Assembly: GCF_905475395.1 (NCBI RefSeq)
Contig: NC_058341.1
Coordinates: 34,549,501-34,613,500, forward strand
Direction of reading: 5' to 3'
DNA: 64,000 nt
Source: Chrysoperla carnea
Lineage: Eukaryota; Arthropoda; Insecta; Neuroptera; Chrysopidae
The translations under genes and the position numbers were made by a program. Below are positions 1 to 64,000 of the stretch, piece by piece. The notes below the pieces were generated by a model. That model saw only the letters and a list, made by a program, of their open reading frames with translations. It ran no database searches and was not told the DNA's origin. Numbering within the stretch: the stretch's first letter is position 1; each line of letters begins with the position of its first letter.

Positions 1-714
1 GTACTTAGTCATAAAGTTCGAAAATTTCTGCTTTTGATAAAATGAGTTATATAAATGCATACAGGCCACAGAAATATTATTGATCCAAACTAAAAGGTTC
101 ACACCCTCCAAGGCTTCTTTTTTTTTAATATGTTCAACATCAGATAAAATACAGCGTTATACACTTTGTTATTTAAATTGAGAAATAGCATATTTAGCAT
201 ACATAAACCAGACAATGTTATTTTTTAAAAAAAGCAATCATTTCTTAAATTACATGTTATCTCTTATATTTGTTCCTTATCAAATTTCAATTTATGGCAA
301 TTTTAAAATGAACCAGAATTATGTGCATTCAACCATGAATAAAAATTTTGTGTCGCAGAGTAATTTTTTATATTTTACTAGTCCTTACCCACATGCATCA
401 TTGATCAGTGCTCTTCGCACATCTTCATTTCTCTTTCATCCTGTTTCACTCTCGCGATCCCTTTTTTCCTCTTTAACGGAAACCTTACCCTTGCTACGGT
501 TTGCTATTGAGGCTTTTGAACTCTTTGTATACATTAGTATTGGGTATTACATAATAGGAATAGCTATATGGTACAGAAAAATAGATTTTTAAAAAGCCGA
601 ATCGATATAGAAGAGCTTCATATATATACTTTTCTTAAAGCTTAGGGTATACATTTATCACTAAATCAACCCAGTACGTATTTCCAGAGGTTACCAGTGG
701 CGTTACCATCGCTG

Positions 715-763
715 AAGAGGCCCCATATTAAATTTTCCGCGGAAATTTAATATGAGGCCTCTT
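715..763. repeat. 49-base palindrome
   Basis: Arms of about 24 bases around a CCGCGG centre, beginning AAGAGGCC and ending GGCCTCTT, with one mismatch and one extra base. It would form a strong hairpin. Function unknown. Confidence 0.8.
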
Positions 764-2268
764 AAACTGAATACAATTTTCACTTACTACCAAACTATAT
801 AAATATCAAGAGATACTTCGGTCACTATATTTCGAAATAATCGAACGTCACATCTCTTTGATTATGTAAAAGCTTCTTGAATTGTATTATTTACTGTTTT
901 TCCAGATTTGGGGCTAAGTAATAGTTAATGAAGCCTGATTCTGGAATAAACGGTGGATAATAAAGTAACTCAGTTTAGATTGGGTGAAAGTGAAAACAAA
1001 AGCGATCTCCAGAAGTAATGACTCGAATGTCAATAAATTTTTATTGGTATTGTTTAGAATTTCAAATTGAAACTTTTATTGTACACAGAAACCAGCACTT
1101 TGTTAGACAAGTACTCGGGGCTTTCAATAACAATTGAAAAATAAAATGAAATTTTCGTTTCTTTTTAAGAATATAGAAAATAATTTTACAGAACATTTCT
1201 TAAGCTCTTTTTAATCCTGATTTGGTATATATTCATGTTACAAAACCAATTGATAATACAAATATCATTACAATGATAGATATTATTTCTCTGCCATAAA
1301 ATATGGTTGAATATGAATTCGTTTGACTCTAGGGAATCATTAATAATAATATTTTGACAAAATTTGTATCATGAACTAAAATCATTGGAAATATTAATTA
1401 ATTTTCTGTATTGAATAGTATAGAATTTACAGGGTGTCAGGATATTGATAGTGCTTGTATTAATGATTAACAATCCTAGTACTTATAAGCGAAATTATGT
1501 TTGGAGACATCTTACTATTTTACCAGTTACTTTCGATCAAAAAAATCATGATATTCATTTACAATTTTTACTTTAAATGGTGGGCTGTTTTCATAATGAG
1601 AAATATCTTGCTATGTTAAAATTTATTTTTGAGACTTTTAGAATAATTACAATTTCTCAATACACTTATATCCTGGAGAGCGCCCTTTTCTAAATACAGA
1701 ATGTTGAAATTTTGGTGAAATTGAATAGAAAAATTGAGAGTATTAAGTGATATATTACGAAAACCAGCGGTAGAGGTATGGGTGTGAAAAATCACCTCTT
1801 TTCGAGAAAATATTTCTAGCGACATTGATTTTAATGAAAAAAGCAATAACTTTATACATACAATCAAGCCAGTCAAATTTTTAATTTTTTTTCGGCTAAT
1901 ATTTACAATATTATTTTTTACTTCCAATAAACAGTCTGTTTCTAGAAAAGGATGCTTTCACGGCTTCAAGTGTATTGAAAAAATAGTTTTTAATTTAACG
2001 GTATCTACCATTTGATTTATTCCTGCGGTTATAACTAAGACCATCCTGTATATTGATGATATACTTCATATACCAGAAATTCATATTGTTGGCATTGTTC
2101 CAAAACCATACAAATACCATGCATTATTGATAAAGATTCCTAGCTAGCACATCATATAATATCTCCACTTCTATGCCAATATAGATTTGCTATTAGTCTT
2201 AGAATAGTAAATTACATATTCAGAGAAATTGTTAACTCTAAGAACCCAGTGTATGCATGTGTGCAGTA

Positions 2269-2290
2269 GTGTGTGTGTGTGTGAGTGTGT
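2269..2290 (+). repeat. GT microsatellite
   Basis: Run of GT dinucleotides with one interruption. Confidence 0.85.
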
Positions 2291-2700
2291 TTTGTTCGTG
2301 AACAAAAGCAAGGTGCATTGATTATCATTGTTTATTTGATTCACAAGTATTTAGATATGATTGTTGTTTCTGATAAGACTGCATACTGTGTTTACTAAAT
2401 TCTGTGCTATAACTATGATATAATAAATAACGTATCTCTACGTAGTGTTAATTAATAAGTCGTAATGAGTAGGACATTTAGAGGCCAGACCAAAACCTTT
2501 CTTATTCCTTGATATACAGTGAGTTCAATTAAGTCGGAATCAGATGAAAAACTTTTTTAATTTTTCCTAATTTTGGTCCTTGAACAAAAAAGTGCAACAG
2601 ATTCCAAAATCCGACATGTAGTTTACTAAAAATTTTTTAATCGATTCAGCTTGCCAAGAATTTTGAGAACATGCACAAAACATGATAAAACCTATATTCC

Positions 2701-2931
2701 TAAGGAGTTGTTATGTACACATTTTTAATTGGCGTGGAACATTCTATGCTTGGCGTGAAACTTTTATTTTTTAAAAATCCTGTTAATTTTGTTAATTTTC
2801 ATAGTTTACACCTAGGTACTTTTTTTTATTAAACTGTACCTAGATGTGAACAATGAAAATAGGGGAAATTTACAGGATTTTCGAAAAATTAAAGTTTTAC
2901 GCCAATCAAAAATTTGTACATAACAGCCTTA
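2701..2931. repeat. Foldback element, about 230 bp
   Basis: The left end (TTGTTATGTACACATTTTTA) and the reverse complement of the right end match over about 100 bases of arm with scattered differences. Both arms contain GGCGTGAAAC or its close variant and AAATCCTG. The arms meet near 2820. There is no coding capacity. It resembles a miniature inverted-repeat element. A further scrap of the same ends lies near 3128-3180. Confidence 0.7.
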
Positions 2932-4845
2932 ACCATGTACGTTTTTTAAGTACCTAGAGCAGGTAGAATATGAATACCTATAACATATCCAAATTTCAAA
3001 TCGATCTAGAGTAAAAGGTATAATTCGCAGTGCTTGAAATTCAAGTTGAACCATTCTTATCTAGAAAACCGCTTTTCTTTATATATTTTTTCCCATCATT
3101 GAGTATTTAAGAGCATTCTTTAAAAAATTATAGGGTTTCACGCCAATAAAAAAACAGCCTTAAATATACATAACAGCATTAAATGAGAATAATCATTCAA
3201 TACACCAAAGTTACTGCTGGGAGTCAATTTTCATAAGGTTTCTGCAGTCGTTTCTTCAAACACAAAAATAGATAAACAATAAAGTTTTACAAACCAATTT
3301 CATATTTCATTAATTACTTTATTAATAAGCCTAAGGATATCAAATTAATAACAATTAGGTATTAGTTCATATGTTATATTTTTCTTCAATATAAAATGTC
3401 CTGTATCTCATGTTTTAATATTAAATCTCTGAGTCTGTGCTCTCTTCTGTATCTCTGTTATAAAAAAAAAACATGAGCAAAGAAACAAACAGAAGTTATA
3501 GAAATTTTTCCCAAAGGATTGTAAACCAAAAAATTTTATTAATCACTAGATGACACCGTGACCTTCGTTTCACCTACAATTTACTTGATTATAACTTTTG
3601 ACCAGCGATTATTCCATTTATTAATAGCTATACTATGTTTAGCCCATCCACTAAACTCAAACTTTATTCCTGTCTTACTAATACAGTGTATAACGAAATT
3701 ATATACACTGCCAAATTTGAACTACATATAGCATTATAAACTTATATCTGATTTTTCGTACAAGTAGAATTTCTACTTATATGGAAACATTTTTAACATA
3801 CTGCTTGCGAGAAGAAAAATTAGAATTCTATTTGTAAATATTAAAAACCACATAAAGTAAAGAAAACCTTATTAACATTGACATTATAGCATATATTGAT
3901 CTATATTTGTCTATAAAATTATTTACATGGGATATCCAAATTACAAACTATATCATCTCTTTTTTCACCTCCTTAGGGTGGGGGTAGAAGGTTGAAAAAT
4001 ACTTTACGACCTATTCTCAGACCTACTTAATATACAAAAAAATTTCATTTAAACCGGTCCTATCATTTCGGAGGAGTTCAAATAAAAACACCGTGATGCG
4101 AGATTTTTATATATTAGATTAATTATATAATAACGAAAACTGTTTAGTTAAAAAGAAAGCATTGTATTCTTGTGTTTTCAACGAGTTTCTAATAAGTTTT
4201 ATAACCAGTATTCTGTCTTTAGGCTGTGTTCCATTACTCAAATTATATATAGATGATGGTATTATAACTTTATTAACTTTATGTGGTACATAAAGCAAGC
4301 ATCAAAATAGATGGAATTAATCCTTAAAATAATATTTTGACCTTGAATAGTATTTATATCAAAAATTATTTCAAACATATTAAAATTAATATAGCTTCTA
4401 GCTTTATAATATATCATTTATTAATAATAATATATAAGAATAATGCGAAATTCTAGAACCTATATCAAGAAAACTAATGAAATAACTAATTAAAAATTTC
4501 GAAAAATCTTTCTCTTTAGATATTTCTTTCAAATGTCTCAAAAATTTTAAGGAATTTTTCAACAAATTTCAAATTTCTTCGCCTAACTATGGACTATTTT
4601 TCGATTAACTCTAGAAAAATGGCATCTATAATGACACAGCTCCCAAACAAACGACTCTTAATTAACATGTATCATGGACCTTTCAAATGCGTTAGAAGTC
4701 GACCAAATATGGACTTTCTTATGCAATAACCGATTATAAAATTAGTTTAACATGAAGAGAATTGAATGTGGTTTTAAACCATTAAGCTGATTTTACGCAG
4801 TAAAAAATTACTAGATTGAAGTAATCACGTTTACTTTGCTTTTTA
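2932..4845. other. No gene seen; repeat scraps
   Basis: AT-rich DNA. At 3965-4115 there is a less AT-rich scrap (CCTCCTTAGGGTGGGGGTAG ... CGGAGGAGTTCAAATAAAAA) that resembles the decayed 3' end of an insect non-LTR retrotransposon. This is a judgement from style, not from a search. Confidence 0.4.
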
Positions 4846-5340
4846 ACCGGCTTCAAACAAAAAAGGAGGAGGTTATCAATTCGACTGTTTTTTTTTTTTA
4901 ATGTTTGTTACCTCGGAACTTTTGAGTGGGTGAACCGATTTTGACGATTCTTTATCTATTTGAAAAGCTAGTACTATCCGTACGGTATCATTTTCATTTG
5001 GTTCAGTTCTGACAACGGCATCCATGAGAAAACCATAAAAGTCTTAAATTTGCATTAAGTATACACCACAAGAGGACGAATAACTCAATATCACACCAAC
5101 CGATTTCGATGATTCTTTTTTTAGTGACATATTAGTTAGTGTACTTCAGATTCACTAAAAATCACAAAATAAAAATTTAACAAAAAGAAAACGACTTCAA
5201 CAGAAAAACTTATCCAAAACAAGTTAATATGCACTAAAAAGTAAAAAAATAACGAGAATATAATGTAATGTAATTTTTGGAGTCGGTGTCAGCCAAGGTA
5301 ATGTAGCAAACTGTTCTGTAGCAAACTGTTTTCTTTTTGT
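4846..5340 (+). repeat. Family A dispersed repeat, left copy
   Basis: Matches the reverse complement of 6790-7352 for nearly its whole length. Landmarks: AAAAAAGGAG(G/A)AGGTT, AATGTTTGTTACCTC, GTGAACCGATTTTGACGATT, CTTAAATTTGCATTAAGTA and TTTTTGGAGTCGGTGTCAGC. The text resembles repeats widespread in insects. No open frame remains. Confidence 0.8.
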
Positions 5341-5869
5341 TAAAAGTATTTTTATATTGTTCTTATAACTAAATAAGTAAATATTTCTTGAGTCACAATA
5401 TTTTTCTACTTTTATTTATTAAGTAACTACTTTTCCGGTGGAATTAAGATGTAGTATAATTAAGAATAAAAGAAGAAGTAAGAAAATAAAACCATTTAAT
5501 GAAAATGCATTTATATTATTATAATTATTATTGATAATTTTAAATTTTATTTCAATTGAAATGTTTCAATTCAATTTACTTAATGATCCATACAATAATC
5601 TAAAATTGTTGACTTTTATACATTTATAGTATTTGTAAAATTTGCTTTATACAAAACTCTTTTATGTCGTTAATCTATAAGTTATATATAGGTTGTCCAA
5701 GAATAAAAAACTTCTAGTTGCTTATATACGAACTTATATAGAAGGTTGACAAATTGAATAAAAGAAAAGTTGGACTAGGAATAATAAATCAGAACATTAC
5801 AGTCGATCCTGTTGTACGTTTCGTCTCTTTATTGATACTTAAGCAACTACTAATTATAGTTATCAAAAT

Positions 5870-6001
5870 TACAATATTCGTTGTGTGCGTAGTCATGGTA
5901 GGTACAATAAAGTCGATGCTAGCGCTTCCAATGAAAAATTCTTTACATGTTAATGTTATATAAAATATCAAATTAAAATTATTGCAAAACACTAATTAAT
6001 T
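5870..6001 (+). repeat. Dispersed repeat, partner of 32024-32195
   Basis: Carries the same blocks as the copy in SP1 intron 3, ending CACTAATTAATTAA. It overlaps two small open frames (5754-5963 plus, 5789-5992 minus) that are chance frames in repeat DNA. Confidence 0.75.
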
Positions 6002-6119
6002 AACAAAATGACTGTTCAGTTCAAGCTGCCCTTTGTTTGGTAAGAAATTTCAAATTAACTACTTAAGTAATTAAAAAATACAATAGAAGAACCGCGAATG
6101 TCGTCGAAACGTGAGGTTT

Positions 6120-6560
6120 GATCGTGTGTCCTTAAAAGTAAGCAAAAACAAGTGGAAACAAACAATTGGCTGAGTGAATTGTTGAAATACCATGAATAGG
6201 CAGTGCTGATTAGGCATATTTATTTGTTATTAACAAACATATTGACGTTTACGAATAAATATTTCAAGTAAAAGTTGTTTATTTTCTTATAAAGTACATT
6301 TTTTTTAACTTTTTGTTCTATCTCTAACGGTTTACAAGATGACCAAGACCTTCACCTATATTGCTCGTTTACGAATATCACTGTTTACGTCCTGAGCACG
6401 TTATAAAAATTTCAGCTTGATATCTCTTTTCGATTTTGAGTTATCGTGTTCACAGATAGGCGGACAGGCGGATAACCGGAAATGAACTAATTATGTGAGT
6501 TAATGAACACCTATACCAAAATTCTGTTCGTAGCATCAATATTTTTAGGTAATAATAAAA
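6120..6560 (+). repeat. Family B dispersed repeat, copy 1
   Basis: Begins near AAACAAGTGGAAACAAACAA and runs through ACGGTTTACAAGATG, TTCAGCTTGATATCTCTTTT and ATGAACACCTATACCAAAAT. Related copies: 15885-16452 (inverted), 14155-14350 (5' part) and 34270-34545 (3' part). It lies between the two inverted family A copies. Confidence 0.8.
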
Positions 6561-6789
6561 CCAATAATGTATAACAACACCGCAATGATATTGAACCGAA
6601 TCTAGGATTCCATGTAAAGTTTAAAACTCGTTCAATCTTAATGGAAAATTCTGTTTATAAAAAAGGATAACTATTTATTGTAAGTATAACTGCTTATTCG
6701 AAAATAATGTACAATCGTTTTATAGAAAAGTTAAAACAACATTAGTTTTTGATAAAAAATTGTATTCAATATTTATAATACGTTAAAAA

Positions 6790-7352
6790 AAAAAAACAAC
6801 CGACTTCAAAAAGTAAAAAAATAAAAATGCACTAAATAGTACAAAAATAACGATATTATAATTTAGTTATAATTATTGTTATTTTTGGAGATGGTATCAG
6901 TCAAGTTAATGTAGCAAACTATTCTGACACAGTTGTTTGTTTGGCTGACACCTACTCCAAAAATAACATTATATTATCGTTTTATTTTTTACTATTTAGT
7001 GCATTTTTATATTTTAGTTTTTGAAGTTTTTTTTTTTTATTGTACTGAATCTGAAGAACAGGCACTAATTTGTTACTAAAAAAAGAATCAGCGAAATTGG
7101 TTGGCGTGAAATTGAGTTATTCGTTCATTTGTCGTACTTAATGCAAATTTAAGACTTATATGGTTTTCTCACACATGCCATTGTCAGAACTAGACCAAAT
7201 TGAAATGGGACCACAGGGGAAGCACCAGCTTTCAAATAGGTAAAGAATCGTCAAAATCGGTTCACCCAGTCAAAAGTTCTGAGGTAACAAACATTAAAAA
7301 AAATCCAGTTGAATTGAGAACCTTCTCCTTTTTTGTTTAAAGTCGGTTAAAA
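6790..7352 (-). repeat. Family A dispersed repeat, right copy, with internal foldback
   Basis: Inverted copy of the family A repeat at 4846-5340. Its inner end is itself a foldback: 6796-6915 and about 6938-7035 are inverted copies of each other, sharing ATGCACTAAATAGTA, TTATTTTTGGAG and, near the loop, the TCAGTCAA/GGCTGACA region. Confidence 0.75.
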
Positions 7353-8415
7353 ACTAAAAATAGCAAATGCATGTTGAAGCGTAATAGAAAAGTAACAGTG
7401 TACTATACGGTATTAATATATAAAGATCATATATCTCAATAGTTCAATATTTATTTAGTCCATGCTGCTGCGGTTGGCATTACTACCAAACCCATACTTT
7501 GTGAATGAAATATGTTGTTTACAAATGTGATCTTCTATGATAAAAGCTCTATGTCTACAAATGTGATCTTTCTATATGATAAAACCATTGAGATGAATGA
7601 AATACCATTCGAATATTGCAACATATTGCACTTCCAATAACTAGGTGCATATGGATGATACACGTAGAACGTCAAAGCGATCAAATGCAAATTCTATTAC
7701 TTCTACCAAGAATATGTCAATGATTTCGAGTATGCCATTAAATTTGTTCGTAGGGGTTATCAATTTACATTTCCAGTAAAAATCAAATCAAAGGGATGTT
7801 TTTGTGCATAAGTAAACAATAAAAACAAAAACGATTCTCTGAAGTTTTCTAAATGGTTTTATGTTTTAGGTTACTTTTTGCCCGACTGACAAGGAGTGGC
7901 TATGTTTTTCACGCGTATCTTGTATGTATGTATCTATGCATGTTTGTTAGTGATTTCTTCATTATCTCGTATCTACAAAATGGCGGATTTTTGGAGCAAA
8001 ATAGTAATACATTAGTAAAAATATATAAACCAAATCTAACGAGTAAGGTATCGAAATAAATTAAATTAGAAAGGGATAACAAAAGGTTATACGATTAAAT
8101 TGATTTAGAAATAATAAATTGTTTTAAAAAGACGGCAGTTTTGTTTAGTGCCGGGCACTAAAAACTCTAAAATAATGTACAAAATTTAAAAAATCAAAAT
8201 TCCTACTGCGTGAAATAAAATCTGAAAAGAAAGAAAGAAGTCCAGAAGTTTACATAGCGACCTTAACACTCGGGGCCCATCAAAATCGAGAGTCGAAATA
8301 TGTATTTAAATAATACAAAATTTATTTAGAAAATTGAAGAAAAATTGAAATTTAAATCGAAATGTCCGAGAGTTATCATTTATTACCTTTTATAATACTT
8401 ATATACCACTTAGAA
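7353..8415. other. No gene seen
   Basis: Contains a short tandem duplication of TACAAATGTGATCTT plus CTATGATAAAA (about 7520-7545 and 7556-7584). The 68-codon open frame at 7853-8059 has no recognisable domain. Confidence 0.5.
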
Positions 8416-8640
8416 ACCATCTCGTTTGCTCTTTATAATACATGAAGTAAGAAGAGTTTTTATGGACGTTCTTGTGTATAAAACAAAGAGGGAATGTACA
8501 GTGTGAACTCATCACTTGAGTTGTATACATACGTTACAGAACGCGTCACACAAAGTGCACACCCTCTCTTTGCTTTGTACACAAGAACGTCTATTAAAAC
8601 TCTTCTCACTTCATAAATTATAAAAGCCTAACGAGATGGT
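8416..8640. repeat. Foldback element, about 225 bp
   Basis: Two arms of about 88-93 bases (8416-8503 and 8548-8640) are inverted copies, starting ACCATCTCGTTT and ending AACGAGATGGT, with roughly one difference every seven bases. A spacer of about 45 bases separates them. No target-site duplication is obvious. It looks like a miniature inverted-repeat transposable element. Confidence 0.8.
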
Positions 8641-11600
8641 ATAATCGTCTGTGTATAATCGTGTAACTTCCAAACGACTTTACTGATTAAGATCAAACTT
8701 TTAGGGTATATATTTTGTGGAGATGATAGTTTTAAGTTATATTAGCCTTTGACTCCTACACCCAGGTCTCCTTGGTTCACCGCCCCCTTTTTTTAGTGGA
8801 ATCACCGTTTGGCTGGCAAAGCGAGTTTTAAGGTTGAAAGCCTAAGCTAAACTTCTGACCTCCTATCTTTTCATCTTTGTCTTTGATATCCATTTAGAGA
8901 AAAACTGAAATATCTATACCCAATTTCGAGCGAATCGACCACTAAAGCTGTATACTTTGAAAAACTTTTTGGCGTGAATATAAGAGGGTCAAGAAAGCTC
9001 TATCGGGATTAAAAAGGCAAAGGATAATTTTATACGCTGATTATGTTTATAAAGAGGAAAATATTCAGTAAAGCGTCCGGGTAACCGATTTGTGTATTCT
9101 TTTATTATATTTAGTATAAACATATGTTTATCGAGTGTTATACGTTTTCATATAATATGTTATCAAAAAGTGGTTACGTTATATGGTTTGTACATGATAT
9201 GATACTTGTACCGTGTATGTTTGGTATCTACTGCATCTACTTGCAGGGTATATATCGTTGTTATCTTTTTATAAATAGATAGGTTTTCTATGCTACACTT
9301 GAAACGTTTTATATTTTTATAACACGTTTTTTAACACATAAATAATGCACGATTTATAGATTTATAGATGTTTTTACAACTATAAACATTTTTATCGATG
9401 AACAAATGCCAAAAAAAAAAGATCAAACGAACGGTATATTCATTTTTAAATCATCAGTCACAAGAGTATGAGATTTGTTGAATATTGTACTCCCTTAAAA
9501 AGTACCCTACTAGAAACAATTTGAAAAATCTACGATAATTGTCCAAAATTATTATTCAGCCATTTAAAAATGATTTAAAAAAATTCGAAATGATTCTTGT
9601 TTGTAATTTAAATTATCTAGCGATATTATGCTGACAAATTTTTTTTGTTCATAAGCGTTTGTTGCTTACTTTTCATATTCTTTAGTAAAAATTCTATCTA
9701 TGCACGTTAAAATTAAATTTTTTATAAAAAGTTGCAAATAGGGATAATTAAAAGACCCGTTGGGTTAATAAACAATTATAATTAGATAAATCAACATGTT
9801 AATCTTGTTTATTAAGTTTTCCTCGATAATAAGGGGTCATCTCTCGTTCTCCTCAATAATGAAGAGAAAATATGAGTGACGAATTGACATATCTGTCAAT
9901 ATTTTAGTATACCAAAAATTTACAAGTAAATTAGAAAATATCTAAAAGTGCATTTACTTATTTGTTATAAATAATTGATGCTGCGACTTTTGAAAGCATT
10001 TCAAATTCGGAATTAGGGGGTGAATATTCTAAAAATACGTTTCTGCGAAAAAAACCCAACGAATATGGAGTAAACCACCCTTGACAGATTTATTAAACGT
10101 TATGTACCTATATAAGTAATAGGCCTTCAACAACCTTACAAAAACTTATTTCTTTTGTTATATGTATGCCTGGAATGCATAAAAAAATGAAATATAAAGC
10201 CTAAATCTAACCTTTACGATCTAATGTGATTGTATATCCTTAAAAAAAGACTATTAATTTTAATAAAAGCCATCAAATGAGATATTGTTGTCTTCATGAT
10301 AACAAATACGAATGAATACCATCTGTTATCGAATGTCGAACAACAGTTAAGTAATAAATTGTAATCATCAATTTAAAAAGGAAAAGTTCTTAAAAAACCT
10401 TATCAGTTATACGATTGTAAAATACATTTTATACACGTATATTATGTTACATGCCATTATTGTATCTAATGTATAATTTTTACGACTATAACATTAGAAA
10501 ATGCCCATTTTTACCTAAATTATAAAAATTATAAATCTTTTTTTATTATACACATATCCTAAGTTTTTCTATAAGTCAATACTAATTATTTGCCATCACA
10601 GTTCGAAAAACATCCAAAATATGTCACAATTTAAACTAATCTAAATCAAAGTTTCAAAATCTTTTCATTGAAATGATTTTTAAATCCTTGTGATTTACAA
10701 TATAAGCTCATTAAGTTAGAAATAATGCATTAGCTGATCTATCCTTATATTTCGAAAAAATACAAAATTAAAATGATAGAGAACTCAGGATTCGTTAATA
10801 TTATAAATTCGCGGTGGAGAATAATTATAGTTTTTCTTTCATATTTTAATAATTTTTCCTTTTTAGTTTTAAGTTTATCCTTCTTGATATATTTTATTAA
10901 ACTAATTAGCGTCAATTCACTTTAGTTTTTATATTTATAAGTACTTACTTTATGCAAAATAATTAATTTAAATTCAAAAGAAAATCTATATATATATATA
11001 AGTCAAATATCACTGACTGAAAGAATGACGGACTCATCACGATATCTCTAAAACTGTATACCGAATTGATTTGAAATTTTAACATTGTTACTCATTTCGC
11101 GATGTAGACTCTAGCTAAGAACGGATTTTTGTAAATTTTACACCTAAGGTTTGTATAAGAATCCTTTTTTAATCCACTACTTAACTGATTTTAAATTTTT
11201 TTTCACATATAGAATGCTGCATTATCAGCAAGTTACATGAGATGAGATTTAAAAAAAGTTAGATTCCACATACACCAAAAATTAAAACAAATGAAGTTTT
11301 AAGCAAAAGGGGGGGGGGTAAATGATGACAAGGGAAGTGAAGGTGAAAGTTGTAATTGCTCAACGACGCAAGCAGATAACTGCTAGTATAAATAAGTATA
11401 TATTAGCCTATAATAACTACCAGGATTGTTTTAGATGTGTTATTGTCGTCTTGATTTGTGTTCCAGTAGCACCGAAATTTGAGAAACATTTCAAAAGTTT
11501 CAAAATAAGTTTATTTATTTAATAACACTTCAATTCAAGTGAACGTTCTGAGAAAACATACAATGCACACACTGAAATATATTATTTGTCAAATAAATAA

Positions 11601-12180
11601 CAGTGATAAACGTCTAAAACGGCTCTTAGATCATGACTCTTTCGAAATTTTCTAAAAATAAACAATTTAGGGTATAAATAATCTTAGCAATGCTGAAACT
11701 CTTATATAAGTAGTTTATTATAAGCCTTAGCTCATCCATAACACATATAACATAACGTTGCCGAAGCAATTCTGTATATGTTAACGTGATTGTTAAAATA
11801 ACAAAAGACTGTCGGCCATTGGCTGAGAAGAGCTAGATTTTGCTTTAAAATATTCTACTTGTCGACATATTCAGGTTTCTCCAGATTTTTGCTGTAATTT
11901 TTATAGTTATAAAACATTACTTTTCTATTTCAGAACTAAAGTTGACATTTAAATTCGTAATATTATGTTTTTATGTTTATATATTAAGTATATTAAAAAA
12001 CTTTATCATTAAATAAATATTTTTTTAATATCTTTTAAAAAGAAACGTTTAAATGCAGCGAAAGAGAACTAAATAAAAAATACAAAAAATAAATATAAAT
12101 ACAAAAGAAAGAAAATAATTATTATCTTTTGTCGTAGATACAAAAATGGTACATTCTTTTTAGTACAATATAAAAGAGCA
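8641..12180. other. No gene seen; repeat scraps
   Basis: AT-rich DNA. At about 10990-11160 lies a scrap (ACGGACTCATCACGATATCT, then GATTTGAAATTTTAACATTG) resembling a common insect repeat whose tail style appears at 12911-12950 (CCCAGCGAAGCGGGTGGGTA). A G10 run is at about 11310. The open frame at 11322-11522 has no domain. Confidence 0.45.
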
Positions 12181-12570
12181 AGGTAGCGCGTACCCTTACC
12201 ATCAACCTACGAATTACGATCCTCATCGTTTTTTCACACTAAAATCTTACATTCTCTGAGTAGAGTCCAGTAGCAGCTGATTGCCTGTATTTCAGAGACA
12301 ATTTTCCTAAAAGTTGCTAAGGTGCTGGTAATTGTGAGTGGTTAGATACGAGTGAAATCTAGCCGTATTTGCAAACACGAATTCCCTACTTACCTATTGT
12401 GCTATTATTTTGGATCAATTTGAACCAGATTTCGAAAAAGAATCCAGTTTTTGAATATACATCACTCCTATGTAAATGACACAATCTACGGTACTCCCAG
12501 TTTACTTGCTTCTCGGACACAGACCACCATTTTCCGGCTTACGCTTTAAAACCTATCACTTACCGCAATA
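12181..12570. other. Unexplained segment of higher GC
   Basis: About 390 bases visibly less AT-rich than the surroundings, without a long open frame. A splice-flanked 39-base piece (12295-12333) can be read as an exon but carries little information. It could be an untranslated exon, a promoter or an old repeat. Confidence 0.25.
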
Positions 12571-12648
12571 TAGATCTTACTTCAGAATGACAAATGAGAT
12601 ATAATTTATAAAGATATATTTCAAACAAAAAAAATTAAAATAAATCAA

Positions 12649-12717
12649 ATTTGACATTACCATAAATAACAGATTTCTGTAAGAGTAATCATTTGACATT
12701 ACCATAAATTACAGAAA
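12649..12717 (+). repeat. Short tandem duplication
   Basis: ATTTGACATTACCATAAAT followed by (A/T)ACAGA occurs twice, starting at 12649 and 12691. Confidence 0.7.
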
Positions 12718-14154
12718 TAAATTTCTGTAAAAATAGTCAATATCAAATATTTCACGGCCATCTTTTCTCATATACTCAATGAATAATTACGACAATTATA
12801 CATTTAAAAAAATAGAAAACCATACATATATTTTACCTGTGTAAAACAATCCATACCATTATTTCGAGTGTTATAGAAAGGAGATAAGCGAGAGCAATCT
12901 TTATTAATCTTTTTTATAACCCAGCGAAGCGGGTGGGTATCACTCTAGTAAATTTTTTCAACTTCTCTCCTTTACCTATATTTACAGTTCAATGTATTTA
13001 AAACATCATTCTATGAGTGACTACTATTGAGTCAGTGTAAATAAATCATATTCTTTTTCCTGTAAAAAGTTTTTAAGTAGATTTTATAAAACAAAGTTTT
13101 GCAATAATAAGAAAGAAAAGTTTATATTTTTAAAATGACTTCTTCAACGTATGAAAATATTACTATATCTTATTTTCTTTTTCAAAAATAATATATAAAT
13201 CAGTCACACCACTGTACAGAACACTATAAGAAAGAACACATTTTTTAAAATAACTTTTCAAATTTAAAGAAAGGTTTATCAATTTGTAGAAAAGTTGTAT
13301 TTTGTGTTAAAGGTACGTACTTGTCGTTAAATTAAGGTTACATTATCTAAAAAGATTTAATCGAAAGAAAAAAATGTGACGTGAAAATAACGTAATTAAA
13401 TTGTAAATTGTTTTTCAGTTGGAACAAATAAATGAACTTCCCCATCATACTTTTTTGATTATTTTTTATTCAATAGAAAAATTAAAAATAATTATTTATT
13501 AATAAAAAAAGTTTTTGCTAAACAGTAAACAATATATAAATGACTTAATTGTGATGTAAAATTTAATTCAATTTTGGTGTATTCGATTCTTGCTGACTGA
13601 CTATAAAAGTAACACCCCAGGATTCTAACAGTAAATGTTACATTTAAATTAAAGTAATTTAATTATTTTATATAATTTAGTCCATTTTAAAAACGTGGTA
13701 TGTTAAAAAATTTCCTTTCTTCATTTACCAACTTTTATGGAATTTGGCCGATATGAAAAAATGTGACTTTCTATCGTACTGAGAATTACCTCAAACTTCA
13801 AAAAAAAAATATTACCAAAAAAATAAAGAGACAAGCAAAAAAGCTTTTATAAAACACGAAATGTTAATTAAGTACGCCAATAATACCAAAAATTTGAAAT
13901 AAGGTACGCCGATTTGGTGCATTTTTCTTGTAGTGCAACCATGATATATTGCTATCTCTTGAAAATACATTCGTCATAAATCGTTTTCTATAGAAAAATA
14001 AATTAATAAAACATGAACAAAAAATATATTTTAGTTACATACATGGATGGTTTGATGTGCGGTAGCATCGAATTCGGGTAACTCACCTGAAACAAATTAT
14101 AATTTGAAATTTTAATATGAAAAGAAAATTGAAAGCTGTTTGAAAGTTTTGAGA
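12718..14154. other. AT-rich region with one possible microexon
   Basis: No supported gene. It includes the repeat tail at 12911-12950 and the possible microexon at 14043-14086 (separate entry). Confidence 0.4.
14043..14086 (-). other. Possible 44-base microexon of an unknown gene
   Basis: On the minus strand a good acceptor (AATTTGTTTCAG) is followed by a 44-base segment of about 50% GC and then a strong donor (GTATGT). One frame reads ELPEFDATAHQTIH. The composition stands out against the AT-rich surroundings. A second frame is also open, and no neighbouring exon was found, so this is only a candidate. Confidence 0.25.
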
Positions 14155-14350
14155 CCAAACTAAAACAAGTGAAAACAAACAATTGACTGAGTTAATTGCT
14201 AAAATACCATGTATAGAAAGTGTTGATTATGCAATCGTTTTTTTTTACGTCATGTAAGTAAAGAAAGATAGTCACTCATAGATAGCTACAGTTGTGTAAA
14301 TATAACACGACTGTGGTGTCACACACATATAACTGATATTCCCATATAAT
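14155..14350 (+). repeat. Family B repeat, partial copy
   Basis: Shares AAAACAAACAA, GACTGAGT, ATACCATGTA and, further on, ACACACATATAACTGATAT then CCCATATAAT with the inverted copy at 15885-16452. Confidence 0.75.
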
Positions 14351-14705
14351 GTTCTAACCTAATTTAAGTGCGTTGCTTTGCGTATGAGAACCATAAAAAT
14401 AATTGGAGTATTTATAGGAATAAATTTTCCGACCATAAATTAAAATTTTCAAGCCATAAACTATTTTGAATATTACTTTACAACCTCCGTAAATATGAGT
14501 CGTCCGTAACACAAAATTTTTCTTCGATGTAATAAATATTATTAGATAATATATTACCATACTTACAAAGGCTTTGTTAGAATAATGATGCAATACAAAC
14601 ACCTACGCTTCTTTTTAATTTTGGTTAATCCACAGATTAAAAAGAATGTTAATCCTAAATTCTAATCAGTTAAAAGGTTTATTTGACGATAGAGCAAATA
14701 GTTTT

Positions 14706-15180
14706 CACTCCCACTCCCACTGCCCCCCCCCACTCCCACTCCCACTCCCACTCCCACTCCCACTCCCACTCCCACTCCCACTCCCACTCCCACTCCCACT
14801 CCCACTCCCACTCCCACTCCCACTCCCACTCCCACTCCCACTCCCACTCCCACTCCCACTCCCACACCCACTCCCACTCCCACTCCCACTCCCACTCCCA
14901 CTTCCACTTCCACTCCCACACCCACTCCCACTCCCACTCCCACTCCCACTCCCACTCCCACTCCCACTCCCACTCCCACTCCCACACCCACTCCCACTCC
15001 CACTCCCACTCCCACTCCCACTTCCACTTCCACTCCCACTTCCACTCCCACCCCCACTCCCACTCCCACTCCCACTCCCACTCCCACACCCACACCCACT
15101 CCCACTCCCACTCCCACACCCACTCCCACTCCCACTCCCACTCCCACACCCACTCCCACACCCACACCCACACCCACACA
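14706..15180 (+). repeat. (CTCCCA)n hexamer array, about 79 units
   Basis: Nearly pure CTCCCA units, with CACCCA and CTTCCA variants that grow commoner toward the right end and show a longer-period pattern. The other strand reads (TGGGAG)n and has strong quadruplex-forming potential. Confidence 0.95.
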
Positions 15181-15186
15181 CAAATC

Positions 15187-15326
15187 AACCCAACCCAACC
15201 TAACCTAACCCAGCCTAACCCAGCCCAACCCAACCTAACCCAACCTAACCCAACCTAACCCAACCTAACCCAACCTAACCCAACCTAACCCAACCTAACC
15301 CAACCCAACCCAACCCAACCTAACCA
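15187..15326 (+). repeat. Telomere-like (CCCAACCTAA)n array
   Basis: A degenerate start (mixed CCCAA, CCTAA and CCCAG) leads into seven perfect decamers at 15231-15300, then CCCAA units. The other strand reads TTAGG alternating with TTGGG. It directly adjoins the hexamer array. The tract is interstitial here, with unique-looking DNA on both sides. Confidence 0.9.
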
Positions 15327-15884
15327 AAAATTACAAAAATTGTGTTTTTTTGAATTTTTTATGATTTTTTCGATTTTTACAATTTGCAAAAAGTGTAAAA
15401 AAGTTTTTATTTCCGATTTCGATAAAACTAAGTTTATAAGGTAATTTTGACCCGAAAATTACAAAAATCGTGTTTATTTGACCATTAAATGAGTAATTTT
15501 CGAGATATTTTATGAAATTGCATTGAATTGAGCGATATCTTAAGATTTATTTGCTCTATCGTCAAATAAAACTTGAATTTAAAATTCTGTGTTCATTTAA
15601 TGTGTAGGATCCAATACGACTGCTGTTAAATTTTCACGTCGATCCTTCACGAGAAAATAATTATTAAAAGCTTTCCAATTTACATAATGGAGAAATGATA
15701 TTACATGCTGGTTTCAATGGTTTCAATCAAGTGCATTTAAAAATAATACCACCGACATGGAAAACTTATATTAATATTCAATAAATCTTGTATTTAGTGG
15801 CATATGCCAGTCAGTATGCATTAAACATTGAAAATATCCACGTTATTGGAAAGTATAAGTTATAATTCTAGAATAATTTATTTT

Positions 15885-16452
15885 CTGTTTTTATACCATG
15901 TATATGAAATATACCAAAGTATACTATGTTTTGTCCCAAGTATGTAACGCTTAAAAATATTGATGCTATGAACAAAATTTTGGTATAGGTGTTCATAAAA
16001 TCACTGAATTAGTCATATCCATTTCTGGTTGTCTGTCTGTCGTCTGACGTCTGTCCATCTGTCATCACGATTACTCAAAAACGAAAGGAGATATCAAACT
16101 GAAATTTGTATAGCGTACTTAGGACGAAAAAAGTGAGGTCGAGTTCGTAAATGAGCAATATAGGTCAATTGGTTCTGGGTCCGTAGGGTCCATCTTGTAA
16201 ACCGTTAGAGACAGAACAACAGTTTAAATATAAAAAATGTTCCTTTTAAAAAAATAAACAACTTGTGTTTGAAAATTTTTTTAGTAAACATCACTGTTTA
16301 CCTGTGAGAGCGCATATTATGCGCAAATTGTAGTATTATATGGGTATATCAGTTATATGTGTGTGGCATGTAGTATGTATAATCTGACAGAGTAATCAAC
16401 ACTGTCTCTACATGGTATTTCAACAATTTACTCAGTCAGTTGTTTGTTTTAA
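15885..16452 (-). repeat. Family B dispersed repeat, most complete copy, inverted
   Basis: On the minus strand it runs from AAACAAACAACTGACTGAGT to ATGGTATAAAAAC, about 570 bases. It includes the 'TTTACAAGATGGACCCTACG' block and a GACAGATGGACAGACG block. No open frame is present. Confidence 0.8.
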
Positions 16453-16838
16453 CTTATTAATTTTATAACATATAACTATCAAAATTCTTTATTTTAACAT
16501 ACAAATTTCATCTGATCTTCTAGATACATAAATGGTTTCGAAATGCCTTAAGTATAAAAAATACTGAAAATTTAGATGACATAAAATTGAGTAAAATGTA
16601 ATTTTAAAGGTTGCTGAAACTGTGTTTCGATATTCCTTTAAGGTAGAGAAAATCGTCAAAATTATTCCAAATATTGTATATTTGAGGTAAAATTTTATTG
16701 ACTTTAATGTATTTAAGAAAGTCTATGAAATGCAATCTAAACTAGTTTGTCCCTTACGATAAAAAAGAGTGGCACAAATAGAATTTATAACTGACATTTA
16801 ATTTATGCACAACATTATTAATTACACTGTTTCCGTAA

Positions 16839-16840
<2 letters not shown>

Positions 16841-16875
<35 letters not shown>
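16841..16875 (+). repeat. 35-base T run
   Basis: Uninterrupted run of T. It may be the poly(A) tail of a retroposed sequence on the minus strand, but no clear body was recognised next to it. Confidence 0.9.
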
Positions 16876-16879
<4 letters not shown>

Positions 16880-18763
16880 AAATCGTTGTCGCTGCAAGAA
16901 ACTTTTTTTTATCACTAAAGAAATTTTAATGTTATCTATGTGTTATAGAAAAACTAATAACTGTTCAATAGAACATTGTTCTTAATTAATTTCTTATGTA
17001 AATGAGTTTTATTTTCTCGTAGATCAGTCATTATAGAGTGCAAAATAAACAATTTCGATGCATCGATATTTTTTCTCTTGGACATGGACATCTTGGACAT
17101 AGGTAAATGAACATAAAAATTATACATTCTTAACGACTTTTTATTAAGCATGACCGAACTTTAAACTTCAATTACACAACTTGTATAAAAGATATCATTA
17201 AAATATTTGCTTATTTGGAAATTTTTGGTATATTTGATACTATCCGTGGTAATCGCAGCTGGCTGGGTGCCGTGATGAAATTTGATCCATGCGTGAACAT
17301 TACTACAATTTTAAAGTTTTATTAATTGAATTTATATTAGGTTTTTGGTAGTACATACTATATTATAATAAATAATTAAAATAGTAAAAGATAATTTTAT
17401 TATTTGTGTATGACTACGAGTTTTTTTTATTTGATCTCAAAATATTTCGAACTTTCGTTCATTCTCAAGAAATTCAAAAGTTTTGTTTTCTTAATGAAGT
17501 ATTTGTCCTACTTTATAGTATGAAATATCTGAATTTTAATTCAACAAGGGCTAATGGTCTAAAACTAATAATTGGTGACTTCTTTGAGTCATGCATTTAT
17601 CGATAACGTTTAACACTAAAAAAAAAATTGAAATAGATTTTATTTTTAGTTCGTGAATTATTGGATCTCTCGATAGTAACAACAGTTAATTAAAAGGTTG
17701 TTAATAACTTGTTTCATAATAAAAATTCATGATTAATTATTAAATTATGAATTATTAATTATTTGCATAAAAGTTGTTTGTAATCTTTCACACCTAATTA
17801 AATTACCTGTTTGAAATCATAAATTGAAATTTAAAATTAAATTATCTTCATCAGTTATGGACACATAGGAATACATATGTATAGTACATTCAAAAATGCA
17901 TCCCAAAACGTGTTTAGTTGTGATTTGTCTGTATTTGTCGTTAAAGTAGATTGTTTGCATAGTCAAGATTAGATCATGAGTTGAAAGAATGTTTGAAAAA
18001 TATTCTATCAATAAGTACAACAAACCTGTCGTCTGGGTATCAATAATCTATACAAACATTCAAATTGAAACATTCGAATTGACGAAAATAAAAAAGCTGA
18101 GAAGCCATCGAGATCTAAGATTTTTTGAGCCGTAATGAGTTTAATTGATGTCATTTAAAATTTTATGATTTTCAGAGAAATTGAGGTAGTACTAGCGCAA
18201 AAGTAAATTTAGACTTGTGATTGAAATTATTTGTACCTTATTTTCAACTTTGATGATGAATTTTGTTGTAACTTCATGAATGTATCGAAAGCTAAATAAT
18301 TAAAAAAAAATTTCAATTTTCGAAATTTTGAAAGTTACCCCAGATATCCAAAAATTGCATTCTTAATTTTCGTCTTATATTGTTAAGTTATAACATAATT
18401 CATCATCAAAATTGGAAAATATTTTTTTTTTTTAATTTCTGTCCCCACTACTACGGGTTTTTTGTTTTCAATAATTTATTAAGCTTTTTACTAGTTTTGG
18501 AGAAATGTATAAAACATACCATCAATCTACCGTTTTCCTATAAGACCAATGTTAAATGTGCCAATTTTCGAAGTCATTTATTTATTTAAATAATCGGAAA
18601 CCCCTCCTCTCCCACTTAAATTTTCAGAATTGATTTAGACTTAGTCAAACTTCATATAAAAGAAGATTTATATACATCCTATAGATAAAATGAGGATAAT
18701 TTTAAGTTTAAAAGAAAACAAAATCACAATGTGAATGATGACTAATTTTTTTTTTCATTTCAG
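16876..18763. other. No gene seen
   Basis: AT-rich DNA with short chance open frames (16954-17151 minus, 17406-17606 plus, 17817-18023 minus, 18380-18589 plus), none with a domain or splice context. Confidence 0.55.
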
Positions 18764-18838
18764 GTGAAGAAGTCACTGCACAGGCAGAAAAGTGAAGTTG
18801 GTTTTTGCATATCCAACAAACAGGAAGATATAGAATAG
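18764..18838 (+). other. Possible terminal exon
   Basis: A strong pyrimidine tract and TTTCAG precede a 24-codon open stretch that ends at TAG (it begins VKKSLHRQ and is rich in Lys and Gln). Only one frame is open. AATAAA follows at 19094-19099. No upstream exon was found, so this may be chance. Confidence 0.2.
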
Positions 18839-19099
18839 TGACGTCATTGTACGATAACGCCATAGAGATTACATGTAAAACTCAGTTTTTTAAGATAGAG
18901 ACGGGAAACAATCCTTGAATGCTTATAAGTCCTTCGATTTTTAATCAATTTTAATTTATTTTTCAAATCAGTTTAATTTTACGTTTTTATAGTTAACCTG
19001 GCAAGTTCGATATCAGTCATGTACCCCATTATCAAGGACAAAAACATAAAGACGAAAAACATATGAATGTAAATGATAAATATGTTACAACACAATAAA

Positions 19100-20700
19100 A
19101 GATAGAAATTAAATTTTTTTTTTAAATTAAAAATAAATTATTGATAATTCTGAAGAGGCTTTGGTAAAATTATAGGTATAGTATTTATAGCCTCAAATAT
19201 ATTACAGTTACTATAGTTAGCACAGTTTATAAATTGATGAGTCAACAAAAACATTGACATGATTAATTACGGTCAAATGTACCTCCAAGTGGTAGTAGAA
19301 CTTTCGATGTAGGTAGATATCATTATTAAACATGATAATAAATAGGTAGTGAAAACACTTTTGCCGTTATCGATGCAAACATAATAAGGTATAGTTCCAC
19401 TTCATCTTGTTAAACAAAATTCTAAGGTAGTATAAAAAGCCCGCACTCAAAGTCTGTTTATATTTTAATAGAGAACTTGCATTATTTTTTTTTTTGCCAC
19501 AAATTCATATATAAATCAAAGAATAAATTATGTTAAGTAATTTTAGGTATTCTTTTTTTAAATTAATAATTTCATTTCTTTATTTATTATTAATTAAAAA
19601 ATAGTTATATTTTTGACAAAAAAAAAAACCGGTTGTGACGTATTTGCAACCGTTGAGGCTGTGAATCAATCGGTTTCTATGGAAATATGCATTATAATAT
19701 AGTGAAAGCCAGTTTTTTCTTTTTCTTGAATTAATAAATACTAATTTTCTCGCATTAAATACAGAGATCCTTAACACAAGAAATTTAGAACATCAATAGC
19801 CAAGTACCTACTTTACTCAAATCCAGTTATTTTTTTATAGTGTATCTGATACCTATATTTATGGCATAACAAGTACAAGTACTTTAGTTTTTAGAGATTT
19901 TATATTATATTTATATGTTACCCGCTGGACAAATTCAATATTTCCATTTGAGTCCAGTCCTGCTGTCATAACTTCGATTAACCACCCTTTATAAAAATTA
20001 ATGTTTTTAATTCCTGTGTGCGAATATTACATACAAGTTTATGATTTCTTGTTATGCTAAACATAATATTATTTTTTTATTATTTTTAAACACTCAAGTA
20101 CTTATGAATGTATTATTTTGTTCCTTTTTTACTCAGTGGTGAGTTGAGAATGGCAACAACACACAAGATGAGCATTATTTAGAGAGAATACGAATCGACT
20201 GAATCTAAGTTTAATAATATCTATAAAAATCGATGTATTATATTCTCGATTTGACTTATTTTTAAATTTGTTATTTATATTTCCAATTTGAAGGACAATG
20301 TATTCACTATTCGTACGGTATTAATAACTTGATTTGCTTATAGAATTTGAAAATACAATTATAAGATGTTAGAAAGAATATGAAAGACATTTTGTCCAAT
20401 AAGATATCACTTAAATGGGCGTAAGGTGTATTTTAAAATTATGATTTCTATAAGAGTTAAATTTGGGGAATAAGGGTATATATAAGTACACATAAAAATA
20501 TGTTAATTAACGCCAGATATTATTTTTTGTAAATAGGTGATTTTCACGCCAGATTTAGTCATTTAACTCCAAGATAGATAAAAAAGACGCATAAATTGAG
20601 TATAGAACGACAACACAAGCTTGTACAAAATAGAATTAAAAACGATATATATTTTTATTTAATTTTTTTTAACATTATACATTATATAGCATATAATTAA
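19100..20700. other. No gene seen
   Basis: AT-rich, no supportable open frame or recognised repeat. Confidence 0.5.
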
Positions 20701-20701
20701 A

Positions 20702-20888
20702 TTTTTGGCCTTTGCGTTCGCCCTGTGATCTACGGGTAGTCCATGCCTTGAATGGGGTAGAGTTATTATGGATCTACGGGTTTTTGGCCCTTGCGTTCAC
20801 CCTGTGATTGAATTCAATCTGTGATCTGCGGGTTGGCCATGACTTTAATGGGGTCGAGTTAGTACAGGTCTGCGGGTTTTTGGTCCCG
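20702..20888 (+). repeat. GC-rich minisatellite, two copies and a partial third
   Basis: Units start at 20702, 20781 and 20877, each with TTTTTGG; the first two continue into CCCTGTGAT, ATCTACGGG or ATCTGCGGG, and AATGGGGT. The second unit has about 17 extra bases. It is much richer in GC than its surroundings. Confidence 0.8.
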
Positions 20889-21529
20889 CAAAAAACTTTT
20901 TAATTTGAAATTTAATTTTGCGGGTAAATTGCAAATCCAAACATTTTCACCAACTTATTATAATATTAAAATGTTTTTGTTCATATTTAAAATAATTTTA
21001 CGTTATATAGCTGTAAATTAAATTTTAATGCTGTTAAATAATCACTATTGCAATTTTTTTCATATATAGATGTTCAATATAATATTTTTCTGTGCATATT
21101 ATATAAGAACTGTTACTTCTTATTATCTAGCGTCAAAACACACTTTTTTGACTTGATTTTCACCTTTTTCGACGTACATTTAAATCGCACCCGTTAAATT
21201 TTAAGAGTCATAATCCGTTCTTTATGTGTTACTCTAACTATATAGTATATAAAAATAGCGTTAAAAAAACTACTTTTCTGTAACACCATTATGTAAAATA
21301 ATATCTCTAATACGTTGTAAAAGTTGTGATTTATTATATTTCGCTATAAAATTTTTAATTAAGAAATTTTATCTTTGCAATTTTTGTAAAATTAATAACA
21401 TTTCACGTATGATGGTAGGTACCTTCATGTAGAAGAGTAACTATGTTAGATGGAAGTCTTATAGTATTATATGTTTTACTGTATATTATTTAAACAGTGT
21501 GTATAAACAGAATGTCTAAGAAATTTTTA

Positions 21530-21870
21530 ACTCCTCGATCTAAAAAAAGGGATGTTGTAAGTTTGACCGCTATATGTGTGTGCCTGTCTGCATGCGTGTC
21601 TTTCTGCCTGGGATATCGTAGCACCTAAACGGATGAACCGATTTTAATTTTTTTGGTTTCGTTTGAAAGATAATTTAATGGAGAGTGTTCTAAGCTATGT
21701 TTCGGAGAGATATGTTTCAAGTGAGAGTTTAGGGTTCCGTAGCTGAAAAAGCAGTATCGACGATCTTCTAAACACTTTAAGGAAAAAGGTAATTTAATGG
21801 AGAGTGTAGGTATTTATATATCTTTCAAGTGCGAGTTTTTTCTTGTTAAACTTATATCTATGTTGTAGAA
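21530..21870 (+). repeat. Family C dispersed repeat ('AGGGTTCCGTA'), copy 1
   Basis: Shares GTTGTAAGTTTGACCGCTAT, ATCGTAGCACCTAAACGGAT, GAACCGATTT and GAGTTTAGGGTTCCGTAGC with 25950-26160, allowing for differences. A fragment is also at 23885-23990. This text style is common in insect repeats. Confidence 0.75.
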
Positions 21871-23236
21871 TTAGCATATATTTTGTAAAAAACTTTTTCA
21901 GATTGGAAGTATATTAGATTAAACTGCGAGCCCGCAATGCAGCATTGAACTAGAAAACTACAAAAATCCTTTTAAAAATATGATTTGAACTACGGTTTTC
22001 AAAATAATTGACTATATAAATATGTAGCCAAATCTGTATTGGCTTTTCTAGGCGAGAATGTACAATATAAAATAAAAACCGGCTGCGTTATATAAAATCT
22101 GAAAAGAAAGAAACAAGCCCAATACTTTAAGTGATAATACTAAGTGATATACCTATGTGTACTCTCATAGAAATATTAATTAGAATGGTAAAAACCGTGC
22201 AAATTTTGTGACGATGAGGTACATACGAAAGACGCGAAAAAAATCCAATCCTTGACAGTCGAGTAAAAACTTGGATTATTTTTTACTGATTATTTCGTTT
22301 TCAACGGAAAAACTAACCTATTTAAAATTATTGTAGAATTAAGCGACATATGCTTTCGATATTGAAAAAACTCAAAAAAATTGAAAAATATTACTTTCAC
22401 CGATTTCGATAATAATCAATTTTTGGTGTCATTTTGATCTAAAAATTATAAAAGTACTCTTAAAAATTTGATTTGAATAACGACTTTGTAATAAATAAAT
22501 CCGTATATGCTTGCCTAGGCAAGAATCTGCAAGATATATCTTAAAAGGTACAAATCAGGGATTTGTAGTCATTTTGACTTAAACATTGCAGATATCCATC
22601 TATTTAAAAATTAGATTTCATGCAAATGCTATTTGGATCGGCATTATGCCACGGTGTTAAATAAGTGATATTATACAATAAGTGATATTGTTTTATTAAC
22701 AAAACCCCGTTAATCCGTTCCACGGATTATCATCGTTCTCGAGGCGACGTCTTTGAACACTCTGTTGCACATATGCATGCTGTAGCAATTTTAATAAACT
22801 GAAATGATATAGAACAAGCTTATGATACCTATAAAATACATAGTCTCTAGTTGAGCCGTTTAAAAGTTATACATTAGATATTACCTGTGTTATGTGTGTG
22901 TCGGTATAACCGAGTACCAACTGGGTATCATATCATTATACAACTATACTACTATAGGATACTACATGTCGAGAAGTTATCGATCCAATTTTGAGCTCAT
23001 ATGTAGTGAAAATTACAAATGAAAATATTAATATGTTAAATAAAGCATTATTAGATATTGTGGTGAAAATTTCATTTATATTATATGAAATAGGATCAAA
23101 TGAAATATAGGATCACATTTCAAATATATCATTATATTTTTTATATTATTATAGAAATATAAATATTATTAAAATTTTGTTTTATAATATGCATGAGAAA
23201 ATGTCATTACACAATATTATAAAGTAAAAAATCAAG

Positions 23237-23540
23237 TCCTAGTCATCGAAAAAGCTTTGCCTGTGTAAGAACATACTTCTATTTTAAGCTCATACATCAG
23301 CGGTTTTCAAGAAGAAATCAGTGCAAGATTTACCAAGCGATCGCCATTTGATTTTTTAAACTCGTATTGCACATTTTATGCAGGCAAAATACAGGATCGG
23401 GAGAGAATTGTGCCCTATAGTCATCGGAAATCGCTTTGGACTGTGTAAGAATATATCTCTATTTTAAGATAATACATAGCATCAGAGGTTTTCCAAGAAG
23501 CGACTTGTGCAAGATTTACCAATCGTTCGCCATTTGTTTT
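23237..23540 (+). repeat. Tandem duplication of about 115 bases
   Basis: Copies at about 23237-23350 and 23415-23535 share AGTCATCG, CTGTGTAAGAA, TCTATTTTAAG, GTGCAAGATTTACCAA and CGCCATTTG. They differ at many positions, so the event is old. Confidence 0.75.
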
Positions 23541-23884
23541 GTTACGTTGAAAGGTCAAATAATTTCTTAAGAATCGTTTTGTAAATTCACAGTTCAAATA
23601 AAACGCGCTTAAAGTTTGTTTTTAATGTATACTTATTATCAATTTTATACTCATCAACCATTAGTTAGCAATTCTTGAACCATATAATTAGGCAAATAAT
23701 TCCTAGTTCCAAAAGTTACTGTCTCGAAGTCATTGGTTATTACGCGCGTTAAATAACACGCAAAAAAATTTTTCTACTTATAAACTTTTACTACGTTTAT
23801 AATTTCAAAAACAACACTTTGAATTAAAATGTTTTTTTCAGAATCGTAGGAACTGTTCCATAAAACCACACTTCAAGAAAACGC

Positions 23885-23990
23885 CTAAAAGTGTGTGTAT
23901 GTGTGTAAATGTTTCAAGTACAAGTTTAGGGTTCCGTACCCGCAAAATTTGTCGGGAGTTTTTAAATTTTGTAAATTTCACTTGTGAATA
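23885..23990 (+). repeat. Family C fragment
   Basis: Contains GTTTAGGGTTCCGTACCC, then GGGAGTTTTTAAATTTTGTAA and TTTCACTTGT, as in 26085-26160. Confidence 0.7.
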
Positions 23991-24974
23991 ATTACTTTAC
24001 TTTACCAATATACTTTATGATATATGGTAAAGTAAGAAAAACAATCTTCACTGCATATCAGATTCGACTGAGTGGAAACTAAGAAGATACTTATTTTTAA
24101 TATAAGTTTTTTTACGTGACATTTCATTTAAACAATTTCGATCTTTAAAATATAAAATTGTTGGCAATTGTCCAAAACTATATTATACACTTGATATTTG
24201 TTTTCGTATTCCATACATAGTAGTTTTATACCATTTCATGTAGACTAGGTATCTATTATACAGTTTCAAGTATTTATACACAACAATATCGTTAAGAGGT
24301 GTTAAAATAATAGCTATTTGCAAAATTTTCATTGATTTTTATAAGCTACTGAATGAGATTTGATAAGTGAATTATATAAATTCGATTTTTATCTTTTAAA
24401 TTTATGTTCCGCAGTTCTAAAACGCTCCGCAGTACTGGAAACCGTAAGCATATGATGTCATTGATTAAAATACCTCTTAAAGTGCGGCTTAATTATGTTC
24501 AACATAACGAATTTTCTGCTTAAACAAATGGCCGTAAATAGAGTGATGCTTTTAACGACAACCATAAAGTTATATCTATATTTTTTTTTATTTTTTTTTT
24601 TTCATTTGCATGACAAGCTTAAAATTGTTGGATATTCATTTTTTATTTTTTATAAAATTTTAAATTTTATTGGATTATTTTATTCGGCTATTCATACAAA
24701 AAGGAGTGTCTGTTGTCCGGTATTTTGAAAATTTCTATTTAATGAAATATCCACGTTAAGCAATGCAAGAATTTCGAAAGCTTATTATTTAATATATTTA
24801 TTATTTAGACTGTAAATTGTAGAGCCAACAAGAAATTATCAGTATTCTGGTCAATCAATTGCGTAAACTAAGGAAACATTGACATTCTAGAAAATTAGAA
24901 ATTTACAAAAAAAATCTCAGAATAATTAATATTCTTCTATCTTTCACAATCTGATTGTGTTTCTATGTGGCACA

Positions 24975-25226
24975 CTAGAGACCAAACGCGTCAGACGATT
25001 TTGATGATTCTGACGCCAATTGATTTGTCTTAGTCTTGCGAGTGCTAATAAGTAATTGGCAGTAAATGAAAATGGAAAAATCAATATGGCGACCAACAGA
25101 CGTGTTGAAACGAAAATAATGAATTTCGGCGCAAGATGTCAAGTGGGATATCATTGAAAAGCTATTAAATAGACAAATCGATTAACGTAATAGTCGTTAA
25201 AATCGGTTCACGAGTTTGGTCTCTAG
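24975..25226. mobile_element. Small element with 13-base inverted ends, 252 bp
   Basis: CTAGAGACCAAAC at the left end and its exact reverse complement at the right end bound a segment less AT-rich than its flanks. It contains no open frame of note. The outermost CTAG may be part of the target site. A further 'GGACCAAACACACACAC' scrap lies just outside on the right. Confidence 0.5.
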
Positions 25227-25949
25227 AGCGCCTCAAAGGACCAAACACACACACATAGGCTGTAAATGAAAGTCCACAAACTGTGGTAAGTGGGGTAAAA
25301 AAAAAATTATTAAAAAATTCAAAAAACCCGACTGAGCAAATATAAACTGAACAGGGAAAAACAAGTACAGCAGTTCACATAAATACTTTAACTGTCGGGA
25401 CCCATTATTATGAAAATTCCAGCCGATGTAGATTTTAGTGGACCCAGACTGTTAAAATCGATATGTAAACTGCTTTACTTTCGGAATCGGAATCTTTTTG
25501 ACACACTCTGATAAAAAGACAGATGTCACAAATAAAAGTCTTGAATTATGGATGAAAATAAATAAATAAATTTTCTTCTAAATTCCTTTCTCTTTGTAAC
25601 TTTTTCCCTATGTAATTTCTATATTCTTCTGACACATCGTGTATAAAAAAAATAAGTACAATTTTTTAATATATTTGTTCTTTTTTGTGCTTTTATAAAT
25701 ATATTCGAAGCACGTATTTCATATGAATAACAAATTTATAATATTGAATCGTATTATCGAACTTGAATGCCTATTTCCTTGCAAATAATTGGATAATACA
25801 CATTTTAACTCGAACATACAAGTGTATTATAAAGGATTTAATATTCGTCAAATCTAGTATATTGGCTATTGTTTAATAATAAAGCAGGAAACACACATAC
25901 AGTAATACAAAGCTACTCGATTTCAAAATCTTCCTGTTTTATTAACCCC

Positions 25950-26160
25950 TGAAAAAAAAGGGGTGTTATAAGTTTGACTGCTATGCGCGTGTGTCTGTCT
26001 GTCTGTGGCATCGTAGCACTTAAACGGATGAACCGATTTGAATTTTTTTTTTGTTTTGTTTGAAAGGTAATTTAATTCAAATGCGAGTTTAGGGTTCTGT
26101 AGCCGAAAATTTGTTGGGGGTTTTTAAAATTTTGTAAATTTCACTTGTACACTATACATT
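25950..26160 (+). repeat. Family C dispersed repeat, copy 2
   Basis: Second long copy of the family at 21530-21870, including GTGTCTGTCTGTCTGTGGCA and ACTTAAACGGATGAACCGAT. Confidence 0.75.
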
Positions 26161-28500
26161 CAACTGTGTATAGAATAGAATATACCTTAATATACGCTAA
26201 TTTGACTCATGCGGATGTCACACTTCCCCATCTGTCGCGTACGTTCGAGGTGTTACTGTATGCTTTAAAACGATTTGTAATAGAGGTACCTACACAGTAA
26301 GAAATTTTCTTTGGATATCACTGTGTCAGTATCGTTGTGAACGCCATACTGTGTAGTGTATACTGTACTGAAGGAATAGTAACGTTAGCAATAATTATGA
26401 CGGATGATTCATTGCAGTATGGGTGTCAGGTCCATGCTGGTTGGTGATAGCCGCTATACTTCTGGTGTATAGCCCTATTCAATACTGAAATATTTATTAT
26501 GTTAACATAAATATCGTAAATAAATGTATCTGTCTCTATACCATGCCTGCATTGTCGTAAACGACATGTATTTCTGACCGTATGCCATAATGTCACGAAT
26601 TTTTCTTCTTATTCCGAGATGTTTATGTCGAAATTACAAAAAAAGTTTTCCAGGCTTGGCAATCCTACTTATAAGGGTAGTAATAATCAATAGTCAAAAG
26701 TTTATTTAAAATACACTGAACTTGTATCCAACACGCTTTAATTGGCTTGGCTCCAAACTATAATATAACTAACTAACTTTGTATTATTGTAAACAAACTT
26801 AATTTTCACTTTACCCAACTTATAATTATTATCGGTTTAAAACTTTGGTAATAAGTACAATTTCGATAACTATATTAAGTACATATGAGTTGTAGTTATG
26901 TCAACTGGTAACTAGTTGATATAATAAAGTCGAAAGTACACTATAGACAAGCTACTCAGATAATTTAGAGGAAGCGGTGGAAAAACAAATTAAATTGGAG
27001 TGTCCAAGAAACTAAATTAGGTAAATTTCATTAGAAGGATTTTTGTTTTATAATTACATTAAAAAAATATATAGTTTTAATTTATTAAATTTTATTAAAT
27101 AAAATTAATAATATTTTATATGAACTATACAAAGTAAAAAATTATTAAATGTATCTGAAAAATAACCTTGTTTAAACGGGCGATAAACTTTACATGGCCT
27201 ATAAGTATCACACAAAAATGAGTCAGTTGAAGCGGGATTTGTTTTGGCCAACCCATTTTTTTGTTGTTGGTATTTTTCATTTATTTAACAAAATATAACA
27301 TACCTACATTTTAAATATATAACAGATTGTTATGGTCATGTTGAATTGTGTTTCGAGAATTCAATGCGTGACGTCATACCACGTGACTTCTAACATTGAA
27401 CGTTTAGCGCGAATTTTGAAGGCCATATTTTCACATGCGTGTTGAAATTGAACATGCATATAAAACACTTGGAATATATAATTTAAATTTCTCTACTTTT
27501 AACTTTTCGCAATTTAATAAAAATCAATTCATTAATTGTAAAAATAATTTATTAAAAAAATTAAATTTGCTCAATTTAGAAAAGAAAAAAATTTATTTAA
27601 TATGGTTTTCTAAATTTTGAAAAGAAAAACATAATAATTTCACATGGTATTCCTATTGATCAATCAATTTTAGCAAAAACACGTGTATACTTAATTAGCT
27701 TAGAATAATCTTGGCATAGCTTACCTTAGTTAAGAGATGAAAAAAATTGCTTAAATAATATCAAATATATATTCAATTAATTCTCTAGATTGTCTTAGTG
27801 ACTAAATTCACACTTAACTTAAATATTGTAGTTGTATATTATCAAGTTTTATTGCTTTTTATTAAATATTGCTTTAACTTATTAATTTGAAAATTTATTG
27901 CAATATTATAACGAACAAAATTATAAATTGCTTTTTAATTTAAATTTTTATTTTAAGAATATTTAATTTAACAGTTAAAATATGATTTGTTTTACGAAAA
28001 TTTTCTTCCGAAATTTTATCTCTTTTTATAATTTTTTTAAGTAAATTGTTTTATACTGACTAAATCAATAAATCCATTACCATAAAACTCTTTATAAATG
28101 ATATTTCTAAACAAATTATGATATTTAAAATGTTTATAAAAAAATTTAAATGGATTAATTAAATTAAATATATTTTTATTATTTAATTGCGCAAGCGTAT
28201 AAACAAATTACACTTGTAGCACGTGTTATTATTTGATAATCATTTAATGACACTTAAGATACATTAATAATAATTAATATAATTTAAATTAAAAAATTAT
28301 TTTAAAATTTTATTTTTAATTGTTTGTGAAATATAACAATGGTACAATTTATTAACGAGATATTAAAATATAATTTTTATGAAATATTAAAAATGTAGAA
28401 ATATTTAACAATTATTTTGATTGATTTATTGAAAAAATATAATATTATTTCATACACAAAATGATTAAATAATAATTAACAAGTAAATAACACCACTTAT
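26161..28500. other. No gene seen; very AT-rich from 27.4 kb
   Basis: From about 27440 to 28500 the sequence is almost only A and T. A CRE-like TGACGTCA (27369-27376) and an E-box CACGTG (27380-27385) lie four bases apart near 27.37 kb, with no gene next to them. Confidence 0.5.
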
Positions 28501-28860
28501 ACACAAGGATCAACAGACATTTATATTGGTAGTACACAATAATACCACGAGATCGCGCACGCCTCATTCCCGGACTAAATGTATATATAAATATGTGGTA
28601 GTGTATGTATATTATATATATATTTGTATGAACCAACGAAAGCGTCTATCCCCGGGTGCACATCAAACACATGGATATTACATATACATAGTATCAGGCT
28701 TGCTTGCTCCCTCTGCCGAATACCTACCTAGAATCTGGGAAAACGTTTAGAGAAGAAAATCATTCGTCAGCTTCACGATTCGCTCTCGATTCGTTTCATA
28801 ACAAAACTGTATATTCTCTCTGTGTGTATCATATTCTATATAGAAATTCTCTACTACCAC
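28501..28860. other. Unexplained segment of higher GC
   Basis: About 360 bases with CG-containing words (GATCGCGCACGCC, TCCCCGGGTG) inside a very AT-rich stretch, and TATA-like tracts on both strands. The open frames here are short and lack domains. A promoter or an untranslated first exon is possible but unproven. Confidence 0.25.
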
Positions 28861-29940
28861 AATCGATAATCATTTATTTTAAATGTTACATCTTTTTCTC
28901 ATATATTATTTATCACATTGCACTGTTTTTTATTATTTGTAAATATTATATAGAATTGGTATTTTCTTATCTCAAAAGAAAGTATTTTATTCATTTTCTT
29001 TTGTGTGTGTGTGTGTATGAATAAAAGAGAAATTTAAGTACGTTATTATATCGATCCTTTAGAAAGTTTGTCCTATTAACCCAAATTTTGTTGTTAAGTG
29101 GGTTTTTTTGAAGGTGAAGTGGCGTGTTAACGCTCGAAATAAGTGTGGTTGAAACTTTGGGCGTGAAATAAATACATGTGTATAAAGAAACCATACTAAT
29201 TTACAACAATATTGTTCAAATGAATTTACAATCTAGTAACAAAAGCATATCAATGAAATAAGTGAATTTCTAGACCTTTGCTATTTTTCTAAAATTAAGG
29301 AGTTTAATAATTGCCAGGTTCCTCGGAGACAAAAGTGAGAAAATGGGGAAATCTATATGTACGATTCTAAAACAGAATTTTCAAATTATCTGAAGTTGAA
29401 GCACTTTTATCTACGTCCGTGAGATAAGAACTACTTTTGTCCCTCATTTTGAGTGCGAAAAATAGTTTATTACCGCATTCATTTTCTTTACCACACTAAT
29501 TTTTGCATTACCACATTCATTTTCAACTAGTCAAATTAGCCAAATTACCGTCAAAATCTAAAGTAATAAACAAGTTACTATGTTAACTCTTTTAATGTTC
29601 TATTTTTCTTAATAACTCATGACAAATTTTAAATTATAATTATTTTCACATTTTAGAAGCGTAGATAAAGTTTTGTACGATTCACGTGTGATAATGCATT
29701 ATTAATGTATGCACTTATGAGATTTTTCAGCTCATGGTACGCACTCGTTGTGCAAATTTTGAATGCGTACGTTAATAATGCTGTCCTGTATCCTACTTGT
29801 ATCATAAATAACTATTATCTCCCAAAAATCACAAGCCTACCTAAGAATTTTTTTGGCTGTATTATAGATTTTTGTATCCAAAAATAACTTAAATAAAAAT
29901 AATTTTAATAATAATAATTGATTGTTGTTTTTTTTGTTCG
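28861..29940. other. Spacer beyond the 3' end of SP1; no gene seen
   Basis: AT-rich DNA with a GT microsatellite at about 29003-29017 and short open frames without domains. Confidence 0.55.
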
Positions 29941-29946
29941 TTTATT
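29941..29946 (-). terminator. Poly(A) signal of SP1
   Basis: AATAAA on the minus strand, about 17 bases after the SP1 stop codon. This gives a very short 3' untranslated region, as in the other cluster genes. Confidence 0.55.
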
Positions 29947-29963
29947 AAATATTAATTCATAAT

Positions 29964-32900
29964 TTATGCTGATTTCATTGTGTTCTTAATCCAGTCCAAG
30001 TATTTCGCTACATTTGTATATACAATTGGTTCGTATTCATAACAGCCTTGATTTCCAAAAGATGTAATTCCAGCAACAACGGGTCTTCCATTCTGCAAAA
30101 CAATTAATATTTCTAATCAGTACTTTTTCGAGGTTGAGGCTGATAAAACACAAGTGAAATAATTGCATAGAAATCTTCCATGAATAAAACATTATCGAAA
30201 ATTCGAGTGTAGAAGAAAAATTATGATTCAAAATCATGTTATTTTAAGTTGCGTACACAGGTTTGTCATAATGTATTTTTGTAATTATACGTTTGCCATA
30301 TTGTATAGGTCTATGGAGATATCCATAAAATATGACACTATGCCAAATTTCATCTTTTTTAACTACCGTTCCCCCAACCCCCTTTGTCACCCTGTGTAAT
30401 TTTTTATGCAAACGTACAAGAAAAGACAAAAGTTAAAATGAAATTGGCAACGAATTGCAATCACGGTTCGCTACGCCAAGCAATATCCACCTTCTACCTT
30501 TTTGTGTTACGTATTTTTATTGTTCCTATTCACACCACACTTTTTTATTTAATAATATAACCACAATAAAAGATATATTACATTTTCCCAAAAAAATATT
30601 TGAACGTTTCCGCGAAAGCTTAACAAAATCCGAATAATCATTTTCAAGATTTGCGATGACATATGCATAGGCTGATTCAATGTGGATGAATTCAAATCAT
30701 TAAAAAAACTGTTTCATTTTGCTTGGCGTAAATACAAAACTAATCATACCGATTGCTAACAACATTGAAATTTACAGGGACAATTTTTTTTATGGGATAG
30801 GAAGCGCCTATCCGAGGTTGCTAGGGACCCTTATTCTCTCTTTTGGTAAGTATTATCTTATTATCTACTAAATTTTTGCTCTTTTGTCATCATCTTTGCT
30901 GTACAAAGATTTGAAAATTTGAAATATTTCATAACAGCTTTCTCACATAAAATAGATATTGCAATTTAATATTCTTACTTCTTTTAGTAGGAATGGACCG
31001 CCAGAATCTCCAGCGCATGCATTTTCTTTGGAGCCATAGCCAAGACAAATTTGTTTATCTGTTATTACTTGTTTGAAAAATGTTGCACAATCTGAAATAT
31101 ATAATATTTTCTCATAAAGTTTTTTTAAAAAATATACAAATCGAGTAAAAATAATATAAATAATAGTTTAAGAATAAAAATCATGAGTGTAATGAATTGC
31201 GTTCGAAGTAACTTTGGGTTTGGTACTGAGACCAATATTAAGAAAACAAGCCGTGGTTAGGGTCTGATGCGACCCTTGAGGTTTGTGATCAAGGTTTGGA
31301 GGGTCCACACGAATAACTGTCCAACATAATAAATAGTTTAAAACAAAGGAACAAACCGAATATTATGAAATTCTTTTCGGATCATATTGCCGTTAATATG
31401 GCTTTTTTTTAAATTCGCCCGACTCGAAACGAGTTGACCGAATGTTTTAAACTTGTTTTCGGGTCATATTTCTTGTTAATACGCTTCGATCGACCTCAAC
31501 AGAGTCGATATCATTTTACCGTTACACTGAAAACAACTGGGTTAAACCAGACTCCTCAATTTTCAAATTCTCTATTGTTTGATATATTACCAGAATTTTT
31601 GGACACTGGAACGGTGGCTTCTAAAAGATATCTAGATGAAACAGATTCGTCATTATTAATTGCTCCAAAACCAATAATTTGTCCGCTTCCACTTGGAACA
31701 AATGATGCTGATGGTAAATTAATTTTTTGTACACTTGCAGACCATTTCAACGGCGATTCTAATTTTAATAGAGCAATATCTTCGACTATAAGAGGGCTGA
31801 AATTATAATCAATTAATAAAAGAATTTTAAATTAAAGCAGTGAGAACATGCAAATAAAAACAAATAAAAAAAAGTAACGATTTGAACTTATCAAAATTTG
31901 TTTGTGTAATAATAAATAACAATAATTTCTGAATAACTTCTAGTCTAAAATAAGCGATTTTTTTTACTTTGTCGACCAAAAAGAATATTAATGAAAAATG
32001 ACTATATCGCTGGCACACATACAACCTATTCGTTGTGGGCGTAGTCATGGTAAGGCCAATAAAATCGATGCCAGCGCTTCCAGTGAAAAATTTTGGCAAT
32101 AAAGAGGCTGTTATGACTAATTTGCAATTCTTTACATGTTAATGTTATAGAAAATTTCAAATTAAAATTATTGAAAAGCACTAATTAATTAAACTTAATG
32201 CATTAAAAATTGTGAAAATAAGAAATCAAATTGCACAAATATTATTTTTCAATTGTAAATTATCATAATTATTTATTTAAATTTGTGAGAAAATAATACA
32301 TATTAAATTTTCAATGTAAGTCATAACTGCTATCCATACAATTATATATGCATCCATACAATTCTATAATTAAAGTAGTGTATCCTTACCATGGAAACGC
32401 CTCCAATAAAACTCACGCACGGTGCGAATATATTTGTTTATTCAATAAGTTTCTCACACAGATTTTATCATGAGCATTGAATTTAATATTTCCACTTACC
32501 TCATTGCAAAAGATTCATGCAAATGAACCTCTTTTACTTTAACCATTTGCGATGGTGGGGCATAGCTGAATGCATCAGGTGTACCAGAATTCACATAAAG
32601 ATTATCAGTGGTCTGATCTTTTTCAAAGCAATGAGCAGCAGTTAAAATCCATGATTTGTCGAGAATAACACCACCACAAAATTTACTAACGCCATTTACC
32701 ATTTGACCTAAATATTAAAAAAAAGTTAGGTACAAATACCCAAATTATATAATTTATTTGAAAATTTTTACCATCTTGTTCAATTTCAATAGTCCTTTGA
32801 ACTGAAACTTGGTATGGAAACTGTTGGGGTGCAGCTCTTGTACCATGTAAAATTCTGTCATCACCACCCGCCTTTTCAGTTGTAGGAGCACCTACAAAGA

Positions 32901-33028
32901 ATTAAAATTTCATAGAATTAAAAATAATAATTAAAATTTAATATAATTTAATGTTTTCCAATATTTAAGTACTTACAACTAATTCCTACAATTACGAGTC
33001 CTAAAATAAACACCTTGGTAAGGATCAT
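29964..33028 (-). CDS. SP1: secreted S1-family serine protease, 275 aa, 6 exons
   Basis: Exons in transcript order: 33028-32977, 32891-32772, 32707-32500, 31796-31591, 31091-30979, 30092-29964 (stop TAA). All introns are GT..AG and the joined frame is open (828 nt), with phases 1,1,2,1,0. The product starts with a hydrophobic signal peptide (about residues 1-18), then a short propeptide ending DDR, with cleavage predicted at Arg30-Ile31 (ILHG). The triad is His83 in LTAAHC, Asp133 in EDIALLKL and Ser225 in GDSGGP. The six fold cysteines (chymotrypsin 42-58, 168-182, 191-220) are present. Residue 189 is Asn219, and residue 226 is Ile (in EPIVYTNV). This is a standard length for a one-domain secreted zymogen. 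It should hydrolyse peptide bonds outside the cell; gut digestion is likely but inferred. Introns 3-5 (0.5-0.9 kb) hold dispersed repeats. It is the only cluster member on this strand. Confidence 0.93.
32024..32195 (+). repeat. Dispersed repeat in SP1 intron 3 (copy of 5870-6001)
   Basis: Shares with 5870-6001 the ordered blocks ATTCGTTGTG, GCGTAGTCATGGTA, CCAGCGCTTCC or a close variant, TTCTTTACATGTTAATGTTA and CACTAATTAATTAA. This copy has about 30 extra bases in the middle. It has no coding capacity. The repeat lies inside the intron that separates the His and Asp exons of SP1. Confidence 0.8.
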
Positions 33029-33083
33029 TTTTAATATTTACTAAGTTCTAAATTTAAAAATGTATTTTTTTAAGTGCTTTCTT

Positions 33084-33091
33084 TTTATATA
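33084..33091 (-). promoter_or_regulatory. TATA box of SP1
   Basis: TATATAAA on the minus strand, about 56 bases before the SP1 start codon. This predicts transcription starting near 33057 and a 5' leader of about 30 bases. It is a motif match only, but its place before a gene of this kind is typical. Confidence 0.5.
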
Positions 33092-33777
33092 AACAGCAAT
33101 TTTTGAATTTTTACGGGTCATTTATTTTCATTGACCTTTAGTTCAAGAGTAATGTCATTGAAAGATAAGTCCATCGAATGTTATAAAATAAATATAAAAA
33201 TATTTTGAATATATTTTTTTCATCAAACTTATTTTTATCCAATTTTTTGTGCTTAAGGTTCCGTATTATAATTATTCTTAAACAGTAAGGGTAATGTTGG
33301 TAATTTTCGAACAAATTTGATTCTTAGAATATTATAGTAAAGGCGTTTTTTAATGTAGACTCCGTTTTCACCAGATTTTAAGAGAAAAAAGTCGAAAATA
33401 TTGTTGTAAAAAGAAACTTTAATCTATGAATTATTTTAGAAACAAAATTTACCAAATCCCCGTTAAAATGCCAAAAAGCAGAAAATACATTGAACATTTT
33501 GATAATCAACAGAAAGCTTACGACATGTTTATAATAGTCAAAGATAATTTTAATGGATCAAACTCTTTGCAGATCTGTAGATAATAATGAACATTTATCA
33601 TCACATCGAAAATTTTTTAAAAATGTTAAAGTTAGAACAAATTTAAGTAACTTGTTTGAAAAACACTTTGTTTGTTTTTAATTTACAAATAAATACAGAA
33701 CCTCAGTGTTGGGAACCAATTTCCGCTTGACCGATAGCTTAGTAACAATTTTTTTTAATTTGAAAATCATATAATTA
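33092..33777. promoter_or_regulatory. Shared upstream region between SP1 and SP2
   Basis: About 690 bases between the opposed TATA boxes of SP1 (minus) and SP2 (plus). The sequence is AT-rich and has no open frame. Any enhancer here could serve both genes, so co-regulation is an inference from the head-to-head layout. I see no specific factor site I would defend. Confidence 0.45.
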
Positions 33778-33785
33778 TATATAAA
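33778..33785 (+). promoter_or_regulatory. TATA box of SP2
   Basis: TATATAAA 47 bases before the SP2 start codon. A start of transcription about 30 bases further on leaves a leader of only about 15 bases. Confidence 0.5.
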
Positions 33786-33824
33786 TTAAAAAATTGACTG
33801 TCTCTTAATTATATTGAGGGCAAT

Positions 33825-35555
33825 ATGTTGCGTTTTAACTGTGTTGCTTTTGTTAGCCTCGCCATTATTGGCGTTGCTTTAAGTATGTGTCATTTTAGAA
33901 ATAAAATGTTTTTTACAATTCGATGCAAAACTTATAATATTTTTTTAAATTTTTAGGTGCTCCAAGCACTACACCATCTGACGGAGATGATAGAATCTTA
34001 CATGGACGAAAAGTGGACCAATTAGAACACCCTTATCAAGTTTCTCTCCAATATGTGAAAGGTATTTTAATTTTTTTTTTATGTAGATATAAATTATTTT
34101 AGCATTAAACTATTAAATCTTAAAATATTTCAAAATAATAATTAGAAGGAATATAAATATGTGTAGTTCAAATGTTAATAAAATGCCAACACTAATCAAG
34201 GCCTAAAAATGGACCCTAAAATTTTGCTTTAATTTCTGCTCCCACGGAAAATTTTGATATTTACGAAAAATTGTTTTAAACAAAAGTTGTTTATTTTTAA
34301 TGAGGGATTATTTCTACAATTAAACTTTGTTCTCTCTCTTACGGCTTACAAGATGGGTCCTAAGGCTGAATTATCCTATGTTGATAATTTACGAAATCAA
34401 ACTCACTTTTTACGACTTGTGCACAGTGCCGACAGACGGACAGACGTACGGAAAAATGTAAAACTAATTTGGTCAGACTAAATTAACATTAGTGTACTTT
34501 GATATATATTCCATACAAACACAATGCAGGGTATAAAAACTACTTGAATTTATAGAAAGTAGACTAATAGCTAATTGCTGAAAATACACTAAAATTCTTA
34601 AATAAAAAGTTAAAATATTTTATACGATTTTATAGGCGAAAGAGTGGGGAAATTCTGTGGTGGTGTCATTTTGAATAAAAACTACGTTTTAACTGCTGCT
34701 CATTGTTTTATGGGCGAAAAACGTGATACACATATCAACGCTGGTGTAAAAGATGCATTCGATTACAGCCCACCATCACAATTCATTAAAGTTGCCGAAG
34801 TTATGCTAAATGATAAATGGGATCCAAACACTGCAATAGGCGATATTGCATTATTAAAACTTGAAACTCCATTGAAAATGACACCAACAGTTCAACCTAT
34901 TCAATTGCCATCAAAAGGATATAAAGCATCTGGTGTAGGTGAAATCATTGGATGGGGTGCCATTAATAATGATGAAACAGCCTCATCAAGGGAATTATTG
35001 AGTGCAACTGTTCCAGTTTCCAATCCATCAGGTATTAATAGACAATATTTTGATTTATTACGCACTCTGCAGGAATAATTTTTCTTACCAGCTTATCAGA
35101 ATGCGATCTTGAATTTAACTTTTCAAAAGTGGAAATTTTTATCTGATTTTTGCCATTGTTGCTTATAATGAGGCGTTACCCTGCGGAGTGGCGTGCTATA
35201 TGAATTTAATCAACGTTTTATTAATCGATTTTTATTTTTTATCAATATAGATTGCAGAAAATTCAGAAATTTCCGTAATAACAACCAACTTTGTTTAGCA
35301 GCCAATGTTAAATACAATGCATGTGCTGGCGATTCTGGTGGTGGATTTATCCAAAAAAATGTAAGCGAATTCATACATTTTATCCTATTTCTGAAAACAT
35401 AAAATTTATCTTTTAATTTGATTTAGGCGTCTGGAAAACCCATAGTAGCTGGTATTACATCGTTTGGTGCTGAAGGTTGCTACGAAAAGGAACCAATTGT
35501 ATATACGGAAGTAGCTGGATACCTTGACTGGATTGAACAAAATATAAAAAATTAA
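33825..35555 (+). CDS. SP2: secreted S1-family serine protease, 265 aa, 5 exons
   Basis: Exons: 33825-33882, 33957-34061, 34636-35031, 35251-35360, 35427-35555 (stop TAA); 798 nt, all introns GT..AG, phases 1,1,1,0. Signal peptide about residues 1-20; activation predicted at Arg32-Ile33 (DDR then ILHG). Triad: His77 (LTAAHC), Asp124 (GDIALLKL), Ser215. Residue 189 is Asn209; residue 226 is Ile. Two features set it apart. The large central exon lacks the phase-2 intron that splits the His and Asp exons in the other five genes. The active-site loop reads GDSGGG, with Gly in place of the near-invariant Pro198. The rest of the fold is intact, so I treat it as a working gene, though Pro198 loss could weaken activity. 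Intron 2 (34062-34635) carries a family B repeat. AATAAA lies 35 bases past the stop. Confidence 0.93.
34270..34545 (+). repeat. Family B dispersed repeat inside SP2 intron 2
   Basis: Diverged copy of the repeat also seen at 6120-6560 and, inverted, at 15885-16452. Shared landmarks in order: AAAGTTGTTTATTTTTA, CTTACAAGATGGGTCCTA, GCCGACAGACGGACAGAC and a terminal GGGTATAAAAAC. It lies fully within the intron. It contains a spurious open frame with no sign of being protein coding. Confidence 0.75.
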
Positions 35556-35589
35556 ACTATTTATTTGTAAATATAGAAAATAGATATTC

Positions 35590-35595
35590 AATAAA
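35590..35595 (+). terminator. Poly(A) signal of SP2
   Basis: AATAAA 35 bases after the SP2 stop codon, followed by an AT-rich stretch. It fits a short 3' untranslated region. Confidence 0.6.
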
Positions 35596-37155
35596 AGAAT
35601 TTAAGTTTTAACTCTAAATTTTTTTTATTAAATCCTAAGATCGTAATATTCAAAGTAAATTACCCAGCTGATTGAGAGAATAGACTACGGCATAAAATTT
35701 CCCTTCTAAGAAATAAGGGTTACGATCTAAAATATAGGAAAAAGTAGTTTATCAATTATAATTTCAAGAAAGGTTCAATTTTCATTGTAAGAAGAAGTTG
35801 GTCTTATGAAAATTAATTTTGTCTCGAAGTGAATTTTTTAATAAAAATTGAAATATTGTTAAAATGTCAAAATGCTATTAGCTTATGACCTAAGAAAAGG
35901 AGAAATAATTGCTTCGAATTGTAGTGATTTGTTGTTTACTTGAATTGTAAAAGTGCGCTATCGTCATAATTGAAAAATACTATATAGCTAAACATTTGGC
36001 ATTATTAAAGTTCTGAAATCATTATTTTAATTTAAGCTAATAAATGCAGAATGAAAAACTAACAATTTCGCTTTAATGATTGATGAATTGTAAACCTTGA
36101 AACCTTACTAACCACATGGAGATGGATGTAGGTAGAAACATATTTAGGAAACATTAATATGACCCACAGAGTGGGACTGAAGAGAAAAGACTACGCAAAT
36201 CATTTTTATCAATACTAGTTAAGAATTCGTCACTATTTCAGAAAGCGAATGAATTAGGATTTAAAAATTATACGTTTGGTTGAAAATATGTTATTAAAAT
36301 TCAAAATTATAAAATTTTCAACATTTTCCTTCCTAGGGGCCATGGCTAATGTGGCCTAATATGTAAATCCAGACCTGTGTGTACCTTTATATCCACACCA
36401 TATTGGGTTTTAAAATTTGTCTGAGATTTTAGCTTATGTTTATAAATTGTCTTTTGGTAGTGTCAACTCCTTCTCGACTTTTTTTAATAAATATTTCACT
36501 TTTTCGAAAATATGCTAAAATAAAAGACTAAAATATCATTTCAATAAAAAGTATTTAATAATACGTATCTAATACCTAATGAGGGGAAATACATATAAAT
36601 ACTCCCCTAATTTCTCCATTTGCCTTTAATTTACGAATATCTAAGGTGAACTCATACAAGAAACAATACTGTACTAAGTCACCTAAGTCACTTTTATAAT
36701 GGATTCATGTCTTGACATGAATCCAAGAAGTCCGAGTTCGAGTCCTGGTTCGAGTGTATTTTTTTCAATTCTCTTTAATTAAGATTACCAGACAAGATAT
36801 TTGTCAATATTTAGTTTACGCCTGTATGTAGCATGTTACATCAAAAATAATCAAATGGACCATGATATAAAGTATCGTCGTATATGAAGTATCGTATGCA
36901 TAATTATAAGTAAACAACAACAATAAGTAATAATAATACTTTTTTTATTAAAAAATGTTTAAGAAAAATTTTTGAATTATTTACAATTATAATTTTAAAA
37001 TTAATTTAAAACATGAAACAAAAAAATTGTCCGATACACAACATCATCCTTGGCCTTATCAATAATCATTAACCCCCGAAAAACTTTATCAAAATTCAAA
37101 TTGATGTAAAAATTATACCAACTTTAATTTTATTAGTACAAAAAGTGTTATTAAA
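35596..37155. other. Spacer between SP2 and SP3
   Basis: About 1.6 kb of AT-rich DNA without an open frame I can support. It holds a short palindrome followed by tRNA T-arm-like sequence near 36699-36765 (separate entry). No clear TATA box precedes SP3; the best AT-rich motif is near 37111, GTAAAAATTATACC, which I do not call. Confidence 0.6.
36699..36765 (+). other. Hairpin plus tRNA box-B-like motif
   Basis: A perfect inverted repeat with 11-base arms (GGATTCATGTC, loop TT) is followed by GTTCGAGTC at 36736-36744, which fits the internal pol III box B. A second GGTTCGAGT and then a run of seven T follow. No box A or cloverleaf 5' half is visible, so this is not a tRNA gene. It may be a relic of a tRNA-derived short interspersed element. 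Confidence 0.3.
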
Positions 37156-39451
37156 ATGGCACGTTTAACATATCTATTGTTGGGGTTTGCGATTGTTGTA
37201 TCCGTTCTAGGTCAGTATTAACATCAAATAAAATTTAAAGGTAATTTTTTATACTCCTAAATTGTTGATTAATTTTTAGGTGCACCGTCAAATATTACCG
37301 ATGGTGACGATAGAATATTAAATGGTAAAAAAGCCGAAAAGAATGAATTTCCATTTATGGTTTCTCTTCAAGAAACAGGTATAAAATACATGAATTACTT
37401 TTAATGGATTTATTACATAATTAAAATCACATTAATCCTTGTAGATTTTAAACCAATTAAATTTTGTGGTGGAGTCGTTATCCATAAATCATGGATATTA
37501 ACAGCTGCTCATTGTCTGAAACAAAATTTCAAAAAACTTACAATCAATGCTGGTAATATAAAGGCTTATGATTATGGTGGAACATCTCAAAATAGTGAAG
37601 TAGCCAAAATTATATTACACGATAATTATATAAAAACGTAATTATCTATTTATGAGCTTTTGCTCAAAATATGAATTGCTCTCTTTAAACAGTTATGTGT
37701 TCTAGTTGAGTACCAGCTGTGCTCTTTTTTCTCATCGAATTACGCCATTTTTCACCTTTGTTATAATACTTTCCATATTTTATGGATATTCATGTACTAA
37801 ATGCTGCTTAGTAGGATATCCTGATCTCTCTTTTAAAGTGCAAGGAGATTAAAAACTCAATAAAATTAAACCTAAAATAATTTAATAATAGTTCGAAAAT
37901 GACTACACTGGATATGTTATACTATCGTTGGGAGTTCAATTAATAATATATATAATTTTCTTACTTAAATTTAACGCGTTACCGGGATTCAATGACCTAA
38001 TTTATCAATTTCCTTCCTTATAAACTGAGAAATGGTGCGATTAGACGCTAGCTGATTTTTTAACCTATGCCTTTCAGAATACTAGGAAATAGTTAAAAAG
38101 TTAGTAAAGTTAGCGGAAAACTTTAGAATCGACCACATGATATAAGCAGTCTGCTCATTTATTAATTTACTACTGGAATACACGCAAAGCACAAATCCGA
38201 AGCTTTTTAATGGATGAAAAAACAAACTATAAAAGCATTAAAGAGCACGTTTTTGGTTAAAAATTGGAAAAAAAATTGATGTAATTTTCCCAGCCTATCA
38301 GCAAATTCAAAGGATATAAAGTATTGGAAAAGTTAATGATATAAAATCAAACTTAGTAAATTTATAAGGCGTGATAATTTTAGGGCATTAGCCAAAATTT
38401 CTTTACTCAATTGAGTTAACCTATTAAGTAAATTTAATTCACTTGATAAATTTTTTCAGAGAAAAGCATGACGATATTGCCCTATTGAAATTAAGAATTC
38501 CTTTACAATTCACAAGCTCAGTTCAACCAATTGCTTTGCCACCAACTGATCACAAAGTTACTGGTAAAGGTATGATTCTTGGATGGGGAGCAATTAATGC
38601 AGATGAATCTAAATCGTCTGACTTTTTACTAAAAGCTGAACTACCCGTTTCGGATCCAGAAGGTACAAATTCGATTAGGTTAAGTTGAAGCGGAACTGAC
38701 TAAAATAAACTTTTTTTTAGACTGTGATCAATTTGTAAGTTTTACCAATCACAATCAATTATGTCTTGGCCATAATGTAAAAGAAAATGCTTGTAGTGGA
38801 GATTCAGGTGGCCCATTTGTACAAAAAGATGTAAGTTATTTTTTAATATATGTTTCAAAATATTGTATATAGCCCTATAAGATGGCAGGCCATGGTTCGC
38901 TTTTTTCTCGCATTTTCTTCGGAAGGGAATGAAAAGTACATACATTCAAAATTTACTAAAGTACCCGTGACTAAAAACAGTCAAGAGAAATAATATAATA
39001 TCAATAGTAATTTACTTTATTTTTATTTATAGGCAATTTTATTACAAATATGATATACAAATTACGTAATGAAGTCAATTAAATGTTAAATTTTTTTCTC
39101 AAGTCTTTTTTTCTAAGCGGTACATTTTCTATTTTCTAGAGTATACTTTGTGTCAGTAGCCAGTATACATAGGACAAAAGAGGCTAGAGAAATAATATAA
39201 ATGATCAAGAGACTGAAAAAAGGAAAATAACCCTCTAAAGGAAACGCGAGAAACTAAGGCACTTAAATCAGTCTCTATCTTACGGTGATAACAATATTAT
39301 TATTATTGTATTTTTCCAGGCAAATGGAAAACCAATGGTGGTTGGTGTTGCATCATTTGGAAAAGAAGGATGTCATGAATATGTTCCTATTGTTTATACC
39401 GAAGTTGCACCTTATGTAGAATGGATTAAAAAGACTATGAAAACGAAATGA
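37156..39451 (+). CDS. SP3: secreted S1-family serine protease, 263 aa, 6 exons
   Basis: Exons: 37156-37210, 37280-37378, 37445-37637, 38460-38662, 38721-38830, 39320-39451 (stop TGA); 792 nt, introns GT..AG, phases 1,1,2,1,0. Signal peptide about residues 1-19; cleavage at DDR then ILNG. Triad: His74 (LTAAHC), Asp121 (DDIALLKL), Ser212 (GDSGGP). The six fold cysteines are present. Residue 189 is Asn206 and residue 226 is Ile (VPIVYTEV). The protein is closest by eye to SP4: both share SDPE before the fifth exon, a Ser at 192 and a C-terminal MKTK. Intron 3 is the longest (0.8 kb) and looks empty. A small open frame antisense to exon 5 is a shadow. A poly(A) signal lies just after the stop. 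Confidence 0.94.
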
Positions 39452-39469
39452 AACCTAAGAACTTAATTG

Positions 39470-39475
39470 AATAAA
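39470..39475 (+). terminator. Poly(A) signal of SP3
   Basis: AATAAA 19 bases after the SP3 stop codon. Confidence 0.6.
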
Positions 39476-41198
39476 GTATTTTTTCTCAAAACTATTTTGT
39501 TTGTTTGATTAATTACCTACGTAAACCCTTTGATGAAGGCAATAAGAAGGGAAAGTGTGCATGTTTTTTGCGAGACTGTATGTTAAAGGGGTACTAATAT
39601 TCGGCTATTTACGAACTAATGAATATTATTTATCCTCTTCTCGAAATGATAAAACATTTTGCTTGAAGTTCTTAAATTGCCATTGCGAAAGCAAATTAAA
39701 CACCTTTACAAAAAACAACTTCAAAATGTCCGCAAATTTGGTAAATTTAAAAAAATTTTAACCCTTTTATTTCGAAGAGACGAAGTGACTTGAATGAAAA
39801 GTATATTATAAAAGTAGACTAAACATTTTTCGAGCGTTTAATTGATGTGTTCTCAATCCCTCTCATCTAAATCAGAGTTTCAAACTAATTTTCAGACTAA
39901 ATCTATATACAATAAGCAATTGAAATTCGTTCAATTGCTTATAGCAGACTAAGCTGTACACGAATAAATCAGGAAGTCAGTAATTTAGGTAGTATATCTA
40001 ATAATATAGTTACTGCTTACAGAAAAATCTAGTTTTTTGTGCATGAAGCCAGAAAAAATGTGCCAAGTGCGTATATATTATACGCATAAAAGGGTTCCTT
40101 CATATGACCTATGAGACGAACAATAAGAATATTTTATCGTATTTTTCACTACATGTAATATAAAGAAAGCATCGCATTATGTATCGTTGAATGAGTCTTA
40201 AAAATGTATGTTAATAAAAAAAAATATAACAATTCTTCTCATATAAATATTTCATGAAATGTAAGCTCTCAAAATATTTAATTAATTGTAAACTACGCTT
40301 CGCCCTTAATTAATGTATATAATTTTCTTTAAAAGTATTTATCGAGTAGGTACTACCATCGCCACATTTATCAGATTTGTTAAAATGTTTTTTTCTTCAG
40401 AGCTTATATCTTGGGCGATATTCACGTAACGCAAGAATGTTACTGTACATTTTTAATTTTTTCTATCAAAGATCTTTCCAAGCATAACCAACACGAAATG
40501 CTAAGCCTAAATTGGCAAAGTCCTTAGCTAAGCCCCCCCCCCCACCCTCAATTAAATTTAGTTATCATATTCGAAATAGTTTTCGTTGATAGTCTTTATT
40601 GAATACTGCTATCGACACTTTTTTCAGATTCCTCACATTACTTAAAGGTTTGAGGGAAAAGGGGCTCAATTTTTGCATATTTTGTAGCTTCATAGCAACC
40701 CAACTATAATAAATGAGAGCGATAGAATTGATCACATTGTCGTCGCTTGGGTAAGAACGAAGTAATCGACTCCAATCACATCATAAATGTAATTGTAAAT
40801 ATGGATGTAGTTAAATAAATAAGGATTAACATCTAATGATGTGGGTGGCCTCTGTTATAGGCGTATATGTCACAGAAAAGGAGGTTAAACCTCATTAATA
40901 TTATTATTAAAACAACTATATGTCTATCAAAATACAGTAACAAAAGTAAAGTTACAGGGTTTTAAGACTTTTATAATATGATTATTGTAAGACGGGCATG
41001 GAAAAATTAGAAAGGTTCCCTTTTTCATCTGTGATAACGGAACCCTAAAAATAAACGGTCATGAGAGAATAGATTATTCAGACTGTTTGATAAAATATTT
41101 ATAATGAAGTCAAACCTTGACCCTCTGGTCAGTCAATTAATCTTCTTCTTTATTACCACAGATAACATTATTTTGGGGAAAAAAAGCCCTTGAACTAT
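39476..41198. other. Spacer between SP3 and SP4
   Basis: About 1.7 kb without a supportable gene. It has a run of C near 40536-40549 and, near 41030-41050, an inverted scrap of the 'AGGGTTCCGTA' repeat family found at 21.5-26.1 kb. The short open frame at 39555-39761 shows no domain or splice context. Confidence 0.6.
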
Positions 41199-41205
41199 TA
41201 TAAAA
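41199..41205 (+). promoter_or_regulatory. TATA box of SP4
   Basis: TATAAAA 90 bases before the SP4 start codon. A start near 41229 would give a 60-base leader. Motif match only. Confidence 0.4.
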
Positions 41206-41288
41206 TCTGTCCAAATTGATTGTAGATAAAAATATTTATTTTACATAAGAACTTCCCAAATATTTTTATTTTGCACTCGCATATCAAA

Positions 41289-43145
41289 ATGGCAAATGTT
41301 AATTACATATTATTGAGCTTTACGATTATTGGAACAGTTTTATGTATGTAAAATTGAAAATAATTTGTTAATAATTAAATTTTAATTTTCTGTAATTTTT
41401 TTTGGATATTGTAGGTGCTCCCACTAATAATACAACTGCCACGGATGGTGACGATAGAATATTACACGGTACGAAGGCAAGTCCAAATGAATTCCCGTAT
41501 ATGGTATCCATTCAAGATTTCGAAGGTAATAATAAATTTATTTTACTAATTTTTAAAAACGCTTAAATATATCGATAACTATTCGATTAAGTAATTCGTC
41601 CTTTGACCTTGAATGATTTTTCAAGAAACTTATGATAGGTCATTTCATGCATCCAAATATAGATAATCCTGGTGAAAAAACTTCACTTGGATTTTTTAAG
41701 GAGATCGGCAGTTTTTTTGTCTTATTTTTGTGGGTTACAAGAAATCCGCGTTCGTTTTTTGGACTGTATTTATTAATATCCTTTTAACCTAATAATTTAA
41801 TTTAAATTACAGATGGTGCTTACGTGAAGAAATTTTGTGGAGGAGTGATCATTGATAAATCATGGATATTGACTGCTGCACATTGCGTTAAAAAACCACG
41901 CTATAGTAGTTTACGTATAAACGCAGGTACAAATGATGCGTATGAAGTACAAGGAAGAACAAACCAATGGATTGAAGTAGCCAAAATAATTATGCATAAC
42001 AAATATGACAAAAAGTTAGTAACATTATTATTCTTCAAGAATTAGCAAGCAATTTTTACAAATTTATAAAATAACAAATTTATAAATATAGGTTTGAAGT
42101 TTTGCATAAAAATAGTATGTGCATATTACCGAGGTATTATAACATTCTTGTCGGGTCTAATTTGCATCAGAAATTTGGTAAATTAACCATTTTCTTAAAA
42201 CAAATATACGAAAACGGAACTGTATTGCATTTATCAAGGATATTTTACGGCTTTGAAAACTTTTTTAGCAATAACTTTTTTCAAATATATATGTGATTTG
42301 CGCTTGGCTGGAATATTTTTTTTCGTAGAACTCACAGACTTATTCTTTTTTATGATTCTAGCGACAAACATCATGATATTGCCTTATTAAAATTAAAAAC
42401 ACCTTTAAAGTTTACAAAATCGGTGCAAGCAATCGCCTTACCACCTAAAGGCTATAAAGCGACTGGTTCCGGAGACATTATTGGATGGGGTACCACTAAT
42501 AAAGAAGAAACAAAAGCATCAGATGTTTTATTAAAAGCTAGCTTACCAGTTTCAGATCCAGAAGGTAAAGAAGCAAATTATGCTGATTCATTCTCATAAT
42601 TTATTCTCAAATTTAAAAAAATTCAAAACAAATTCAATTTTTTTTTCCAATAATTTATAAAACGAGGCTATTAACTTTGCTTATAGTAGAGTAGGCTATT
42701 GACTAGACAACAATTGAACACCTGAGTCACTTATTTAAAGTTGTTAAAAAAGTTTTTTCTTAGGAAAATAAAAAGTAATAACCTTGTTTCTATCTAGAAT
42801 GTGAAGTTTATTTTGAAAGTTGGGGCGCTAATCAACTATGCCTTGGTTATAACACAATACACAATGCATGCTCTGGAGATTCTGGTGGTCCATACATACA
42901 AAAGAATGTAAGTAATTTTAAAGAAAGCCAATTTTATTATACAAAATTCATATAAAAAAATTACTAAAACCAAAATAAATTTATTATACAATATAATAAT
43001 ATCATTTGTGTAGTCTTCTGGAAAAGAAATGGTGGTTGGTGTTACATCATATGGAACAAGTGGATGCTATGAAAAAGTTCCTGTTGTGTATACAGAAGTT
43101 GCTGCCTATCTTGATTGGATTGGAACTACAATGAAAACTAAATAA
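41289..43145 (+). CDS. SP4: secreted S1-family serine protease, 270 aa, 6 exons
   Basis: Exons: 41289-41343, 41415-41525, 41813-42014, 42362-42564, 42798-42907, 43014-43145 (stop TAA); 813 nt, introns GT..AG, phases 1,1,2,1,0. Signal peptide about residues 1-19; a propeptide rich in Asn and Thr ends DDR before ILHG. Triad: His79 (LTAAHC), Asp128 (HDIALLKL), Ser219 (GDSGGP). Residue 189 is Asn213. Residue 226 is Val here (VPVVYTEV), where the other five have Ile. It is the closest sister of SP3, next to it in the same direction, so a recent tandem duplication is likely. I found no canonical AATAAA within about 100 bases of the stop. The open frame at 42102-42296 lies in intron 3 and is a chance frame. 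Confidence 0.94.
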
Positions 43146-46100
43146 GATATTTCATAGAATAATGGAAGACTATATTGTACCTGTGATCAAATTTTACATA
43201 GAATTGAATGCCCTTTTTCAAAATATAACCATGGAATAATTTTCTTCTTGTAATCATTCCTACACACTATACATTTTGTTTTAAATACTCGATCAATAAT
43301 AAGCCTAATTTATATAGGTTATTAATTTGCGATTCATGGTACGAGTCCTTAATCTACTATGGATCTTAATGTAGTGTACCTTGGTACAACCTCTCAGATT
43401 GTAATCGGAGATAGGTACTGCTTCTTTAATCTTCTTGTTTCACACTATGAACTGGCATGCCTCGTATCATGAAGCTGAAAAATTGGCAAAAAATAATTGT
43501 AGCACTGAGTATTTATCCAAAGTAAATAACTGAGGATTTTTTACTTAACCATGCAAACAGAATAGATGGGGTATTGGTAAGTCTGAATTTTTGAGTCCAA
43601 AAACACGAAATTTTGATTACTCAAATTTTGTGTTTATTATATTTTAAAACAAAAGTAATTTTCTCCTCTGGTAAATAAACTTTGTCTTTATATACTTGCA
43701 TACAGCCTCGTAGATAGAATATATTTCAGGAAATTGAAGGGCGGTCCAGGTACAATATCATCAAGGTACAATACTCTACCCTATGCATTTGTGTATTTAT
43801 TTTTGTTATGTAATAAATTATATTATTAATTCTGACTAAATTACCTTAAAATGTATAAATTATTTTATCCCGTTTACCTTTTATGTTTCTTAAAATGTTA
43901 GGTAAAGAAAACATTTACCAAGGAATTATCTTTGTATATTTATTATGTTTGTGTATACAGATAAAGTCATAATTACGTATTAACGTATTAATAATTACAG
44001 TCACATTTAAAGTTGTTTTTCCTAAGTATGCGATATACAGACATTTTTTTAGTCGACATAAACTCGAATCTAGAAAAATAAATTTAATAGAGTCGACCAA
44101 TAGTCTTTTGAATTCAACGAAAAGCATACTCTGCTTCCTAAATGGTAAGAAAGAGGCTATGAAAAAGATAAGTTTTTTATGTCTTTGGTTCTTTATTAAA
44201 AAGATTATATTTAACTATTTTAAAGATAAAATAGTTTTTTTTTTGTACGTCTTCTATACTGAATCTAGGCGCTTCTTGAGAATTTTTTTTTATTAAGATC
44301 ATTTTTGTTATTGAGAATTTTTCTGTATTTCTTACTTTTTTCAAAATATTGAAGCTTTTACGATATGCTTAGAGAACTTTCTTACATTTACGTCATACAA
44401 ATTGCCTAGTTGACTAACTGACTAGACTTGTGGTCAAGTATCTTGATCATTTTACATTTTCATTACATTAAATTAAAACAGTATGACCTCTAAATTAGTA
44501 AGCAGAGATAGACTATGGCCTGCACTGCAAAGATAGTTTTTGTTCATAAAAGTTACAAACTGAAAATTCTTTTTACTGACTACTGTATTGTATACAATAA
44601 ACATTTATTACAAACATTATGCATAAGAGAATAAATAATAGTCAAGCGCAGATCTAGAGGAGGAGGGCATGGATATCATGATCCCTCCAAAAATAATTTT
44701 TTTTTTTTTTCAATTTAGAATGTAAAGTTTTATGGAACAAGAAAAATATAAAAAAAGGGGAAAGATTTGAAACAGTTTTTAGGAGAAGGTCCCAGAATCC
44801 CTAAATTCTTATCCATTTAATAAGAATTTCTATTCTCTATTTTCTCTAATTTTCGCTGTCATATAAGGGCCGGTCCTCACAATATTCCACCTCTGTCCCC
44901 AAGAAGGTAATTAAATAATTATAGGATATAATAAATTTCCATTAGAAGACGTAATAACAATAATAATAGGCATTCTATAAGCATAAATTTCCTATTACTT
45001 TTTCACAGTTCCTGTTGTTTTGGGTGTTATGAGTCTATAAGTCAGATATTATTTAATAACAAAATTAAATAATTTCTTATCTTAGTATAAACAAAATATT
45101 ATTGATTATTTATTTATATTTTCTAAGGTCAAAATATTTGAAAGACAACGAAAATTTTTTAAATAAGAGTTATACTGTATGGAAAATAAAAAATTATATC
45201 GCTTTGCCTTAACATATCTCCTCGTATTTTTCCAAATATAATTAAATAGATGATTTTTTTATGGTGTAAAGTAAAAACCTGAAGGATAAGGGAGAACAAT
45301 TTTGATTAATTATTGTGGATAAACAATTAAAATTTTGATCCATTAATGTGAATAAACCAAACACAACGCAAAAAATTGTTGGCAGCCAAGTTGTTTGATT
45401 AGAATTTCATTAAAAAAAACTGATTGATTTTAGACCTTGGTATAATATTCCATAATTTATGCGTGAATTTTTTTATATTGGAATGTTTTACAACTCAAGG
45501 CCAACACCAAAAACATTTGTAGATTTTACTTTCATTATTTTCTTAACAATTACATTTCTTTTTATTTATTGCTGCAAAGTGTACAGTGCCGGCTTAGATC
45601 TGTTAGAACTTGAGCCTTGAGGGAAAATTACTGAAATTGGAGCCCTACTATTAAGATATAAGTGAAACTATTTGGTTTGTCCACCGGGAGTAAATAACTA
45701 AATAGTAAAAAAATGAGATTTTGATTTTTCAAAATTTATGCAAATTATCTATTTAGTCAAGAGTAAGAAGTTTATTTAGTAAGAAGTAAAGAAGGAGACT
45801 TTCTTTACTTGACATAATGAAACCTTAAAATAATTGAAATTTGTGAACAAGCAAATTAAAATTAAGTCTGACCATAAAATACATTTTTTAAATTGTTAGA
45901 AACAGGAGACAAATTTCAATTTTCAAAAAAGATATTCTTTTTTTTAAATGTATAGATTCCTCCTTAACTTTTTTTGAGACATTTTTGCATAAGCTAATAA
46001 ATTGTATTATAAGTAATATCAAAAATAGAACTCTAGGATATTTCGAATTATATTTCGATTTTTCCCAATTTCCGAGATAAATTTTGACTTATATAAATAC

Positions 46101-47109
46101 GCATTTCTATTTCCATGTAGTCATAATCAGTATGAATTCGCTAAGCGCAATTCTTACACAAATTGTGTATGTTTCTCGCTGCAAATTTGGTTACGATCGG
46201 CACGGCGTGAATAAAATAAAATTAAGTATATCCATTATATTAATCGATATGAAACGAAATTTTCAAATAGATTGTGATTTTAAAATCTATGATTTTCAAT
46301 CTTAGTTTGTTTTTTTACATTCTGTAGCAATACCACTGGAATAAACCAGCTCCTGTCAGATACTTTTTTTAATGCTTCAACTGCTGCTGTTGGGTTATCC
46401 TAATACATTTTAATTTTCTTTCATTTAGTGTCTCAAAATTTACGAATTAAATTTTACGCTATTTGTACTGTATAGCGTTGACAATTATAAAACAAAGCGT
46501 GAAAGCTTATGGCTTAGAGTTTTCAAAAATTTGAAGCTTGATGTAAAATTGTAAAACCAAGTTTTCACTGATTTTCACAAGATTCTTTTTTTTTATGAAT
46601 TTTAATAAGATATTTCAACCTAGGATTAGAATACGGAACAGCAAATAGTTGCTGTATTAACGAAATTATACCACATTTATGTAAATTGATCTACTCGAAA
46701 AATTTCGACAAAAAGCTTCGTATGGAACACTAACTCTTTATGCTACAAATTCTGGCCGATTTGCTGTTCCATGCATAACAACATACTATACACTATCAAT
46801 TATTATCGATTTACAATATTTAATAAAAAACCTGGTTTCTATCAAAATTTCCTCTTTCGCAATTTTAGGATAGCTCTTTATTATTTTGAGATGATATAAA
46901 AAAATTTAAATGGATGGAATCCTTTACAATTGCTCTTTAGAATTCCTCTACTTAGAACATAAATTAACTTTCACTTTCAAATCGTATTTACTAAGTCCTA
47001 GATTAAAATCGTTCCTTAATTAATCTGATCATTAAATTAAATAAATGTTAATTATTTATAATAAATAATTTATAAATAATATAAATAAATTTATAAAAAT
47101 TTCTATATT
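43146..47109. other. Spacer between SP4 and SP5
   Basis: About 4 kb of AT-rich DNA with no gene supported. Open frames of 60-75 codons here lack protease motifs and splice context. I looked for relic exons (LTAAHC, DIALL, GDSGG codings) and saw none. Confidence 0.6.
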
Positions 47110-47144
47110 TATAAATCATTTCATTAATTTGTCACACTTCAGTT
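47110..47144 (+). promoter_or_regulatory. Core promoter of SP5: TATA box and initiator
   Basis: TATAAAT at 47110-47116 and TCAGTT at 47139-47144. The predicted start A (47141) is 31 bases from the first T of the TATA box, the expected spacing for an arthropod TATA-initiator promoter. The leader would be 58 bases. Confidence 0.6.
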
Positions 47145-47198
47145 TCTGTAATCAATCAATTGTAATTAATAATACTTTCATCTCAAGTTACACGAACA

Positions 47199-50100
47199 AT
47201 GCAACAACGGCTTTATTTGATAAGTTTGGTGCTGTTATTGATTAATTACACGTGCGGTAAGTATTTAAATTATTATATGGAAGAAAAATCTCTTAAGGGC
47301 TTTTCATAAGGGTGCCAGAGACGACAAAGTTCTACTCTTTTATATGTTTCTTTAAAATTTCGTTAAAGAGATTGATAAAAAAAATCAATATAAGTCTGAC
47401 CTTTATCAAAATTGGTAATTTGGTAAGCTTCTATGAATGGTTTTTAATCGTATAACTTGAACTGAAATTATTTATTTATTCGATACTGTGAAAAATTTGG
47501 GTATATTTTCTTTATAATCTGAAAGCATTTTCCGCAATGAATGTGTTGTTTTGATTTTTTGTGTATTTCTTATTAAAGAATAACAGCTTTAAAAATTATT
47601 TATCAATTTTTGAGCTATTTTAATGCCCTAATTTTAATAAAATAGGCGAAGAAATCGATACAGATGTAGAAATTGATGATCCAAATATTGATACTGCTGA
47701 AATAGATCGAATTTTACATGGACGTGTTGCAAAGCCGATGACTTTTCCATTTCAAGTTTCATTGCAAGAAAATACTCGAGGTACGTAGCTATTAATAAAA
47801 TTGATAATAATTAAGTTCGAAACAAAACAAAAGAATCAAATGGATCATAAAACTTTCATAGATACAAATATCGATTTTATCGATGTAAAGTTGTAGGTTC
47901 TAACAGGTTTTGAAATTTTTTTAACAGATAGAACTTATAAATTTTGTGGTGGTGTAATTATAAAACCAAAATGGATACTAACAGCTGCACATTGTTACTT
48001 TAACGAAGTAAAAAATGGTAACAAATTTCGAAATGATTTCCGTGTGAAAGCTGGTGTTGTTAAAGCTAATGATTTGGGTCCAACAGCACAATATGTTCCT
48101 GTAAAAAGAATTGTTTTTCATTCCGGCTATAATAATATGTAAGTTCCGTTATATTTTTTCAACAAAATTACCTACAAACTTTAAGGGTACATCCCATATT
48201 CTCTCTTTGGTGATAATTGGACAAGTATTCTTAAATTTTTAGAAGTACTGTTTAGGTGTTCACTATTTCTGAATCCTGCCTGATAACACATAAAACAAAT
48301 TAAGTATAGAGATAAAGAAATACTATACTTAAGTAACAAAAATAAAAATACTAACATGTTGTTTCTCATAAGAATAACTCAATGGATTCCCCACTGTATC
48401 GAATGTGAGCGTTTCTGATAGTTCCTTATAACAAAATAAATATCTCAACTCTATTTTTTTTTTCATATATAAAAATATTTCATTGAATTATTTGTTACAG
48501 AACGTTTGTCAACGATATAGCATTATTACAATTAAAGTATCCGTTAAAATATAATAAATACGTAAGACCTATTGCATTGCCACCAAAGAATTACAAAGCG
48601 AAAGGTATTGGAACTATTGTAGGTTGGGGTGCAATTGATAATGATGAAGAAGTAAGCTCACTAGCATTGCGATACGCCACAATACCCGTATCCAAAAAAG
48701 AAGGTATTGTTTTTTTATTATTAATATTTCTTGAATAATTTTCTACTCATTTTAGGAATGCAAATATTTACTTTTTGTGTAACCCGTAATTGCTACAGTC
48801 TCCACGATTAGCCCAATCGGAGACTATTCGGAAATTATACGTGTGCAAATCTGAGTCGATTGGTTCAGTTAATGCTATATATATATAAGAATATCAGGAT
48901 CAAATCTGTAGTTATTCTAACGAAAACCATCGCTATTTTTGGGGATAATAAAATTGAGTATCGCAACTGGCAATTTATATCGTGATGTGCACGAAGATGT
49001 AAGTCCCATGCCACTCAAAACCGTGCAAGCATTGTGGATATTCGATTGTTGATTCTGCATTTTTTTTCATACTTTTAGCTACAACCCTAAAATACAACAG
49101 ATTAAAAAAATCGAATTGGAAAGTTTCGATCGATAATGACGTCCAAAAAGCCAATCGTAGTATGAGACTCAAGACTGATATCATTTTACAAATAAATAAT
49201 GATTCGTTAACATGATTCTATCGGCTAATTCTAGTGTATTTAATATGCGTTAACTTTCCTTAATTTTGATGAGAAATTGTCAAAGTCGCGAACACCTAGT
49301 CGATTCAAAATGAAAAACTATTAAACTTTTGTTCAACTTTAATTAAAAGACTAAACTTGTAAAAACTTTAGTTTAAAAAAGAAGGAGAAGTTTAAATAAA
49401 AGAAAGTTTTTAAGAAGTTTTTTTTTCGAAGTTTCTTGCATAATAATAACTAATATATTGCCAGCGATTTTTAACAATCCATCTCACTGAAAAGACTCCA
49501 AAATCTCCAAATAGTCAACCTACGTTTACCAGCCCCATGTCCTAACAAGTTTACAATTTTTCTCTTTTCGTGTAGAATGTGATGAATATTTCGAAAATCC
49601 ATTGACAAAAAATCAACTATGTTTGGGAGTTAACAGCAAGTACAATGCATGTGCTGGAGATTCTGGCGGTCCGTTTGTTCAAACTATTGTAAATATAATC
49701 AAATAGTGCCCTTAATTATAATATTGTTGATAAATAAATCTCATTTTCTAGAAAGGAAAACCAGCTGTTGTTGGAATCACTTCGTATGGAACAGAAGGAT
49801 GTTATGAAGACGAACCAATTGTATATACTAATGTTGTATCTCACCTCGATTTTATAAAGAAAACAATTATTGGAGCATCCGAAAAAACGAATAAAGATAT
49901 CGATGAAAAACCTCATCCATATCTAGTTTCATTATTGGACTATGATGGTATGTAGTGAAATACAAAAAATAAAACAAATTTCATGTAAAATAACAAAATT
50001 GTTTTAGAACTTGAAGAATCATATGAGAATTTTTGCACTGGGGTCATTATTCATGAAAAATGGGTGTTAACAACGGCTGATTGTTTTGATAATGAAAATA

Positions 50101-52885
50101 AAAATCGGGTATCCTTTATGCGAATAAAAATTGGTTCACCGAATCCCAATATTAATGTTGATGAATTATTAGAAATTTCAAAATTCATTCGTCATCCATT
50201 GTATAAGATTGAGTAAGATATTTTATTTCAGTAAAAATATAATTTAGTTTAATGTAGGGAAAAGGATCGAGGACACTCGGTATTCTCCTTTTTCTTCACA
50301 CCATAATCAAACACGTTAACGAATTGAATTAGATAACTTTCTTAGAACATTTTCAATCGTCAATCCCACTATATATTCACAATAATTACCACGATTGCTC
50401 CATGTTTTTGTTTCACTTGAATACCCAAATCCAAAAGTTTTAAAAACGTGTTGCTCAATTTGTATATCATTTATATATCTTTCCAAAGTACATAATTGCA
50501 AGTAAAGATAGAGTTGATTAACACCAGGGAAAATAAATAAACATAATAAATAATAAAAAACTAAAAAGTTCAATTAACCGACCTATACACAATAAATTAA
50601 AATTTTATCTATAAAAAAATGTTTCCTATTGAATTAAAAAGTTAGGTAATTTATTTAGTGTAGGAAAGAACACACAAATAACTATTCGAAATCGAATTTT
50701 ACAGAAAAATGGTTAAAAGTTACAACTGCGTACAATAGTCTAGCCCACAATTTCCAATTAGTGAAATATAGAAATATTAGTCTTAATAACTACGTACTCA
50801 TTTATATGGCGGCTACTACAGCAATTTTGGATTTTTTATTGGATATTTTCTCCTCTTTAAGGAATGTTTTTTTAAATTTCTTTAATATTTTATAAAATAT
50901 TGACGAAATACCTTTTTCTCATCTTTAATTATTGATAACTTTTGAAATTTTTTTTGTGTGATGAAAAATTCTTCTGGCATATTTTTCCAGACGTCATTCC
51001 GACTTCAGAATTAAGATCATTATTTCCATATTTCACCAATTTTGAACTTGTTGACTAGACATACAAGGTGTTCATAATAACCTTCATAACTAGTTTATTC
51101 CACAAGGATTACATAGATATAAAATTTATAAATAAAATCTAGCGAAACCAAACCGTTCTGGTAGGAATGGCATTTGTAATTTATAGTGTGTTCCTTCAGG
51201 CAGATTTTGCTAGAGACGACTATTTTGTAACTTATTTATATTTAACTTACTTTTTTACACTAGTTTTTTCCTCTGGCGCACCTATATAGGTATATTTAAC
51301 TTTTCATAATGGCTTTACGCGCCCACATGTTCTACGTTTAATAAAATGCATATAAAATAAAAAAAATTTTCTGACTATAGTTGAGCGCCTCCAGTTGTTA
51401 AATATAGAGACAAAAAATTTCTTATGATTATATAATAACATTTAAAGCTTGTAAATAAATTACTATTAAAGTCCAGGATAGATATATTTAAAATGTTCCA
51501 TTATGATGAGGAAATTCTTTTCTTAACATTCGGGTTTTTCATGAAAATTTAATTTTTCTGGTCTTAAAAGCGTTTTTAAAGCAATTTTGAAGCTTAGTTC
51601 ATACAAGATTTTTCTTTTCCTTTCAGGCTTAAGTATATCTTGAAATTTCCTCTCTGCGTTAATAATTATTTGGTTCTATTCTCATGTTGTAGAGTTCTCT
51701 GTAAGGCTTTAAAATTTCCCAATTTTTACATCAAATAGTTCCTATATTCATATTTTTAACATGGCTACATAGGAAATATATTATTGTGATGCCTGAATTA
51801 AAGTTGTGACTTTTTTCAGAGATAAAGATATGAAATTCAATGTAGCTTTAATCAAATTGAAAGAATCCTTACCTAGTTTACAATCTGAGCAAAAAGCATT
51901 TTTACCATCAAATGATTTTGATGTTAAGTCTTTCAAAGGTCAAATAATTGGTTGGCACATTGAGAATTCAATCAATGATATAGAAGATAATACAGAATAC
52001 AGCTTGGCAACGGCAAATGTAACAAACGGTGACCAAGAAGGTAAGTTTTTTAATGACATTCTCAAATGGTATAGGAGTGTCACGAAACAATTGATTTTTT
52101 AAAGGCTGGATGTTGATTTTTTCTTCTTATTGAAATAAAGTATGCCAGACAGCAGTGTACGGTTGTGTTACTCCGTTTACTAGTGCGTACGTCCCGAAAA
52201 AATCCGCAAAAATTGTTTATTTTAAGAAAACTTTTAAGAAAAATTAAATTCATATATGTTTCACAAGTTTTTAATTTATTTTTAATATTTTTTTTACTTA
52301 CACCTTCTCTCGTAACGAGAAAAATTCTCACAATACCTGAAGTACTTGAAAAAATATATTTAAAAAAACTGTAGATCGGTTAAATAAATTTAAAAAAATC
52401 AAAATTCTAAAATAGATAAAATTATATGAAAAATAGTAAAAGTTTCAACCACATACACCGTTAGAAAAATAAAAGTTATTTATGTTTTCAATCGATCGTG
52501 GGCAAATTCCTTATAACGCGAGTGCTACCAGGTTAAATAATTAATATGTTTTACATGTTGCTTCCTGTTTTTAGAATGTAAAAAATATTTTCCGAATCAA
52601 GCTGAATCCACAATATGCGTCGTTCGAACTGATAAGACATGCAATTTCGATACAAGTAGTCCATTAATTGTTCCAAGTGTAAGTATAATTTATTAATTTG
52701 TACGCAATTTTATAAAATTTGTTTATAAGTTTTATTTTTATTTTTTTCAGGACAAAGGTAATTTTATACTTGGATTGAATACCATAATTGGAAAAAATTG
52801 TGAAGAAAATAAACCATTTTTGGTCTCAAATATTTTGTATTATAGTGAATTTATTAATAATATTATAAAAAATAAGAAATTGTAA
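47199..52885 (+). CDS. SP5: two-domain S1 protease, active plus dead domain, 526 aa, 10 exons
   Basis: Exons: 47199-47256, 47646-47780, 47928-48138, 48501-48703, 49576-49688, 49752-49947, 50008-50212, 51820-52040, 52575-52678, 52751-52885 (stop TAA); 1,581 nt, introns GT..AG, phases 1,1,2,1,0,1,2,1,0. Signal peptide about residues 1-20; acidic propeptide; cleavage at Arg41-Ile42 (ILHG). Domain 1 triad: His86, Asp140, Ser232; residue 189 Asn226, residue 226 (chymotrypsin numbering) Ile. Domain 2 (about 290-526) aligns throughout but has Asp330 for His57 (TTADC), Asn381 for Asp102 (FNVALIKL) and Thr474 for Ser195 (FDTSSP). It has no R-ILHG cleavage site. Its six fold cysteines remain. No exon shows a frameshift, so the dead domain appears to be maintained. 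Its role may be binding or regulation; this is inference. Confidence 0.93.
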
Positions 52886-52913
52886 GCCGGTGTGGAAATT
52901 AAAATTGTTTTTA

Positions 52914-52919
52914 AATAAA
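52914..52919 (+). terminator. Poly(A) signal of SP5
   Basis: AATAAA 29 bases after the SP5 stop codon. Confidence 0.6.
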
Positions 52920-55900
52920 TTAAACTCATATAATAATTTATTTTAGGGTAAGGCCAAATATAAGAGCTATTATGAAAAAGCTGTAAATAACAAACCCATC
53001 AAATAATTTTTCCACTTTAAAATTCTTAGAAAAGAGTATTTTCTTGTTCAGGATGTATACTCTCCACGATTTTTTTATTTGTATACTTTCGATATTCTCA
53101 ACAAGATCCCGCCATGTTGCTGAAATTTCGAAAAAAAAAATCATTTGTGACGTTTTTTAAATATAATTAATGCTTAAGAATACCGATATGAAAATACCGA
53201 TAGTTAAAATTTTCAATTCCGTCATCTGATTGATTGCCTATAAACTTCGATAATCTAACCAACATAATGCGATTTTATCTGGGGAGTAACGAGTATCGAA
53301 ATATCTTCTCATCAAAAAGGAAGTGGTTCAAATCAAACTTCCAATGCTACGGGATGTGATGCATAATAAGACCACTCCGGAAAAATCTTTACGCCTAAAC
53401 GTATACGTCATCTTGGTGGAATTATTTCTAAAACTTTTAGTCGCATTTACTTAATTATCAAGAATGTTTTTTAAATTAAATAATAAGGTATTAAAAATAA
53501 AAATAACGTATACTTAATTAACATAATTTGCTTAAAATTATAATTTCCGTAGAATTACAAATGAATTTTCTTCAATGTTATGAAACTCGCCTTTTTTATG
53601 TAATTTAAGGTGGTTAAGAAATAATTTAGAAATTTGGCGGTATTTTATTTGCGTCCTCCAAAATTAACTTTATTCGTTAGAATCAAAGACTATGAAGGGA
53701 ATTTGATAATAACACCACCGTGGTTGTCAATATTGCCACTTTGTATTAACTCCACTTCCTGTTTTGGGTTATAAAACATATGTTTAATAAAAAATATTTG
53801 GCAGGGAGCAAGGGGCATATGTATAGAGTGTCTACTTAAGTTGGTTACATACGGAAAACTTTTTTATTGTAAGATTTACGAAAACACTTTATTCTTTAAA
53901 AAATGCCTTCTTTCGATTAGTACTAATATTCACTTTTAAAATTGAATGAACACAGTGTACACAAATTCAAAAAGCTTAATAGAAATGTTAATGGTCGTTT
54001 AGAAATGTAGGGCATTTTTGGAATCTTTTATTTTTAATTTTTTTCTTTCTATACGCACGAAAACTGGCCTCAACATTTTATAAACTGATGAATGAAAATT
54101 CAATTTCAATAAATTTTTCCATCATCAACTTTGTCCAAATAATTATATAATTTCGACACTCTTTTGTAAAACAACAAGAGAAAAACAAAATTTCAAAAGC
54201 AAGTTCTAGTATCTTTAACAAAAAGGGTTTTTCATGCAATAAACATTTGTTAATATTTTTTCATATACTCTTTTTAACAACCGGTTTATAAAATTATAAT
54301 AGCATTTTGAATTCCCAAGAATTTTTTTTAGCCATCCAATCCATATATGAATTAATAAAAAATTTTCCAATGTCCATCAATCAACAATTCCAAAAAAAAA
54401 AGTGATTTCGATTTCTCTTGCTGTTCCTGCCAAATCTAATTATCTAACATCAAGCATTTCAGTTTGAAGGACCTAGGCGTACTTAATAATTTTTTTAAGT
54501 CCTATTTGTTAATATTTAATTATTATTTAAAAGCGTGATAACTAACAATTATTAAACGATTACCAGTTCTTTAATTGTACAAAATGTGAAGTTAACTGCT
54601 GTTATTTTAATAATAATGTTAAATATGATTAATAAAACCGGTTTAATACCTATACATTGTTTATCTTTTTAAATTATTGAAAATGTTTGATTATTGAAAC
54701 TCAAACAATTTTTAAGTAGTTATTAAAAAAAAAAATGAAACTGACTTCAAAAACAAAACATTTATTTTAAAATTATTTTTAATTTTTTGAAAGGGGTTTT
54801 ATTTTTACTGCAGGGTATCTTTCACTTCAGAGTCTGCACCATAGAAAAATCATTACTTATAACAAACGACACTCGTTTTTCCAAAAAATACATTATAAAA
54901 TACAAGTTATGAAATGAATAGCATTTATGTGTTATTTGTTCTATAAGTGATTTTCTCTTGATTGTCGATTAGGTTCTAACAGAATTCAATGTCAAATTTG
55001 AAACGTAAGTCTCAAATATTACCATACATTCATTATTTTGGGAACGTCCTTATGTAACATATATACATACAATTTTGTGTTTAGAATAAATGCTATACTG
55101 CCAATACTTCTTCAGCTATTCTTATTATTTAACACCTCTATCGCCTTGCAAAATTAGGAGTTTTGTTATTCAAAGCACGCAGAACTTAAAAATTCCAAAT
55201 ATTGATGTTTAGCATGCAAAAATACTTGTGAACGAAATTAGATCCTAGCTATTGTCTACCTCTGGTATGAAACGAAAATACAAGACATAAAATACGTAAG
55301 GATTATATATATTTGATATACCGCATAGTTGCTTAGTTGTCAAAGCACTCTTTCCCTCCTATTATGCGTTAGCAAATTAATTAAATACACTATCTCACTT
55401 AAAAATTCCAGACTTTTAGTAGACGCGCTATATAATTAATAAATTAAAAATATTAAAATCATTAAGAATAAACATTTTTAATTATACTTGTTATTATCAA
55501 TAGGGGAAGGAGTAGTTCCTTGAATCAAAATTTACATTTATTTTAACTTTTTTTTTTTTTTTTTGAAATGCATTAAAATTTTATAATGGAAATTGCCTCT
55601 AATTATAGCACTGTTATTTCTCAACAATATGCATTTTTTTCAACGTTACACGAACTGTGATTTCCATGAACAATATAATTGAATCTGTATAGCAATCCAC
55701 TTCTTTCAGAGTCCAACAACAGCTTCAACTATTACTTTTTATGAATCTGGGTTGTCTTTTTTTCCCCACTAATATTTTGCTTACCTATACTTGAAAACCC
55801 ATAAAACACAAGAATTTAATTTTAAATTTTAATATTTACATATTGAAATGCATAAATTGTTAGTTTCTAGGTACATTATGTTGTTTGATTCAAGGTACAT

Positions 55901-57422
55901 CACGTTGCGTATTTGATGCTCTTCAAAACGTTACTCTTAAAACTGGAATATGTTATAACAATGTACCTACTCACCAAGAACCAGTGAATTATGTTGAGCA
56001 TGGTTAGTAAGACGGAAGTTATCTATAATAATGTATCAGATATATTTTCCAGGAAAAATGTTATTTCTAGTTTATACGAAAATAAAACCATATAAGCGGC
56101 CAGTCTTCAGCCTGCCTGTACTCTGATAAATTGTCCTGATTTTAATGGAAATGTTGTTCAATTAATATCAATATCTGCTGAGAAAGATTAATTCAAGGTA
56201 CTTTTGACTCTGTATAGGTACTGCATCTTACCCTACTAGTTATTATTAAAAGTCAATGATATAAATATTATTTATTTATTTACATATAGTGTATTTTCCT
56301 AATCCCATAGTTTAAAAATTTATTGATTAATATTTAAATTCAAAAGTATTTCCTTAATGCTTTTAGCTTTTATTTCCATTTTCGCAACAAAACAGAATAT
56401 AAAATATCGAAGGTAGTGTAAGTGAGTGAAGGAAAAAATTGTTAACTCCTCACAATTTTTGTTTTTTTGATTATTACCAAAAAATCAAAATTACCAAAAA
56501 AAATTTGTCCAGCGTAAATTTAGTGTAGGAACTTTTGATCTCAGTTTTAACAAATAAAAGTCCTTAGGTAGTTTGAGCATGTGCGATATTGTGAGATTTG
56601 CCGTATTTAAGTTCTGGTTCTGTCAAACTTTAATTGCGTAGGTACTTCTGCTAAATTTAATAAATATCAGCTTTTTATCTTTATTTATTGTCTTTTTTTT
56701 GATTTTACAAAGAGCAGATATTCAATTAACTTTTAGTTGGCGAGGAATTTAAAAATTTGTCGAACTCTTTACTTTAAAAGAACAGCTCTCTCAATATCAC
56801 CGTTTCACTTGGTTGTTAGACTAGACACAAATTTTTGACTAAACTGCAAGTAGATCCAAAAAATACAAATGTATCAAAACGATACTCCGGCAAGAATGAT
56901 GCAATTGCAACGGGAGAAAAAATATCGTCAACTTTCATGTACTTAAGCTTTCATACTTCAAGAAAATTTTACCGAAAATACAGTTTTTCAACTTTCAATT
57001 TGCTTTTACCCCAATGCATTCTCTCAGAGATTTTTCTTAAATTGCTACAGATCAAGAGGGAAAAGAATTAATAAATCAGAGGTGAAAAAGGACAAAGTTC
57101 GGAAAATTTTTCCTTTATAGGCTAAATTCCAAAAAATAAACAAATTCCCTAATAAATTTTTTTTTTTGGAAATTAGAAAATAATAATAAAAGTAATTTTG
57201 GGGATGTTTTTCAAATTTACTTGTTTTCAAACGAATTTTTACGTTTAAGCTTTTTATCAAAAATTAATGTTTTGCCGACAATAATTTAAAACAATTGTTT
57301 ATCGGAAAAACCACATAAGAAGAGAGTTGAAGCTCTTGTGGAATCATTTACAGGGTTTTTATTTTATAATAGTTTAAAAACAAAATAGGGAATCCCAATC
57401 TATTTTCCTCAACAAAAATTTA
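52920..57422. other. Spacer between SP5 and SP6
   Basis: About 4.5 kb with no gene I can support. The two longest open frames (56835-57071 plus, 57045-57260 minus) lack any domain, signal peptide or splice context. The sequence looks like decayed repeat DNA, with poly-T and poly-A runs (for example 55548-55564). Confidence 0.6.
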
Positions 57423-57470
57423 TATAAATGACTACAAAATATTATTTTGTTTAGTTGTTTGTTGTCAGTG
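57423..57470 (+). promoter_or_regulatory. Possible core promoter of SP6
   Basis: TATAAAT at 57423-57429 lies 56 bases before the start codon. A weak initiator (TTAGTT) is about 30 bases on; a better one (TCAGTG, 57465-57470) is at a less usual 44. The promoter is likely here but the start is unclear. Confidence 0.4.
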
Positions 57471-57478
57471 TAATCAAG

Positions 57479-60400
57479 ATGTATGCGGTTGACATTGGGT
57501 TGTTGTTAATTTCAACATTAGCATGTGTTTACGGTAAGTTATTGTTTATTATTGCTGACGCGGCTTAAAATGAACTTCTTCAGTCCAGAATGGATGTTTA
57601 TTACTCTTGTAATTATCCTTCCTTTCTTTTCTGAAAAATTCTTTCTATACAGGGTAGTCTAAGTTACATCAACAAGAATTCACCAAATGCTAGGCATTAA
57701 ATGAATGAAAATTTCTCAGAACACTTATAGCTGGGAAAGCTTTTACGTTCTATACCATTTGATAAAGTCCTGCTATTAAATAACTTTGACACCCTGCATA
57801 CTTTACTCAGCTTCTTAGGCTTGTTACTAAGACTTTAAGATGACTTCTTAGTCATTTAAGGGTTGTTGAAGATTCCATAATAATTTCTTGCTCTTCTAAC
57901 CTTGACATTGTCTTTATAACTTCAGCTATTATTTGCCTTTAAGTATTCACGGTTCAAAGACTTGAAGACCTTGCCATAAGAGTTCAAGTCATTGGTATCA
58001 ATTAGTATCTACGAGCTATAATAGCTTGATCTAAATGTAAATGAAGGTCACAGCGCTGATCGTCGAGGCATAATAGAACGATAAGAATGACTTGACACTG
58101 GTGTCATATTATTATTTTTGATGAGTTATTGTAGTAGCTGTATCTTAAGCGATCAGTTCAGAAACACCATAAGTGTAACAATTGATTTGAAATTTTGTGT
58201 CAGTACTTCCCAGTTTAACACATCTATTCATATTTTCTTGATTTTTAAGAGCACAACATTCATTCGATTATTTTATGTTAAAAATGAATCTTACAATGAT
58301 TTATCACTTCTTATCGAAGAAAAGAAAAGAAAAAATCGGATATTTAAAAAGCAAATAATTCATTAGAATGCCAGTAGAAAATAGGGTACGATTTGGTTTA
58401 CCATAATGGACCGGAAATTAGAAGATGGACCATAATTGATCGGAAAGAATCAGAAAATACATAGAATTATAATGACAAAATTTTGTACTCTGCGAAGCGT
58501 CTCAACGCCAACCCCTTGTTTATCGGTCGATTTTTCTCTTTAACTGGACCTTTCAAATACCAAAATCCTTCTTGATAGCAAATTTTATTCAAATCTGACT
58601 TAAATTGCGATCGCTAGAGGTACAGACACCTAGAAACATAGATACATTTTTACATACATAGCTCAGTGTCACAAAAAATGCACAGATTACATGTAATCCG
58701 TGCATTTTTTGTGCCACTGAGTGTACATATATATCTTGTTCTTTATCACAAAAAAGCAACTTTTATTTAAAATAATAATATAAAACTAGATTTCTATTTT
58801 TGGAACCTGGTTTTATAATTTTTGGGGCCAAATTTGTTTATTTTTCAATAAAATCAAGAATAAAAGAAAATTATTTTAGCCTTTTGAAAAAAATTTCAAA
58901 TAAAATTAGTTTCATTTTTGCTAAAAAAACACCTTGTTCTATTTCAATCCTGTTTTATCTTGAAGGTATCTCGTTATAAAAAACTGAAAACTGTTCTGTC
59001 AATGATGTCAATATTCTATACCTCGTATAAGTCACTCAAAAACCATTAATCATAGAGTTTTGAAGTTCGATAAACGTAGAAAATTTTTGATTCTTTTCTA
59101 CAGGTTAAAAGCTAAAAATTGGCATTGCTGCTTCGAAAGCTTCAGTAATTTTTACTTAATTTGATAGGAATAAAGTGTTTAATTATCAATTATACCAAGA
59201 TAAAATTAAAGTTGGTTGTAGCCTTGGTCACATCATTACATGCCATCATACCATGTCCTGTAGTGCGTGGGCAAATGGAAAAATTTATTTTATTGAAAAT
59301 ACTGTGAACAATCATTGTGCGTACTTTTTGCAAATATAAGATTACCACAAAGTAAATTTTACAGTAAAATTGAAAAATTTTTCTAATGTACGACTTTAAA
59401 AACAAAATAACCAAGCAAAACTTGAAATGTGAACTCTTTTGATTTGCCCTGAACATATACTGAAATTAATATTGAACCTAAGGTTGTTATATTTAGAGTG
59501 TAAAAGGATTTATCGAAAGTTTACTGTTAATATCTTTGAAATTTCAAAATAAAATAGTTCTAAGAACGGTCTTCTTAGCCCTTGGAATAAATTACTGCTT
59601 AGAAACAAACATATTTTCTTTTTTGGTGAGAATGGATTTCTAAACAACATTTCTTGGAAAAAGAATTTCTGCCTTTAAAAATTGTAAGCCATTATTTTTC
59701 TATTTTCTAGGTGTTGAAAATATTGATTTGGATAAAATAGAATTTCCTACTGATATACCAAACAGAATTCTAAATGGACAAATAGCAAAAGCAAGGCAGT
59801 TTCCATATCAAGTTTCGTTACAAGAAAGAGAACGCAGTAAGTGTTTTGTTCATAAGGTTCTGCAGACACTATTATTCTATGAATTAAATGAATGAGGATG
59901 GTGTCTGTGCAACCTTAAATGAAAAGAAAATTCAATTGGCTTCTATAAATTTTAAATTTTAACAGATATTGATTCTAAATTCTGTGGTGGTGTAATATTA
60001 AATGCAAACTGGATTTTAACCGCTGCACATTGTTATGCTCCAATTGGCTCATCTTTCTCAAATGACTATTATATCAAAGCTGGTAATACGAAAGCTTTTG
60101 AATTTGGAGACACCACACAATTTATAGAAGTTTCCAGAATTATTTTGCATCCTCAATATAATGATGAGTAAGTATTCATAGTCCCTATTTAGTTTCTGAG
60201 TTGGTTTTTATAAAAATAAATTTTTCATTTTCAGTACGAATATTAACGATATTGCTTTATTGCAATTAAAGCATCCATTGAAATTCAATAAATATGTTCG
60301 ACCAGTAAATTTACCAAGAAAAAATTATGACCCAAAAAATGGACAAATAGGAACAATTGTTGGATGGGGTGCAATCGATAATGCAGAACAAATAAGTTCA

Positions 60401-63400
60401 AAAGTTTTAAGATACGCGAATATTCCAGTATCTCCAAGATCAGGTAGGGTAATTAAAATTGTCCATCGTTCGAGAAACGCACAATATATGATAATTAGCC
60501 GTAAGGGAAAATAAATGTTTATCATGCGATATAATTCTGAAGAAAAAATTGACAGGAGTTGTCACTTTGTGAATAGAAGACGAATTAAAGAAAAAACAAG
60601 TTACGAGTTATTTACTTTTTAATGGGTCTAGTGCCTTTGATTTTAAGCTCAGAATTGTTACCAGGATTCCTATGCGAAAAAACCTTTTGAAGATAAACGA
60701 ATTATTTTTCAGCTGATTTTTTCCCCAGGAATCTTATGTTATAGATTTATTTTCATGAATATTTATTGGGGAATTTTTGCCCAGGGACCTGCAATCCCTC
60801 AGTTCATTTTAAACGGAATTAAAAGCGTTTTTTTTTGTGGAATATCGGACCTAAAACCACTTGTTACTGTGCATGAAGCTAAAATTAGCTAAAATACATA
60901 GACATATTTATGGTAAAAATTTTAATAAAATTTTTTTATTTTTAGCCTGCAATAAATATTTTGAACCATTACGAAAGAGTCAAATCTGCTTAGGATATAA
61001 AAGTAAATACAATGCTTGTAGAGGTGATTCTGGTGGCCCATTTCTTCTATCAATTGTAAGTTGCATATTTAATTTATAGATAACATTTATTACACACTTA
61101 TCAAGATGACAATACAAGAATTTAGTAAGTTTGTTCGATTATCCCGACCAGGATCTTCATGAATAACGATTAACTAAAAATTATTTGATGGTGGAAGCGC
61201 AGATAATATTTCAAAATATTAATTTAGAATAGTTTAAAAAACTAAAAAACGCGCTTCTGTATCTAGCTGAACTAAAAAGTACAAAATAATTTCTATATGC
61301 TCAAAAAAAAAAATAGAGTGATTTGAAAAAAATCATTTTAACGTAAAAGCGTAAGGTGCTTTTAAAGATATTTTCTAATGACGTTACTTTTACCAATATC
61401 TATCTGTCAATAAAATGTTTACAATAATTGGAATGCAGCACCCTACGCTTTTTTACGATAAATTGTTTTTTTTTTCTTAATCACTCAATCTTATCTAATC
61501 AATTCTCATTCTTTTCTAATCTTTTTGGAGTTTTATAGCCTCTTTGTTATTTTTTAAATAGATTATTTTAGAAAAGACGTTGGGATAGATTGTATGATAG
61601 ATAAGTAACTAGAATAAGTAAAAGTTGTATTTTCTCATTTTCAGAACGGAAGACATACCGTTGTGGGAATAACATCATTTGGAACAGTTGGATGTCACGA
61701 AAATGATCCAATCGTGTACACAAATGTTGGATCTTTTGTAGATTTTATTAATTCTAATATTAAAAAATATTCGAAAAAAAGTTCAACTGATGATTCTAAC
61801 ACCGGGTCCAATTATTCATACTTGGCATCCATTCAAGAATATAATGGTAAGAAAAGCTTTTATGTGTCAATTATAGGCTTTATTGTGTTTAAAATATACG
61901 CCTGGAGATCAAGAAAAAAATAAGTATACTTAAAAGTTTTATCTCTCCCAGTTTCTGGGTGTTAAAAAGTATATTCATAAAAGCGGTAGTAATGATGTTT
62001 TCCAATTTTGATTTGAAATATAGTTAGAACTTACAGAATTAGACAAAAGTAAAGCGCAAAATTGTTCGATCTAAGTTTTGAAAAGTAAACAAAAATAAAT
62101 TTATTATTTCGAATTGTTCAGTATATAAATTACGTACATTTGCATACAAAATCAGAATAGCGTAGTAAAAAAATGTTTGTCCTTAACCAGGATCTTGGCT
62201 ATGTTACTTATTGTGACTTTATTATTATTTCAGATGAAGATGAGAGTTATGAAAAATTATGTACCGGAACAATTGTTGATGAACGTTGGATATTTACTTC
62301 AGCAGATTGTTTTGATAACAGTGGAAGAGATCGTACACCATTCATACGTGTGAAAGTTGGATCTGTGGATGTAGACGATGATAAAAAAGGAACTTTCCAT
62401 GAAATTTTAAAATTCGTTATTCATCCTGAATATAATCCCGAGTAAGTACTTTAAAATTATTTTAAGCCAAACGCAGGAAAATATATCAGCTGGTTAATCG
62501 ATTAAATGCCCTGCATATACTGAAAAATACACAGCTTATGAGAAAAAATTTGTTGGTGGTAAATCCATGAATCGATTTTGTCTAATTTTGTTCTCTAAGT
62601 CCCTTTTGGAATTTAGAAAATATTTCTTAAACGTTCTCGAACAGAAAAAAAGCCACTTTTATCATAAAATTAAACACTTTTCTACTCAATGTGTAAGGAA
62701 AAGCTCTTTTATCTTATTGCAAACTTGTCATATAAGAAGCTTTGTTCAACCTCATACATATCTGAAATAATTTTATTTTCATCTTTTAGGGACAAAAATG
62801 TGAAAAATAATATTGCTATGGTTTTATTAAAGAAACCATTGACCTTATCGAAAACTGTTAGCAAAGCATTTTTACCACCAAGTTTTCTTGATCCGAACAC
62901 AATTGAAGGTAAAATTGTTGGATGGAGTGCAGAGAATTCCACAGATGATGTGATTTCACATCGTATTGTTTCCACTGAAGTTACGAATGGTGAACCAAAG
63001 AGTAAGAATTTTAATCAAAATTAACAATTTAAATTTGGAAGTAGAAAGTAAAGCAATTTGTTATTTTTTACAGAATGTAAAGAAATGTTCCCAAATATGG
63101 ATGAAACAAATATATGCTTAGTCAGAATCGGAGGTAATTGCAGTCCTGACATTGGAAGTCCATTAGTAATTGAACAAGTAAGTAACTGGATAATGATCTT
63201 AACAGTATATATTATAATTTTTGAGGTTCAAATTTGCCTTAATCCTAAAAACAAGCGTGACAGTATATCCATGATAAATTTCCGGGAAAGTCTATGGGAA
63301 AAATTCCTAGAAACAAAATCTGTGGTAGCTTTGATTATTTTTAATGTTGAGCAATTTTACAGATAACTTAAGATTAATTTTTGGTAAAACTACTATATAA

Positions 63401-63581
63401 GTAATCGCTTATTTGTAAATAAAAAATTTTTTAATTTTCTTTATAGAAAAATGGAAACATAATTGTTGGATTAAATTCAATTGTGGATAAGAATTGTGAA
63501 CAAGATAAACCATTTTTGGTAACAAATGTGCATAATTTTGCAAATATTATCGACAGATTAATGCAGCTAGTATCTAAATAG
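57479..63581 (+). CDS. SP6: two-domain S1 protease, active plus dead domain, 520 aa, 10 exons
   Basis: Exons: 57479-57533, 59711-59836, 59966-60167, 60235-60443, 60946-61055, 61645-61846, 62234-62441, 62790-63001, 63074-63177, 63447-63581 (stop TAG); 1,563 nt, introns GT..AG, phases 1,1,2,1,0,1,2,1,0, the same as SP5. Signal peptide about residues 1-19; cleavage predicted at Arg37-Ile38 (ILNG). Domain 1 triad: His82, Asp133, Ser226; residue 189 Asn220, residue 192 Arg (others Ala or Ser), residue 226 Ile. Domain 2 (about 285-520) has Asp326 for His57 (TSADC), Asn378 for Asp102 (NNIAMVLL) and Ile468 for Ser195 (PDIGSP), with all six fold cysteines kept. The linker is rich in Lys, Ser and Asn. 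Intron 1 is long (2.2 kb) and holds a 60-base palindrome. Sister gene of SP5. Confidence 0.93.
58662..58721. repeat. 60-base near-perfect palindrome in SP6 intron 1
   Basis: Two 30-base arms meet with no spacer; they differ at two positions. The arm begins CTCAGTGTCACAAAAAATGC and the centre is TTACATGTAA. It could extrude as a cruciform or be a tiny foldback element. It is within an intron, 1.1 kb from either exon. Confidence 0.8.
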
Positions 63582-63673
63582 ATATATGGATTTATTTAAA
63601 TCGAATGGTCGAAAAAGACTGAATAATATAGTTTTTAATTTGTTTTTATATAATTTGTGATTGAAATTTTTTT

Positions 63674-63679
63674 AATAAA
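63674..63679 (+). terminator. Poly(A) signal of SP6
   Basis: AATAAA 92 bases after the SP6 stop codon, the longest 3' region among those with a clear signal. Confidence 0.5.
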
Positions 63680-64000
63680 ATTAATTAAAAAACACAGTCT
63701 ATTATTCATATTCTATAGATGAAATAATATTTTCTCTTCGTAACGTTTTTTGATACTTTTATAAAAATGTGATATTTTTATAGAATTTCAAGAAGTATCT
63801 ATGATTTTTATATTTCAGAATTCGTAGGAAATTAATGAAATATGGCAAGATTTGAAGCTTATGATTTCTTATTTACAAATACCATTTATGTGTGTCGCGG
63901 AGATCCATAGATATTTATAAAAGAGATATGAAAAATAAATACTATGGGCAATTATGTATTAGTAAATTTTTTTCCCAATTGACTACGATATATATTATTT
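63680..64000. other. Window end, no feature seen
   Basis: AT-rich DNA downstream of SP6 with no open frame or repeat that I recognise. The protease cluster may continue past the window edge. Confidence 0.5.

Follow-up and report, generated by a model that had tools for sequence, protein, structure and literature searches.

Chains in which an active S1 serine protease domain is joined to dead ones have already been described in the available portions of reports on humans (PMC1435904) and beetles (PMC11172050), and this weakens the claim of an earlier note on this DNA that such an arrangement was the most interesting thing in it. The two genes studied here, SP5 and SP6, are a good new example of a pairing that is itself already known. 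Human polyserase-2 is an extracellular, uncleaved chain of three S1 domains, one active and two inactive through the loss of triad residues, and the consensus activation motif is absent from both domains of polyserase-3 (passages of PMC1435904). In Tenebrio molitor, four of the seven polypeptidases are single chains in which an SPH domain comes after a chymotrypsin-like SP domain; each peptidase unit is preceded by regulatory modules, most commonly a pair of Sushi domains, and an activation site is predicted before each SP or SPH domain of the six secreted polypeptidases (passages of PMC11172050). The dead domain was proposed there as a dominant-negative binding protein acting on the active one, an idea taken from the secreted polyserases, and the same passages mention the Anopheles gambiae SP(H)-SPH-clipE-SPH polypeptidases and Tribolium SP14.

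Other chains with several S1 domains appear in the partial texts available. The 'polytrypsins' of Helicoverpa armigera have two complete trypsin domains and are the products of gut genes responding to dietary inhibitors (PMC9693090, PMC13398162), and Nudel-type chains contain a second, pseudo-protease domain (PMC4676143, PMC1761132, PMC11172050). Honey bee SP17 is listed as SP-SP (PMC1761132, PMC4676143) and a 'polyserase 2-like' protein is listed in a mosquito immune complex (PMC5310873), again according to those portions of the sources.

The window, that is, the whole stretch of 64,000 nucleotides of Chrysoperla carnea DNA that was analysed, contains SP5 and SP6, which at the level of gene models have the composition by which a polyserase or polypeptidase is defined (at least two S1 domains, one open reading frame, one chain). 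The first domain (D1) looks like an active protease of the digestive type and the second (D2) looks dead. The best explanation, to which we give a probability of about 0.5, is that both genes come from a fused ancestor and pair a live D1 with a conserved dead D2 that would be a non-catalytic module tethered to D1, with a regulatory or binding role.

Gene models and the exon shared by both domains

Six S1 serine protease genes were found between positions 29964 and 63581, all on the plus strand except SP1 (Table 1); these 34 kb contain four relatives with a single domain each and the two fused copies, which have diverged. The coordinates, substitutions, reading frame and ten predicted exons given in the earlier note for SP5 and SP6 were recovered as claimed, with no internal stops. 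Exon 1 of SP6, the sole candidate that passed a hydrophobic-stretch-plus-donor filter between 53000 and 59710, is uncertain, and no exon 1 was found for SP3 with this filter. Nine nucleotide alignments were obtained between the SP5 and SP6 regions, one of them of D2 with D1, and these were 66-92% exonic, the exon share of the SP5 region being 27%. When viral_contigs was queried with SP5 D1, there were six pattern matches and no relatives by tblastn.

Table 1. Genes, predicted exons and domains of the protease cluster (positions in the window).
Feature	Position	Strand	Description
SP1	29964..33028	-	S1, one domain, intact triad; paralogue for comparison
SP2	33825..35555	+	S1, one domain, intact triad; without intron between exons 3 and 4
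SP3	37280..39451	+	S1, one domain, intact triad
SP4	41289..43145	+	S1, one domain, intact triad
SP5 gene	47199..52885	+	Ten predicted exons; 1581 bases = 526 codons + stop; open spliced frame, GT-AG introns
SP5 exons 1-5	47199-47256, 47646-47780, 47928-48138, 48501-48703, 49576-49688	+	Predicted
SP5 exons 6-10	49752-49947, 50008-50212, 51820-52040, 52575-52678, 52751-52885	+	Predicted
SP5 D1 (aa 42-281)	47711..49874	+	S1, H57/D102/S195, activation site R|ILHG; Pfam Trypsin
SP5 fused exon 6	49752..49947	+	D1 end, linker, D2 start, one frame
SP5 D2 (aa 282-526)	49875..52885	+	Dead S1, D57/N102/T195, six cysteines present
SP6 gene	57479..63581	+	Ten predicted exons, GT-AG introns; 1563 bases = 520 codons + stop; exon 1 uncertain
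SP6 exons 1-5	57479-57533 (candidate), 59711-59836, 59966-60167, 60235-60443, 60946-61055	+	Predicted
SP6 exons 6-10	61645-61846, 62234-62441, 62790-63001, 63074-63177, 63447-63581	+	Predicted
SP6 D1 (aa 38-274)	59767..61764	+	S1, intact triad, activation site R|ILNG
SP6 fused exon 6	61645..61846	+	D1 end, linker, D2 start
SP6 D2 (aa 275-520)	61765..63581	+	Dead S1, D57/N102/I195, six cysteines present

The intron phases of SP5 and SP6 were 1,1,2,1,0 in D1, then 1,2,1,0 in D2, and the same series was seen in SP1 and SP4; the match of SP1-SP4 to SP5 is partly by construction, because the SP5 phases guided the choice of splice sites in SP1-SP4, and the open frames that resulted bear it out. These common phases suggest that SP5 and SP6 belong to the same gene family as their neighbours.

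In both fused genes, exon 6 goes from the end of D1 through the linker to the start of D2 with no stop between them, and it finishes at a phase-1 donor, where exon 2 of the paralogues ends. No donor of the GTAAG or GTGAG type was found inside exon 6, in which plain GT and AG pairs are present. Since D1 ends and D2 begins within one exon in both genes, separate transcripts for the two domains would be unlikely under these models, and a product with D2 alone would be without its first strand. The models themselves could be wrong, so that the D2 exons would be separate genes beside single-domain proteases, or D1-only products would be made: the exon structures rest on prediction, exon 1 of SP6 is a candidate, and intron 6 of SP5, if retained, brings a stop soon after D1. 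However, the stop-free passage from D1 to D2 up to a paralogue-like phase-1 donor in both genes, as well as the lack of GTAAG- or GTGAG-type donors inside the exon, make this very unlikely, and D2 as a separate gene was rejected on the fused exon.

Both models begin with a hydrophobic, signal-peptide-like N-terminus. Apart from the twelve cysteines of the fold, each chain has a single further one, located in or close to the signal peptide (residue 19 in SP5, residue 16 in SP6), and no cysteine was found between the last fold cysteine of D1 and the first of D2 in either gene. At a Pfam E value of 0.001 both whole chains matched only trypsin-type families and DUF1986/DUF316, and no Sushi, LDLA or clip models.

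Residues lost and retained in the second domain

Two stretches of each chain matched PF00089 (2.4e-73 for the whole of SP5 and 5.8e-83 for the whole of SP6). By its homology to PF00089, its H57, D102 and S195 and its R|ILHG or R|ILNG motif, D1 of both genes is assigned to S1A. Residue 189 of D1 is Asn and residue 216 is Gly, and D1 is most likely a chymotrypsin- or elastase-like enzyme that would be cut at R|IL(H/N)G.

Chymotrypsin numbering was given to the D2 domains by aligning them to what we take to be the sequence of bovine chymotrypsinogen. According to this alignment, His57 is changed to Asp and Asp102 to Asn in both D2 domains, while Ser195 is Thr in SP5 and Ile in SP6. The corresponding codons are at 50079-50081, 51839-51841 and 52652-52654 in SP5, and at 62305-62307, 62809-62811 and 63151-63153 in SP6. 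With S1 homology and three triad residues replaced in both genes, D2 is classed as a serine protease homologue (SPH).

As read from the alignment, the damage is not confined to the triad and reaches well past it, to the oxyanion glycine, the floor of the S1 pocket and the activation N-terminus. The 16-19 motif of D1 (ILHG/ILNG), and with it the activation site, is missing from D2 in both SP5 and SP6; positions 188-189 of the S1 pocket are a gap in both D2 domains, and A190 is replaced by T or N, G193 by F or P, G197 by S and Y228 by V, positions 215-216 being Ile-Ile or Ile-Val (G216 to I or V). With the pocket residues, glycine 193 and the 16-19 N-terminus gone, canonical binding in the D2 cleft is unlikely, and it was rejected as a candidate function because the cleft is dismantled in both D2 domains. 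The binding of substrates or inhibitors suggested in the earlier note consequently loses ground as far as the old cleft is concerned.

A decoy role, in which the old cleft would bind substrates without cutting them, or protease inhibitors from the diet or the host, has some precedent: SPHs were discussed as possible inhibitors or decoys in a paper on the H. armigera midgut, and the two-trypsin-domain genes of this species respond to soybean inhibitors, one being up-regulated and one down-regulated (passages of PMC9693090 and PMC13398162). Nevertheless, with the cleft in ruins and without the 16-19 N-terminus that would order the D2 pocket, non-canonical binding would be all that is left, and we consider a decoy quite unlikely.

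Cysteines 42, 58, 168, 182, 191 and 220, as well as D194, were retained in both D2 domains. When the 71 positions that are invariant in the six active domains were compared, 24 were kept by both D2 domains (including all six Cys, D194 and several Gly), 26 were lost in both (including 16, 17, 19, 57, 102, 189, 190, 193, 195, 197, 216 and 228) and 21 were lost in one. The same replacement was found in both D2 domains at 14 of the 26 positions lost in both, one shared gap counted.

The fold of D2 was identified by matches to Pfam and to PDB sequences. D2 alone matched Pfam Trypsin (PF00089) at 5.8e-22 in SP5 and 7.5e-25 in SP6, and, judged from these E values, its resemblance to the S1 fold is not due to chance. 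Sequences from the PDB matched residues 33-243 of the 245 of SP5 D2, with a best E value of 2e-13, and a two-row D2 profile matched 472 distinct PDB sequences at 0.001 or better.

Selection on the second domain and history of the fusion

SP5 and SP6 showed 61% identity in D1 and 39% in D2 (42% in the two-row alignment), while D2 residues paired at random gave a mean of 6.6% and a maximum of 13.1% (2000 draws). In the shared fourfold boxes the third bases agreed in 8 of 26 cases in D2 (chance about 0.32) and in 31 of 58 in D1 (chance about 0.38), with a Fisher p of 0.06 for the difference between the domains. The silent sites of D2 are therefore at chance while its protein identity is roughly sixfold the chance level, indicating that residues were held by selection.

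Pairwise codon fits rejected an omega of 1 for both D1 (2dlnL 130) and D2 (2dlnL 100); dS was at its cap in the D2 pairwise fit and in others, and the omega values are rough because silent sites are saturated, but their direction is secure. Under a shared neutral distance, omega was 0.049 for D1 and 0.089 for D2, a difference (2dlnL 20.5) that makes D2 the less constrained domain. The fourfold counts hint that D1 and D2 may differ in distance, so that a shared one is doubtful.

A branch model was fitted on a fixed eight-domain tree set by us, with four pairs joined at one point, using 228 alignment columns in which at least seven of the eight rows were filled. It gave an omega of 0.045 for the D2 tips and 0.054 for the background, and an omega of 1 was rejected for the D2 tips jointly (2dlnL 118) and singly (27.6 and 20.4); three omega classes were better than one (2dlnL 11.1). 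Omega on the D2 stem hit its upper bound and was indistinguishable from 1 (2dlnL 1.0). When neutral drift from D1 was simulated without indels, from two starting sequences, 33 and 26 of 2000 copies were still stop-free at 0.1 changes per site, but 0 of 2000 at each of 0.3, 0.5, 1.0 and 1.5.

Thus, from the sequences compared, D2 appears to be maintained by purifying selection and not to be decaying. The upkeep of D2 claimed earlier holds, with an omega of 1 rejected for the pair and for each tip and with an identity far above that of random pairing; a dN/dS near 1 in D2, which had been named as the finding that would refute it, was likewise rejected, on silent sites that are saturated. That D2 is a decaying remnant, whose frame survives only because a stop codon would cut the fused chain short, could be argued from the lower conservation of D2 than of D1 and from the stem omega, but selection on the frame alone would not preserve residues as seen in D2, where identity persists with fourfold third bases at chance, and both D2 domains have six of six cysteines. 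Contradicted in addition by the tip omegas, decay is in our opinion scarcely credible.

In the tree of the eight domains, the two D2 domains formed a clade with 100/100 support and the two D1 domains one with 99/100. Homogenisation of D1 and D2 inside each gene was rejected, since pairing D1 with D2 gave p-AU values of 1e-84 and 2e-73, and the fused gene was therefore duplicated as a unit. A clade of all four SP5 and SP6 domains was absent from the tree but was not rejected (p-AU 0.124), with a long D2 stem in play; D2 may thus come either from the lineage of D1 or from a different gene of the cluster. From these trees, the fused gene would predate the split of SP5 and SP6, D2 having by then, most simply, already changed at positions 57 and 102. 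This agrees with the earlier proposal that catalysis was gone before the two genes parted, as the D2 clade and the D57, N102 and 188-189 gap common to both D2 domains indicate.

The sequence of events that we propose begins with one fused two-domain S1 ancestor, from which SP5 and SP6 would descend. The fusion would have occurred in a local tandem array, through the joining of a protease gene to its neighbour, so that a single exon came to cover the last part of one and the first part of the other. On the stem branch D2 would then have lost its enzymatic role and become a tethered, permanently zymogen-like module. The locus would then be a clear example of how fusion within a tandem array of ordinary proteases can give rise to a pseudoenzyme, and the order of fusion, burst of change and renewed constraint is testable with this array.

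Possible roles of the second domain and comparison with known systems

Residue conservation was counted at a list of positions that we take to be functional. Between D1 and D2 of the same gene, 3 of 31 functional positions were kept in SP5, compared with 54 of the 179 other positions (p 0.016); in SP6 the counts were 6 of 31 and 55 of 179 (p 0.28). Between the two D2 domains the functional positions were alike in 15 of 31 cases versus 71 of 182 other sites (p 0.33), and the region 183-228 was not significantly above the rest (21/41 versus 63/167, p 0.15). As controls, functional sites were alike in 27 of 32 cases versus 110 of 182 between the D1 domains (p 0.009), in 28 of 32 versus 99 of 182 between SP1 and SP2 (p 0.0003) and, not significantly, in 23 of 32 versus 112 of 182 between SP3 and SP4 (p 0.32). 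An old D2 active site that was remodelled and has since been maintained, through packing or a new contact, fits these counts and would fit a reuse of D2.

The computed charge was basic for D1 (+10 in SP5 and +8 in SP6, pI 9.2) and acidic for D2 (-11 and -8, pI 4.9 and 5.1) in both genes, the four single-domain neighbours ranging from -4 to +2. The acidic excess of D2 was strongest at 28-40, the 37-loop (-6 and -5), and D1 had a basic excess at 116-135 (+5 and +4, versus +1 to +3 in the neighbours). The asymmetry was not significant in a sign-flip test (p 0.07 for SP5 and 0.14 for SP6), and the two genes are not independent. It is conceivable, though doubtful, that D2 is an electrostatic partner of D1 in cis, docking to shield or to present an exosite. 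If this were true, two copies of one digestive enzyme would have given a self-contained, module-free switch or targeting device.

The linkers of SP5 and SP6 are polar and contain lysines, and with no cysteine beyond those of the fold and the signal peptide to hold the halves together, gut proteases could split D1 from D2. D2 might then be released by cleavage of the linker as a free SPH, for instance in immunity; but little linker sequence is common to SP5 and SP6 in the two-row alignment, and no clip module was found in either chain by Pfam at E 0.001, and we regard release as unlikely.

Under the preferred reading of D2 as a tethered module, D1 would be cut at its activation site and then act as a chymotrypsin- or elastase-like enzyme, while D2 would stay attached and steer D1 by its surface, through binding of a partner or matrix, through stability, or through restraint of substrate access. 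If D2 controls D1 in cis, these genes would be a simple model of dead proteases regulating live ones.

No module-free active-plus-dead insect pair was found in the literature consulted, mostly open-access, and the insect SP/SPH catalogues of Ross, Cao, Jiang and others may well include one.

In the portions of the sources at hand, polyserase-2 resembles SP5 and SP6 in having S1 domains in one chain of which only the first is active (SP5 and SP6 being known from gene models), and differs in having three S1 domains, not two, and in being from a vertebrate. The order of SP followed by SPH is shared with the Tenebrio polypeptidases as they are described there, whereas SP5 and SP6 have no Sushi modules at a Pfam E value of 0.001 and no activation site before D2. 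The Anopheles chains and Tribolium SP14, as mentioned in the same text, likewise have several S1 domains, some of them dead, in one chain, but with clip or Sushi modules and, in the Anopheles form, with more domains. The Helicoverpa polytrypsins also have two S1 domains, of which, from the passages available, the second is dead only in SP5 and SP6. Nudel, as far as those texts describe it, joins a protease and a pseudo-protease in one chain as SP5 and SP6 do, yet it is very long and has an embryonic role, numerous LDLA modules and, in moths, a transmembrane region. Single-domain insect SPHs have a dead S1 fold like that of D2 but stand alone (passages of PMC4676143 and PMC11172050), and clip-domain SPHs have a clip before the dead S1 domain, whereas SP5 and SP6 have none at a Pfam E value of 0.001. 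Compared with these insect examples, as far as the available texts describe them, SP5 and SP6 present an active-plus-dead S1 pair without their Sushi, LDLA and clip modules.

Second domains of SP5 and SP6

When the dead second S1 domain (D2) of SP6, a two-domain protease gene, was compared with the Pfam family DUF1986, amino acids 310-402 gave a match of 46.7 bits, against a cut-off of 25.2 bits. Unlike SP6, whose D2 thus scored above the cut-off, the other two-domain gene, SP5, had its best DUF1986 stretch in the intact first domain (D1).

The stretch preceding the activation site of SP5 D1 was longer than its counterparts in the single-domain genes SP1-SP4 and visibly more acidic; D1 itself was basic.

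Features of SP2

In the SP1, SP3, SP4, SP5 and SP6 models an intron separates exon 3 from exon 4; SP2 had none at this place, and this difference is a predicted single intron loss inside the cluster. The active serine motif of SP2 was GDSGGG instead of GDSGGP (P198G, bovine chymotrypsin numbering), with the triad intact.

Left flank and simple-repeat array

Locations of the features in the window
Feature	Gene	Positions
DUF1986 match in D2	SP6	62290-62700
Stretch before D1 activation site	SP5	47646-47710
Missing exon 3/exon 4 intron	SP2	34636-35031
GDSGGG motif	SP2	35251-35360
Simple-repeat arrays, (CACTCC) adjoining (AACCCAACCT)		14706-15325

No S1 exons were found in positions 1-29000 by tblastn with the SP5 exons as query (E up to 1), and half of the 12 stop-to-stop frames of at least 85 aa in positions 1-30000 lay within the simple-repeat array, so that the flank 1-29000 looks gene-poor. 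The array comprised about 78 copies of (CACTCC) and about 14 of the adjoining (AACCCAACCT). Because AACCT matches the complement of TTAGG, the insect telomere unit, this may be an internal telomere-like array.
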